This document shows positions 1 to 51,823 of a stretch of DNA of 51,823 nucleotides, in pieces. Each line of letters starts with the position of its first letter. Within the stretch, counting starts at the first letter, position 1. Below the pieces are notes generated by a model, which was not told where the DNA came from, searched no databases, and was given only the letters and a program-made list of their open reading frames with translations. Source of the DNA: Plectonema cf. radiosum LEGE 06105 (GTDB lineage: Bacteria > Cyanobacteriota > Cyanobacteriia > Cyanobacteriales > Nostocaceae); NCBI RefSeq assembly GCF_015207665.1, contig NZ_JADEWL010000033.1, forward strand, positions 1 to 51,823. Reading direction: 5' to 3'. The translations under genes and the position numbers were made by a program.

Positions 1-11
1 CCCTAAATAAA

Positions 12-488
12 CTACTTCGCTGCTAGCTCTTTAGAAAATTTCTCATTCAACCAAGGCATAATTTGGGGGTGCCAATTTACCAATTCATCATTGCTAAACC
101 ATAAAGAAATTTCTCTTTGTGCGGTTTCAATGGCATCAGAACCGTGGATGATATTACGACCAATATCAATTCCAAAATCACCACGGATAGTTCCAGGTTC
201 TGCTGTGAGGGGATTAGTTGCACCAATCATCTTGCGAGCAGCAGCAACAACACCTTCACCTTCCCAAACCATCGCTACAACCGGACCAGAAGTAATAAAA
301 TCTACTAAGCCAGCAAAAAAAGGTCTTTCTTTATGAACATCGTAATGGGATTCCGCCAATTCCCGACTGACTTTCATAAATTTCAAACCAACTAAAGTAA
401 AACCTTTGGTTTCATAGCGACGAATTATTTCACCAACCAATCCCCGCTGTACTCCATCCGGCTTGATTGCTAAAAATGTACGCTCCAT
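12..488 (-). CDS. ndk: Nucleoside diphosphate kinase
   Basis: This enzyme transfers the gamma-phosphate of ATP to other nucleoside diphosphates through a phosphohistidine, balancing NTP pools in the cytoplasm. The 158-aa protein is complete and slightly longer than the usual ~150 aa. The N-terminal AIKPDG motif carries the conserved Lys9, and NIIHGSD places the catalytic histidine at residue 115. The ATG has a good ribosome site (AGGAGA) about 7 bases upstream. It is transcribed away from speA, and the shared 5' gap is filled by heptamer repeats. Identification rests on near full-length family identity and is very secure. Confidence 0.97.
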
Positions 489-795
489 TACTATCTCCTA
501 TAAATTAATGAATCTATCACTGTTATTTGTCCGTCTTCATTAGCTTTTTGTCAACAGGCAAGTCAAAGGTTAGAGGTTAAAGGTTAAAGGTCAAAGGTCA
601 AAGGTCAGAGGTCAGAGGTCAAAGGTCAGAGGTCAACCATCAACTGTCAACTGCCAACTGTCAACTGCCAACTGTCAACTGTCCACTGTCAACTGTCCAC
701 TCATTGTTCCAAAAATATATCTTACGTATATTCCCCCTACGACATGAATGCGCTAAATTATAAACTCATGGGTGAAGTACGAAGGTGACTGATAA
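489..795. repeat. Divergent ndk/speA gap with two STRR blocks
   Basis: Roughly 565-635 consists of 7-bp units of the type AGGTCAA/AGGTTAA/AGGTCAG. Roughly 634-700 consists of 7-bp units of the type CAACTGT/CACTGTC. Such short tandemly repeated repetitive sequences are known from heterocystous cyanobacteria. The non-repetitive 95 bases before speA should hold its promoter, but I cannot name the boxes with confidence. A ribosome site AAGGTGA lies about 8 bases before the speA ATG. Confidence 0.85.
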
Positions 796-2823
796 ATGGG
801 TGTTGAGTCAAGTGCGACATCGGCTGAAACAGGAAGATTATCATTGAATGGCAAAAAAGTTAAAGCTAAATTAAGCAACAATCACAAAGAACAGAAACTT
901 TTGCCACCGAGTAAAATTCCAAATTCACCTCGGAGTCATTGGAGGATCGAAGATAGCGAAGCTCTGTATCGCATTGAAGGTTGGGGACAGCCCTATTTTT
1001 CGATTAATGCGGCAGGTCATGTTACTGTTTCTCCAAAAGGTGAGCGGGGTGGTTCTCTGGATTTGTACGAATTGGTTAAATCCCTCAAATTGCGTAATTT
1101 GGGTTTACCTTTGCTAATTCGCTTTTCAGATATTTTAGAAGATAGAATCGAGCGGCTTAATGCTTGTTTCGCTAAAGCCATAGCCCGCTACAACTACGGA
1201 GGCGTTTATCAGGGTGTATTTCCAGTTAAATGTAATCAGCAACGGCATTTAATTGAAGATTTAGTCCGGTTTGGTAAACCCCATCAATTTGGCTTAGAAG
1301 CAGGTTCCAAGCCGGAATTAATGATTGCTTTAGCGCTGCTTGATACCAACGGAGCTTTGTTAATTTGTAACGGTTACAAAGACCGTGAATATATTGAAGC
1401 GGCAATGTTAGCTCAAAGACTCGGACAAACTCCAATTATCGTTTTAGAACAAATTGAAGAAGTCGATTTAGTCATTGAAGTTAGTCGTCAATTAGAAATT
1501 AAACCAATCTTGGGAGTCCGTGCCAAACTTAGCACTCAAGGTATGGGACGTTGGGGAGGTTCTAGTGGCGATCGCGCTAAATTCGGTTTGAATATTCCGG
1601 AAATTATTCGTGCCGTTGACAAGTTACGGGATGCTAATTTGTTGGATTCTTTACAACTTTTGCACTTCCATGTCGGTTCGCAAATTTCGGCGATTAATGT
1701 CATCAAAGATGCCATCCAAGAAGCTAGCCGTATCTATGTTGAGTTAGCTATCTTGGGGGCAAATATGAAATATCTTGACGTTGGTGGCGGTTTGGGTGTT
1801 GATTACGACGGTTCTCAAACCAACTTCTACGCTTCTAAAAACTACAATATGCAAAACTATGCTAACGATATTGTGGCAGAGTTAAAAGATGCTTGTAGAG
1901 AAAAAGATATTCCTGTACCAACACTGATCAGCGAAAGCGGACGAGCTGTTGCTTCCCACCAATCAGTACTGATTTTTGATGTACTTAGTACCAGCGAAGT
2001 ACCTTGCGAACCACCCGAACCCGTTCAAGAAGGTGAATCCCATATTATTTCCTATTTATGGGAAACTTATCAATCCATCAACGAAGAGAATTATCAAGAG
2101 TTTTATCACGACGCAGCCCAGTTCAAAGAAGAAGCCATTAGTCGTTTCAATTTGGGAATTTTATCCTTAAGAGAACGAGCCAAGGCAGAACAGTTATATT
2201 GGGCTTGTTGCTATAAAATTCTTCACATCACTAAGCAGCAAGAATACGTACCCGATGACATGGAAGACTTGGAGTTAATTATGTCTTCCATCTATTATAT
2301 AAATCTTTCGGTGTTTCAATCGGCACCAGACTGCTGGGCGATCGACCAGTTATTCCCGATTATGCCTATACACCGTTTAGATGAAGAACCTAAGCAACGG
2401 GGTATTTTAGCAGACCTCACCTGCGATAGCGATGGTAAAATAGATCGGTTTATCGACTTACGAGACGTGAAGTCAGTTTTGGAACTACATTCTTTCCAAC
2501 CGGGAGAACCTTATTACTTAGGTATGTTCCTCAATGGAGCCTATCAAGAAATTATGGGTAACTTACACAACCTTTTTGGCGATACTAATACAGTTCATAT
2601 TCAACTGACACCCAAAGGCTATCAAATCAAGCACGTAGTTAAAGGGGATACGATGAGTGAGGTATTAGGTTATGTACAGTACGATGCCGAAGACATGATA
2701 GAAAGAATCCGTCAGCGTTGCGAGCAAGCTTTGGAAGCAAACCATATTACCATCGCTCAATCTCAGCGACTGTTACAAACCTACGAACAAAGTTTAAGTC
2801 GGTATACTTATCTGTCTTCTTGA
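796..2823 (+). CDS. speA: Biosynthetic arginine decarboxylase
   Basis: This PLP enzyme converts arginine to agmatine, the first step of polyamine synthesis and one route of arginine breakdown. The 675-aa length fits the long SpeA family. FPVKCNQ places the PLP-binding lysine at residue 145. Other family hallmarks are LHFHVGSQ, the glycine-rich YLDVGGGLGVDY phosphate loop and LISESGRA. The first ~45 residues are basic and variable, as is usual for cyanobacterial members. It is monocistronic: ndk diverges upstream, and a convergent sugar-nucleotide gene follows after an inverted pair of STRR arrays. Confidence 0.96.
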   Translation: MGVESSATSAETGRLSLNGKKVKAKLSNNHKEQKLLPPSKIPNSPRSHWRIEDSEALYRIEGWGQPYFSINAAGHVTVSPKGERGGSLDLYELVKSLKLRNLGLPLLIRFSDILEDRIERLNACFAKAIARYNYGGVYQGVFPVKCNQQRHLIEDLVRFGKPHQFGLEAGSKPELMIALALLDTNGALLICNGYKDREYIEAAMLAQRLGQTPIIVLEQIEEVDLVIEVSRQLEIKPILGVRAKLSTQGMGRWGGSSGDRAKFGLNIPEIIRAVDKLRDANLLDSLQLLHFHVGSQISAINVIKDAIQEASRIYVELAILGANMKYLDVGGGLGVDYDGSQTNFYASKNYNMQNYANDIVAELKDACREKDIPVPTLISESGRAVASHQSVLIFDVLSTSEVPCEPPEPVQEGESHIISYLWETYQSINEENYQEFYHDAAQFKEEAISRFNLGILSLRERAKAEQLYWACCYKILHITKQQEYVPDDMEDLELIMSSIYYINLSVFQSAPDCWAIDQLFPIMPIHRLDEEPKQRGILADLTCDSDGKIDRFIDLRDVKSVLELHSFQPGEPYYLGMFLNGAYQEIMGNLHNLFGDTNTVHIQLTPKGYQIKHVVKGDTMSEVLGYVQYDAEDMIERIRQRCEQALEANHITIAQSQRLLQTYEQSLSRYTYLSS

Positions 2824-2825
2824 TT

Positions 2826-3045
2826 TAGTAGTAGGGAATAGGTAATTGGGAATTGGTAATTGGGAATAGGTAATTGGTAATTGGTAATTGGTAATAAAAA
2901 TCCGTGTAATCTTTTTTAATCCGTGATTAGGATTGGGAATTGGTATATCACCCATTACCCATTACCCATCACCCATCACCCATCACCCATCACCCATCAC
3001 CCATTACCCATTACCCATTACCCATTACCCATTACCAATTCCCTT
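2826..3045. repeat. Inverted STRR arrays between convergent genes
   Basis: The left part (2833-2895) carries 7-bp units GGTAATT/GGGAATT. The right part (2950-3040) carries the complementary sense, CCATTAC/CCATCAC, about a dozen units in a row. Because the arrays are opposed they could pair into a long imperfect hairpin in RNA from either side, which may serve as a two-way terminator for speA and the convergent gene. The repeat is seen directly; the terminator role is inference. Confidence 0.8.
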
Positions 3046-3047
3046 TT

Positions 3048-4217
3048 TCAATTAGAATTTGTCTCTAATAACTCGGCGATCGCTTGACGTTCTGCGGGGT
3101 TATGAGAAGGTGGAGTTTGACGAGCATCGGTAATCAACCAGTCCAAAGCAGTAGCTTGGAGGTCAATTGATGCTCCATCCTTATCTACGCAATAACGACC
3201 GAATACTAATTTATCAACTAATCTTACTCCCGGTCCAAGTCGAGAATATTCAAAAATCACGCTATTTTCTACGGTAGCACCGCTACAAACGCAGCAAGAA
3301 GGACCAATGTAAACAGGACCAACGATTTTGGCTCCATCCTCTATTTTGGTCATCGCACCAATGTAAACTGGACCAGTGATATCAACCTTGTCCCAATTTA
3401 CAGACACATTTAAACCAGTGTAGATTCCCTCTCGTACTTGATTGCCAGGGATTTGGACATTTTTGATTTCCCCTAAAAGTACACCGCGAATTGCTCGCCA
3501 ATAATCGGGTACTTTACCAATATCAACCCATTCAAAGTCCATTGGTTTAGCGTAGAAATTAGCACCCATTTCTACAAGTTTGGGGAATAAGTCGCCACCA
3601 ATGTCATACTCGACTTCAGAGGGAATATGTTCAAATATTTCTGGTTCAAAAATATAAATACCTGTACTGATATTGGTACTTTTAGCTTCTTCTACAGTCG
3701 GTTTTTCTTGAAATTCCTTAATTCGACAATCCGAGTCGGTAACAACAATACCGTAACTAGAAACTTCTTCGCGAGGTACGGTTTTAGTAATAATTGTAGC
3801 AATAGAACCTTTTTCTCGATGCCATTTCACAGCGGCTGTTAAATCCAAATCAATTAAAGCATCGCCGCACATAACAATAAAAGTATCGTCGAAAAATGGT
3901 TTGAAGTCCTGAATTCTCTTCATTCCACCAGCAGAACCGATGGCTTTTCCGACTAATTTACCGTTATCGTCAATACTACCTTCAAAAGAATAACCAATTT
4001 CGACACCGAACCGCTGACCGTCTCGAAAATAGCTTTCGATTTCCTCAGCCAAATGACTCACATTGACCATAATTTGGTCAAAGCCATGCTGACGTAACAA
4101 TTCAATTAAAAATTCCATCACTGGTTTTTGCAGGATGGGAATCATCGGTTTAGGAGTTGTGTAGGTAATCGGACGAACACGGGTACCCTTACCCGCAGCC
4201 AAAATCATAGCTTTCAT
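3048..4217 (-). CDS. Nucleotidyltransferase / NDP-sugar pyrophosphorylase (mannose-1-P guanylyltransferase-like)
   Basis: The protein activates a sugar-1-phosphate with an NTP to give an NDP-sugar for polysaccharide or glycan synthesis. The N-terminus has the signature MILAAGKGTRVRP (residues 4-16) and the TPKPMIPI lysine motif, followed by a Rossmann-type transferase domain to about residue 240. From about 255 to 345 there are hexapeptide-like repeats (VYIGAMTKIEDGAKIVGPVYIG), a left-handed beta-helix. The 389-aa length fits GDP-mannose pyrophosphorylase-like proteins. The exact nucleotide and sugar cannot be told from sequence: GDP-mannose and dTDP- or UDP-glucose are all possible. Confidence 0.85.
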   Translation of the reverse strand: MKAMILAAGKGTRVRPITYTTPKPMIPILQKPVMEFLIELLRQHGFDQIMVNVSHLAEEIESYFRDGQRFGVEIGYSFEGSIDDNGKLVGKAIGSAGGMKRIQDFKPFFDDTFIVMCGDALIDLDLTAAVKWHREKGSIATIITKTVPREEVSSYGIVVTDSDCRIKEFQEKPTVEEAKSTNISTGIYIFEPEIFEHIPSEVEYDIGGDLFPKLVEMGANFYAKPMDFEWVDIGKVPDYWRAIRGVLLGEIKNVQIPGNQVREGIYTGLNVSVNWDKVDITGPVYIGAMTKIEDGAKIVGPVYIGPSCCVCSGATVENSVIFEYSRLGPGVRLVDKLVFGRYCVDKDGASIDLQATALDWLITDARQTPPSHNPAERQAIAELLETNSN

Positions 4218-4534
4218 AAATATTTATTTCTCAACCACAAACGAGTTTACGTCGATCAAGCAATACTTCATCATCTGTTTTAATTTAGTTGAAGTCATCC
4301 CAAAAAGCACGGAGAATGAACTCATAGTGCATTTTTTAAGCCCCTGTTAGCATCTTAAATGATACTAAGTTGGCAATATTTAAATTTACTCATAATTAAT
4401 TATCTAACCCAAATCTTGCATACAAGTCTGATGTAAACATGAACTCAGCAAAAGAGTGTTTTCCTTTTCCGCAGTCAATAACAAATAATTCCCACAGGAA
4501 GCAAGGCTAAAGTGACATTAGCTATTTCGTTTAA
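4218..4534. other. Intergenic, no feature recognised
   Basis: This 317-base AT-rich gap lies between two minus-strand genes. It should hold the promoter of the sugar-nucleotide gene's neighbourhood and the end of the scpA transcript region. I see no hairpin with a T-run, no tandem repeat and no small ORF worth calling. Confidence 0.5.
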
Positions 4535-5365
4535 TTAACTTGCTGCTTGAGACATCGAGCTATTAGTAGACTCTGCAAGCAAGCGGATTTTTACTTCCTG
4601 ATAAAACTCCTCTTGATACAACTCTACCTTTGATTGAGCCGAAAGCAGTAGTAAAGCCCAAAATACACTGACTGTATGAGCGTTTTCACCATGAGGATGG
4701 TTTTTACCTTTAGCAGATAGGGATTTACTTTGAGACCACCATTCTACTAACTGTTCTAAATTCATCCAACTTTCTCCCAAATGCAGTTCCGCAGCTTTGG
4801 TTTGTAAAACTTGTTCTAACTCCCCAGCTACTTCTGTGAGATTTTCTTGGTGTGCTAATTCTAGTGCTGCTTTGAGAGTTTTAACACCCGGTTGACGTTT
4901 TTTCGCCAAAGGGTTACTAGTTTTTTGTACTAGTTGCAGTTGGTTTGCCATCACCTGCAACTGGTCGATTAACTCTTGTAAACTGACGCGACGTGCCGGT
5001 GGAGGCATGGCAGAACGCCGTCGTCGCAACTGTTTTTCTAAAGGTAGTCTAGCTATACGCTCGTTTAAACCATCTTCACCATCAAGCAAAAATTCGTCTT
5101 CTGCATAAGCGTCTATTTCATCTTCTGCCGATTGTAACTTCATCAACGTATTGGCTTTAAATAACACCAACATTGATGCTGATAAAAACGCTTGTCCTGA
5201 CTGAGACAAATCTGCTTCATAACCCTTCGTGCTTTTCTCAGGTGCCATGAGTTCTATATAACGGTCTATCACCTCAACTACCTGCACATCCCAAGGGTCA
5301 ATTTCACCTTGTTCGGCTTGATGAATAAGTTGTGCGATCATTTCTAAAAGCTCAGAAGCATCCAT
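4535..5365 (-). CDS. scpA: Segregation and condensation protein ScpA
   Basis: ScpA is the kleisin subunit that links SMC heads in the bacterial condensin, with ScpB, and acts in chromosome compaction and segregation. The protein shows the N-terminal kleisin pattern (LLEMIAQLIHQAEQGEIDPWDVQVVEVIDRY, broken here by position: residues about 5-35) and the C-terminal winged-helix region with VSVFWALLLLSAQSKVELYQ. I chose the ATG at 5363-5365 rather than a TTG two codons upstream, giving 276 aa. An acidic linker (around residues 80-100) is typical. A 7-bp repeat block abuts the start, so the promoter may lie inside or beyond it. scpB is not in the window. Confidence 0.9.
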   Translation of the reverse strand: MDASELLEMIAQLIHQAEQGEIDPWDVQVVEVIDRYIELMAPEKSTKGYEADLSQSGQAFLSASMLVLFKANTLMKLQSAEDEIDAYAEDEFLLDGEDGLNERIARLPLEKQLRRRRSAMPPPARRVSLQELIDQLQVMANQLQLVQKTSNPLAKKRQPGVKTLKAALELAHQENLTEVAGELEQVLQTKAAELHLGESWMNLEQLVEWWSQSKSLSAKGKNHPHGENAHTVSVFWALLLLSAQSKVELYQEEFYQEVKIRLLAESTNSSMSQAAS

Positions 5366-5381
5366 CGACAAGTACTAGAAT

Positions 5382-5522
5382 TACAAGGTTAAAGGTCAAA
5401 GGTTAGAGGTCAAAGGTCAAAGGTCAAAGGTTAGAGGTCTAAGGTCTAAGGGAATGCGACCATTACCTATCACTCAATTAACTGTTAACTGATAACTGTT
5501 AACTGTTAACTGATAACTGTCC
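5382..5522. repeat. STRR blocks (AGGTCAA and AACTGTT classes)
   Basis: 5385-5450 holds 7-bp units of AGGTCAA/AGGTTAG/AGGTCTA type. 5473-5522 holds units of the AACTGTT/AACTGAT type. The two classes stand in the same order as at 565-700, suggesting that the composite spreads or is templated as a unit. Confidence 0.85.
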
Positions 5523-5524
5523 CA

Positions 5525-5881
5525 TCAAGCATTTGCTGGTGCTTCTTGTGTGATTGAATCACCAGCTGGTGGTAGAGAAGGTTGTAAGGATTGAATTTGA
5601 GTTTGGTACTCTTCAATCTTGCATTCTAATTCCTGAATGCGAGCATTTTTTTGACGAACTTTTTGACCTGACCACACTAGTCTTTCTAAATGAGTCCAAA
5701 CGCTAAATAACCAAGCCAAAACTCCACCTAACCCCAATGCTATAAGTAACTCAATTGAAATTGGTGCTTGTACTTCCACTCCTGGAATTAAATGAATGAT
5801 CCCTAATTCAGTATTTTCGATGCTGAATAAAGCAAAAGCTAAACAAAAAATAAAAATTATTACAAAATTTACTTGTCTCAT
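5525..5881 (-). CDS. LapA-domain (DUF1049) membrane protein
   Basis: A 118-aa protein with two hydrophobic helices (about residues 5-22 and 42-62) and a C-terminal coiled coil (about 75-100, rich in K/E/Q/L) is the layout of the lipopolysaccharide assembly protein A domain family, also called DUF1049. In cyanobacteria these small inner-membrane proteins have no assigned role. The segment IFCLAFALFSIENTE followed by VQAPISIELLIALGLGG is characteristic. It lies downstream of the AI-2E-type permease on the same strand but 520 bases away, so cotranscription is unlikely. A second LapA-like protein is at 17211-17939. Confidence 0.75.
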   Translation of the reverse strand: MRQVNFVIIFIFCLAFALFSIENTELGIIHLIPGVEVQAPISIELLIALGLGGVLAWLFSVWTHLERLVWSGQKVRQKNARIQELECKIEEYQTQIQSLQPSLPPAGDSITQEAPANA

Positions 5882-6401
5882 TGGAAACTATCAATTTAAT
5901 TAATTAATTGTGGTTATTGTTTCTCCGGTCTTTCCGTAGTGTAACTCTGAGAAAAAAGCATTTTTAGCAATCCACTAGTTATACATCTACGATGACTAGG
6001 AGTAATAGAGTATAAGAATAAAATTCACCCTCGAAAGTATATCACGATATTTTTATACCTTTTCCTATTCAAAAATCACACTTTAATTGTGATTTTTATC
6101 CTGGACAAAGGTTGAAAACTGCTACATCACAGTCAAAAGCATAGTTTTTAATTAATTTTAATCAAATTAAATTAAATTAATGAGAAATTAATTAATTTAT
6201 TCTTAACTTTTCTGCCCTAGCGTTTTCTATCGCGTATATTTTTGATTCGGCAAAATATATCCCCCTTCACACTACTCATAATTAATTTTAATAACCAGTA
6301 TTAAAGACTACTAATTTTCAGTTAAATATAAAATTTTGCACTCTCACCAAGTTGATTTTGACATGCAGACCTTTGACTTCTAACCTTTGACATGCAGACT
6401 T
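5882..6401. other. Very AT-rich intergenic gap
   Basis: This gap between two minus-strand genes contains a run of TTAATTA/AATTAAAT-type sequence around 6150-6200. Near its right end (6369-6410) there are scattered heptamers CCTTTGA/CTAACCT. No ORF with coding character or clear terminator was found. The AT-rich part could bend or open easily, but that is speculation. Confidence 0.5.
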
Positions 6402-7442
6402 CTAACCTTTTTGAAGAGCATCAAAGGTGCCTTTAATGGTTCCAGCGATAGGAATCGCAACCAATGTTCCTAATAATCCTGCAATCTCAAACCCGACTAA
6501 AATAGCAACGAAAATCCAAATGGGATTTAGTCCAGTAAAATTTCCCAGCAATTTTGGGGCTAAGAGATTATCTTTGACTTGCTGCATCAAAAATGAAAAG
6601 AATGCTAGTTGAGTTGCTAACCACCAATTTTGGAGTAGTAGCAGTATGGTTACTAACCCAATTCCTAAAGTCGCTCCAATAAAGGGTATCAGTTGAGATA
6701 TCCCGATGACCATAGCAAATAAAAAAGCAAATGGGATACCAATAACCAAAAAAATTGGTGTCAGACTCGCTACCATGAATAATGCTAATAATAATTGACT
6801 GAGAAAAAAGTAGTGGAAATTAAGTTGTAAGGATTTGTCTAAAGGAACTCGGATTTTTTCAGGTAAGAGATTTAGTAAGCCATACCAAACGCGATCGCCA
6901 TATAAAAGCATATAAAATGCTAACACTACTATTAATACTGTATTAACTAAAGTTGATACCAGGGTTCCCGCAAATCCCACAGCCCCAAATGGTAATTCTT
7001 TGAGCAAGTTTTCGATACTAGCATTAGTTTGATTTGCTAGTATTTTCAAGTTTATTAACGGAAAGCGTCTTTTTGTCGCTACAGCTTCTAATTGTTCTAG
7101 TTGGTCTTGAAAACTGTTTAACCAATCGGGAATTTTATCAGAAAGTTGGATGGTTTGATTTATGACTAGCGGAACCAAGGTAATACCGATAAGAATCAGT
7201 AGGGTTAAAGTCAGGAGCAAGACTATAGTTACCGCCCATTGGCGCGAAATACGAGCGCGTTCTAAAAATTGAACTGGATAGTTAAGTAAAAAAGCGAGTA
7301 TTGCTGCAATACTTAAAATGGTCAGTGGATGCCGAAAGTAATGAAAAAGTAAAGACAGCAATCCAACATTAAGGGCTATAATCGGGGCGCTCAAACCATA
7401 TACTAATAAATTTTTTAGGGAAGCCCAACGGCGCATCCGCAT
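6402..7442 (-). CDS. AI-2E family transporter (PerM-like permease)
   Basis: This is an integral membrane protein of the AI-2 exporter / PerM family (PF01594). The 346-aa protein has about seven or eight hydrophobic segments: near 12-50, 65-90, a gap with a soluble loop 95-150, then 155-180, 205-240, 240-270 and 295-335. The conserved C-terminal region runs PKLLGNFTGLNPIWIFVAILVG by pieces. Some family members export autoinducer-2 and others are Na+/H+ antiporters, so the substrate here is unknown. The last codons before the stop are an STRR heptamer (AACCTTT). It diverges from pdxH with a 51-base gap. Confidence 0.85.
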   Translation of the reverse strand: MRMRRWASLKNLLVYGLSAPIIALNVGLLSLLFHYFRHPLTILSIAAILAFLLNYPVQFLERARISRQWAVTIVLLLTLTLLILIGITLVPLVINQTIQLSDKIPDWLNSFQDQLEQLEAVATKRRFPLINLKILANQTNASIENLLKELPFGAVGFAGTLVSTLVNTVLIVVLAFYMLLYGDRVWYGLLNLLPEKIRVPLDKSLQLNFHYFFLSQLLLALFMVASLTPIFLVIGIPFAFLFAMVIGISQLIPFIGATLGIGLVTILLLLQNWWLATQLAFFSFLMQQVKDNLLAPKLLGNFTGLNPIWIFVAILVGFEIAGLLGTLVAIPIAGTIKGTFDALQKG

Positions 7443-7493
7443 AAATATTGTCGATCTCTGTTATTTATATAATTTTGCAATCAAATAATTGTA

Positions 7494-8138
7494 ATGGATA
7501 AAACTATAGCTGACCTTCGTCAAGACTACACCTTGGAGGACTTAAGCGAAACCGAGGTTAATTCTAATCCTTTTGTACAATTCAAGGAATGGTTCGACCA
7601 AGCCTTGAGTGCCAATATTCTAGAACCAAATGCTATGACTATTGCTACCACTACAACACAAGGTGTACCTTCAGCAAGAATGGTGTTGTTGAAAGATTTT
7701 GACGATCGCGGTTTTGTATTTTACACCAACTACAATAGCCAAAAAGCCCAGGAGTTAGCGGAAAATCCCCAGGCTGCTTTGGTGTTTTGGTGGGCTGAAC
7801 TCCAACGTCAAGTCCGGATTTGCGGATGGGTAGAAAAATTGGACGATGCGGAGTCCGATAAATATTTCTACAGTCGCCCTTTTAACAGTCGTTTGGGTGC
7901 TTGGGCTTCAAATCAAAGCGAAGTTATCGAAAGTCGAGAAGTGCTGGAAAAACATTTGCAAGAATTAACAGAAAAATATCAAAATCAAGATGTACCCCGT
8001 CCCCCACATTGGGGAGGAATTCGAGTTATACCAACAGAAATCGAATTTTGGCAAGGACGTTCTAGCCGTCTTCACGACCGTTTGGTTTATAGAAGAAAAG
8101 AAGATAATAGTTGGAAGATTGAGCGTTTATCTCCTTAG
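7494..8138 (+). CDS. pdxH: Pyridoxamine 5'-phosphate oxidase
   Basis: This FMN enzyme oxidises pyridoxine or pyridoxamine 5'-phosphate to pyridoxal phosphate in vitamin B6 synthesis and salvage. The 214-aa length matches the family. Hallmarks are MTIATTTTQGVPSARMVLLK, GFVFYTNYNSQKAQEL, ALVFWW and the C-terminal HWGGIRVIPTEIEFWQG with RLHDR, which bind FMN and substrate. The gene is transcribed divergently from the AI-2E-type permease. A tandem palindromic repeat begins 43 bases after the stop. Confidence 0.96.
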   Translation: MDKTIADLRQDYTLEDLSETEVNSNPFVQFKEWFDQALSANILEPNAMTIATTTTQGVPSARMVLLKDFDDRGFVFYTNYNSQKAQELAENPQAALVFWWAELQRQVRICGWVEKLDDAESDKYFYSRPFNSRLGAWASNQSEVIESREVLEKHLQELTEKYQNQDVPRPPHWGGIRVIPTEIEFWQGRSSRLHDRLVYRRKEDNSWKIERLSP

Positions 8139-8164
8139 TTAAAGCAGTTTGATTTTACGATTCC

Positions 8165-8380
8165 GGCAGTTGAATCCCCATTTGCACCAGATGGATCGGG
8201 ATTTGCATTTATCTGGCGGTTCAAACCGCCTTTGCACCAGATGGATCGGAATTTGCATTTATCTGGCGGTTGAATCCCCATTTGCACCAGATGATCGGAA
8301 TTTGGCATTTATCTGGCGGTTCAAACCGCCTTTGCACCAGATGGATCGGAATTTGGCATTTATCTGGCGGTTCAAACCGC
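8165..8380 (+). repeat. Four 50-bp tandem repeats with palindromic cores
   Basis: TTTGCACCAGAT recurs exactly at 8181, 8231, 8281 and 8331, giving a 50-bp period; a partial unit precedes the first. Within each unit CCAGAT and ATCTGG form one inverted repeat. The junction GGCGGTTCAAACCGCC is a near-perfect palindrome, replaced by GGCGGTTGAATCCCCA at one junction and at the partial left unit. Copies differ by single-base indels, so a translated reading frame through them is not maintained as a protein. There are no unique spacers, so this is not a CRISPR array. Confidence 0.9.
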
Positions 8381-8394
8381 TTCTACACAAGCAA

Positions 8395-8412
8395 AACCCA
8401 CCTACGTGGGTT
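8395..8412 (-). terminator. Hairpin terminator for the small ORF
   Basis: AACCCAC and GTGGGTT form a 7-bp stem with a 4-base loop. Read on the minus strand the stem runs straight into TTTT, as for an intrinsic terminator. It lies 30 bases past the stop of the 42-aa minus-strand ORF at 8442-8570. The plus strand has no T-run, so it is less likely to end pdxH transcripts. Confidence 0.6.
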
Positions 8413-8441
8413 AAATAAATGTATTATTATGGGATGGTTTT

Positions 8442-8570
8442 TTATAGTTTGTCTTTATCTTCATTCCATCCGATTTCTCGACGTTTAGGTCTACCGTAAT
8501 CTGGAACGCTCTTTCCTTTTTTAGAATTGGGTTGAGAGCTTTTTTTGATGTTGTCTTTTTCTTTACTCAT
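8442..8570 (-). CDS. Small basic hypothetical protein (42 aa)
   Basis: I do not recognise this protein. It begins MSKEKDNIKKSS, is rich in Lys, Ser and Asp, and ends PDYGRPKRREIGWNEDKDKL in two short pieces. It has no membrane segment and would be soluble and disordered. Support for a real gene is indirect: a clean ATG, a stop followed 30 bases on by a minus-strand hairpin with a T-run, and an otherwise empty 800-base gap. Its start resembles that of the next gene upstream (MSEEKDKKLP). A weak GTGAGA ribosome site precedes it. It could still be a chance ORF. Confidence 0.45.
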   Translation of the reverse strand: MSKEKDNIKKSSQPNSKKGKSVPDYGRPKRREIGWNEDKDKL

Positions 8571-8881
8571 ATTAATCTCACTGTAATTAATTTAATTAGT
8601 TATTCTGTTTGAAAATTTTTTTAGATACTGCACAAATATTGAGTCAAACAAGTTGAGTATCTAAATACGCTCATGAAGTAACTTCACGAGTGTCAATTAC
8701 TACTCCGGAAAAGTTGATTATATTTTTGAGAAAAGGCGATCGCGCTTAGTAATGACCTATCAAACAATAAGGTTCGGTTAAGGTGATCAGAAATTGATTT
8801 GTTAATCAGCTTCATTCGTTGGGAAAACCGAGATATTCGGATTCTCTACCAAACCCAGAAATTTTGACCGATAAAACAAAA

Positions 8882-8901
8882 GACACAGCGTTAACTGTGT
8901 C
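8882..8901 (-). terminator. Intrinsic terminator of the acidic protein gene
   Basis: GACACAG and CTGTGTC form a 7-bp stem with a 6-base loop, followed on the minus strand by TTTTGTTTT. It lies about 35 bases after the stop of the 114-aa gene. Confidence 0.75.
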
Positions 8902-8936
8902 CCGATAAGTTTATTTGAGGAATCCATAATTAATTA

Positions 8937-9281
8937 CTACTTGGTTTCTTCTTCTTCATCCCAAGGAGGAATTTCCCCTGTAGCTCTGGGTGTAATATTA
9001 AATTCTTCATTAAATTTTTCCGGCTCAGTAGGTATTTCTGTGGTGATGGTTGGAGGTTTAATTTGATCATCCTGCTGCGAATCATCGTCATCGTCCCACG
9101 GTGGTATTGCTCCAACAATTTTTGGACGGCTAGAAATTTCGGTTGTAATTATGGTTTTACGAACTTTTCTTTCTTCTAACTGATTTTCAGATTCCCTAGG
9201 TTGACTAAGGTTTTCTTCCTGGGATTTACAACTGGATTTTTTGATTTTGATCGGTAATTTTTTGTCCTTTTCTTCAGACAT
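8937..9281 (-). CDS. Acidic hypothetical protein with duplicated IPPWD motif
   Basis: I do not recognise this 114-aa protein. The first third is lysine-rich (MSEEKDKKLPIKIKKSS). The rest contains two versions of one module: TTEI, then a variable spacer, then G-[AE]-IPPWD followed by an acidic run (DDDD near residues 66-70; EEEE near 109-112). There is no signal peptide or membrane segment. The acidic tails suggest a binding peptide for a basic partner or metal, but that is inference. The ATG follows AGGAAT. It lies 37 bases downstream of a large TPR membrane protein on the same strand and has its own terminator, so the two may be cotranscribed. Confidence 0.6.
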   Translation of the reverse strand: MSEEKDKKLPIKIKKSSCKSQEENLSQPRESENQLEERKVRKTIITTEISSRPKIVGAIPPWDDDDDSQQDDQIKPPTITTEIPTEPEKFNEEFNITPRATGEIPPWDEEEETK

Positions 9282-9318
9282 CGCATCATTCCTATATTTA
9301 TGTATTTTATGTATTTGA

Positions 9319-10950
9319 TCAAATCCAACTCATTTGATTGAGGATATCTTCTGCGTGTTTGCCAAATTTATCTCCGGTGATTTCGGGTAATTCAGGAGCC
9401 TCATTTAATTTCTTCATCAGCACAAATTGGAAATCAGTAAACCTTTCACGTACCGCTTGAAAATCTGGATCTTTACTAGCCCAATCCCACAAATTGCGAT
9501 CGCTATCTCGTAATAAGGCGTAAACTAAATAATGACGGGCTTTTTGCTTGGTTTGTTCGTCGCCGTTATTTTGAGCGGTAAAGATTGCATACCAAGAAGC
9601 TAAGTTGTACAAAAATCGAGGACTTAGCTCAGATTTGGCATTCCACTGCTTCTCTAGTAGCTGTATTTCTGTTTGAGCTTCTTTAACAAGAATTTGATCT
9701 TTTGTTAGTAATTGCGCCATTGCTTTACCAACTTTAATTCTTCTTCTTACAGTTTCATCTTCACATCTAGCAAGTGCTTTTTCGTATTGCAAAATCCCTT
9801 GTCGCTGACGATTAATTTTTGCGGTTTCTTGAAATTCTCTTCCTTGAGTGCTGTAAGTATCACCTAAATTTTCGTAAGGTTGATACCAATTAGGATCGAG
9901 TTCTATTGCTGCTTCTAAATCGTCAATTGCTAATTGGTAAAAAAAACTGCCGTGTGTCGGAGCGCTGGCATAATTAATTACACCAAAAAAGTTATGTATT
10001 TGTGCTTGATAGCGTTTGCACCAGTTACCCAAATAATACCAAGGTACATTAGCTAGCATTTCTCTTCTAGAAAGTTCTAGAGCTAACCATCGAGTTGCAG
10101 GTTTTAATAAACCACGGTAGCGGTCTTTAAGTTCTGGATATGATTCAATTACGGGTAATTGAACTTCAATTTCTTCATCAGTTACTGCTTTAGATTCCTT
10201 TTTAGGTACTGTTTTAATTACTGTCTGAGTTTCGGTTTCTTCCCAAATAGTATAAAGTCTAGAAGCCATACGACCTTCAATATCCGTAATTTCAAAAGTT
10301 ATTCCCAATCTGCGATAATCTTCACCTTGGCTTTGTAAAATGCTCGTGACTTTGGTTCCATAAGCTGGGAATAAAATTTTCAGCAGACTCACTAAAGGGT
10401 CAATTTGATCTGGTGTAAACTCGTTTAGGGAAGCGACTAAACTAGAAAGTCTTTCATCGGGAGTTGATTGTGGTAATGATAACTTATCGGGAGGACGATA
10501 AGTCCGCAAACCGCTCACACGAATATGCTCCCTTAAACGTTGGTGAACGCCCTTCATTTCCCGTACCAATCTTTCTCGTCCCAACTGACTCAAACCTGGT
10601 AAAACAAAATCCATTCCTTCCGCACCAGAAGCATTGGTAAAATTATCAATTACTAATTGAGATGTACGAAAAGCAATCAGTAGAATAATTCTCTGAACCA
10701 AAATCAGACTCAGTAAAATAATCGCAACTTTAGCCAGTAAAAAAACTATGCTATTAAAGCTTTTATCTAACTTATCTAGGTTTTCTAACCCTTCCTCCAA
10801 GGAATTATTTGGTTTTTCTGGTTCTAACTCTGGTTTAGCAAGAATTATTGGTGTATCTACTTGCGCCGAATTAGATGTTGGTACTTGCGAACATCCGGAA
10901 CCCAAGTTAATAGCCACAAAGGTAAATACTAATACAAGCCTTTTTTTCAC
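9319..10950 (-). CDS. TPR-containing membrane/lipoprotein, unknown function
   Basis: The 543-aa product begins with a secretion-type N-terminus (MKKRLVLVFTF) ending in LGSGC at residue 20. This resembles a lipobox but has Gly, not Leu, at -3. A second hydrophobic helix spans about 67-94. The soluble remainder is helical; around 330-400 it has TPR-like repeats (LAIDDLEAAIELDPNWYQPYENLGDTY by pieces), followed by further helical repeats to the C-terminus. The start is a GTG. I infer an envelope or thylakoid-anchored scaffold conserved in cyanobacteria, without a known job. It sits in a same-strand run with a DUF3153 lipoprotein and another TPR protein. Confidence 0.65.
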   Translation of the reverse strand: MKKRLVLVFTFVAINLGSGCSQVPTSNSAQVDTPIILAKPELEPEKPNNSLEEGLENLDKLDKSFNSIVFLLAKVAIILLSLILVQRIILLIAFRTSQLVIDNFTNASGAEGMDFVLPGLSQLGRERLVREMKGVHQRLREHIRVSGLRTYRPPDKLSLPQSTPDERLSSLVASLNEFTPDQIDPLVSLLKILFPAYGTKVTSILQSQGEDYRRLGITFEITDIEGRMASRLYTIWEETETQTVIKTVPKKESKAVTDEEIEVQLPVIESYPELKDRYRGLLKPATRWLALELSRREMLANVPWYYLGNWCKRYQAQIHNFFGVINYASAPTHGSFFYQLAIDDLEAAIELDPNWYQPYENLGDTYSTQGREFQETAKINRQRQGILQYEKALARCEDETVRRRIKVGKAMAQLLTKDQILVKEAQTEIQLLEKQWNAKSELSPRFLYNLASWYAIFTAQNNGDEQTKQKARHYLVYALLRDSDRNLWDWASKDPDFQAVRERFTDFQFVLMKKLNEAPELPEITGDKFGKHAEDILNQMSWI

Positions 10951-11059
10951 AACCGCTGCAATTGAATGGTTTTTTTGATAACAGATTTTACCTGTGTATC
11001 ATAAGTGACGTATTATTAACACGAATTTTTGTAATTGGCAACAGAGGAGGATGGGGAGA

Positions 11060-11175
11060 TTAAAGGTTTAAGGTTTAAGGTCAAAGGTCAAAGGTTAACT
11101 ATCAACTATCAACTAACCACTATCAACCATCAACCATCAACTAACCACCATCAACCATCAACTGTCAACTGCTCA
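11060..11175. repeat. STRR array running into the DUF3153 gene end
   Basis: 11060-11096 holds AAGGTTT/AAGGTCA units and 11097-11175 holds CATCAAC/TATCAAC/TAACCAC units with 7-bp period. The array extends into the 3' end of the minus-strand gene: its last residues QLTVDG and its TGA stop are written in repeat units. Confidence 0.85.
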
Positions 11176-11996
11176 CTGGCAAACTGAACTTTCGGGTCTG
11201 GCATAAAGCTGTATCTCAGGTAAAATCCGAGTATGACAAACAGCACAATTAATAAAGTACCAATACCAACTGGACTGGGAAGCCAAAAAACCGCTTCAAT
11301 ATGATTTAGTTGTCCGGGTTTGAGTTGCCATGAAAGTTGTTTTTTATTTTTTAATGGTTCGATGGAATCTTCAGTTGTTTTGATACTGTTAGCACCCCAA
11401 GGAGCCTTTAAGCTAAATTCTAAATCGAGAATTGAATCAGTGTTAGTTAAAACGTTACCTTTAGTAGAAATTAAAGCCAAGGAACGCAAATCTAAATCGT
11501 AAATCAACCGATTTCGTACTAACAATAAAAAATTACTCTGGGATAATTGTAAGTTTGATTCTATTTTTGGTAGCTCTGATGCTGATTCGGCTTTGTTGGA
11601 GCGGGATTTAGAATTATTTTTGGAGTTAAAAAATGTGTTGTATTTTTGTTGTAATTCCTTACCATTACTGAAAGGTATGGTTACAATTATTTGTTCTTGG
11701 GAAATTCGTTTGGCTTTGCCTTCTAATTCTTTAGCTCGTCTTTCGATACTATCCAACCATTCATAAACCGAATCACCGCTAAAGCTTGTCAGTTTTTCTC
11801 CCAATTTAATCTGTTGTACGAATTCTCCGTAATTAGCGTTGTTGAAATTTACTCCCAAATCATAGTCTACACAACCAGAAAGTAACAGCGATGCTAACAG
11901 TAAAATGCATATAAACCGGATGCGTTTCAAAAAGCTTTTAACTAATCGGTTTAAAATCCTAGGAGCAGAATAATTTTGATAACTTAATCGTGACAT
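11151..11996 (-). CDS. DUF3153 domain lipoprotein
   Basis: This cyanobacterial protein of unknown function has an N-terminal signal ending in the lipobox LLSGC, then VDYDLGVNFNNANYGEFVQQI and GDSVYEWLDSIERRAKELEG, which mark the DUF3153 family. A single C-terminal membrane helix (about residues 240-262, GIGTLLIVLFVILGFYLRY) makes it anchored at both ends. A serine/lysine-rich stretch near 128-142 is low complexity. The final residues come from an STRR array, so this C-terminus is probably unlike that of relatives. The family has been seen next to TPR proteins, as here (12072-12593 upstream). Confidence 0.75.
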   Translation of the reverse strand: MSRLSYQNYSAPRILNRLVKSFLKRIRFICILLLASLLLSGCVDYDLGVNFNNANYGEFVQQIKLGEKLTSFSGDSVYEWLDSIERRAKELEGKAKRISQEQIIVTIPFSNGKELQQKYNTFFNSKNNSKSRSNKAESASELPKIESNLQLSQSNFLLLVRNRLIYDLDLRSLALISTKGNVLTNTDSILDLEFSLKAPWGANSIKTTEDSIEPLKNKKQLSWQLKPGQLNHIEAVFWLPSPVGIGTLLIVLFVILGFYLRYSFMPDPKVQFASEQLTVDG

Positions 11997-12071
11997 AATT
12001 ACAGAATTAGATAAACTTTCAATAGACTTTCCGATTTTGCGATCGTTTGTGGCACTATCAAGGTTAATTGT

Positions 12072-12593
12072 TCAAAAACTTAACCAAATTAAACTACCCA
12101 AAGTCACAACAATAATGATTAAAGTCAGCCAGATAAAGCGATTATCTTGGGTATTTACCTGACTTAAATCAATAAATTCCGGTTCTAATGGCTGTTTCGG
12201 TGCAGAAGATTTTTTCACAGATGCAGCTAAACGCATTTTGCTGTCATTATCAGATAAGGTTCCCAAATCTGGTATTTCAGTCATCCATTCTTTGGGACGT
12301 TCTAATTTGGGTGCTTTGAGAATATACTGCAATCGCTTAGCTTCTTTACTGGTATCTGGATAAGGATGACGTTTCAACTGTTCGCAAAGATCGATGGCTT
12401 CTTGATTGCGCCCAGCAGCTTCATAAGCTGTTGCTAACCAAATTTGTACCTCACCTCCAAGACGAGTGTTACGTGCAAGCAAAGCACAAGCTTTTTCTAA
12501 TTCCTCAACTGCTTGACGGTATTTTCCATTTTCAAAAGCAGCTTTTCCGTTACGATAACGCTGTTTGGCTATTTCTAAACTTTCGGAACTCAC
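12072..12593 (-). CDS. TPR protein with C-terminal membrane anchor
   Basis: The protein has TPR-type helices at about residues 5-85 (ALLARNTRLGGEVQIWLATA, then YEAAGRNQEAIDLCEQL), a conserved middle segment APKLERPKEWMTEIPD, and a single hydrophobic C-terminal helix (FIWLTLIIIVVTLGSLIW). This is a tail-anchored layout with the TPRs facing the cytoplasm. I prefer the GTG at 12591-12593 (VSSESLEIAKQRY, 173 aa) because relatives begin near there; a TTG at 12611 would add six residues. It precedes the DUF3153 gene on the same strand with a 75-base gap, so an operon is plausible. Function is unknown. Confidence 0.7.
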   Translation of the reverse strand: MSSESLEIAKQRYRNGKAAFENGKYRQAVEELEKACALLARNTRLGGEVQIWLATAYEAAGRNQEAIDLCEQLKRHPYPDTSKEAKRLQYILKAPKLERPKEWMTEIPDLGTLSDNDSKMRLAASVKKSSAPKQPLEPEFIDLSQVNTQDNRFIWLTLIIIVVTLGSLIWLSF

Positions 12594-12785
12594 TTTGAAC
12601 GATATAAACAACCCAATATTTTCATTTTGCCGTTTCTAGGAGCATTTTGAAAAATTTTTATGAAGGTAAGTATTTTCTGGGATGTAGATTAGAAAATTTT
12701 TTCTCAAATAAAATTTTAATATTTAAAATAAATATAGGTAGATTCGCCGATATTAACCCGCTTGTGGTTAGTCAGGACAAGTATT

Positions 12786-13205
12786 ATGTTTAAGAACGTA
12801 AAAGCGCAACCGTATTTTTTGGGTTTGGGAATTGCTGCTGCTTTACTCGGTGCTGTAGCTGCACCAGTTTCCGCTCAATCTGTCATCATCATTAATGGTG
12901 GAAATCGTTACTACGAACGAAATCAACATCCAACTGTCGGTAATTTTATTTATGGTAGTCCTATTCCTACACCCGTACCCGTAAATCCCGCAACGGGGCA
13001 TATACCGACACAAAGGTATTTCTCTCAACCCCATATAAAAAGGAAAATTTATAACTCCACTTTTATTAATCCAATTTTAGTTAATCCCAGGATTATCAAA
13101 AATTATCCAAGACGTAATAAGCCAAGCCTTAGCATTCGCGATCGCAATTATCGACAACGACGTTATCATCAACCAGCTTCGCGGATTATCATCTATTCTA
13201 AATAA
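12786..13205 (+). CDS. Secreted basic hypothetical protein
   Basis: I do not recognise this 139-aa protein. It has a clear Sec signal peptide (GLGIAAALLGAVAAPVSA, cleavage before QSVIII at about residue 35). The mature part is rich in Arg, Asn, Pro and Tyr, with Arg-rich stretches near the end (RDRNYRQRRYHQ). The ATG at 12786 follows AGGA at a good distance; a TTG at 12762 would add eight residues and bury the signal. It points away from the TPR/DUF3153 genes and converges on argB. It could be a periplasmic or sheath protein. Confidence 0.6.
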   Translation: MFKNVKAQPYFLGLGIAAALLGAVAAPVSAQSVIIINGGNRYYERNQHPTVGNFIYGSPIPTPVPVNPATGHIPTQRYFSQPHIKRKIYNSTFINPILVNPRIIKNYPRRNKPSLSIRDRNYRQRRYHQPASRIIIYSK

Positions 13206-13300
13206 ACGTCAGGGTTCTCTCGTGAGTTCGATGGCTAATCCTTGATTAGTGAATCCCTATGAAAAAAAGCTGTAAAACCTTAATTTTTCATGGGGTATAT

Positions 13301-13339
13301 GTCGGGTTTTGGCGTTGTTGTTAAACCAAAAAACCCGAC
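13301..13339. terminator. Two-way intrinsic terminator
   Basis: GTCGGGTTTT and AAAACCCGAC form a 10-bp stem with a 19-base loop between the convergent secreted-protein gene and argB. The stem carries T-runs in both directions. The AAAACCCGACTTCT half recurs at 31574-31587. Confidence 0.75.
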
Positions 13340-13352
13340 TTCTAAATGGTTT

Positions 13353-14246
13353 TTAACCAAACTGAGAACCAAGAATCATTGTCCCAATCCCACCATCGGT
13401 AAATATTTCTAACAAAAGAGCATGGGGAATGCGACCATCAATAATATGAGCTGCTCGTACTCCCTGAGCAAGGGAACGCACACAACAAGTAACTTTAGGT
13501 ATCATACCTCCGGCAACTATACCCTTGGAAATTAAGTCACGAGCTTCTTTAATATCTACTTTCGCAATCAACGTCGAAGGATCTTGATAATTTTCCAAGA
13601 TACCCCGTGTATCGGTAAGCAAAATTAATTTTTCTGCACCTAATGCAGCGGCTATTTCTCCAGCAACGGTATCAGCATTAATATTATAAGCTTGTCCCGT
13701 ATCGTCAGCCGCGACGCTGGATACTACAGGAATATAACCATTTTCCGCCAAAGTTTTTAAAATTTCGGTATTTACAGAGCTAACTTCTCCCACAAAACCA
13801 ATGCCATCCTCACCTTGGTGACGGGCTTTAATTAAGTTACCATCCTTACCGCATAAACCCACCGCTTTTCCACCAGCTTGGTTTATAAGAGCAACTATTT
13901 CTTTATTAACTCTACCGACTAACACCATTTCTACCACATCCATCGTAGGAGCATCAGTCACTCGCAAACCATCTTTGAACTGGGGTTCAATGCCAATTTT
14001 TTCCAGCCAAGTATTTATTTCTGGTCCACCACCATGTACTAAAATCGGTCGTAAACCAACACAGGATAAAAATACAACATCCCTTATAACTTTATCCTTA
14101 AGATTACTATCTTTCATTGCCGCACCGCCATATTTTACCACCACGGTACGACCTGCAAATTCTTGTATATAAGGTAGTGCTTCGCTGAGTACTTTTACGC
14201 GAGTAGCTGCATCCTGACGAATATATTCAGTATCGTTGACCATCAT
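13353..14246 (-). CDS. argB: N-acetylglutamate kinase
   Basis: ArgB phosphorylates N-acetyl-L-glutamate, the controlled second step of arginine synthesis. In cyanobacteria it is relieved from arginine inhibition by the PII signalling protein. Motifs seen are [23 protein letters not shown], the ASVAADD-like region ([18 protein letters not shown]) and GGMIPKV. I chose the ATG at 14244-14246 ([17 protein letters not shown]), which gives 297 aa, the normal cyanobacterial length. An upstream in-frame ATG at 14333 would add 29 residues with no family likeness. aroK lies 91 bases upstream on the same strand. Confidence 0.96.
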
Positions 14247-14337
14247 AAGCAATGTTTTTTTATTAAATCCGAATCCTGATAGTTTAAAAGAGTTTGGTGC
14301 TGCTACACAATAACTGATTTTCCCAACTCCCAACTCC

Positions 14338-14901
14338 CTATCCCCTAAAAGCTAGAGGATTTTTCAAAACACTGGGAATTTCTGTTAAGACTCGTTGAGC
14401 AATTTCTTCTGGTGTTTCCCCTTCTTTAAGAGTGATTCGTAAATCGGCTAAAGCATAAAGTGGTTCTCTTTCTTGTAAAAGACTGCGTAATTTTAATAAC
14501 GGATTACTATCTTGTAACAAAGGTCTTGTAGTATCTTCTTTTAAACGGTTGTATAGTAATTCTGCTGATGCATCCAACCAGACAATCAAACCGTGATGCA
14601 GATAACTCCAGTTTTCTCGCTTTAATATAATACCTCCCCCAGTAGCTACAGTTAACTTTGTATAAGCACTAACTTGGGAGAGTACATCAGTTTCTAATTG
14701 TCGAAATGCCGTTTCTCCTTCAACAGCAAATATTTGATTGATACTTTGTTTTGCAGATGCGGTAATTACTTCATCGGTATCTACAAACCCGTACTGTAGT
14801 TCGTTCGCTAACAAACGTCCTACAGTAGTTTTACCAGCGCCCATCATCCCAATTAAGTAAAGGTTAATTCCTTGTAATAAATTATTCACGAGAGTTAACA
14901 C
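14338..14901 (-). CDS. aroK: Shikimate kinase
   Basis: This enzyme phosphorylates shikimate with ATP in the route to chorismate and aromatic amino acids. The 187-aa protein has the Walker A motif GMMGAGKTT, the shikimate-binding DTDEVI, the ATGGG loop and the lid DTTRPLL. The start is a GTG; the conserved fold begins at [11 protein letters not shown]. It lies 44 bases after a STAND NTPase gene and 91 bases before argB on the same strand, so transcription through the three is likely. Confidence 0.94.
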
Positions 14902-14945
14902 GAAAGAAGTTTGTTAATTTCTGAACGCGAAACGCTGACTCTACT

Positions 14946-16556
14946 TTAAATTTCGACATTTAAGCGACTTACTTTCAGATGTTTTTTCAGTTGCTTTTCA
15001 AAAATTTTATGGGTGAATAGCAGCGAATTTGCATCATCTTGACAAAATTTTAAATTTTCATCGATCAGCTTTTCAATTATATATTCCCTTAATACAGGGG
15101 TTTGAGAAAAACCAGATGCAACTCTATCAATTAGCGATCGCCTTTGTAATAATTCTACAGCTTCGAGGATTAATCGTTGCGATACCCTCAGCATCAGTTT
15201 TTTTTGCAATTTCTGGAGATCAAAATTTTGATTGAGAGCTAGTAAGTACATAATCTGCTTTTCTAAAACAGATAAACGGTTAAATTGCTCGTCCAAACAA
15301 CAGCGAATATCCCCAAAAACTACCGTTTCCTGCTGAAGAAATTCGTCGATATTTCCCGCAAATAATTCCTGAATAGCAGTAGCAACTAACTTGATAAATA
15401 AAGGATTTCCCGCATACTGCTGGGTTATTTGTTGAGATTCTTCTGGTTTAACTTTAGCAAATCCTTTTGATTCTAATATATGTGCGCTCTCTACTTGATC
15501 CAACCCCGTTAACTTTAAACAACGAACAGGTAGAGTTTCTCCTTCAAGAGCAGCTATTTCTTGGGGTTTCTCCCTACTTGTTAACAGCAAACAACTTTGA
15601 TGTTGAGACTCTCCTAAGCGTTGAATAAATTCCCCAAACACTTCATAACCGGGAATATATTCAATTTGCGGTAAATCTATATTTGAAGAATTGGCGATCG
15701 CGTTACCATCATTAGCTAATATCCCCGAATATAAAACCGTGTTGTAAGCAGAATTACTGTATAAAATTGAATCTACATGGTCTAAGACAATAAAACATCG
15801 AGAAGAACGCAAACAATCTATCAATTCAGAAATACAGTAAGAAACACTTTGTCCATTTTTCGGGGTTTGTAACGAGACAGTTTCCAAAAGTTGATTAAAA
15901 AATACCTCTGGAGATGGAGCAAAACGCAAAGAACGCCAAATAATATAATCAAAATTATCTTGAACTTGTTGAGCCAACTTTACCGACAAAGCAGTTTTAC
16001 CAATTCCAGCCATACCTAAAAGTACGATTAAACGTGCTTGCTCTTGCAAAATCGACTTTTTGAGTTGAGCTAATTCACTTGTTCTTCCATAAAATATGCT
16101 TGTATCGATGGCTTCTCCCCAATCTTGTGTAGAAGTAGATTTCATCTGATCAATTTCTGTGATTTTTTTTCTGGTAGAGTTTGTGCTACGGGTTGTCGAT
16201 TGCATTTGCAGCCAAATTTTCTTATAACCTGCTTTTTCTAGCAGTTGAATCACACGACTCCAATTTTTTACCTTAATCAATTCCGAGTCTTGCTTAGTTA
16301 ACATTTCTTCTATATATTTATACAATCCGTTAGAAAGATAGACTCTAACAGTGCTACTACTACGGGTTTTGTAAACCTTACTAGCAATTTCCGCTGGACT
16401 CAAACCGCACAGCAAACCCCGAAGAAACTTTTTCTCTACAGGTGTTAGGGCTTTCCCTTTCGCAGATGCCAAATCAATGTATAACTTTTCTAAATCCCAA
16501 TTATTTTTAGCTTCAATAAAATCCTCTTCTATCTGTCGTTGATTACTTAAATTCAT
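14946..16556 (-). CDS. STAND NTPase with N-terminal HTH (NB-ARC-like)
   Basis: A 536-aa regulatory or defence-type ATPase. Residues about 36-85 (TPVEKKFLRGLLCGLSPAEIA onward) look like the helix-turn-helix found at the N-terminus of many cyanobacterial NACHT/NB-ARC and vWA-MoxR-associated (VMAP) proteins. The NB-ARC domain starts near 155 (YGRTSELAQLKK), with Walker A GMAGIGKT at 181-188, Walker B FIVLDHVD near 255-262, a LLTSRE sensor and GNPLFIKLVATAI. A winged-helix region ends the protein; the usual WD40 or TPR sensor C-terminus is absent. Either it is a short natural form or it has lost its repeats. It lies directly upstream of aroK-argB. Confidence 0.8.
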   Translation of the reverse strand: MNLSNQRQIEEDFIEAKNNWDLEKLYIDLASAKGKALTPVEKKFLRGLLCGLSPAEIASKVYKTRSSSTVRVYLSNGLYKYIEEMLTKQDSELIKVKNWSRVIQLLEKAGYKKIWLQMQSTTRSTNSTRKKITEIDQMKSTSTQDWGEAIDTSIFYGRTSELAQLKKSILQEQARLIVLLGMAGIGKTALSVKLAQQVQDNFDYIIWRSLRFAPSPEVFFNQLLETVSLQTPKNGQSVSYCISELIDCLRSSRCFIVLDHVDSILYSNSAYNTVLYSGILANDGNAIANSSNIDLPQIEYIPGYEVFGEFIQRLGESQHQSCLLLTSREKPQEIAALEGETLPVRCLKLTGLDQVESAHILESKGFAKVKPEESQQITQQYAGNPLFIKLVATAIQELFAGNIDEFLQQETVVFGDIRCCLDEQFNRLSVLEKQIMYLLALNQNFDLQKLQKKLMLRVSQRLILEAVELLQRRSLIDRVASGFSQTPVLREYIIEKLIDENLKFCQDDANSLLFTHKIFEKQLKKHLKVSRLNVEI

Positions 16557-16970
16557 TATTTTTACTGGTTTACTTAAACTCGAATACGGCTTATCTTAAC
16601 CAGTTTCTAGGTATTTTTATTTAAAGTCCCCATAAATAAAAATAAATATATAACGAATTTGATAACGCTTGTTAGGTGACTTCTCGGTGTAAACTTCGCT
16701 ATGTTTAAACTTAATAGAAACTTAATAAAAATTCTTGGAAACTTTATTGAATTAATGTAAGTCAATAATTATGGCTAATTCTGCCTGACTTCAGAATAGC
16801 GATTTAATTTTACAGTTATCAAATTTTAATGGTGTTTTAAATGATTCAAACCTTCTGCTATCTCAAAAAAAAGAGCTTGATTTATCCTAATATCTGCAAA
16901 ACTTTTAACCGCTGCATATTTTATCTGAGAAAGCTCGAACAAATAAACGTAGTAGTTTGAGGTTTTAGTA
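16557..16970. other. Intergenic, divergent promoters
   Basis: A 414-base AT-rich gap between the minus-strand STAND gene and a small plus-strand gene. It must contain both promoters. I see no repeat array and no clear structured element. Short runs such as AAACTTAATAGAAACTTAATAAA near 16707-16729 (two AAACTTAATA copies) stand out slightly. Confidence 0.5.
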
Positions 16971-17165
16971 ATGACTAGAATTCGTGATGTAGTCCAACAA
17001 GCATTAGCAACTGGTTATCTGAGTGTAGAAGCAGAAAATCAACTGCGTCAATTACTGACAACTCAGTATGACTGTGAAGACTTTAACGCTTTTGTGGTTC
17101 TCCAAGAAGCAGCGATGAATGGTAGAGTCAAGCAAGAATCCCGCGAACGTTGTGGGATTAAGTAG
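16971..17165 (+). CDS. Small conserved cyanobacterial protein (64 aa)
   Basis: A helical, soluble 64-aa protein starting MTRIRDVVQQALATGYLS, with VEAENQLRQLL and FVVLQEAAMNGRVKQESRE. It belongs to a small family common in cyanobacteria as far as I recall, with no assigned function. The ATG is clear. It converges on a LapA-like gene 46 bases away. No membrane segment or cysteine cluster is present, apart from single Cys residues in YDCEDF and near the C-terminus. Confidence 0.65.
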   Translation: MTRIRDVVQQALATGYLSVEAENQLRQLLTTQYDCEDFNAFVVLQEAAMNGRVKQESRERCGIK

Positions 17166-17210
17166 AAAAAACCAAAAATTTAGATGCCATATTTACTGAC
17201 TTACTAGTAC

Positions 17211-17939
17211 TTATCGACGTGGTGAAGGTTTATCATCATCGTCAAAATCCTCATCAAACAAACCCCAATCATCATCATTATTGTCCGCATCATCAGAAGT
17301 CTTTGAAGTCACGGATGGATTGGGAGGCGGTATAATTACTCGATAATCGGCATCATATATTGATTCTGTTTTTCCTGCATTAGAATTTTTTAAATCGCGT
17401 TTGTTATAGGAATAAGAAGAATCTGCTTCCTGAGAATCTTCATAGTCGTCGTCATCTTGAATTTTTGTATAGCTCGAACGAGAATCACTTGATTGGTATT
17501 CTCTGGAGTCAAATCTTTCTTCAAACTCCCAATCATCATTAGGATTTTTATCTAAATCCCAATCATCATCCTGGTTATTCTCAAACTCATCCGGTGGTTG
17601 TGGTGTACTTGCTGGTGGTGGAGTTGATTTTCTCTGGTAATATTCCTTTGGTTGTGAACGTTGATTAACGCGGGGTGAATCCTCCGTCGAAGTCGAATAT
17701 GATGCAGTTTGAGGCTGCTGTGTTGTATAACGGCTTGATAATAATTGAAGCAAGCCGCTGATTAGTAAAGAAGTGAAAGCACCAGCAGCAGAGCTAAACA
17801 ACATCCACATTGCTAACGAAAGTGGTTGAGTTCGCAAGCCTAAAAAAACTAACGGTATTGCAGGAGACCAGTTTTGTGCTAGCAATAGCATAAGTCCTCC
17901 CAGTACTGCGACCAAGAGAATTAAGCGAATTACAGTCAT
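17211..17939 (-). CDS. LapA-like membrane protein with acidic tail
   Basis: The 242-aa protein has two N-terminal membrane helices (about residues 3-22 and 42-65) in the LapA/DUF1049 arrangement: LILLVAVLGGLMLLLAQNWSP, shown only in part, then QPLSLAMWMLFSSAAGAFTSLL. The remaining ~170 residues form a hydrophilic, mostly disordered tail rich in Ser, Asp and Asn, with repeated DDDW / NDDW motifs and an Asp-rich end (DEDFDDDDKPSPRR). Function is unknown; it probably acts as a membrane anchor with a flexible cytoplasmic tail. A second short LapA-like protein lies at 5525-5881. Confidence 0.65.
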   Translation of the reverse strand: MTVIRLILLVAVLGGLMLLLAQNWSPAIPLVFLGLRTQPLSLAMWMLFSSAAGAFTSLLISGLLQLLSSRYTTQQPQTASYSTSTEDSPRVNQRSQPKEYYQRKSTPPPASTPQPPDEFENNQDDDWDLDKNPNDDWEFEERFDSREYQSSDSRSSYTKIQDDDDYEDSQEADSSYSYNKRDLKNSNAGKTESIYDADYRVIIPPPNPSVTSKTSDDADNNDDDWGLFDEDFDDDDKPSPRR

Positions 17940-17965
17940 AATAGGAACTAAGATAAGAGGGTAAG

Positions 17966-18115
17966 TATAATTCGTAATTCGTAATTCGTAATTCGTAATT
18001 CGTAATTCGTGAACTCGAAGGAGGAGACAAGGGGATGGGGAGATGGGGAGAAATTTAATAATTCAAAACAACTGTCAACTGTCCACTGTCCACTGTCAAC
18101 TGTCCACTGTCAACG
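17966..18115. repeat. STRR blocks (AATTCGT, GGGGAGA and CACTGTC classes)
   Basis: 17966-18011 is six copies of AATTCGT. 18020-18046 has GGAGACAAGG followed by GGGGAGAT units. 18071-18115 has ACTGTCA/CACTGTC units with 7-bp period. The last block touches the TGA stop of the UbiX-type gene. Confidence 0.85.
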
Positions 18116-18727
18116 CCCTTTCCAGCGTTTAATCGGAACACAATCAATATCAAGTTGATCTAAACTACGAGCCACAACAAAATCAACCAAATCCTCAACT
18201 GTTTGGGGATGGTGATACCAAGCAGGGATTGCCGGAACTATTCTGGCTCCCGCTTCTGCTAAACTAACTAGATTACGCAAGTGAATCAAACTAAAAGGTG
18301 TTTCACGGGGTACGATAATCAATTTTCGCCCTTCTTTAAGTTGAACGTCGGCAGCCCTTTCTAATAAATCAGAACTTAAGCCACCAGCTAATTTGGCTAC
18401 AGTACTCATACTACACGGCATAATTATCATTCCCAAAGTACGAAAGGAACCGCTAGCAATGTTTGCTCCGACATCAGCCCAAGGATGACAGTGCAATTTA
18501 CCACCTAGTTCCACTCCCGCTTGCTGTCGCCAAAATTGCTCTTGTGCTTTGGGTTCCGACGGCATAGGGGTACCTTGTTCCGACTGCCAAACCATAAAGC
18601 TGGATTTGGATGCTACTAATTCAATAGTATATTCTGCTTCTAACAAAAATTTGAGAGCGCGAACGGCGTAAATTAAACCTGATGCACCTGAGACACCTAA
18701 TATTAATGGCTTGACGTTGTTGGACAC
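18110..18727 (-). CDS. ubiX: Flavin prenyltransferase UbiX family
   Basis: UbiX joins dimethylallyl phosphate to FMN to make prenyl-FMN, the cofactor of UbiD-type decarboxylases. The 205-aa protein has the family markers LGVSGASGLIYAVRALKFL, GSFRTLGMIIMPCSMSTVAKLAGG, RETPFSLIHLRN and PAIPAWYHHPQTVEDLVDF. The start is a GTG. In cyanobacteria the partner decarboxylase acts in plastoquinone synthesis; it is not in this window. The stop codon lies in an STRR block. Confidence 0.92.
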   Translation of the reverse strand: MSNNVKPLILGVSGASGLIYAVRALKFLLEAEYTIELVASKSSFMVWQSEQGTPMPSEPKAQEQFWRQQAGVELGGKLHCHPWADVGANIASGSFRTLGMIIMPCSMSTVAKLAGGLSSDLLERAADVQLKEGRKLIIVPRETPFSLIHLRNLVSLAEAGARIVPAIPAWYHHPQTVEDLVDFVVARSLDQLDIDCVPIKRWKGR

Positions 18728-18821
18728 TTGGTTGTTTGTGGTAATTATCTGAAACTTCTAAAACTAAAGCTGAGAATTCACTTGATAAAATTAGGAGTAA
18801 GGAAAATCTTTTTTTTTGAAA

Positions 18822-18960
18822 AACTCCTAACTCCTAACTCCTAACCCCTAACTCCTAACCCCTAACTCCTAACCCCTAACCCCTAACTCCTAACTCCCGT
18901 ACAGACGTAGCATTGCTACGTCTCTACAATTCTTAACTCCTAACTCCTAACTCAAAACTT
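18822..18960. repeat. STRR array (CTCCTAA class) with inserted small palindrome
   Basis: About fourteen units of CTCCTAA/CCCCTAA with 7-bp period lie between the RNB gene and the UbiX gene. They are interrupted at 18902-18922 by an inverted repeat with arms AGACGTAGC and GCTACGTCT around a short centre. The palindrome resembles the one at 23631-23658 in its GTCTCTAC end. Confidence 0.85.
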
Positions 18961-18965
18961 ACTAT

Positions 18966-21293
18966 CTATTCATTTTCATAATCATCTAAATCGTCCGATT
19001 CGTAATTATGCGGTACATAGTAGCCCGTTGGTTCATCGCGATCGCCTGGGGAACCATCGCTACCAACAGTTACCAAATCAATCTGCTGACGGTAATAATC
19101 TACACTTTTCACCTGGACAGATACACGGTCGCCCAATCGATAGGATGCCCGATTTTTACGACCGAATAATGCTTGCTGCCGAGCGCGATATTCATACCAA
19201 TCGTCTTTAAGAGAACTAACGTGTACCAGCCCTTCCACCCGTAAAGGCACGTGATTAATTTCTTCCGATTCTGGCTGCGGCACCTCAATTTCTACAAAAA
19301 AGCCGTATGATTGAACACCAGTAATTACGCCACTGAAGACCTCGCCAATCCGCTGTTTCATTAAAGCCGCTCTTTTGAGCCCTTCCAAATCAGCTTCAGC
19401 TTCTTGGACTTCCTTTTCTCTATCGTTGATTTGGGTAATCACCCTTGCTAAATCGATTTGTAATTCCTGGTGTAGCTCCGGAGCTAAGACATTCCAGTTA
19501 ATTTCACCGTGAGAATTACTCGAACGGAGATTCACCCGTTCTTTGACACGAGTATTACGGCGATCGCGTCCGTTTTCAATTAAGGCATAAAATACCCTTT
19601 GCATGAGTAAATCGGGATAACGCCGTAAGGGAGCAGTACAATGAACGTAACCGTCTGGCAGCGCTAAACCAAAATGTCCTCCTTGATTAGTCGTGTAAAC
19701 AGGTGGTTTGAGAGTATCTTGCAACAAATAAGTCAAAACTTGTTCCGAAGCAGATTCTGCAAACACTTTAGTTAAGTGTTGATAATCCAAGGGTTGAATC
19801 TCAATGTCATCCGGGAGCGCCAGTTCTACACCTAAATTAATTGCCAGCTTGAGCATTTCCTGAACGTCTTCCGGATCGGGTGCGCCCTGAACCCGCCACA
19901 CCGCAGGAACGCCCAAAGCATTTAAATGATTTGCCATTAATTTATTTGTTAACAGTACTAATTCCGTTAACAGACAACTAACCGGGGAATCGGTTTCGGT
20001 TACGCACCCGCTCGCACCTTCATCATAAAAGGGGTTTTGTTTGCAAGGCAGATTTAACTGTAAGCTGCCCCTAGCCAAACGTTGTTCTTTAAGAACTGTT
20101 GCTAAAGCTTGCAATTGTTGCAACATTTCTATCACTTCCGGAGATTCTTTAGTATCATTCACCAGAACTCCCAAAGCTTGCTTTTGGTTTAAATGTTTGT
20201 CAACATTAATCACACTCGGTTGAATTTCCCATTCCAGAACAACTCCGGTTTCCCCATCCAAAGTAATCAGAAAAGAAATCGCCAAACGGTCGCTTCCTGT
20301 AACCAAAGAACTTCTTGCCGCTACACCATCGGGTAGCATTTGCAATACCAAATCCCCTAAGTAAACAGTTCTTCCTCGCCTTAAAGCTTCGCGGTCTAAG
20401 GCTTCATCTGGCTGTACATAATGGGAAACATCAGCGATATGAAAACCCAGTAACCAATTGCCTTCCTCGGTTTCTTCTAGGGATATGGCATTTTCCCTAA
20501 CTATTACCGAATCAGCATTAAAGCCAATGCTAATAGTAAACTTTTCTGTTAAATCCAGGCGATTTTTGCGGTCTGCTTTCAGTATCCGTTTAGGTAATTT
20601 AGCGGCTGCGTCTTCGATATTAGCCGGAAAAGTACGGGAAAGGTCGTGTTTGCAGGTAACTAAATCAATATCGGCTGCGGCTTCCGCATCGCTACCGAGG
20701 ATTTGCACCACTTTACCCAGAGGTGGGTACTGAGCGAGGGGATAGCGCAGTACTTGTACATGAGCCAGATGGTCGATTGCATTTTCTAACTTAATCTTAT
20801 TTTCTTGCAATTTGAGTTCAAACAGCAGCCGATCATCTAAAGGTACGGCGCGAAAACCTCCTTCTATCTGCTTAATTCGCGCTAACAAAGTGTGATTAGA
20901 ACGTTCCAAAACCAACTTGACTTCCCCTTCTGGAGAACGTCTGCGGCTACCTTCTTTGAGAATTCTCACCAAAACGCGATCGCCATTCCAAGCATTGCTC
21001 AAATGACTTTCCCGGATGTAAATATCTTCAGCAGCTTCTACATCTTGAATTGCAAAACAAAAGCCTTTAGAAGAACATCGAAGTTTAGCTTCAATCAAGG
21101 AATCTTCCGAAATACGTCGGTACTTACCTCGTTCTTTTGCCAAAATTCCGATTTTTTCTAAAATTTCTAAGGCAATTTCCAGTTTTTGTATACTCTCATC
21201 ATCTTCACAACCAAGTTTTTTCTCCAGAAGTTTGCGAGCTACCAATTTATCATCAGTAAAATTGGCAAGGAGTGTAGCGATTGAAAATTCCAT
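18966..21293 (-). CDS. RNase II/R family (RNB) protein, catalytic Asp cluster altered
   Basis: The 775-aa protein has the RNase R layout: an N-terminal helical/winged region, cold-shock-like domains (about 60-200), an RNB domain (about 245-600) and a C-terminal S1 domain (about 645-750, GEVFSGVITGVQSYGFFVEI). The RNB domain keeps GFHIADVSHYV and APLRRYPDLLMQR. However, the magnesium-binding cluster of active enzymes (a D after TI, then D-x-D-D-A) reads TIS at 253-255 and VRENA at 265-269. All four expected aspartates are replaced and no frameshift is evident. I therefore call the family but doubt normal exonuclease activity. It may be a paralogue with an RNA-binding or regulatory role (Zam-like). 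Confidence 0.85.
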   Translation of the reverse strand: MEFSIATLLANFTDDKLVARKLLEKKLGCEDDESIQKLEIALEILEKIGILAKERGKYRRISEDSLIEAKLRCSSKGFCFAIQDVEAAEDIYIRESHLSNAWNGDRVLVRILKEGSRRRSPEGEVKLVLERSNHTLLARIKQIEGGFRAVPLDDRLLFELKLQENKIKLENAIDHLAHVQVLRYPLAQYPPLGKVVQILGSDAEAAADIDLVTCKHDLSRTFPANIEDAAAKLPKRILKADRKNRLDLTEKFTISIGFNADSVIVRENAISLEETEEGNWLLGFHIADVSHYVQPDEALDREALRRGRTVYLGDLVLQMLPDGVAARSSLVTGSDRLAISFLITLDGETGVVLEWEIQPSVINVDKHLNQKQALGVLVNDTKESPEVIEMLQQLQALATVLKEQRLARGSLQLNLPCKQNPFYDEGASGCVTETDSPVSCLLTELVLLTNKLMANHLNALGVPAVWRVQGAPDPEDVQEMLKLAINLGVELALPDDIEIQPLDYQHLTKVFAESASEQVLTYLLQDTLKPPVYTTNQGGHFGLALPDGYVHCTAPLRRYPDLLMQRVFYALIENGRDRRNTRVKERVNLRSSNSHGEINWNVLAPELHQELQIDLARVITQINDREKEVQEAEADLEGLKRAALMKQRIGEVFSGVITGVQSYGFFVEIEVPQPESEEINHVPLRVEGLVHVSSLKDDWYEYRARQQALFGRKNRASYRLGDRVSVQVKSVDYYRQQIDLVTVGSDGSPGDRDEPTGYYVPHNYESDDLDDYENE

Positions 21294-22479
21294 GCACTGA
21301 ACCGACCTTTAGTCAAAACATCGTTTTTTTTTAATTGGTTCGCCCGATTGCGTATACCCTCACCACAAAAAAGAAGTCATGTCAGAAACGAATTACCCGC
21401 CCCCGCAGGAAGGTATTGCACAATTATCTCAGAGTTTGTTTGACAAAAAGTTCCAACATCATTCCCAATCTGACAAAGCACGCCTGAAATAAATAATTAT
21501 TACCCACCCCGCCCGAACCAATTACGAGTAGCGGAGCTTTAAAAGGTAACAAGCCAACAATCAAGGCACCTGACTAGTTTTTCGTTTATCGGTTTGCGGT
21601 TAACCGGAGAAGCCCGGTCATCGCAGGCTCCGTCGTTTCACGGTGGAGTAACGATGACTAGTTGATGTTCAATTGTTCGCCACGTTCGGGTGCTTAAGTG
21701 CCGCCAAACTCTGAGAATGTACTCGGAAAAACTGCCCCTTACCGAACTGCCCCTTATGTAGAATCGGTAACAATCAGGTCAGCAACGAAACCGCGCAGTG
21801 AGGTGGAACCATTACTTCATTATTGTAGATAAGGAGCGTACTTCCAGAACTATTTTCTGGATAGCAATTTGGGTAATTAGTATAGCATTTATAGTAACAC
21901 CACTAAAAATTACTCACTACTCAGTCAAAAAATGACCGGGGAACGCCGGTCATCACAGGCTGCGTCGTTTCACGGCTCCCGTACCGATTACCGACTCCAA
22001 GATTCGCTACAACCGAAACACTTAACCGACTTCGTTACAGCAAGACAGATACTCTAACCAAAATAAAACTACAGCCATCTGGTAGTTAGGACGTAATGCA
22101 ACGCCACAATTGCCATAATTAAATTATGGAGAAACATATATAAAATTACCCCGACCATAGCCTTATATGTGTTAGGTTAGTTTGCGGTGCAACCTTTAAC
22201 TATTTTTCTTTGCAGAAAAATATCTAAGACAGCCTGTGTCGGCACCGTCGGTAAACACCATAACACATCAAAAGCTTGTAACAAGTTTTTTGATACACCA
22301 TTGGACTATACATCAAGCAGGAAAAATTTTTCTCAGTCCAAATTCTTGCTTAATTAATTCAAGTCAGAAACAGATTTCAGTTTTCTGGTTGCAGTTGAAA
22401 TCAAGACTTAAACTACTTAAACTTAAATTTTGATCGGCAACCATCCACATTAAAGCAGACTTAAATTGGTAGAAATATT
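21294..22479. other. 1.2-kb gap with two copies of a structured element
   Basis: The gap lies between the divergent RNB gene and the plus-strand gene at 22480. Copy 1 (21602-21656) and copy 2 (21933-21990) share a hairpin [RACCGG, 6-base loop, CCGGTC] followed by ATC-R-CAGGCT-S-CGTCGTTTCACGG. Other small hairpins are TCCAGAA/TTCTGGA (21842-21860) and CCATAAT/ATTATGG (22112-22128). A 37-codon ORF starts at 21379. I recognise no known RNA family (RNase P RNA, tmRNA, SRP RNA and cobalamin riboswitch signatures were looked for and not seen). It may encode a noncoding RNA, a long leader, or a decayed mobile element. Confidence 0.5.
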
Positions 22480-23391
22480 ATGTTGGCTCAATTTCAGAGC
22501 TTGTATCCTACAGGTAGCCTCATCTCAGAATTAGTACAAATTTACAACGGTAAATATATTGTCCGCTCTAGCGTGCAAATTGAAGGCGTAACCCGCGCCA
22601 CAGGAATGGCAGCAGCCGAAACCATTGAAGAAGCAGAAGATCGAGCTAGAATTCGGGCATTAATGGTTTTAGTAACTAAGGATGAACCCCAAGCACAAGT
22701 ACAGCAACAAGTAATTGAACAAAAAGAAGTTATAACTTCTCCACAACCTAATTTACAGTTATTTTCAAATCGTTCTTTGAGTGTTCGGGCGGATCAAGCT
22801 GTTGAGTATACCAATACCAACCCAAACTTTACTGAGGCAACCCAAACTATAGCCTCCCAAACTCCCATAACTTCACCAAGTAATTCTATTGAAGTGCCAC
22901 AATCTGCCCCATCCAACAGTCCAGAAGCATTCTTAGCAAATGATCGCAGTGATATTTACGATCAAGATTTAGATAAACCGTTGCCTATTCCCACATATGA
23001 CGAACCGGATTTTGATACACCAATAGAAGATAGGGATATTATGTCCGATTACCAATCGGAAGCGGAAGAAAATTCTACTCCGAGTAATGTTACCCCCATT
23101 AATCGAAGCGCTGAAACTAATTCCACTCAAAAAACACCAAAAACAAGCACAACCAAAAGAAAGAAAAAGACCGAACCCGTTGATTTATCTGACGTAATTG
23201 CCAAAACCGACGTTGAGCTTGAGCGTCTCGGTTGGACACCACAGGAAGGAAGAGAATATTTGATCAACACTTACGGTAAACGAGGAAGAACTTTACTCAC
23301 CGAAGAAGAATTACTCGATTTTCTCAATTATCTAGAATCTCTACCCGCACAAACAAACTTGTTGGAAACAGATCCCCTGGCGGGATTTTAA
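22480..23391 (+). CDS. Conserved cyanobacterial protein, possible annealing-type domain
   Basis: The 303-aa protein has two conserved ends and a disordered middle. Residues about 7-65 (YPTGSLISELVQIYNGKYIV, then EGVTRATGMAAAETIEEAEDRARIRAL) resemble the short fold of Rad52/ERF-like single-strand annealing proteins, where a 'GxATG...AE..ARxRAL' pattern is common. Residues about 250-295 (DVELERLGWTPQEGREYL, TYGKRGRTLLTEEELLDFL) form a small UBA-like helical module seen at the end of such proteins. The middle is Ser/Pro/Asn-rich. Family membership is inferred by pattern only; I would otherwise call it hypothetical. Confidence 0.55.
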   Translation: MLAQFQSLYPTGSLISELVQIYNGKYIVRSSVQIEGVTRATGMAAAETIEEAEDRARIRALMVLVTKDEPQAQVQQQVIEQKEVITSPQPNLQLFSNRSLSVRADQAVEYTNTNPNFTEATQTIASQTPITSPSNSIEVPQSAPSNSPEAFLANDRSDIYDQDLDKPLPIPTYDEPDFDTPIEDRDIMSDYQSEAEENSTPSNVTPINRSAETNSTQKTPKTSTTKRKKKTEPVDLSDVIAKTDVELERLGWTPQEGREYLINTYGKRGRTLLTEEELLDFLNYLESLPAQTNLLETDPLAGF

Positions 23392-23397
23392 AGTTGT

Positions 23398-23900
23398 GAG
23401 ATGGTAATGGGTAATGGGTAATGGGTAATGGGTAATGGGTAATGGGTAATAGTTGATTGCATTAGTTCTGATGGGTTAAAGTAGTGCGTTGGCGTAGCCT
23501 GCCCCGGAGGGGCATACTTCTAGCTCGCTGGTTGTAACGAGGGAGCGAGACCCGGACACTACGAGCGGGTTACCCCGCAAAATTAATGTGGTGGAGTACT
23601 AGTACTCTATTTCATTAGTTATGCGGGGTTGTAGAGACGCGAAATTTCGCGTCTCTACATAGTTTGGGGGATAAATGAACCCGTCAGAATAAATGAAAAA
23701 GACCACTAGTAATGCGGGAAATAATTAATTTTGATGGACACGCTACGCTAATACTTTCAAATCTTAACTTCAATTACCAATTCCCAATTCCCAATTCCCA
23801 ATTCCCAATTACCAATTCCCAATTACCAATTACCCATTACCCATTACCCATTACCAATTCCCAATTACCAATTACCAATTACCAATTCCCAATTAAAAAA
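23398..23900. repeat. Opposed STRR arrays plus nested palindromes
   Basis: 23403-23448 holds six GGGTAAT units on the plus strand. 23772-23895 holds the complementary sense (CAATTCC/CAATTAC/CCATTAC units). Between them lie TGCCCC-GGA-GGGGCA at 23500-23514, CTCGCT/AGCGAG arms near 23524-23549, ACCCCGCA (23572-23579) paired with TGCGGGGT (23622-23629) around the palindrome GAGTACTAGTACTC (23594-23607), and a 28-base perfect palindrome at 23631-23658. The apparent ORF across 23712-23969 is just translated repeat. The region separates a plus gene from the convergent ndhJ. Confidence 0.85.
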
Positions 23901-23965
23901 AATACCCCCGATTTGACTCGTGGGGTAATATTATTACTTTTAATTTACTTAATTTACAAATTGCA

Positions 23966-24490
23966 TTAATAAGCGTCTTGCAATTCATAAAAATCTGGCG
24001 AAACATAATCCTTACGCAAAGGAAATCCTACCCAATCTTCCGGCATTAAAATCCGTTTTAAATTTGGGTGTCCTTCATAGATAATGCCGAACATATCGTA
24101 GGACTCGCGCTCTTGCCAATCTGCTGTTTTCCAAATCCAATACACTGAAGGTACTGTTGGATTTTCACGAGACAAGAATACTTTTACACGTACTTCTTCT
24201 GGTCTATCAGCGTTATCACTGACTTTTACCAAATGATACATGGAGACTAACTGTTCTCCGGGTCCTAAATCTATACCACACTGACACTGAAGATAATTAA
24301 ATCCATAAGCGTACAAAGCGGTACAAATGGGTAGAAGAAAATCCGACTCTACCTTAATTACTTCTACTCCACTATGGTCGGCTTCTAAAGTCTCATGAGC
24401 AAAGTCGTTTTCAGTTAACCACTTCGACACTTTCCCCGCTTCTACAGGGGACTGTTCCTCAGCCGGTACTGGTTTTGATTCTTCAGCCAC
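23966..24490 (-). CDS. ndhJ: NAD(P)H-quinone oxidoreductase subunit J
   Basis: NdhJ is a subunit of the connecting module of cyanobacterial NDH-1, which takes electrons from ferredoxin to plastoquinone for cyclic flow, respiration and CO2 uptake. The 174-aa protein carries the complex I 30-kDa signature [22 protein letters not shown] (residues about 135-156, in parts) and GFPLRKDY. The start is a GTG overlapping the end of ndhK by 8 bases, with a strong AGGAGG site. It is the last gene of ndhC-K-J. Confidence 0.96.
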
Positions 24491-25220
24491 CTTCGACCTC
24501 CTCTTGCTTTTGTGAAGCTAATATAGCAGGCGGTACAGGCATACCAATGCTTTCAGTTAACTCCTTGGGTGGAGCGATGCGAGTTTCCGAGCGTAAATAT
24601 TGTCCTGTGAGAATTTGTTCCACAGGCTTCATATTGTGAGTTGTGCTGTAATAGCGGTGAGTTTGCTTGATTAAACCCCGCTCCTGCATAGAATCATCAG
24701 CAATCTTTTTCCGCAACTTGATAATTGCGTCAATAATCGCTTCCGGACGTGGAGGACAACCGGGTAAATAAACATCTACCGGAATCAGTTTATCAACTCC
24801 CCGGACTGCGGTAGGAGAATCCACACTGAACATTCCACCGGTAATAGTGCAAGCCCCCATGGCAATTACATACTTGGGGTCTGGCATTTGTTCGTAAAGA
24901 CGTACTAACTGGGGTGCCATCTTCATGGTGATTGTACCGGCTGTGATGATTAAATCCGCTTGACGGGGGCTAGAACGAGGGATTAAGCCAAAACGGTCAA
25001 AATCAAACCGAGAGCCGATTAAAGCCGCAAATTCAATAAAGCAGCAAGCAGTACCGAATAATAAAGGCCACAAACTAGAAAGTCGCGCCCAGTTGTAAAG
25101 GTCATCAACGGTAGTTAAAATGACATTTTCCGATAGTTCTTGAGTCACACTGGGGCGCTGTATCGGATTGAGAATACGCTCTTGATTCTGTGCTATGGGT
25201 TTTGTATTATCTAAGACCAT
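24483..25220 (-). CDS. ndhK: NAD(P)H-quinone oxidoreductase subunit K
   Basis: NdhK carries the [4Fe-4S] cluster N2 that hands electrons to plastoquinone in NDH-1. The 245-aa protein has the cluster ligands in [21 protein letters not shown] and [10 protein letters not shown], all present. The C-terminal extension after about residue 190 is typical of cyanobacterial forms. It overlaps ndhC by 10 bases and ndhJ by 8, so the three genes are translated from one message. A GGAGC ribosome site precedes the ATG. Confidence 0.97.
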
Positions 25221-25573
25221 TCCAAAGCTCCTTTACGCCATGCGTAGACTAGGGCAACTACGAGAATTCCTATAAAAACAAGCGCTTCAATAAATGCAAG
25301 TAAACCCAGACGATGGAAGGCAACTGCCCAAGGATATAAGAATACGGTCTCAACATCAAAGACTACGAAGACCAGCGCAAACATATAGTAGCGGATATTG
25401 AACTGAATCCAGGCTCCACCAATGGGTTCCATGCCAGATTCGTAAGTGGTGCGCCGTTCCGGGTTGCGACTGCTCGGTCGCAAAAGTTTGGAAGCAGATA
25501 AAGCTAGTGCAGGCACCAAGCTGCACACTATTAAAAAGCCTAAAAGATATTCGTAACCGGAGAGGACAAACAC
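25211..25573 (-). CDS. ndhC: NAD(P)H-quinone oxidoreductase subunit 3
   Basis: NdhC is a small membrane subunit of NDH-1 next to the quinone site. It shows three membrane helices and the conserved segments [20 protein letters not shown] and [21 protein letters not shown] use the GTG at 25571-25573 ([13 protein letters not shown]) because it gives 120 aa, the standard length; the frame stays open to another GTG at 25666, which would add 31 residues with no family likeness. It is the first gene of ndhC-K-J. The start has no strong ribosome site, so the choice rests on homology. Confidence 0.94.
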
Positions 25574-25762
25574 AATAAGTACAAATCCGTTATTGACGAA
25601 ATAAACATCGTAATTTTCTTTTACATTATATCGATTTGAGCGTTTTAAAACCTGTGAAATGGACACCGATAGGGATTTGATTACTTTTCGCTTTTCATAG
25701 AAATATCTGACAATTGTGTCATAATTTTTAACGTATATTTAAGCTTTGCCTTGTCTGGCATC

Positions 25763-26098
25763 ATGAGCGAACAAGTTGTTGAAAATACTGAGCTAGACCG
25801 CTATGAGTGCCGTGCCTGCGGTTACGTCTACGAACCAGAAAAAGGGGATGATAGCCATAACATTCCCGCAGGTACTGCTTTTGCGGATTTGCCCATAACC
25901 TGGCGCTGTCCGGTTTGTACGGCAAAAAAGAAAGCTTTTGAAAATGTTGGTCCTGCCGGGACTGCTTCCGGCTTTTCGGAAAATCTTGGTTATGGATTTG
26001 GCGTTAATAAATTGACACCCGGTCAAAAAAATATCTTGATTTTTGGTGCTTTGGCTCTTGGTTTCTTGTTTTTTATCAGTCTCTATGGCTTAAAATAA
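25763..26098 (+). CDS. rubA: Membrane-anchored rubredoxin
   Basis: RubA is needed for photosystem assembly in cyanobacteria and chloroplasts. The 111-aa protein has the two iron-binding knuckles [10 protein letters not shown] and CPVCTAKK (all four Cys present), a linker, and a C-terminal membrane helix (about residues 90-108, [19 protein letters not shown]). I chose the ATG at 25763; a TTG four codons upstream is possible. It starts the conserved run rubA-ycf48-psbEFLJ and diverges from ndhC. Confidence 0.95.
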
Positions 26099-26205
26099 GG
26101 AGCCATGTTTGTAATGGTGGGCACATAACCCACCTACAATCACTAAAGCTTTCAATACAAAAATTAAGAAAATTAACAAAAAGTTAACTGATAGAACTGA
26201 TAAAA

Positions 26206-27228
26206 ATGTTATCAACTTTGAAAATTAGCAAAAAAATAGTGGCATTGTTGGCGATCGCCCTCATGTGTGTCGGTTGTAGTAATGTTCCTTCCATGAGTTA
26301 CAACCCTTGGGAGCCAATTTCTATACCAACTGATGCCAAACTATTTGATATTGCTTTTACCGACAACCCCAATCACGGTTTTATCGTTGGTGGTAAGGCT
26401 GCTCTTTTAGAAACCCAAGATGGTGGTGAAACATGGAAACCGATCGCTTTGCAGTTGGGTGATGAAAACTACCGTTTTAATGCAATTGATTTTGCCGGGA
26501 ATGAAGGCTGGATAGCTGTGGAACCTTCTACATTGCTACACACTAATGATGAAGGTAAAACTTGGTCAAGCATTCCTTTGAGCGAAAAATTACCCGGTAA
26601 TCCCGTTTCGATTGTGGCTTTGGGTGAAAATAGCGCCGAAATGGCTACGGATGTCGGAGCAATATACAAAACTACCGATGGGGGTAAAAACTGGAAAGCC
26701 CAAGTCGCCGAATCTGTTGGAGTTGTACGTAATATTGAACGTTCCGAGGATGGTAGATATATAGCAGTTTCTGGTAAAGGTAACTTTTATTCCACTTGGG
26801 AACCCGGACAAAATGCTTGGGTGCAGCACAACCGCAATAGTTCTCGCAAAGTAGAAAACATGGGCTTTGCTCAAAATGGACAAATGTGGATGTTAGCACG
26901 GGGTGGACAAATACAATTTAGTGAACCGAATAATTCGGAACAATGGCTGGAAGCTCAATATCCAGAATTGTCCACAAGTTGGGGGTTGCTCGATTTAGCT
27001 TACCGGACTCCATCAGAAATTTGGGTTAGTGGTGGTAGCGCTAATTTACTCCGCAGCACTGACGGAGGGCAAACCTGGGAAAAAGACCGCGATGTCGAAG
27101 ATGTTGCAACAAATTTTTACAAAATAGTTTTCTTATCCCCAGAGAAAGGATTTGTGATCGGAGACCGTGGTTTTTTATTGAAGTATCAGCCTGATATTGC
27201 ACCATCTACGGAATCATCTAAAGCTTAA
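26206..27228 (+). CDS. ycf48: Photosystem II assembly factor Ycf48 (HCF136)
   Basis: Ycf48 binds newly made D1 and helps build the PSII reaction centre at the thylakoid lumen side. The 340-aa protein has an N-terminal signal with a lipoprotein-type Cys (ALMCVGCSN, residue about 25) and a seven-bladed beta-propeller built of repeats of the form TxDGGxTWxxI, for example TQDGGETWKPI, TTDGGKNWKAQ and STDGGQTWEKD. It follows rubA by 107 bases and precedes psbE by 143. Confidence 0.96.
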   Translation: MLSTLKISKKIVALLAIALMCVGCSNVPSMSYNPWEPISIPTDAKLFDIAFTDNPNHGFIVGGKAALLETQDGGETWKPIALQLGDENYRFNAIDFAGNEGWIAVEPSTLLHTNDEGKTWSSIPLSEKLPGNPVSIVALGENSAEMATDVGAIYKTTDGGKNWKAQVAESVGVVRNIERSEDGRYIAVSGKGNFYSTWEPGQNAWVQHNRNSSRKVENMGFAQNGQMWMLARGGQIQFSEPNNSEQWLEAQYPELSTSWGLLDLAYRTPSEIWVSGGSANLLRSTDGGQTWEKDRDVEDVATNFYKIVFLSPEKGFVIGDRGFLLKYQPDIAPSTESSKA

Positions 27229-27294
27229 AATAATTTTTTGCTGGTAAATTCAGCTTAAAAATATTTATCCTCAATTATGAGAATATGTTGCAAG

Positions 27295-27322
27295 TTGTAA
27301 CTCTTTCTTAACTTTGTAGGAT
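27295..27322 (+). promoter_or_regulatory. Possible psbE promoter
   Basis: TTGTAA (27295-27300) and TAGGAT (27317-27322) are spaced by 16 bases in the gap before psbE and would start a leader of about 45 bases. This is a pattern guess only; psbE could also be read from rubA-ycf48. Confidence 0.3.
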
Positions 27323-27371
27323 AATAGACACATCAGTCATTTAGCCGTATTTTTGATAGGTAAGTAGACAA

Positions 27372-27620
27372 ATGAGTGGAACTACCGGAGAACGTCCGTT
27401 TTCAGACATTATTACTAGCATCCGTTACTGGGTAATTCACAGTATCACCATTCCAGCATTGTTTATCGCCGGGTGGTTGTTTGTTAGCACCGGATTAGCA
27501 TACGATGCATTTGGGACTCCCCGTCCAGATACTTACTACACCCAAGAAAGACAAGAAGTGCCACTTGTAAACAATCGTTTTGAAGCCAAAAAACAAGTTG
27601 ACGAATTTATCGGAAAGTAG
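27372..27620 (+). CDS. psbE: Cytochrome b559 alpha subunit
   Basis: PsbE and PsbF together bind the haem of cytochrome b559 in photosystem II. The 82-aa protein has the haem-ligand histidine in [18 protein letters not shown] inside the single membrane helix, with a lumenal tail ending DEFIGK. It is the first gene of psbE-psbF-psbL-psbJ. Confidence 0.98.
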
Positions 27621-27767
<147 letters not shown>

Positions 27768-27776
27768 GAGTTTTTC

Positions 27777-27896
27777 ATGGAAAGAAATACTAATCCCAAT
27801 AATCAGCCGGTAGAGTTAAACCGGACATCCCTTTTTCTTGGACTTTTACTAGTTTTTGTTTTAGGGATTCTGTTTTCTAGTTACTTCTTTAACTAA
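27777..27896 (+). CDS. psbL: Photosystem II protein L
   Basis: A 39-aa single-helix PSII subunit at the monomer interface, involved in quinone-site function. It begins [20 protein letters not shown] and ends SSYFFN, matching the family over its whole length. The start is preceded by TTAGGAG, 9 bases after the psbF stop. Confidence 0.97.
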
Positions 27897-27977
27897 GTTA
27901 CCGAACTGGGATTAATCTATAAATCCACCATTGTTTATTTAATTTGACCGAACATTGCAATTAAGGAGGTAAGTATT

Positions 27978-28097
27978 ATGTCTGGAAGCGGAAGAATTCC
28001 CTTGTGGATTGTTGCTACAGTGGCAGGATTAGGGATAATCACTGTTTTAGGTATTTTCTTTTATGGAGCCTACGCTGGACTCGGTTCTTCGATTTAA
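27978..28097 (+). CDS. psbJ: Photosystem II protein J
   Basis: A 39-aa single-helix PSII subunit near the quinone exchange channel. It reads [19 protein letters not shown], then [15 protein letters not shown] perfect ribosome site AAGGAGGT (27963-27970) lies just upstream. The 81-base gap from psbL is the longest in the operon. Confidence 0.97.
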
Positions 28098-28468
28098 ACC
28101 ATTGAGAAAAATTCCGATTTCTTCGAGTATTTTCTAATATTTTCTAATATTTGATTAGAAATTGTTTTTTGAAAACCGCCTGTCTATTATTGTAGATGGG
28201 CGGTTTTAGTTATCAGTTATCAGTTATCAGTCACGTTTATACTTGGGAAAGGGCTAGTTGGGAGCCGTATTAAGGTGGGAGCGCGTATAGAGGTATTGGT
28301 TTAAATAGAACACCATACTAAGAGTGTTTACTGTATGACGCTGCCGCGTCACGCTGCGCTAACACTGTTCACTAATTTAATTAACGTCAGGTGTTGGGCA
28401 GGATGCCCATACAATAATTATTATTGTATTCAAATGGAATATCCTGCCTAGTTATCTAACGTTGAAAT
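28098..28468. other. Gap between psbJ and psaI with a palindromic element
   Basis: Besides the terminator, 28209-28232 holds three AGTTATC heptamers. 28396-28448 is an imperfect palindrome: GGCAGGAT at the left pairs with ATCCTGCC at the right, and inner CCAT/ATGG and ACAATAAT/ATTATTGT also pair. It looks like a small miniature element or a strong hairpin at the 3' side of psaI. Confidence 0.6.
28172..28207 (+). terminator. Terminator of psbEFLJ
   Basis: AAAACCGCC and GGCGGTTTT pair over 9 bp; an inner TCTA/TAGA adds to the stem. It lies 75 bases after psbJ and ends in a short T-run, as expected for the end of the operon. Confidence 0.75.
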
Positions 28469-28579
28469 TTAACCGATATCATCGCGTTCCATGTACAACA
28501 ACATAAATGCCATTGCTACAGCTGGAAAAACAAGACCAGTTAGAGGAACGAGAACGGATGGCAAAAAAGAAGCAGCCAT
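28469..28579 (-). CDS. psaI: Photosystem I subunit VIII
   Basis: PsaI is a one-helix PSI subunit near PsaL that supports trimer formation. The 36-aa product reads MAASFLPSVLVPLTGLVFP, then AVAMAFMLLYMERDDIG, matching the family pattern FLP-x(3)-VP-x(2)-G-x(2)-FPA. The ATG has an ideal AGGAGG site. It lies opposite psbJ with no psaL beside it, unlike the psaL-psaI pairing of some cyanobacteria. The gene is too short for a standard ORF cut-off but is well supported. Confidence 0.92.
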   Translation of the reverse strand: MAASFLPSVLVPLTGLVFPAVAMAFMLLYMERDDIG

Positions 28580-28724
28580 AGTTAAACCTCCTATTAAATC
28601 GGATTACAATTCAACACGAGCTTACTCTAAATTGCACCGTCTTAAAGCAAAATCGTACATATTTTTAACACAAAGCCTTTTAACAGTTATCAGTTACCAG
28701 CCAACAGTTAACAGTTGGAGGCTT

Positions 28725-31445
28725 TTACATTCCCAAAATTGCATCAATTTGAATATTGGGCAAATCCGGAGGTATTACAGTACGCTGAATCGTCAATTTA
28801 TGGCTTTCTTGCTGGGTAGTTGTATTGATCGCGATCGCTTCTAAGCGAATTTCTATGCAGCCAAAAGGAATATTTAATTTAGTTATTACTTCCAATTCTC
28901 CGTTTTTATTAGGTGTTAAATTGGTTAGTAAATGAGGACCGTCAAGCAAATGCCTGGTTTGACAATCTTCTAACCATAATTTTACGGCAAGATGGGAGTT
29001 CCCCTGCGGTAGACGTACTCGCACGTTAAGGAATTTACCCGAAATCAGTTCACCTTGTGGTACGTACAGTTGAGGAATCGGTAACTCTTCTATTTTTTGG
29101 GTATTTATGGTAAGGGAGAAGGCTGAAGATTTTTTGATTTGATCTATCGGTTGCTCTATCGGTAAATTCTGTGCATCGGAGATACTATCTGTGAAAACAT
29201 CTGTATCATCTACTACAATTTCCTGAGCTATTTGAGTTGGTGGCGTAGCAATTTGACTGATTTCCCATCCAGAACCAGATGAAATAGAAAAATAAGGCGA
29301 TGGTGTTGAGTGTATATTTATTGAGGAAGAAACATTTGTAGTTACCTTTTGAGCTTGATTATCAGTTTTAACTGTTGAAGTCTGTTGATCGGGTATGTTT
29401 TGATTGTTGTTCGTTTCAATCTCGTAGTCTTCGTATTCTACATTAATTGGCTCAGGTAGAGCATATCCTTGAGAAAGCATCCATTGTCTAATTAAAGGAG
29501 ATGTGTTAGAGATTTCCGCTGCAATATATTCCGATCTGCGGGGTGTAACTGGTTCTTCAAACTCAAAGGAATTATCGTTTTTTTGTGGTTGGACGAGCAA
29601 TTCAGCTAAATTACTACTGTCAGCTTGAACTAAGCTTTCAACTGTATTTTGATTGTCGGTAACATCAACGTATGTTAATTGTTCAACAACAGAAACCTCA
29701 GATTCTACTTGCTCATTAGAGGAAGGTATTGGTTTTGATTTGCGTAAATAAGGAAAACTAGTACCTGTAATAGTTGAACCAGAGACAGTTTCGATATAAC
29801 CGTTATTTATATACTGATCAATTTTTTCTTGATAACCAGGGACATTTGGTAATTTAAGCCAATGGGTTACAACTCGTTTGCGAGATTTACGAAGTTCTAT
29901 AAGGGGTGGTAAAGATTTTTTCTTTGATGGTACACTGATCGCAGATTGTTTTGGTTTGGCGGTTTTTACCAAATTGAACAGTTCTAAATCCAGAGACATC
30001 CCCGATTCTAAGGTTTGAGACGGATTATTTACTTGAGATAATTCCTCTGTGGAATTACTGTAAAGAGCTAATTCACCTGTGGGATTAGCTACCGTAATTG
30101 CTAATAATTCCGTAATATCTGCCGTAATTGTAAATGACTGACTCGCTAGTAATTCGATAACCCCGTCACTTGTAAGTGCGCCATATAATTTAACTTCTCC
30201 GAGAATTAACTTAGAAGAAATTGAAGGAATCTCAATTGAAGATGCGATGGCAAATGGTAGGGTTTGATTAGAATTGGGTTGACAACTAGATTGTAATAAC
30301 TCAGAATTTTGTGGCGATCGCAATTCAATTCTGACTTCGGGATGGGTTATTTGTTTAATTTGCTGGTTTGTTTGTTTGAGCTGAACAAGCCCTTGAATAT
30401 GAATACTTTCTCCCCAAGGTGCAACGTAATTGGTTTGATCTAGATTTAGCAATAATGGTAAAGGTGGTGCGATTGTAATATCTTCACCAGTTTCATCAGG
30501 AAGGAGAGTTTCTGGAGCAGGTAAAGCTAACTCTATCAAGTTGTGTAATATCTGTTCTGCTGTATCTCCCTTAACTCTGAGTGGACTGTTAGTTTGCTCG
30601 ATGATTGCTAAATTTTCTTTTTGAGCAGATTTTTCCGTAACATCTTTATTTTGTGTAGTTAATGATTGTTCTGAGGATTTGGGCTTTTGTGTTGTTTTGG
30701 GAACGGATGAAGTATTAGTAACTTTATGTGGTGCTGCTTTAATAGAATCTCGTAGTTTTCGCGTAACGGTTTTACTCGCAGTTTTTTGTTTATCTGAAGC
30801 AGCTTTGAGGGACTCTGGTATTTTTTGAGTAGGTTTATCCCTAGGGACTTGATCCGAAGATTCAACAGTTTTGGGAGGAGTTGAGATTGCTTGACGACTA
30901 CTAGGATTAAGATTTTGATTTTTAACAGGTTCTACAGAAATAGAAGCGATCAAATTCTTAGACGAAGAAGAGCTAGATTGAAGATTTTTTAGTTTTGATT
31001 TAACTTGATTTGTCGGTATCTCTTCCTGACTAAGTTTATACTGCTTCTCAACGCTTTGAGAAGGATTTTGTGGTGAAACTGTTTTTTGATCAACAGGAGA
31101 AGGTACAACCACCAAAGTGACAGTATATTGCCAAGATGCACCAAGAAGTTCTGAGATTATATCCCCAGAACATTGTAATTCCCAAATTCCCGACTGGAGA
31201 TAAGTAAAAGGAATTACAGCCGTTAAGCCTTCTGAATTAGTGCGTCGTCTGCGTTTGTGAATACGTTGTTTGGGTGGAAGCTCGGATAAGGAAGTGTGAG
31301 TGACCTTGACCTCAACATCCGTATTAGTACGGTGAGAACGAGCGACGACTCGATAGCGACCAGACATAACCTCTATCCTTGGCTTCAGTAAAGGATGCCA
31401 AGTACGCGAACCTTCTTTTTGTATCAGAAATTGCCACTGTTCCAT
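28725..31445 (-). CDS. Large low-complexity conserved cyanobacterial protein
   Basis: I cannot assign a function to this 906-aa protein. Residues about 1-115 form a conserved beta-rich domain (MEQWQFLIQKEGSRTWHPL, GRYRVVARSHR, SGIWELQCSGD) that looks immunoglobulin-like. About 115-290 is Ser/Lys/Gln-rich and disordered. Domains around 295-450 and 800-900 are again beta-rich (LYVPQGELISGKFLNVRVRLP, LEDCQTRHLLDGPHLL), also Ig-like in pattern. There is no signal peptide or membrane helix. The TWPL-type modules at both ends suggest a multidomain structural or binding protein. The gene is alone, with psaI downstream. Confidence 0.65.
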   Translation of the reverse strand: MEQWQFLIQKEGSRTWHPLLKPRIEVMSGRYRVVARSHRTNTDVEVKVTHTSLSELPPKQRIHKRRRRTNSEGLTAVIPFTYLQSGIWELQCSGDIISELLGASWQYTVTLVVVPSPVDQKTVSPQNPSQSVEKQYKLSQEEIPTNQVKSKLKNLQSSSSSSKNLIASISVEPVKNQNLNPSSRQAISTPPKTVESSDQVPRDKPTQKIPESLKAASDKQKTASKTVTRKLRDSIKAAPHKVTNTSSVPKTTQKPKSSEQSLTTQNKDVTEKSAQKENLAIIEQTNSPLRVKGDTAEQILHNLIELALPAPETLLPDETGEDITIAPPLPLLLNLDQTNYVAPWGESIHIQGLVQLKQTNQQIKQITHPEVRIELRSPQNSELLQSSCQPNSNQTLPFAIASSIEIPSISSKLILGEVKLYGALTSDGVIELLASQSFTITADITELLAITVANPTGELALYSNSTEELSQVNNPSQTLESGMSLDLELFNLVKTAKPKQSAISVPSKKKSLPPLIELRKSRKRVVTHWLKLPNVPGYQEKIDQYINNGYIETVSGSTITGTSFPYLRKSKPIPSSNEQVESEVSVVEQLTYVDVTDNQNTVESLVQADSSNLAELLVQPQKNDNSFEFEEPVTPRRSEYIAAEISNTSPLIRQWMLSQGYALPEPINVEYEDYEIETNNNQNIPDQQTSTVKTDNQAQKVTTNVSSSINIHSTPSPYFSISSGSGWEISQIATPPTQIAQEIVVDDTDVFTDSISDAQNLPIEQPIDQIKKSSAFSLTINTQKIEELPIPQLYVPQGELISGKFLNVRVRLPQGNSHLAVKLWLEDCQTRHLLDGPHLLTNLTPNKNGELEVITKLNIPFGCIEIRLEAIAINTTTQQESHKLTIQRTVIPPDLPNIQIDAILGM

Positions 31446-31614
31446 TGTGATTGATGACTAAAACCCCTAGCAGCCTTAGTATTATTTGCATTATCTTGCT
31501 TGCAAGTTTACCGCACTAAATTTGCAATTGCATCATATAAATTGTTATTTTGATTAAAATACAATTTTTTTATAAAAACCCGACTTCTGTAATTGTCCAC
31601 CTTAAAATTAAAAT

Positions 31615-31639
31615 CCCCTCTCCTGAAATAGAAGAGGGG
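31615..31639 (-). terminator. Intrinsic terminator
   Basis: CCCCTCT and AGAGGGG form a 7-bp stem with an 11-base loop, followed on the minus strand by ATTTTAATTTT. It lies about 40 bases past the stop of the 81-aa gene at 31681-31926. Confidence 0.75.
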
Positions 31640-31680
31640 TTACAAATAAGCTTTAATTAACTGGGAAAAGCTGTTTACGA

Positions 31681-31926
31681 TCAAACATCATAGCGATGTT
31701 GATAATAAGCTAGGATTTGTTTTGCCCATTGTCTAGCTTGCGAACTAGAGTTTGATGTGTAATCAATCCATAAACCACCGACTTGGCTTTGGTTGTAATC
31801 AAACTCTTGGGAAGTTTGTTCGATTAATCCCACTTCTATTCCTTGTACAGAACGCAAATGAGCGGCAATTTCGCGGTAAACCGTCAAAGATAAGCCTGGT
31901 ATAACAATCTTTTCCCTTGTTTCCAT
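31681..31926 (-). CDS. Small conserved cyanobacterial protein (81 aa)
   Basis: A soluble 81-aa protein of mixed fold: METREKIVIPGLSLTVYREIA, shown in part, AHLRSVQGIEVGLIEQTS and GLWIDYTSNSSSQARQWA. I recall it as a conserved cyanobacterial protein without known function. It starts 3 bases after the stop of the upstream lipoprotein gene on the same strand, so the two are almost certainly cotranscribed and end at the terminator at 31615-31639. Confidence 0.7.
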   Translation of the reverse strand: METREKIVIPGLSLTVYREIAAHLRSVQGIEVGLIEQTSQEFDYNQSQVGGLWIDYTSNSSSQARQWAKQILAYYQHRYDV

Positions 31927-31929
31927 ATC

Positions 31930-32895
31930 TTAAGAAGCTCCGACAGATGCAGGTTTTGGTAACGATGGTAATGTCGAAACAGGATTGGACGTAGAAGCCG
32001 TAGTTGGTTCGACTGCTCCCATAGCTGCTTCTCCTACCATTCTCGCTACTTCAATACCATATTGTTCCAGAATAACAATCGGTTCGGAACCTTCATTCAT
32101 TTCAATTCTTTTAACAAGTAGTCCACTCGCTAATCTTTGTCCTGCTTGAACATACCGGCTAGTAGGTTCTGTAGGTACTTTAATGATGGCTTGGGGTTGA
32201 CTCCCGACTTGAATTACCCCTGAAACCAAAACGGCTTGAGCTAATGTTGGTTGCGGTGGTGGTGGTAATACAGATGCAAGGTCTGGTTGTGGTATCACCC
32301 CAGGCATTACTCTAGGTATAACCCCAGTTGGAGTTATAGTACCCCCAGAATTGGGTTTCTTAGCCGCTTGTTTCGGTATTTGTGTTGAATTTACCCTGGC
32401 TGAATTAGAATTTACCTTAGTATTCCTTCCCTGAGTAGCTGCATAATTACGGCTTCGGCTTCCTTGAGCAGTCGCGGAAATCACCGCACTTCTCCTGGCT
32501 CTTGATGCAGTATTTCTACTGGATGTTCGTAAAGGAGGCAACGCCGGAACAGTTCTTTGTTGATTGTTATTCTCAGTATTATTACTAGCTGTATTTGTAC
32601 GAGTAATTACAGGAGAAATAATATCGTCAAAGGGGTCGGTACGTCCTTTGGCGACTATTCCTACTCGTTCTGTAGGATTAGTGGTTTGGATTAAAGTCGA
32701 AGGAGCCTGAGCAATAACTCTATCTGTTTTCCCAGGCACCACAGGGTCTTCAAAAGGTTTCGGTTTCTCGCTTTGGTCGTTTTCTGTTGTTGTGGTGGGG
32801 GTCGGTTCAACAGTTTGTTGTTCCTCTTCACCAGAACATCCGGCGATCGCCAAAGCTAATATAGATGCAATTGTGATTGTTAAATGTCTACCCAT
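31930..32895 (-). CDS. Lipoprotein with PilP-like C-terminal domain
   Basis: The 321-aa protein has a signal peptide ending LAIAGC (lipobox), a long disordered Ser/Thr/Asn/Pro-rich middle (about 25-215), and a conserved C-terminal beta domain of about 75 residues: AVLVSGVIQVGSQPQAIIKV, YVQAGQRLASGLLVKRIEM and IVILEQYGIEVARMVGEA. That pattern resembles the PilP family, which links inner- and outer-membrane parts of the type IV pilus. The likeness is inferred by eye. Its neighbour sigF is known to control pilus genes in cyanobacteria, which fits. It is cotranscribed with the 81-aa gene. Confidence 0.6.
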   Translation of the reverse strand: MGRHLTITIASILALAIAGCSGEEEQQTVEPTPTTTTENDQSEKPKPFEDPVVPGKTDRVIAQAPSTLIQTTNPTERVGIVAKGRTDPFDDIISPVITRTNTASNNTENNNQQRTVPALPPLRTSSRNTASRARRSAVISATAQGSRSRNYAATQGRNTKVNSNSARVNSTQIPKQAAKKPNSGGTITPTGVIPRVMPGVIPQPDLASVLPPPPQPTLAQAVLVSGVIQVGSQPQAIIKVPTEPTSRYVQAGQRLASGLLVKRIEMNEGSEPIVILEQYGIEVARMVGEAAMGAVEPTTASTSNPVSTLPSLPKPASVGAS

Positions 32896-33068
32896 TAGCC
32901 AAACTCATGGAGCTATTGGAAAAATTTGGAATATTTGAAATCTAGCTTTTGAAATGTGTATCAAAAGTGAAATCTGTTCCAGTTATAACCTAATTTTTTT
33001 CATGTCAATGATTGTTAGATAGATTACCTGTATTTTTTATAGAAAGATTTGAAAAATTACGGGACTTG

Positions 33069-33848
33069 CTAATCTTCTGCCGCAACCATCAGGTGCTTGA
33101 GGGAATTAAGCCCTTTTTTGACTCGACGAGAAACTGTGACTACGCTAATACCAAGTTTTTCGGCTACTTGTTTTTGGGTTAAATCCTGTAAAAACACAAA
33201 TTCCAAAACTTGACGGGTACGATTTTCTAACTGAAGCAATGCTTGTTGTAAGCGTAACTGATCTTCTTGGGCTAGTTGAAAACTCCGATAACGATGATCG
33301 GGAACCATTTCCGCTAAACTTGCCGAATCTTCGTCACCATCATATACAGGTACATCTAAGCTCAAAGGAGCGCGATTTACCCAAGCTAGTTTGATTTCCT
33401 GCCATTCTTCCAGGGAAATAGACAAGGCTGCGGCAACTTCAGAATCCGTCGGTTGACGATTATACTGCTCCCGCAAAGAACGAGAAACACCAATCGCTTG
33501 TTGCTGAATTGCCAACCAACGTCGAGGAATCCGAACAGTTACACCTTTATCTCGCAGATAATGCTGAATTTCACCACGAATATAAGGAATAGCAAAAGAA
33601 CTAAAGGCATGACCTTTAGAAATGTCAAATCTTTCAATAGCACGAATTAAACCCAAAAAACCGACCTGAAGTAAATCGTCATAACTTTCGTGGCATTGGT
33701 TTATCCAATAGTAAGCCTCCTTTCTGACAAGTCCAAAATTAAGTTTTACCAGTTGATTGCGAACATCAGCAGACTGAGATTGCTCGTATTCTCGCAATAA
33801 CTGCCAAATTTCGTGCTTCAGTTCTTTATTAAGTAAGGTAGTAGGCAT
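33069..33848 (-). CDS. sigF: RNA polymerase sigma factor SigF (group 3)
   Basis: A 259-aa alternative sigma factor of the SigB/SigF/WhiG type. Region 2 is visible in YDDLLQVGFLGLIRAIERFD and region 3 in RDKGVTVRIPRRW. The region 4 helix-turn-helix reads LTQKQVAEKLGISVVTVSRR. In Synechocystis and in Nostoc, SigF controls pilus and motility or hormogonium genes. The ATG is clear. The gene is alone; the 1.07-kb gap upstream may hold a complex promoter. The adjacent PilP-like lipoprotein is a possible target. Confidence 0.93.
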   Translation of the reverse strand: MPTTLLNKELKHEIWQLLREYEQSQSADVRNQLVKLNFGLVRKEAYYWINQCHESYDDLLQVGFLGLIRAIERFDISKGHAFSSFAIPYIRGEIQHYLRDKGVTVRIPRRWLAIQQQAIGVSRSLREQYNRQPTDSEVAAALSISLEEWQEIKLAWVNRAPLSLDVPVYDGDEDSASLAEMVPDHRYRSFQLAQEDQLRLQQALLQLENRTRQVLEFVFLQDLTQKQVAEKLGISVVTVSRRVKKGLNSLKHLMVAAED

Positions 33849-34635
33849 GGCACCTTGATGATGGGTAAAAGGGACTATTGTTCCTGGTAATGCACTTATG
33901 TAAGTACTTATACGTAAAATTCAGACAAACATATTCTTCCGTTATCGAGTATGAATAACGGATGACTATGAGACTATGAACGGGAAGGCTCAGAAGGTTA
34001 AGGCGGCTTACTTTTTAAGCTGCATACTGTTTAGATGGGAGCAACTTGACCAACAGCTAATTTGTTTGGAATATTAGAGAAGGTTCAGTCTGAATAACCC
34101 AAAAGTTTCCATTACGCAGATAATGCATTTTGGTGCAAGTCATCGATTAATAGTTGATTAAAAATTCAATCTATCTAAAACTTATTAGTCCATAAGAAAA
34201 GCAATTTTTTAACTTTTCAATTTTGTAGCTGGAGGTGCTACATATATAAAATTATACAAAAAATGCGAAATAATGTAACCGAATTATTACTTAATTCAAG
34301 TTTTGAAAAATTAGCTAAATTGTCGATCAAAAAATATTACAAAACAATCAAGTAACTAAAAAAATATAGCCTTTCAGAGAAAATACCGATGGTAAAAGTT
34401 TTCTTAAACAAATCAAATAATTAGATATAAAATTTTTATCAGGCTAGCAATTAAAAAAGAGATTAAATTCTTTATTTAAGTACTTGTACCACCATTTAAT
34501 TAAACATTTCGTCTGATTAGAATTGGGGAGAATAGGGAACAATCATATAACTGTTATATAACTGAGTAGTAAGTAAATATGTGAATATGTAGATAGTCAA
34601 GACTTGCCCATGGAAATGTGTATTTGACATAAATC

Positions 34636-34787
34636 AGGACTTACGCAAACACCATTTGTCATTACGACGGTCACTACGTGTAGGGAAGCATTCACCCATA
34701 GATTCTGCGTTAGCGGAGCGTGTCCGATAGGACATATACGTCGCTATGCTCGTAATGACAGGATTACGTTACTGTTGCGTAAGTCCT
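34636..34787. mobile_element. MITE-like element, 152 bp
   Basis: The ends are exact 13-bp inverted repeats, AGGACTTACGCAA and TTGCGTAAGTCCT. A second inner pair (GTCATTACGA near 34658 and TCGTAATGAC near 34750) adds to the palindrome. There is no room for a transposase. This end sequence is familiar from filamentous cyanobacterial genomes. No clear target duplication can be fixed by eye. Confidence 0.75.
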
Positions 34788-34824
34788 AATAAATGTAAAA
34801 CTAGCTCTATCAATCCATAAAAAA

Positions 34825-34839
34825 AGGGCTATAAGCCCT
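34825..34839 (-). terminator. psbO terminator
   Basis: AGGGCT and AGCCCT pair with a 3-base loop and run into seven T on the minus strand, about 85 bases past the psbO stop. Confidence 0.75.
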
Positions 34840-34922
34840 CTAAATTAATTGAAGATTAATTCAATAAATCAGTGATTCACATCAGTTGAGTTTAATCAAC
34901 TAATACAGCAGATTCAAACATA

Positions 34923-35762
34923 CTATGATACTGGTTCAACGCGAGCGTAAAATAAGCCGCGAACTTTCACTTCCAAGGGTTCACCAGCACCCAAGTCAGT
35001 ATCTGAAGGCTGTTCGCTGACAAAAGTACCAGCAATTTCACCACTTTCACTATCAACTTTGGCTACATTCAAAGAAATCTTACCGCTACCACCTTCAACA
35101 CTCTTAACGTTGGCACGTCTGAGTTCTTCTTTATCTGCTTGGGAAGGTAGGGCAATTGCATTATCATAACCACTTGCAACACCGCGACCTTTAGGATCTA
35201 AGAAAGTTGCACCACGGTAAGAAGGAACTTTAAAAGTTCCTTCAAAATCGGTTGAGGTATTAATGCTGGTTAAATTAGGCTGGCTTTGAGCAACCAAATT
35301 TTTCACAGTAAATAAGAACGGAACTTGTTCTCCACCTGGAAGCAGTACGGTAATGGCTTGAAAGTCAAGACCATCTTTTTCCTCAAAAGTCAAGCTACCA
35401 TCTGGATTAACTTTCAAATCACCTTGAATTTGGTCGAGAGATGAAGTTTTACGAGTCAACATTTTCGCACCAACAAATTCAGCTTCTTGTCTTTTGTTAA
35501 CTGGTTCTTCTTTAACAAAGAAACTGGTAGGTTCCATGCAAAGTTCTTTGATCACGTAAGACTGGTTTGGATCGATGGCGACAGAACCACGGCTTGTCTC
35601 TGAAAGTAAAGGACATTTGTTCGCTAAGCCAGTACCTCTAATCTGTTCATAGGTAAGTAATTCTCTAGGATTACTACCACTAGCTATATCTGATTGGCTG
35701 CAAGCTGTTAATAAGCCCAACACTACAGCCATTAATCCAACTATTAAAGCGCGATACCTCAT
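34923..35762 (-). CDS. psbO: Photosystem II manganese-stabilizing protein
   Basis: PsbO is the lumenal extrinsic protein that stabilises the oxygen-evolving Mn cluster. It has a signal peptide with a Cys at its end (GLLTACSQ) and the family markers LTYEQIRGTGLANKCP and SYVIKELCMEPTSFFVKEEP; these two segments supply the conserved disulfide cysteines. It also has GGSGKISLNVAKVD and GLFYARVEP at the C-terminus. I chose the ATG at 35760-35762 (MRYRALIVG), preceded by TGAGG, giving 279 aa; an upstream TTG would add six residues. The gene is monocistronic with its own terminator. Confidence 0.97.
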   Translation of the reverse strand: MRYRALIVGLMAVVLGLLTACSQSDIASGSNPRELLTYEQIRGTGLANKCPLLSETSRGSVAIDPNQSYVIKELCMEPTSFFVKEEPVNKRQEAEFVGAKMLTRKTSSLDQIQGDLKVNPDGSLTFEEKDGLDFQAITVLLPGGEQVPFLFTVKNLVAQSQPNLTSINTSTDFEGTFKVPSYRGATFLDPKGRGVASGYDNAIALPSQADKEELRRANVKSVEGGSGKISLNVAKVDSESGEIAGTFVSEQPSDTDLGAGEPLEVKVRGLFYARVEPVS

Positions 35763-36623
35763 GGTTAACCTCAATGTCAAAAATTAATATTTTCAGTTGT
35801 TAAACCAAAAAAAGTTAGATGTACCCAAAGTTTTTACTTTAGCTACTAAGCACATCATCAACTTTAATTAGGATATGCTAAATTATCCTGTTCGTAATTG
35901 CTTTTTATCAAATCCCAAAGCAACCTAATTTTTACATAACATCTCGACTACCATCTTAGTCAGATGCTTGTAACAAGTAAATAAAGGACTTTTGTGGCTT
36001 TATTCTCTGTAGTTAGCTCAGCAATCTGCCAACAGCCAACACAAACTAGATGTTTTTTATAGTTATGTTATGATGGCAAGTTTTTATAGTTCTCCTTTAA
36101 CAACGTTGATTATCAAATTTGGTATTGATTGAGTTAATCTCATTCTCCTACAATTTTGTACTACCAGAAAAATTTATATCCAAAATTATATCCTTATTAA
36201 AGTTTTATTTTGCAAATAAATAGCTTCTCAGTGCCGATGTTCAACAATCCCTATTTGATTGCACATCACACATATCACCTCGATGTATTTATCTCTCGCT
36301 GATTTATACATTTCTTAACATTGAGAAAATCTGCTGAAAATTTGCATTGTATTGATTAATCTTTAAATTCAGGCTTGACAAAATAACATTTATATACTCC
36401 TAAAAAATATGTTTCTATCTTTTTTGATCGAAAAAATGTTGCAAAATATTAAGAGTTTTGCAGTAGTAGCTAAAGACATCACAAGTTGAGATAAATAGGC
36501 TTGGTATTTTTAAAAAAGTGTTTTTTAACTTTAGGATTCAGCCTCGAATTGCTATAGTTATCCAAAGTTATGCTTTGTCTTTCGTCACGAATATTAGGGT
36601 AATTATAATTAGCGGATAATACT
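35763..36623. other. Long AT-rich gap upstream of psbO
   Basis: An 861-base gap between divergent psbO and the 103-aa gene. It is AT-rich throughout and has no STRR array, no inverted repeat of note and no ORF I would call. The psbO promoter must lie within the first couple of hundred bases, but I cannot fix the boxes. Confidence 0.5.
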
Positions 36624-36935
36624 ATGAGCAAAAATAAAAATCCCGATCGCGATCAGCTGCCTTACAAATTGCAAGAAATTGCGGATTACATACACGAATA
36701 CTCGACGGTTTGTCAAGGGGATATTTTAGAAATTTTAGGATTGCTTAGACAGTTAGAAAAATTGCATCGAGAAATTAGAGACGGTATTTTTCAAGAAAGT
36801 TTACCATCAAATCGTCAGGCATTATACTCACTGTTAAAAGACATTGAAGCAGAAGGAGGCTGGCCTTATATTGAGCGGATGAGGATTCAAGCCTTGATGA
36901 TTAATTTAGAAACTATTGCCGAAGAAGATAGCTGA
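36624..36935 (+). CDS. Conserved cyanobacterial protein (103 aa)
   Basis: A soluble, helical 103-aa protein: LPYKLQEIADYIHEYSTVCQ, ILEILGLLRQLEKLHREIRD, LYSLLKDIEAEGGWPYIERM. I recall relatives in other filamentous cyanobacteria near psbO but know no function. It has no membrane segment. The start contains the overlapping HIP1-like CGATCGCGATC. Its promoter side faces psbO; downstream it converges on the large WD40 gene across two small palindromes. Confidence 0.65.
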   Translation: MSKNKNPDRDQLPYKLQEIADYIHEYSTVCQGDILEILGLLRQLEKLHREIRDGIFQESLPSNRQALYSLLKDIEAEGGWPYIERMRIQALMINLETIAEEDS

Positions 36936-37032
36936 AAATTTGAATTTTTTGGTTAATACCATACCTATATCTTGCATGATAGAAACCCATAGTCAAAATA
37001 ATTACTAGTAGTTTGACATCGTTTTTAACCGC

Positions 37033-37081
37033 CTGGGACTGCAAGTCCCAGTCTGATAGCGCAAGTCCATTAAAATGGACT
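37033..37081. repeat. Two adjacent perfect hairpins
   Basis: CTGGGACT/AGTCCCAG (37033-37051, 3-base loop) and AGTCCATT/AATGGACT (37064-37081, 2-base loop) lie between the convergent 103-aa gene and the WD40 gene. The arms share AGTCC. They may end transcription from both sides or be a repeat-family remnant. Confidence 0.7.
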
Positions 37082-37165
37082 AAAATATTACATTTTGATG
37101 TTAGTAATATTTTTATTGATATTTTTTATTATCTAGTTAATTATGCGTAACGTATAAGACATCAG

Positions 37166-40100
37166 TTAGCTAATACCTTGACAAAGTTGGCGATCGCCAG
37201 CATCGACATTGCGGTTGTATTGGAGATAATCACCCACCCAGTGACAACCGCGTACTAGTAGATTCTCCAAATCTAAATTCCATAGGATGATTGTACGATC
37301 ATCGCTGGCGGATGCTAAAGTTTGACCGTCGGGGCTAAAGCTAACATCTAATACTGGGGCTTGATGTTCGCTGAGGCTTTTAATTAACTTACCTTCACTA
37401 CTCCAGAGTTTGACAGTACTATCCCAGCTAGCAGCAGCGAGAGTTTCACCATTAGGACTAAAAGTCACAGCACTAACGCTATCTCCATAACCTTTCAATA
37501 AAGTTTTTAATAAAGTACCATCCCAACGCCATAGCCTCACAGTATTATCCCAGCTAGCAGAAGCAAGCAAGTTATTACTAGGACTAAAACTGACACCTAA
37601 CACCCAGCCAGAATGAGGTAAAAACGTTTTTAATAAGGTACCATCTCGTCGCCATAATTTTACAGTTTGGTCGTCAGAACCAGAAGCTAAAACTTGAGAA
37701 TCAGTGCTAAAACGGACACTATTTACCCTTGCTTGATGTCCCTTTAAAGTTTTGAGCAATTTACCTTGTTGATTCCATAGTTTTACCGTTTTATCGGTAC
37801 TAGCAGATGCCAATAATTGTCCATCAGGGCTAAAACTGATACTGGTTACGCTGTCGTGATGTCCGCCAAGTGTCTTGAGTAGTTGACCGTCTCGTTGCCA
37901 AAGTTTGATAGTTTTGTCATAGCCTGCTGATGCTAAGATTTCGCTGTTGGGATGAAAACTCACACTTGTGACTCGATCGGAATGTCCCAACAAAGTTTTG
38001 TAAAGACGAGTTTCAAACCCAGCGCTGGGAGATTGTCGCTGCCAAAGTTTAACCGTATTATCGCGACTGCTAGAAGCTAAAATTTTACCATTAGGACTCC
38101 AAGCAACACTTAGTACCCGGTCTTCATGTCCTTCTAAAACTGGTAACTTAGGAGGATTTAAGCTCCAAAGTTTGACAGTTTTGTCATAACTTGCCGATGC
38201 CAAAAATTTCTGATCGGGGCTGAATGAAACACTAGCTACAGCATCGCTATGACCTTTAAAAGTTTTCAGCAATTTACCATTGTTAACATCAATCAAATTG
38301 ATCGTCTTGTCATCTCCAGCGGAAGCGAGCTTTTCACCTGATGAATCAAAATTTAGACTCCAAATTGTACCGCTATGCTGCTCTAAATTGCGATAAGCAC
38401 GGTATATGAAGCTGTTTACACCGTCTTTTTGTTCGCTTCGCCAAAATTTGATCGTACCATTGCGATCGGCCGAAGCTAATATTCCACCGTCAGGACTAAA
38501 ATTAGCAACAGTTACCCCTTCCTGATGACCTTGTAAAGTAGTTAATAAACTGCCATCAATTCCCCATATTTTCACTGTGTTATCATCGCTAGCTGAAGCA
38601 ATAAATCGACCATCGGGGCTGAAAACTACCCAATTGATCCAACCTTGATGTCCCCGGAGAATTTTGATTAATTTACCGTCACTGCTCCAAATTTTCACCG
38701 TTTCATCTTTACTTCCGGTAGCCAATAATTTACCATCAGGACTAAAGCTAACCTTATCTACCCAATCTCCGTGACCGAGAGTTTTGAATGGTTGCCAATC
38801 AAATTCTTGTGTAGCGGGATTTTTGCGCCAAATTTTTACGGTTTTATCTCGACTTGCAGAAGCAAGCAAACCGCCATCGGGACTAAAAGCTAAACTGGTA
38901 ATACTTTCTTCGTGACCTTGTAAGGTTTGTAATAATTTACCATCAGTGTGCCAAATTTTTACAGTTTTATCGCGACTTCCCGACGCTAATAACTCACCAT
39001 CAGGACTGAAAATTACATCCCAAACAATATCACCATGTCCTTCTAAACGGTTGACTTCCGTTACTCCATAAACCGCTTGCTGTAAAGCCGTGACGACTCG
39101 CATTCGGGTATCTGGCTTAATTCCGTATCCGCGTTTGAGCTTTCTCCAAGCACGTAAACTTTCGACTAAAGCATCAAATTCTTTGTTAGAGGCAAATAAA
39201 GCTTCAGAAGCGGCAGTCAAAGCACTAATTTGTAGGTTCGTTTCGCTACGTTCTGCTCGTAAACTTTGACTAATTGCAGCTTTCTTTTGTAAGTCAGCTT
39301 GCCACCATAATCCCCCAATACTAGCTGACATCACCGCTAAAGCAAAACCTGCTAAACGTGCTTCTCGCAGCCGGCGTTGAAGTATAGAATTTAGCTTTGC
39401 CTGCGAGCGCTTTTGAGCAACTTCTGCAATAGTCTTCTCAAAGCGGACTTTTTCTAATTCGACAGTAATTCCATAATCATTGCGATCGCGAATTGGTTTG
39501 ACTAAATAATCATGAACTAACTGATAACGTTCTCCTGACTCTTGGAGTACTCGCAATACCAAACCGTTTCCAACGAGGATTTCTAAAATTAATTCTAGGG
39601 TACTAAGATTGTAAGAATGCATCAAGCCATGATATTCTTCTGGGATTATCTCTAGACTTTCTCCATCGCTACCCATAGATTGCTGACTTAATATAGAAGC
39701 TATTTCTTTGGGTTGTTTAAACAATTGAGAAAAAGTAGAATTTACCCTTTGATTTACTACAGATAAAACATCTACTTGAGAAATTTCCCGCTCTTCTAAA
39801 CAAGCCTCTTGTTGACGAAAAATGATGGTAACTAATTCAGCTTTAGTTTTTAACGGTCGCGTACCTTTTTCATCAGTTAATTCAAACAGTAATTTCCAGC
39901 TTAATTGTTCGTTTTCTTGACCGCAATCAAATATAACTTTTTCTAACCAATGCTGCACTAATTTTTCCGAACCACCGCTACGTTGATATTCTGCGAGTGT
40001 AGTAATATTTTCTGTTTCTAATTGAGCGCCGACAATTTGTAATTCTATTGGATGTACTTGGTGAGTTTCTCCAGCTAAATCTTCTACCAATTTATTAATT

Positions 40101-42325
40101 AGTTCGTCGCTTAATTGATAATGAGAACGTTTAATTAGACTTTGGATAATACTAGTGGCATCTGTAGGGGAAAAATTACCTAAATAGTAACGAATATTTT
40201 TATCGAGAATATTTCGATTAATTACTCCCAAATCATAGTAATCTTCCTTAGTTAAATAGCTTAATCTCTCAAACTCTAAGAGATAATGTAGATAATCTTC
40301 CCGTAAAGAAATCAGAATTTTTACAAAAGGAATATTGAGACATTGAGTAAAAAATTTATAAAATTCGACTCTTTCGCTAGCATCATGCTTGACAAAGAAA
40401 AATTCTTCTAGCTGGTCAAAAATTAAAATAACTGTATAATTATTATCTGCTAACAATCTGAGTTTTTCTAAAATAATTTCAACTGTAATTTCTATTGCCA
40501 AAGAGATAGAAGTTTGAGCAATAACTTGGTTTAAACTGCGTCCTAAAGCTGTTACCCAATCGGTATAAACAGATAAAACAATTGGTAAAGCGATGCGTTC
40601 CCCAATAAAATTTTGTTTTAATACTGGAACTAAACCCGCTTTGATAATTGAGCTTTTACCAACTCCTGACGGCCCATGAACCACCGTCAATTTACAGTCA
40701 GCGCGAGTCATTTTTTCTAGAAGACGATAGACATCCTGCTGTCTTCCCGAAGCTGCAATCTCTTGGGCAACTTGTTCGGGAATTGATGAGATTTTTTGCG
40801 GTTGTAAAACTGGGTTGACTCTGTAACGCTGCGGTTGTAATTGACTCGCACCGATAAAAGCACGAAAACCATACTGATGCTCAATCTGAATCTTTTCTCT
40901 TTTGAGTTTAAACGCTTCTAAGTAATTGTGACGTTCACAAAAATAAAGAGAGCGTAATTCTTCAACAATTTCTAGATACAAACATGGTTCGTATTGAGCT
41001 TCACAAACCACTTTTGCCCATTCTAAAGTGTTAACAGCTTCGTCCCATTCACCCAAATTTCGTAAAGCGCGTCCAAGCAATAAAAGATACCAACTTTCTT
41101 GTTGACGAGACACTTCTGGCACTTCTTCAGCGATCGACAGAGCTATATTTGCCAATTCATGAGCTTGTAACCAATCCAATTTGGAAGCAGCCACAACACA
41201 AAGAAATCCGTAACCTTGAGCAATTAATGTTTTATTTCCAAATGATTGGTGTAATTCCAGCGAGTATGTTGCTAGTTGTGATAATTCGTCCCACTGTTGC
41301 AAAAATTGCAGCATTTCACAAGCAGGAAAAATAAATTTAGCGCTTAAATCTTTTCTGTTTTTTGTTTCAAATATATCCAAACATTGCTTAAACCAATTTA
41401 AAGCATTTTGCCAGAAGCTAATATTGGCAGCAGGTTGTAAATCCGCTAAGCGTCGGTAACATAATCCTAAATGGAACATCACTACTGCTTGGTGGATTAG
41501 AGGATGGGGAGACAAGGAGGGGGGGGGAGAGTTGGTTTTAATTTCTTCTTCCCAAAGTTCTAAGCTGCGTTGATAATGAAATAGTGCTTCGTCAATGTTG
41601 TCGTTAACATAGTTATCGCGCCCAAGTACAAATTCCAGACTTGCTTCTAATTGTGGTTTTAGCTTGATGTTGTAAAGACGAAGTAAATCGTTACGTGCTG
41701 ATTCAATTTCTCGACGCTGCTGAGATTTGGGATCTAAAAGTAAAGCCGCATTTGATAAAAATTTTTGCGCTCCTGCATCTATAACTTTGTCAAATAAGGA
41801 TTGTGTTTGCTGTTGGATCAAATTAACTAAATCATCCGCAGCCATTTCAAATTTAATTGTCGTTGCTGCCCAACTTTTAAAATCGGGTGCAAACCGCGAA
41901 AGTGATGTTCCTACTTCATCTTTGAGCCACAAAACTATCGGAAAAGCAAAGGTATCGGCGTAGATGTCTCTTGCTTGATTAACACCGCTGAGTAAGTCTT
42001 CTAAGTTTGTCACTGACTCTAATCCAAATACCATGACGGCAGTTGGTAAAGAATCTGTCTTGACTGCGGGTATATTCAAAAATAGTTCTGAGACTATGGT
42101 GCTGTGTAAAGCTGTGGTTGAGGGAGATAAAAATACTTCTCGCAAATTTACGTCTTTGGTTTGGGAGCGAATATTGTCTAATACTTGTTTGCACAATTCG
42201 CTGTAATTGCACCGTACTAGAATTAGAGAAAATTGACCACCCGAAAGCCCAATTGCCCGAATCAGTCTACGCAGAGTGTGTTGATTGGAAATTGCGATGT
42301 CCGTAAGACTTGTATTTTCACTCAT
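37166..42325 (-). CDS. Giant TPR - nSTAND1 NTPase - WD40 protein
   Basis: The 1719-aa protein has an N-terminal domain (about 15-185, LRRLIRAIGLSGGQFSLILVR onward, P-loop-less NTPase-like), TPR-like helices (about 230-490), and an nSTAND1-type NTPase (about 515-950): Walker A GPSGVGKSS near 551, Walker B VILIFDQLEEFF near 632, sensor ISLREDYL near 672, winged-helix end YQLVHDYLVKPIR. A hydrophobic helix lies near 991-1010. Then come 14 WD40 repeats (about 1095-1700), enough for two 7-bladed propellers. STAND proteins act as signal-triggered switches that oligomerise. The upstream same-strand ATPase (42454) is its likely partner. A Pro/Ser-rich insert at 266-278 is written in repeat-like DNA. 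Confidence 0.85.
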   Translation of the reverse strand: MSENTSLTDIAISNQHTLRRLIRAIGLSGGQFSLILVRCNYSELCKQVLDNIRSQTKDVNLREVFLSPSTTALHSTIVSELFLNIPAVKTDSLPTAVMVFGLESVTNLEDLLSGVNQARDIYADTFAFPIVLWLKDEVGTSLSRFAPDFKSWAATTIKFEMAADDLVNLIQQQTQSLFDKVIDAGAQKFLSNAALLLDPKSQQRREIESARNDLLRLYNIKLKPQLEASLEFVLGRDNYVNDNIDEALFHYQRSLELWEEEIKTNSPPPSLSPHPLIHQAVVMFHLGLCYRRLADLQPAANISFWQNALNWFKQCLDIFETKNRKDLSAKFIFPACEMLQFLQQWDELSQLATYSLELHQSFGNKTLIAQGYGFLCVVAASKLDWLQAHELANIALSIAEEVPEVSRQQESWYLLLLGRALRNLGEWDEAVNTLEWAKVVCEAQYEPCLYLEIVEELRSLYFCERHNYLEAFKLKREKIQIEHQYGFRAFIGASQLQPQRYRVNPVLQPQKISSIPEQVAQEIAASGRQQDVYRLLEKMTRADCKLTVVHGPSGVGKSSIIKAGLVPVLKQNFIGERIALPIVLSVYTDWVTALGRSLNQVIAQTSISLAIEITVEIILEKLRLLADNNYTVILIFDQLEEFFFVKHDASERVEFYKFFTQCLNIPFVKILISLREDYLHYLLEFERLSYLTKEDYYDLGVINRNILDKNIRYYLGNFSPTDATSIIQSLIKRSHYQLSDELINKLVEDLAGETHQVHPIELQIVGAQLETENITTLAEYQRSGGSEKLVQHWLEKVIFDCGQENEQLSWKLLFELTDEKGTRPLKTKAELVTIIFRQQEACLEEREISQVDVLSVVNQRVNSTFSQLFKQPKEIASILSQQSMGSDGESLEIIPEEYHGLMHSYNLSTLELILEILVGNGLVLRVLQESGERYQLVHDYLVKPIRDRNDYGITVELEKVRFEKTIAEVAQKRSQAKLNSILQRRLREARLAGFALAVMSASIGGLWWQADLQKKAAISQSLRAERSETNLQISALTAASEALFASNKEFDALVESLRAWRKLKRGYGIKPDTRMRVVTALQQAVYGVTEVNRLEGHGDIVWDVIFSPDGELLASGSRDKTVKIWHTDGKLLQTLQGHEESITSLAFSPDGGLLASASRDKTVKIWRKNPATQEFDWQPFKTLGHGDWVDKVSFSPDGKLLATGSKDETVKIWSSDGKLIKILRGHQGWINWVVFSPDGRFIASASDDNTVKIWGIDGSLLTTLQGHQEGVTVANFSPDGGILASADRNGTIKFWRSEQKDGVNSFIYRAYRNLEQHSGTIWSLNFDSSGEKLASAGDDKTINLIDVNNGKLLKTFKGHSDAVASVSFSPDQKFLASASYDKTVKLWSLNPPKLPVLEGHEDRVLSVAWSPNGKILASSSRDNTVKLWQRQSPSAGFETRLYKTLLGHSDRVTSVSFHPNSEILASAGYDKTIKLWQRDGQLLKTLGGHHDSVTSISFSPDGQLLASASTDKTVKLWNQQGKLLKTLKGHQARVNSVRFSTDSQVLASGSDDQTVKLWRRDGTLLKTFLPHSGWVLGVSFSPSNNLLASASWDNTVRLWRWDGTLLKTLLKGYGDSVSAVTFSPNGETLAAASWDSTVKLWSSEGKLIKSLSEHQAPVLDVSFSPDGQTLASASDDRTIILWNLDLENLLVRGCHWVGDYLQYNRNVDAGDRQLCQGIS

Positions 42326-42326
42326 A

Positions 42327-42384
42327 ATCAGTTATCAGTTATCAGTTAACAGTTATCAGTTAACAGTTATCAGTTATCAGTCAG
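42327..42384. repeat. STRR block (CAGTTAT class)
   Basis: About eight units of CAGTTAT/CAGTTAA with 7-bp period lie in the 128-base gap between the two STAND-type genes. Confidence 0.85.
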
Positions 42385-42453
42385 CAGTAAAGAGCTTTAC
42401 TTGTTTCTTTTTACAAAGATACAAATAACAGCAAAGAATTGATGTTTTTTCTA

Positions 42454-43809
42454 TTAAGGAAAAGTTGCCGGAATCTTGTATTCGGAATTTTCCCAACCGA
42501 GGACTTTTTCGGTTTCTGCTAATGCCGGACTAATGCCAAACCACCTTCCTCTAACATCTCGGTATTCAAAAACAAACATACTCCGCAACAATCTTTGATA
42601 TTCAGATTCACCTTTGACTGTCTGCTGATTAACAACTTCATAAAGTAATTGCCATTCTTCATCGTCAATAGCCAAAAGTAAATCGTCGCGATAATCTTTG
42701 ATTACAGCTTCCAAACAAGAACGCTCGAAGGGGGGATCTTGTCGCTGCAAACAACTGTAAAGTAACCCTAATAAATTGCGGATATGACCGCCGCTGATGC
42801 GGCACAAACGGTCTAATGTTTCGCAACTATCGAATATTTCCGGAATCAATTTCAATCTAATATCGGCAGAAACTTCGGGAAATGCCCTTGCTAAAACCAA
42901 CTGACGTAACAGAGACATTCCCGCTTCAGAATCACCACCATCTCTTTGACGTACTAGTACCATCGGCAAAACTTTAGGAGCAATACCACCCCCCAAACGA
43001 TTTTTCAGCGTTTCATACTCACCAGAAAAAATCAACGCCAAAGGTATTGTGTAAACTACATGACATTTCAGCCGACGTAACTGTTCACCTCTGTCAATAA
43101 ACAGATATTCCGGTTGCGATCGCCCTGATGGCATCGGGCGCATATCAACTCTATCTAGATTGTCAATGATTACAACTATTCCTTTTTGTCCCCTCATTTG
43201 TAGCTGTTTGCTAGCTTTATCTAATACTTCTTCGTTAATCGCTTGCAAAATGCTATTTGTACGGGGTTCTAGATATTGCCTGAGTTGACAACGTAATTGG
43301 GGGCTATCTTTTGTTTTAGCGCTAATTTTGGCAATACCCAAGGAAAACTCGGCTTCTGCGGATAAATCTATGGGAGTTTGCAAAAAATCGCCAATTTCTC
43401 GAAATAAATTTGCAAAATAACCAGGCTTGAGTCTAATGTCGATCGCTTCTAAACTGACGCTGACTTGACGAGCTACACTCAGCAAAATATCGCTGACATC
43501 TATATCCGCCATATCTAAATCTTGGCTGGATTCAAAATAAACTACGTGAAATCCCGCTTCTTCTAATTCTGCTTTCAAACGTTGTAACTCAGTTGATTTA
43601 CCACAGCCAATATGACCTGTAAATAATTGACAAGTTGGTTCATCAGGAGAAATACGGACAATCGTTCGCTTCAATTCCTCGACTATTTTGCAACCCCGTA
43701 CCTCAGAAAAATCTATATAGTATCTTCTATCGGAATCATCACCCATCACCAAGGTTCTGCTCGGATTACAGGTTTTAAAAAACCTTGACAAATTTAATGT
43801 AGTTTTCAT
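42454..43809 (-). CDS. P-loop ATPase partner of the WD40-STAND protein
   Basis: A 451-aa cytoplasmic ATPase of AAA/STAND type. The N-terminus SRFFKTCNPSRTLV and RYYIDFSEVRGCKIVEELKR precede Walker A GHIGCGKST at about 65-73. Walker B is VVIIDNLDRV near 212-221, and CHVVYTIPLALIFS and LCRISGGHIRNLLGLLYS follow; the C-terminal part is helical. I chose the ATG at 43807-43809 (MKTTLNLSRFF); a TTG would add 11 residues. It precedes the 1719-aa gene on the same strand with a 128-base STRR-filled gap. I recall such pairs in other filamentous cyanobacteria, with no known function. A regulatory or anti-phage role is inference. Confidence 0.75.
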   Translation of the reverse strand: MKTTLNLSRFFKTCNPSRTLVMGDDSDRRYYIDFSEVRGCKIVEELKRTIVRISPDEPTCQLFTGHIGCGKSTELQRLKAELEEAGFHVVYFESSQDLDMADIDVSDILLSVARQVSVSLEAIDIRLKPGYFANLFREIGDFLQTPIDLSAEAEFSLGIAKISAKTKDSPQLRCQLRQYLEPRTNSILQAINEEVLDKASKQLQMRGQKGIVVIIDNLDRVDMRPMPSGRSQPEYLFIDRGEQLRRLKCHVVYTIPLALIFSGEYETLKNRLGGGIAPKVLPMVLVRQRDGGDSEAGMSLLRQLVLARAFPEVSADIRLKLIPEIFDSCETLDRLCRISGGHIRNLLGLLYSCLQRQDPPFERSCLEAVIKDYRDDLLLAIDDEEWQLLYEVVNQQTVKGESEYQRLLRSMFVFEYRDVRGRWFGISPALAETEKVLGWENSEYKIPATFP

Positions 43810-44516
43810 GTAGATGCACTTGATATAAATAATTACTATCAACCCCTACTTTCTAGGTATGGCTGATTTTTCCTTTCCCTGATGTTCCTAGCTCGTATTT
43901 GCCTTTTTATCCCGGATTAGGCAGAATTTTGCCAAAAAAAACGTAGTTTCAACTATAACCGGGGAACCCTGACCGCCTTTCTGCCCGCCGACTCGTTTGT
44001 ATTGAATCGCTTAATTGGTTTTTGGTATAAAAAAAATAATTTGTATAACTCCTTAATTTTTACTTAAGTATTAATTGTTGCAAACCATGCATATCATTTT
44101 TTTGAAAATACGTCAAGTCAACTAGATTCGATGTGGGTTTTTTTTGCCAAAAAGGAATAAATTAGTATTAGTTTTTCATGTAGTAAGCGTTGAGTGTGTA
44201 TAATGTGAAATTTAATTGTTGAGCGAATAACAAAGGGCGATTAATGTTTCAGAACAAGATATCTGTAACAGCGATGGTGATTTTCTCGGATTATTTGTAG
44301 CGATTTGGCTTGCAAATAAATGTCACTCTCAAGTAAAAAGGCTACATTAGAGCAAAAATACACGCCAATGATTTTGGTCTTTTTTTAGCATATTGTTATG
44401 GGATAAATTAGAGAAAAATGCTTGTCAAATAAATTACTGACCTTAACAGGTTTGCCTGAAACTAACTTATTCATCTTCATACAATAACTTGAAAAAAAAT
44501 GCATTTCGAGGTTTAA
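43810..44516. other. Gap before ftsQ
   Basis: A 707-base gap between the divergent ATPase and ftsQ genes. It is AT-rich, has no STRR array and no ORF I would call. It should contain both promoters. Nothing further is recognised. Confidence 0.5.
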
Positions 44517-45356
44517 ATGCCGGAAATATTATCAGTTTCCTCCACAGAATTGGCAGGTCGTCGCGAAAAACTCCGTCGCAACAGACAGATAAACATTATT
44601 AGCAAAATCTGGCGAACCTTGGCAATTACAGGGTTAGCGGGTGGCTTGCTATGGTTTTTGATTCAACCAATATGGGTAATTAAAAGCAAGAAAGATATTA
44701 CTGTTTCTGGAAATCAGTTATTCTCCGATGAAGTGTTACAGTCAAAAATTCCATTATCCTATCCCCAGTCTTTATGGCGAGTTGAACCAAGTCGTTTAAG
44801 TGCGTCTTTAAAGCAGCAACCAGGTATAACCGAAGCAACTGTAACTCGTCGTCTATTTCCACCGGGACTGATAGTCAAAGTATCCGAAATATTGCCTGTA
44901 GCGATTACTCAAACTCCTAGTCTTGAGGATACTAATTCTAAAAATCAAAAACCAGTAGAGGGATTAGTGGATATCAATGGTGTTGAAGTGACGACGGAAA
45001 ACTTCAAATCAATTCCCGCGAATAAATTACCCAGTCTCAAACTAATTGGTGATTTACAGCAGTGTCGTCCCTTCTGGAAACAGCTTTATCAACAAGTAAC
45101 TAACAGTTTAGTAAAGGTAATGGAAATTAATTGTCAAAACCCTACTAATTTAATTTTAAAAACAGAACTCGGAAGAGTACATATTGGAAATCCAACTTTT
45201 CAATTAGCGGAAAAAATCCAATTGTTAGCAAAAATTCGCCGTCTACCAGATCAAGAAAATATGAGCCAAATTGAGTTTATAGATTTAACAAATCCGGAAA
45301 GTATTTTAGTACAATTGAACCATAAAACAGTGAAGATTAACTCTCAAACTCCTTAA
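44517..45356 (+). CDS. ftsQ: Cell division protein FtsQ
   Basis: FtsQ/DivIB links early and late divisome proteins across the membrane. The 279-aa protein has a short cytoplasmic basic start, one membrane helix (about residues 32-52, LAITGLAGGLLWFLIQPIW) and a POTRA domain (about 58-125, ITVSGNQLFSDEVL, SLWRVEPSRLSASLKQQPGI, VTRRLFPPGLIVKV). The beta domain follows. It lies upstream of ftsZ with an 880-base gap, an arrangement found in other filamentous cyanobacteria. Confidence 0.92.
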   Translation: MPEILSVSSTELAGRREKLRRNRQINIISKIWRTLAITGLAGGLLWFLIQPIWVIKSKKDITVSGNQLFSDEVLQSKIPLSYPQSLWRVEPSRLSASLKQQPGITEATVTRRLFPPGLIVKVSEILPVAITQTPSLEDTNSKNQKPVEGLVDINGVEVTTENFKSIPANKLPSLKLIGDLQQCRPFWKQLYQQVTNSLVKVMEINCQNPTNLILKTELGRVHIGNPTFQLAEKIQLLAKIRRLPDQENMSQIEFIDLTNPESILVQLNHKTVKINSQTP

Positions 45357-46237
45357 AAAATTCCTCTGGTAACAAATGTATAAAACACTCCTGGTTTGTA
45401 AATAAGTTTTATGCTGATAAATATATATTAATGATTGTTGTTTTTGGAGTAACCTACACCACAATTAACATGGCTGTGTCCTCTAAAAGTTTGGCAAAAT
45501 TACAAAAAACCTACCATTAGGGAGTATAAATCTTCCCTTTATTGTAGTTACGCTTAAATCCAAGGGTGCAAGATGTCAGACAATCTATGATGATCGGGTT
45601 TGGGGGGTTGGAAACATAATGCATCTATTTAACCAGGATTGCGGTGGTGAGCGTATTACCCGAAAAGACGTGTTAAAACGCATCTTTACAAATCATAGGA
45701 GTAGGAACCCGAATTGAGGAGTCAAACATTTATTTTAGATAAAGATAATTTATGTCCTCATGACTCGCAATATATATTGGTAAACGAATTTTAACGCCAT
45801 CATCTCCATGCTTAGATTAAGTGTATTAAATTTTTAACTGTGTTCATTTTTTTGATTAAATCAGTATTTCTGAGGATAAGCCAAAATCACAAACACTACA
45901 CCATTAGTTGTAAAATTGATGACCAATATCGATTAACAACAATAATCAGGAGTTGCCGAGCATATATGAAGGCAATAACAAGTAAAAATAGTAAAATCGG
46001 TTGAACCTATAGAGTTCTTTTTTTTTAGTAAACATTTAAGTTTACAACTCTTGAATTAGTTGTCCATCGTGAAATATTAGCGATCGCCAACTAAAGAAAG
46101 TTAGCGTTCTCCAACCTGCATCGCTGTTGAAGAGCCAGAGTACAGAAAAAACATTGCCGTAACTTTTTGTTTTAGGCAGTGTTTATCTAGAGTTGACGCG
46201 AGCGGGTAAATAACACCCCTAAAAGTCGTTTATCTGA
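45357..46237. other. Long ftsZ leader / promoter region
   Basis: 881 bases separate ftsQ from ftsZ. A G-rich stretch (GGTTTGGGGGGTTGG near 45598-45612) and a possible 32-aa ORF (45619-45717, starting MHLFNQDCGGERITRK) are the notable contents. The ORF has no good ribosome site. The gap likely carries several ftsZ promoters, as in relatives; I cannot place them by eye. Confidence 0.5.
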
Positions 46238-47557
46238 ATGCACGTAAATCCAATGACACTTGATAATAACCAAGGGCTTACCTATAAAAACTCGCAGTCT
46301 CCCGGACAGCAAGGAATCTCCCTAGCAGGAATCAGTACCAATAACCCTTTTGGTCATTCTGGGCTGAGTTTAGGACAAAACAGCAATAACAACCATGCTC
46401 CCGAAGAAAATCCGATTGGGGATATCGTTCCCGGTAGGGTTGCCAATATCAAAGTAATTGGTGTTGGTGGTGGTGGTGGAAATGCTGTCAACCGGATGAT
46501 TGCTTCTGATTTGAGTGGAGTAGAATTTTGGTCGATTAACACCGATGCTCAAGCTTTAACCATGGCTGCGGCTCCTTGTCGTCTGCAAATTGGACAAAAG
46601 CTAACGCGGGGTTTGGGTGCGGGTGGTAATCCTGCAATCGGTCAAAAAGCAGCAGAGGAATCGAGAGATGAAATTGCAGCGGCTTTAGAAGGAGCCGATT
46701 TAGTATTTATCACCGCTGGGATGGGGGGTGGTACTGGTACTGGTGCAGCTTCGGTTGTGGCTGAAGTCGCCAAGGAAATCGGTGCTTTGACTGTTGGTGT
46801 AGTTACCCGTCCGTTTGTGTTTGAAGGTCGCCGTCGTACTAGTCAAGCCGAGCAAGGTGTTGAGGCTTTGAAAAGTCGGGTTGATACCTTGATTATCATC
46901 CCCAACAATAAACTTTTGGAAGTGATCCCAGAGCAAACACCCGTCCAGGAAGCTTTCCGTTACGCGGATGACGTATTGCGTCAAGGTGTACAAGGTATAT
47001 CCGATATCATCACTATTCCCGGTTTGGTAAACGTTGACTTTGCCGACGTGCGAGCAGTGATGGCAGATGCGGGTTCAGCTTTGATGGGAATCGGTATTGG
47101 TTCGGGTAAATCACGCTCTCGAGAAGCGGCGATCGCGGCAATTTCTTCACCTTTGCTGGAATGTTCGATTGAAGGTGCTAGAGGTGTGGTATTTAATATC
47201 ACTGGCGGTAGCGACCTGACTTTACATGAAGTGAATGCAGCTGCTGAAGCAATTTATGAAGTGGTAGACCCCAATGCCAATATTATTTTTGGAGCGGTGA
47301 TTGATGACAGACTCGAAGGAGAAGTCAGAATTACCGTAATTGCGACCGGGTTTACAGGTGAAGTCCAATCCCAGCAACAGCAAAGCGTTACCCCGAATAG
47401 TCGAGTAGCTCCACCTCCAGGACAGCAGCGACGGACAATGCCCCAACCATCATCAACAAGTGCTAGTTCTAATTCTCAAAAGCCAGTTGAACCCAAACAA
47501 AAACCTGGATTGGAAATTCCTCCGTTTCTTCAAAAACGACGTAATCCGAATAACTAA
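46238..47557 (+). CDS. ftsZ: Cell division protein FtsZ
   Basis: FtsZ is the tubulin-like GTPase that forms the Z-ring. The 439-aa protein has [19 protein letters not shown] near 70-88, the signature [10 protein letters not shown] at 161-170, [11 protein letters not shown], and the C-terminal binding peptide [11 protein letters not shown]. Before the core lies an N-terminal extension of about 65 residues starting [16 protein letters not shown], a peptide known to be conserved in heterocyst-forming filamentous species and needed for normal polymerisation. Relatives start at the second Met (46253); the ATG at 46238 adds five residues. Neither has a clear ribosome site. Confidence 0.96.
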
Positions 47558-47964
47558 CTCAATGTGCCAGCTAATATCTCAAAGCAGCCGATATTAAATG
47601 GGTTGGCATCTTGTGCATCCGGGTAGATTAATGTTTGACTTAGTTTTGAACGGGAAAACGGGGGTGCAGGGGTCTCGATTAAATTCATTCATTGCCTCCC
47701 ACAATCTCGCAAAAACTGATCGCGTTATTGGGAAAATTTTTAGTTTTATTGCCTGTCGCAACAGCGACATTAACAATTGGCGATACTTTGTGTAATGCCT
47801 AATTTTTTGGTAATAATCTTTGGGTATTTCATCTGTACTAACAGTTTTTATTTGGTGCATTATTTTACTTTTATTTCAAACTTGTAAGTTCCCCATTAAT
47901 TGACAAAGGCTGATTTTTCATGAGTTTAATAACTACAAAGATTGCTTAAATACGGATTTAATTA
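47558..47964. other. Convergent gap after ftsZ
   Basis: 407 bases between ftsZ and the convergent gshB. Two overlapping opposite-strand open frames (47598-47795 plus, 47594-47860 minus) have no good ribosome site or recognisable motif. I see no strong terminator hairpin and call nothing here. Confidence 0.5.
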
Positions 47965-48939
47965 TTACTTGTGGTTTTTAGTAGCCCGCTCTACCCATTG
48001 AATAACTTTTTGACCCAGGTTTGTATTGCTAAACCGATCAATTTCGCGAATACCTGTAGGACTGGTAACGTTAACTTCGGTCAAATAACCGCCGATTACA
48101 TCGATACCGACAAATATTAAGCCATCTTTTTGTAGAGTTTTGGCTAATTGAGTACAAATTTCCCGTTCTCTGGAAGTAATTTCGGTTTGAGCAACCGTAC
48201 CACCGGCTGCCATATTATTGCGAAATTCTCCAGGAGCGGAAAGACGATTTAGCGCTCCTACTGGTTCGCCATCAAGTAAGATAATCCTTTTATCTCCAAG
48301 TTTGGCTTCTGGTAAAAAGGTTTGTAACATAACTGGTACTCGTCCTTGTAGTGTACTCAGTTCCACTATGGAATTAAAATTGCGATCGCTTTTGTCTAAG
48401 AATAAAATTCCTTCTCCTGCTTTGTTCCCCAGGGGTTTGAGAACTGCTGCTCCTTTGTCTTCAACAAACTTGCGAATTAGATGTTTATCAGCACTGACAA
48501 TTGTTTCGGGAATGGCTTCGGTAAACTGGAGAGCATACATTTTTTCGTTAGCATCTCGGATACCTTTGGGACTGTTAACAACTAAGGTTTTGCTTTGGTC
48601 GATATAGTCGAGAATGTAAGTAGCATAAAGATAAGCAACATTTACTGGTGGATCTGTCCGCATGAAAACAGCATCCATTGTGTTCAAACAGATATTAGTT
48701 TTATCGCTTAATTTGTACCAGGGATTTGGGGCTTTATAGCCTTGCTCTTGCAATTCAACGGGGATAATTTCGACTCTTTGCAGATCAGCCCAAGCAGCAC
48801 TATCTACAACGCTCAACTCCCAAGCTTGGGTTATCCACACTTCATGTCCCAAAACACACGCTGCTTCCATGATGGCAACGCTCGTATCATGACAGGGGTC
48901 TAAATTTTGGATAGGATCGATAATAAAAGCCAGTTTCAC
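47965..48939 (-). CDS. gshB: Glutathione synthetase
   Basis: GshB joins gamma-glutamylcysteine and glycine with ATP to make glutathione. The 324-aa protein begins MKLAFIIDPIQNLDPCHDTS and carries MRTDPPVNVAYLYATYILD, NSPKGIRDANEKMYALQF, KPLGNKAGEGILFL, GDKRIILLDGEPVGALNR and TEVNVTSPTGIREI, all ATP-grasp hallmarks of the family. The start is a GTG with GAGGCA upstream. The glutaredoxin gene lies 258 bases upstream on the same strand but has its own terminator. Confidence 0.96.
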   Translation of the reverse strand: MKLAFIIDPIQNLDPCHDTSVAIMEAACVLGHEVWITQAWELSVVDSAAWADLQRVEIIPVELQEQGYKAPNPWYKLSDKTNICLNTMDAVFMRTDPPVNVAYLYATYILDYIDQSKTLVVNSPKGIRDANEKMYALQFTEAIPETIVSADKHLIRKFVEDKGAAVLKPLGNKAGEGILFLDKSDRNFNSIVELSTLQGRVPVMLQTFLPEAKLGDKRIILLDGEPVGALNRLSAPGEFRNNMAAGGTVAQTEITSREREICTQLAKTLQKDGLIFVGIDVIGGYLTEVNVTSPTGIREIDRFSNTNLGQKVIQWVERATKNHK

Positions 48940-49011
48940 GGGATTGCCTCAATTTACCGTTAATTCATATTGCGGTGATTCCTTTAAAATTATCCTCCTT
49001 TTGTGTAATAA

Positions 49012-49077
49012 GGTTAAAGGTTTAAGGTCAAAGGTTAAAGGTCAAAGGTCAAAGGTTAAAGGTTAAAGGTCAAAAAC
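49012..49077. repeat. STRR array (AAGGTCA class)
   Basis: About nine units of AAGGTCA/AAGGTTA with 7-bp period lie between the glutaredoxin terminator and the gshB promoter side. Confidence 0.85.
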
Positions 49078-49133
49078 TCTTCACTCTTTACTCTCAATCC
49101 AAAATCCAAAATCTAAAATCCAAAATTCAAAAA

Positions 49134-49155
49134 CCCACCCGTGCATCCGGGTGGG
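49134..49155 (-). terminator. Terminator of the glutaredoxin gene
   Basis: CCCACCCG and CGGGTGGG form an 8-bp stem with a 6-base loop and run into TTTTTG on the minus strand, 42 bases after the stop. Confidence 0.8.
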
Positions 49156-49197
49156 AATCAGTTTCAAGCAATCTCTAAGTATCAGCTTTTTATATTG

Positions 49198-49455
49198 TTA
49201 AGCCAATAGCTCGTCCAATTTGCCTTGAGACTCTAGAGCATAAATATCGTCGCAACCACCAATATGCACATCATTAATAAAAATTTGGGGTACGGAACGT
49301 CTTCCATCTCCTCTATGAGCCATCTTTTCCCGTGCTTCTTCGTCTCCATCAACGCTGTATTCGATAAAGTCAATCTCCTTTCTTTTTAGCAAGCTTTTAG
49401 CGCGTATACAAAACGGGCAAGTACTCCAAGTGTAAATTTCTACTTTGGCAGCCAT
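49198..49455 (-). CDS. grxC: Glutaredoxin 3
   Basis: A small dithiol glutaredoxin that reduces disulfides with glutathione. The 85-aa protein has the active site TCPFCIRAKSLL (CPFC in place of the common CPYC), the SVPQIFIND cis-proline motif and GGCDDIYALE. I chose the ATG at 49453-49455 (MAAKVEIYTW), preceded by TGAGGAC; an upstream start would add eight residues. Its neighbour gshB makes its cosubstrate. Confidence 0.95.
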   Translation of the reverse strand: MAAKVEIYTWSTCPFCIRAKSLLKRKEIDFIEYSVDGDEEAREKMAHRGDGRRSVPQIFINDVHIGGCDDIYALESQGKLDELLA

Positions 49456-49937
49456 AACGTCCTCATATTGATTCAGCAATTCTTAATTCTAGAACGTTAT
49501 AAATAGCTGTTAATGGGTTAAAAGTAAAACAAGATACTTTTGATACATATCAAAATTGTTTTTTTATTTTCAAAAAGTCTAAAAAAGCACTTTTAACTAT
49601 TTTTTTAAGTGTTAATTAAGAGTGTTTTTATACGGAAGTAAGTGCGAATGAGTCTACTATCAGGAGCAACAGCAGACTCAATTGCGTTGGTTTTAATCCA
49701 GGTGCGTAACAAATTTATCATATTGAGTTTAAATACAGTACACCTCAGTATTTACACTGCTTTGTTGAGCATTGAAAATAAAAATACCTAGTGTTTTCCG
49801 CATAAATAAAATTGGAGTATGGGATGAAATAAAATTTATGTAGTTGTATATACTTAACTAAAACCGCCATATAAAATTACTCCTGAAGAAAAATTCTCCA
49901 GGAGTGTAAATTTATTTAAGTTTTATCTTCTAAGTGT
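49456..49937. other. Gap between glutaredoxin and hflX genes
   Basis: 482 AT-rich bases. 49879-49905 is the hflX terminator (below). The rest holds no ORF, repeat array or structured element that I can support. Confidence 0.5.
49879..49905 (-). terminator. Terminator of hflX
   Basis: ACTCCTG and CAGGAGT pair over 7 bp around a 13-base loop, with a T-rich stretch on the minus strand, about 35 bases past the hflX stop. Confidence 0.65.
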
Positions 49938-51689
49938 TTATCCGGTCGCGTTAGCGTATCGAATTAGCTGCCCCAAACGTTCTCTTAAAGTTTCTAAGCC
50001 AAGCCGCTGATATGCGGAAATAAACACTGCCATTGGGTATTCTTCCCTAGCTAAGGCTAAGGTTTCGCTGTTAGCTTGGTCAATTTTGTTGAAAACTACC
50101 AGGGCTGGACCTGGTGTTATCGGCATTTGCGCTAGGATGTCCCTGACTGAGCGAATGTGACTTAGCCAAGCCGGATGAGATAAATCGACCAAATGTACTA
50201 AGGCATCTGCTTCAGTTACTTCTTCTAAAGTAGCGCGAAAGGCATCCATTAACGCCCCCGGTAATTTATGTATAAACCCTACCGTATCCGTAACTAGAAT
50301 TTCTTGGGTTTCTTCAGTTTCACCGTGAGGAATTACCAAGCGGCGCGTTGTCGGGTCAAGAGTCGCAAACAACTGGTCTGCGGTGTAAACAGAGGCATTA
50401 GTTAAAGCGTTGATCAAAGTAGATTTACCGGCATTGGTGTAGCCGACTATTGCAATTGTGGGTACTTCTTGATGTTGTCGTCGTTGTCTTAACCGTTCTC
50501 GATGTGCTTGTAATTGGTTTACTTCTTTTTGCAAGCGAGTAATTCGCCGACTAATCGCACGACGTTCGGTTTCCAGTTTGGTTTCACCGGGACCTCTTGT
50601 ACCGATACCACCCCCAAGTCGCGACATTGCCTGACCTCTGCCAGTTAGTCGCGGTAACATATACTCTAACTGCGCCAATTCTACTTGCAGCTTACCAGCA
50701 CCGGAACGAGCGCGCTGAGCAAAGATGTCTAGAATTAGTTCGGTACGATCAACTACTCTAACTCCGATTTGAAGTTCTAGATTTCTTACTTGTGCTGGTG
50801 ATAAATCCCGGTCAAAAACTACAAGATTCCCACCCAAAGTTTGGACACTCAAAGCAATTTCTTGTACTTTACCTTCACCGACTACCGTTTGAGGATGAAT
50901 TCGCGATCGCTTTTGTTGCATCGTCAGCAATACCTGCCCCCCAGCGGTATCCACCAACCGACTTATTTCTGCCAAAGTATCGTGGAATTGTTGATGAGAT
51001 GTTTTATCTTGAGTTAAAACCCCAACAATTACTACGCGATCGCGATCGCTATCTACTTCTTTGGCAACAAATTCCCGTTGGAATTCTTCTTCAAGCCCTT
51101 CAACCAAATCGAGAAAGTCTTGTTTGCTCAATGCATCCAGACTCATCGGCGGTGAAACCCTCCAGCTAGGAGAAGTATAATCGCTGGTTGCTAATTGAGA
51201 AGTAGAATTATTAATTAGAGCGCGAGCATCTTGGGATGCTAAGTGTGCCAAATAAGCTTCCTTAACATATCCAGTAGCACCACCGCCCCGGCGTTGAAAT
51301 CCCGTTCCTGTAATATTAAGTACAATTAAAGCATCTAATCTTTGTAATGCCATAGCCGTTAAAGCCTCATCATTCGGCTGTTCTGGCTTTAGATGAGTTG
51401 CAATACAACGAATACCGCTAAGTCGTTCCGCACCATAACGCGGCAGTTCTGTGGGCGGAATTTGGGTCTTACCCGGAGTGCCTACCCCAACCCGAATCAC
51501 TTGTCCACGACGGTTGAGATAGGCACATACTGGCTGATTTATTTCACTACTAATTGCCGCCAGTCTTTGAGCGAATTCCGGAGTTGTCAAGCTATCACCC
51601 GGTATGCGCTGGTGGTACAGCCGCTGCAATTGCTTTTGTTGGCTGTGTTTCAGACCCTGGAGATTACCATAAATAGTCTCTATAGGCAT
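49938..51689 (-). CDS. hflX: Ribosome-associated GTPase HflX
   Basis: HflX is a GTPase that binds stalled or stressed ribosomes and splits them. The 583-aa protein is longer than the ~430-aa E. coli form because of an N-terminal region of about 190 residues, as in other cyanobacteria. The HflX domain carries VVGEGKVQEIA, the glycine-rich GGGIGTRGPGETKLETERR, and G motifs GYTNAGKST (G1, near 413), DTVGF (G3) and NKID (G4). I chose the ATG at 51687-51689; a TTG one codon upstream also exists. The window ends 134 bases upstream. Confidence 0.95.
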   Translation of the reverse strand: MPIETIYGNLQGLKHSQQKQLQRLYHQRIPGDSLTTPEFAQRLAAISSEINQPVCAYLNRRGQVIRVGVGTPGKTQIPPTELPRYGAERLSGIRCIATHLKPEQPNDEALTAMALQRLDALIVLNITGTGFQRRGGGATGYVKEAYLAHLASQDARALINNSTSQLATSDYTSPSWRVSPPMSLDALSKQDFLDLVEGLEEEFQREFVAKEVDSDRDRVVIVGVLTQDKTSHQQFHDTLAEISRLVDTAGGQVLLTMQQKRSRIHPQTVVGEGKVQEIALSVQTLGGNLVVFDRDLSPAQVRNLELQIGVRVVDRTELILDIFAQRARSGAGKLQVELAQLEYMLPRLTGRGQAMSRLGGGIGTRGPGETKLETERRAISRRITRLQKEVNQLQAHRERLRQRRQHQEVPTIAIVGYTNAGKSTLINALTNASVYTADQLFATLDPTTRRLVIPHGETEETQEILVTDTVGFIHKLPGALMDAFRATLEEVTEADALVHLVDLSHPAWLSHIRSVRDILAQMPITPGPALVVFNKIDQANSETLALAREEYPMAVFISAYQRLGLETLRERLGQLIRYANATG

Positions 51690-51782
51690 CAATGACCAGT
51701 AAACTAGTCCCCCATATACATCTATATTTATTTTACACTAGGCTTTTTCAAGCAAACTCTTTCTTTTAGTAGATGTGTTGTT

Positions 51783-51819
51783 AAGGTTAAAGGTTAAAGG
51801 TTAAAGGTTAAAGGTTATA
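51783..51819. repeat. STRR array at window end (AAGGTTA class)
   Basis: Five units of AAGGTTA with 7-bp period upstream of hflX; the array may continue beyond the window. Confidence 0.85.
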
Positions 51820-51823
51820 ATTC

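Follow-up and report, generated by a model that had tools for sequence, protein, structure and literature searches.

The window analysed here, a 51,823-nt stretch of the genome of Plectonema cf. radiosum LEGE 06105, contains an ATPase gene and a gene for a giant protein side by side on the minus strand, divergent from ftsQ (Table 1). The sequence-only reading described them as a 451-aa P-loop ATPase and a 1719-aa protein with TPRs, an nSTAND1 NTPase and 14 WD40 repeats, located between psbO and a sigma-70 gene on one side and ftsQ and ftsZ on the other. Both the description and the location were confirmed, the latter by profile matches of the flanking genes to a sigma-70 factor, PsbO (MSP), FtsZ and FtsQ (POTRA_1). 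The sigma-70 gene had been named sigF in that reading; the profile gives a sigma-70 factor. The ATPase reading frame spans positions 42454–43842 (minus strand) and encodes 462 aa from a TTG start or 451 aa from the ATG at 43809. The shorter form is probably right, since this ATG lies no more than a few residues from the start of many relatives in the alignment. The 103-aa ORF in the gap towards psbO is not part of the pair, as it was found in all 20 examined psbO–ftsQ sites that are empty of the pair. In the 20 loci that represent other families, the pair was not seen next to psbO.

Table 1. Positions of the ATPase–giant pair, the parts of the giant and the flanking genes in the window
Feature	Position	Strand	Remarks
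Giant gene	37166..42325	-	1719 aa, ATG start; N-domain, TPR, nSTAND1, linker, 14 WD40
P-loop ATPase gene	42457..43809	-	451 aa from ATG at 43809
N-domain, residues 11-189	41759..42295	-	modelled P-loop NTPase-like fold without Walker A
TPR region, residues ~206-510	40796..41710	-	Pfam profile scan
nSTAND1 NTPase, residues 527-831	39833..40747	-	PF20703, Walker A GPSGVGKSS
Hydrophobic segment AGFALAVMSASIGGLWW, residues 992-1008	39302..39352	-	after RRLREAR; conserved; weak candidate membrane helix
14 WD40 blades	37265..39046	-	by count, two seven-bladed propellers
Intergenic stretch between divergent ATPase and ftsQ genes	43810..44516	.	707 bp
ftsQ	44517..45356	+	POTRA_1 profile; divergent neighbour in several families
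ftsZ	46238..47557	+	FtsZ profile
103-aa ORF, pair–psbO gap	36624..36935	+	judged outside pair
psbO	34923..35780	-	PsbO (MSP) profile; adjoins pair in window's family

The ATPase has the Walker A motif GHIGCGKST, and a Walker A is present in 163 of 164 ATPases. Its Pfam matches are weak to moderate (ATPase_2, KAP, AAA_22), sequence comparison with the PDB yielded nothing at E 0.01, and no match was found in phage records. The structural model is closest to Cdc6/Orc1, with CED-4 and Apaf-1 also in the match list, and its C-terminal region is winged-helix-like. Orc1/Cdc6, CED-4/Apaf-1 and a matched chain that we take to be DAP3 thus share a fold with the modelled ATPase, whereas no link to DNA, caspases or the ribosome was seen for the ATPase itself.

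The giant belongs to the nSTAND1 family, matching PF20703 at residues 527–831 with 98.9 bits against a Pfam cut-off of 27.1 and with its Walker A intact; the Walker A of this domain is present in 171 of 172 giants. The WD40 repeats (Pfam, E 1.2e-168) match PF00400 in a multiple of seven, as in a WD40 beta-propeller. A blade profile built from the window giant finds 14 repeats in 69 of 70 full-length orthologues, and blade i is the best match of blade i in 832 of 952 cases (68 orthologues). The mean identity is 0.715 for WD40 compared to 0.731 for nSTAND, as measured in the 45 of 80 loci with all genes found, which also served for the other conservation and co-divergence analyses. A fast-evolving or shuffled WD40 sensor was accordingly rejected. 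The conserved segment at residues 992–1008 is possibly a membrane helix, though a weak candidate: a mean hydropathy of 1.6 is reached by 24 of 69 orthologues, and the window copy stays below 1.36.

Residues 1–190 of the window giant matched no Pfam family at cut-off, nor any PDB sequence better than E 0.25. A Walker A is found in none of 172 copies of this N-domain. The structural model (pLDDT 90.9) has the strand–helix order of a P-loop NTPase; its best Foldseek matches are RuvB, Orc1 and RFC, with TM-scores of ~0.40–0.46 and large rmsd, and thymidine kinases are also among the matches. The first ~190 residues are thus modelled as a P-loop/AAA+-like fold lacking Walker A. The possibility that the N-domain is a diverged copy of the ATPase was rejected, as profile comparison finds no similarity between the two. 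Stand-alone N-domain proteins of ~165 aa form a family that occurs without an adjacent ATPase, and one locus (L271) is a minimal operon of the ATPase and a 158-aa N-domain protein.

The distribution of the two genes across genomes indicates that they form a pair, as had been proposed from the window. In 291 genomes of the order, with an ATPase cut-off of 1e-80 that was picked after seeing the match list, 166 genomes have both genes, 2 only the ATPase, 5 only the giant and 118 neither; at a looser cut-off of 1e-10 the counts are 169, 36, 2 and 84. If the genes were rarely neighbours elsewhere the proposal would fail, and this is not so: they are adjacent in 78 of 80 records of the window's locus, the two exceptions lying no more than about 330 bp from the end of a contig. 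At other loci adjacency holds for 35 of 40 ATPase-anchored and 20 of 40 giant-anchored cases, hand-spread rather than random samples of the 98 and 96 remaining listed matches; the match lists themselves are lower bounds weighted towards close relatives. Of the N-domain proteins, 155 have an ATPase next to them: 152 in a 1:1 arrangement, two in a 2:2 arrangement and one as a split N-domain hit. A second ATPase would be visible where the locus extends at least 1.3 kb beyond the ATPase on its upstream side, as it does in 111 of these 155 cases but in almost none of the 35 ATPase-anchored ones; 24 N-domain proteins at loci without an adjacent ATPase lie outside the 155. The two 2:2 loci, whose TIR-ATPases are 49% identical, may share one origin. 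Partners also co-diverge, with r of 0.61 against 0.10 ± 0.125 when partners are swapped within genomes (0 of 5000 swaps), and of 76 other pairs 27 have overlapping genes, the overlap measuring exactly four bases in 12 cases. No conserved third gene was found beside the pair; the most recurrent extra neighbour was ftsQ (6 of 105 loci, with short flanks and neighbours that were not profile-scanned). At this level of gene content and sequence, there is support for the prediction that the ATPase would dock to the P-loop-less N-domain as its natural partner.

Universality at the psbO–ftsQ site would likewise have counted against the proposal, and the pair is not universal there. The locus is ancestral; of 101 relatives, 63 have a filled and 38 an empty site. 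On a tree of FtsZ and PsbO the filled and the empty sites fall into clusters, with at least 7 changes compared to about 18 in shuffled data (80 of 100 loci, those with both proteins found; the tree gives the number of changes and not their direction). Remnants of the giant persist in 2 (L293, L295) of 20 empty sites, which were chosen from the 38 to spread over genera. A mobile island at this site was rejected on the clustering and the remnants, and the nested empty sites and remnants are best read as repeated loss of the pair. Many lineages without the pair still keep psbO and ftsZ. The identity of the ATPase correlates with that of core genes at 0.97, and that of the giant's domains at 0.87–0.93; the ATPase is as conserved as SigF. 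The ATPase lies within 7 kb of ftsZ, always divergently, in at least 59 of the 88 genomes listed for both genes, and among the matches listed the other 29 show no ATPase near ftsZ. Divergent linkage to ftsQ–ftsZ extends over at least eight families, and loci of G056 (f9) and G083 (f28) add two more; linked labels were assigned by hand, and some loci labelled otherwise end too close to a contig edge to tell. The gene order near ftsQ could be mere inheritance. Of the suggested paired regulatory or conflict system, the pairing stands, whereas an accessory conflict system is not supported for the window copy, an old and strongly conserved version that descends vertically and often sits beside ftsQ–ftsZ.

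No description of the pair was found in the literature searched, in which the empty result for locus tags carries little weight. Avs proteins are antiviral STAND NTPases with a repeat sensor, which the giant resembles; the N-terminus of Avs is an effector, whereas that of the giant is a dead NTPase-like domain. PADLOC gave no system match over the whole protein and no Avs model among its matches, which were HEAT-ARM_XIII, through a stretch of the WD40 region, and weak ones for ATPases or TPRs. A close parallel is the nSTAND2 two-gene operon, described in the consulted portion of PMC8195603 (eLife 2021) as an active STAND and an NTPase with eroded binding motifs that are predicted to form a hetero-ring, much as ORC mixes active and inactive subunits. 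Here, too, an active STAND-like ATPase adjoins an eroded NTPase fused to variable modules, the dead module being recognised at the level of a fold model. In contrast to that account, the dead domain is short and followed by TPRs, a second and intact nSTAND1 and usually WD40, and the window copy is vertically fixed beside ftsQ where the nSTAND2 operon is called mobile. The variable modules of nSTAND2 are, in the same portion, most commonly GT4 or HEPN, and neither is among the listed Pfam matches of seven giants (window, L173, L254, L256, L158, L232, L238). No nSTAND2 model is among the Pfam matches listed for the giant and ATPase. In multicellular bacteria, cyanobacteria among them, the nSTAND1 and ternary conflict systems likewise combine NTPase switches with C-terminal sensor-like modules, and the consulted portions of PMC10907252 and PMC7159879 make no mention of the constant ATPase partner and P-loop-less N-domain present here. 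The constant partners of the MoxR–vWA ternary systems are a MoxR ATPase and a vWA protein; the Pfam matches of the pair's ATPase are ATPase_2, KAP and AAA_22. No WD40 gene neighbourhood conserved across seven cyanobacteria is reported in the consulted portion of PMC5587647.

The ATPase and the giant look like one switch, because relatives usually retain them side by side, with one ATPase per dead domain, and often back-to-back with ftsQ. We consider it reasonably probable that they form a two-part STAND-type signalling switch whose old, ftsQ-linked copy serves a standing cellular signal. The ATPase would be the active motor, and the N-terminus of the giant a P-loop-less, AAA-like decoy on which one ATPase docks; we infer that the two touch, probably by way of the surface that AAA+, ORC and apoptosome subunits use for stacking. 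The TPRs and intact nSTAND1 NTPase behind the decoy would make a second switch, and an exchangeable C-terminal module, in the window two putative WD40 propellers, would sense the signal or hand it on. A standing signal, which may relate to division or the cell wall, is preferred for the window copy over recently acquired phage defence because of the old ftsQ-linked position, vertical descent and repeated loss; its trigger and output we infer from context only. Counting against the switch reading are the modest fold matches of the N-domain, its lack of profile similarity to the ATPase, the 36 genomes that at 1e-10 show an ATPase-like match and no giant, the sampled giant-anchored loci (half of them) that lack a neighbouring ATPase, the 29 genomes with no ATPase listed near ftsZ and the 38 relatives that do without the locus.

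A possible, if somewhat unlikely, alternative is that the pair works in antiviral defence or abortive infection in the manner of NLRs: the WD40 propellers would recognise a phage product, leading to oligomerisation of the NTPases and to death or arrest of the cell. Two-gene STAND conflict systems have been predicted in print (PMC8195603, as far as consulted), and the nSTAND1–WD40 architecture with variable C-terminal modules would fit, as would the repeated losses, the TIR domain fused to ATPases of this family (L158, L232) and the copies on plasmids, one of them between tyrosine recombinases and beside HicA/HicB genes. However, in the window copy neither an effector domain nor a PADLOC defence system was recognised, and its housekeeping neighbours, descent with the core genes, SigF-like conservation, stable blades and lack of ATPase matches in phage records all speak against this scenario.

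A narrower form of the switch reading, compatible with it, makes the ftsQ-linked copy a specific regulator of division or the septum in filamentous cyanobacteria. We regard this as unlikely: the multi-family linkage to ftsQ–ftsZ and the SigF-level conservation point to it, but it draws on position only, and the pair is gone from many lineages that retain psbO and ftsZ, 38 of the 101 relatives lacking the locus. More speculative still, and decidedly doubtful, is an apoptosome-like switch domesticated in these filamentous organisms as a divisome checkpoint, where the ATPase and decoy gate an NLR-shaped WD40 sensor back-to-back with ftsQ, while its paralogues, whose outputs are histidine kinase or TIR domains, would act in stress signalling and defence. 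There is very little probability that the genes are separate neighbours sharing only an ancient operon, with the N-domain an ordinary protein–protein module unrelated to the ATPase. The half of giant-anchored loci without an adjacent ATPase, the stand-alone N-domain family and the dissimilar profiles would agree with such independence, but genome-level co-occurrence, the 2:2 counts, within-genome co-divergence, gene overlaps and the minimal operon at L271 argue against it.

For the two-part switch, the constant core would be the ATPase, the P-loop-less N-domain and the TPR–nSTAND1 region, and many cyanobacteria carry several copies. The tail can be exchanged: it is WD40, TPR or, in L256, a hybrid histidine kinase, or is missing altogether, and one ATPase per decoy is a countable rule. 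With this constant core and rule, what inactive NTPase domains do in STAND systems becomes directly testable, and one such system has long been kept beside ftsQ–ftsZ. Accessory copies could plausibly act in defence. In a rare three-gene form an ATPase–TIR fusion is added; the conflict links found, this fusion and the plasmids, belong to paralogues of the window copy.

The sequence-only reading had described a P-loop ATPase followed on the same strand by a 1719-aa protein (the giant) with TPRs, an nSTAND1 domain and 14 WD40 repeats, and had placed both between psbO/sigma factor and ftsQ/ftsZ. Gene coordinates and Pfam bear out this description: the ATPase matches the ATPase_2, KAP and AAA_22 models, nSTAND1 occupies residues 527–831 of the giant, and the two genes are flanked by a 103-aa ORF, psbO and the sigma factor gene on one side and by the divergent ftsQ–ftsZ on the other. 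Residues 1–190 of the giant, here called the N-domain, matched no Pfam family. No description of the pair was found in the open-access literature searched.

Coordinates of the pair, of neighbouring features in the window and of unusual forms at other loci
Feature	Location	Coordinates	Strand	Remarks
ATPase, 451 aa	window	42457–43809	minus	Walker A and B present
Giant, 1719 aa	window	37166–42325	minus	downstream of ATPase
ATPase–giant spacer, 128 bp	window	42326–42453		short tandem repeats, ACTGATA/ACTGTTA type
103-aa ORF	window	36624–36935		no Pfam family; in most pair-containing psbO–ftsZ loci with enough flank and in 20/20 empty sites examined
321-aa ORF	window	31930–32895		adjoins sigma factor gene; no Pfam match; same neighbour in many relatives
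Three-gene form	L158, chromosome of genome G071	498–7798		ATPase, ATPase-TIR fusion, giant with two tandem N-domains
Three-gene form	L232, Calothrix NIES-4101 plasmid	8995–16502		ATPase, ATPase-TIR fusion, giant with two tandem N-domains
Hybrid histidine kinase	L256	2938–7098		N-domain-TPR-nSTAND1 fused to PAS-HisKA-HATPase-receiver; own ATPase precedes
981-aa single protein	L146	498–3443		ATPase fused to nSTAND1-like domain
Stand-alone N-domain	L268, contig C106 of the window's own genome	4968–5468

The ATPase and the giant are a pair. Among 291 genomes of the order, the ATPase (E < 1e-80) occurs in 168 and the N-terminal 510 residues of the giant (1e-10) in 171; 166 genomes have both, 2 only the ATPase, 5 only the giant and 118 neither. 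With a looser ATPase cutoff of 1e-10 the respective counts are 169, 36, 2 and 84. The proposed adjacency held in 78 of the 80 records fetched for the window's locus, and both records lacking the pair are cut off by the end of their contig after no more than about 330 bp. At other loci, a listed ATPase lies upstream of at least 52 of 148 giants among the matches listed; among loci fetched from the remainder, 35 of 40 anchored on the ATPase and 20 of 40 anchored on the giant are paired. Outside the 80 records, the genes overlap in 27 of 76 pairs, by exactly four bases in 12 of these.

As a rule, one ATPase goes with one N-domain. The ratio is 1:1 for 152 of the 155 N-domain proteins that have an ATPase next to them and 2:2 for two (L158 and L232, the three-gene form); the last (L153) is a single N-domain matched as two short pieces. 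No 2:1 or 1:2 ratio was found among the 155, a second upstream ATPase being detectable in 111 of them and the upstream sequence being too short in nearly all ATPase-anchored loci. ATPase and N-domain distances are correlated (Mantel r = 0.63, 91 pairs, 0/2000 permutations). The correlation was r = 0.61 against a null of 0.10 ± 0.125 (0/5000; 14 genomes, 28 pairs) in a test that controls for species history, because ATPases were exchanged solely between pairs belonging to one genome.

The window's copy is old and conserved. In the window's family, 101 genomes have psbO and ftsZ within 20 kb (in 17 others the two are apart, on separate contigs, or one is unlisted). An orthologous ATPase lies between them in 63 genomes (gap 9.2–13.3 kb), while the interval is empty in 38 (1.8–6.0 kb), none of which has the orthologue elsewhere; the pair is thus not universal at this site. 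We read this distribution as ancestral presence with repeated loss, because the empty sites are nested among filled ones on the FtsZ+PsbO tree, which requires at least 7 changes, and because remnants of the giant persist at 2 of 20 empty sites examined. Across 45 loci, mean pairwise identity is 0.870 for the ATPase, 0.871 for SigF (the sigma factor on the psbO side), 0.889 for FtsZ, 0.822 for PsbO, 0.739 for the N-domain, 0.731 for nSTAND, 0.715 for WD40 and 0.648 for FtsQ; correlation with FtsZ/PsbO/SigF is 0.967 for the ATPase and 0.87–0.93 for the giant's domains, a deep vertical history.

Linkage to the division genes extends to other families. In a sample of 20 chosen loci, six already known to touch ftsQ, the ATPase adjoins ftsQ and ftsZ in 14, ftsQ alone in 1 and neither in 5; psbO was not found nearby in any of the 20. 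In a count free of this selection, among the matches listed, the ATPase is present in at least 88 of 150 genomes with a listed FtsZ, lies within 7 kb of ftsZ in at least 59 of these 88 (eight family codes), and is divergent from ftsZ in all 59. Against the linkage stand the figures for some family codes, which among the matches listed are 16/24 in f1, 1/3 in f27, 0/8 in f9, 0/2 in f21 and 0/1 in each of f5, f15 and f22, although one f9 genome of the 20-locus sample does have an ftsQ-linked locus. With labels set by hand, ftsQ-linked ATPases cluster on the tree of ATPases (6 changes versus 27 in shuffles).

Walker A is absent from all 172 N-domains, whereas 171 of the 172 nSTAND domains and 163 of the 164 ATPases have it. 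In the N-domain model (pLDDT 90.9, pTM 0.86), strands and helices follow one another as in a P-loop NTPase core; the PDB entries that match it best are AAA+ proteins (RuvB, Orc1/Orc2, RFC, Hda; from E 1.7e-4, query TM-scores about 0.40–0.46), followed by thymidine kinases (E 1.7e-3 and above). Because of this modelled fold and the missing Walker A, the N-domain appears to be a P-loop-less, AAA-like decoy; profile comparison detected no similarity between the N-domain and ATPase profiles. For the ATPase model (pLDDT 89.9), Cdc6/Orc1 are the closest structures; CED-4, Apaf-1, a Pyrococcus ATPase and a mitoribosomal chain, taken here to be DAP3, match as well, with modest TM-scores (0.27–0.44 by query length, top 20 matches).

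In the most likely working model, the ATPase would dock on the decoy N-domain and thereby set the state of the TPR-nSTAND1 part, with the WD40 propellers sensing or scaffolding and activation proceeding by oligomerisation, as in other STAND proteins. PMC8195603 describes an assembly of active and dead subunits for ORC and predicts one for the nSTAND2 operon. Of published kinds, the active-plus-inactive STAND two-gene system comes nearest; the pair departs from it by having another type of dead domain, a second STAND switch that is intact, and a fixed place in the genome. Phage defence seems less likely for the ftsQ copy than a housekeeping or stress signal; a division role, suggested by gene position, is possible. 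A conflict role is plausible for the plasmid and TIR-bearing copies.

The giant's tail is exchangeable. Full-length giants (L122–L201) carry 14 WD40 repeats in 53 of 75 cases, none in 6 and 7–21 in the others. One giant (L173) ends in a TPR array and another (L256) in a hybrid histidine kinase. By analogy, a constant switch with swapped tails resembles the pattern of signalling systems. The three-gene form is a rarity, with 2 of 119 family genomes carrying it; its ATPase-TIR fusions (696/697 aa) contain PF13676 (E 1.2e-31 in L158, 1.5e-33 in L232), evidence that some branches extend to known cell-death chemistry. The C-terminal tail of the fusion resembles effector-associated adapter domains.

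The window's 7.6-Mb assembly encodes three ATPases of the pair family and four N-domains. Besides the window's pair, contig C71 has an ATPase followed by a giant truncated at the contig end, C87 an ATPase adjoining a magnesium-chelatase gene, and C103 a giant without WD40, also at a contig end; close counterparts of the C87 ATPase and the C103 giant are neighbours in a sister genome (G272, L197). Among named relatives, records of Richelia, Rivularia and Calothrix come nearest, and the ATPase in one of them is 98% identical.

Stand-alone N-domain proteins of ~160–170 aa without an adjacent ATPase were also seen (L257–L270, L272, L273), and one clade holds 13 of 17 on the tree. Genome G136 (L255, L271), a single 3.8-Mb contig, has an operon of an ATPase and a bare 158-aa N-domain (L271); neither psbO nor ftsZ was matched in this genome, and part of the assembly may therefore be missing or masked. 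On the conjugative plasmid pREC1 of Acaryochloris marina (L233), a pair next to hicA/hicB genes has a tyrosine recombinase gene on either side.
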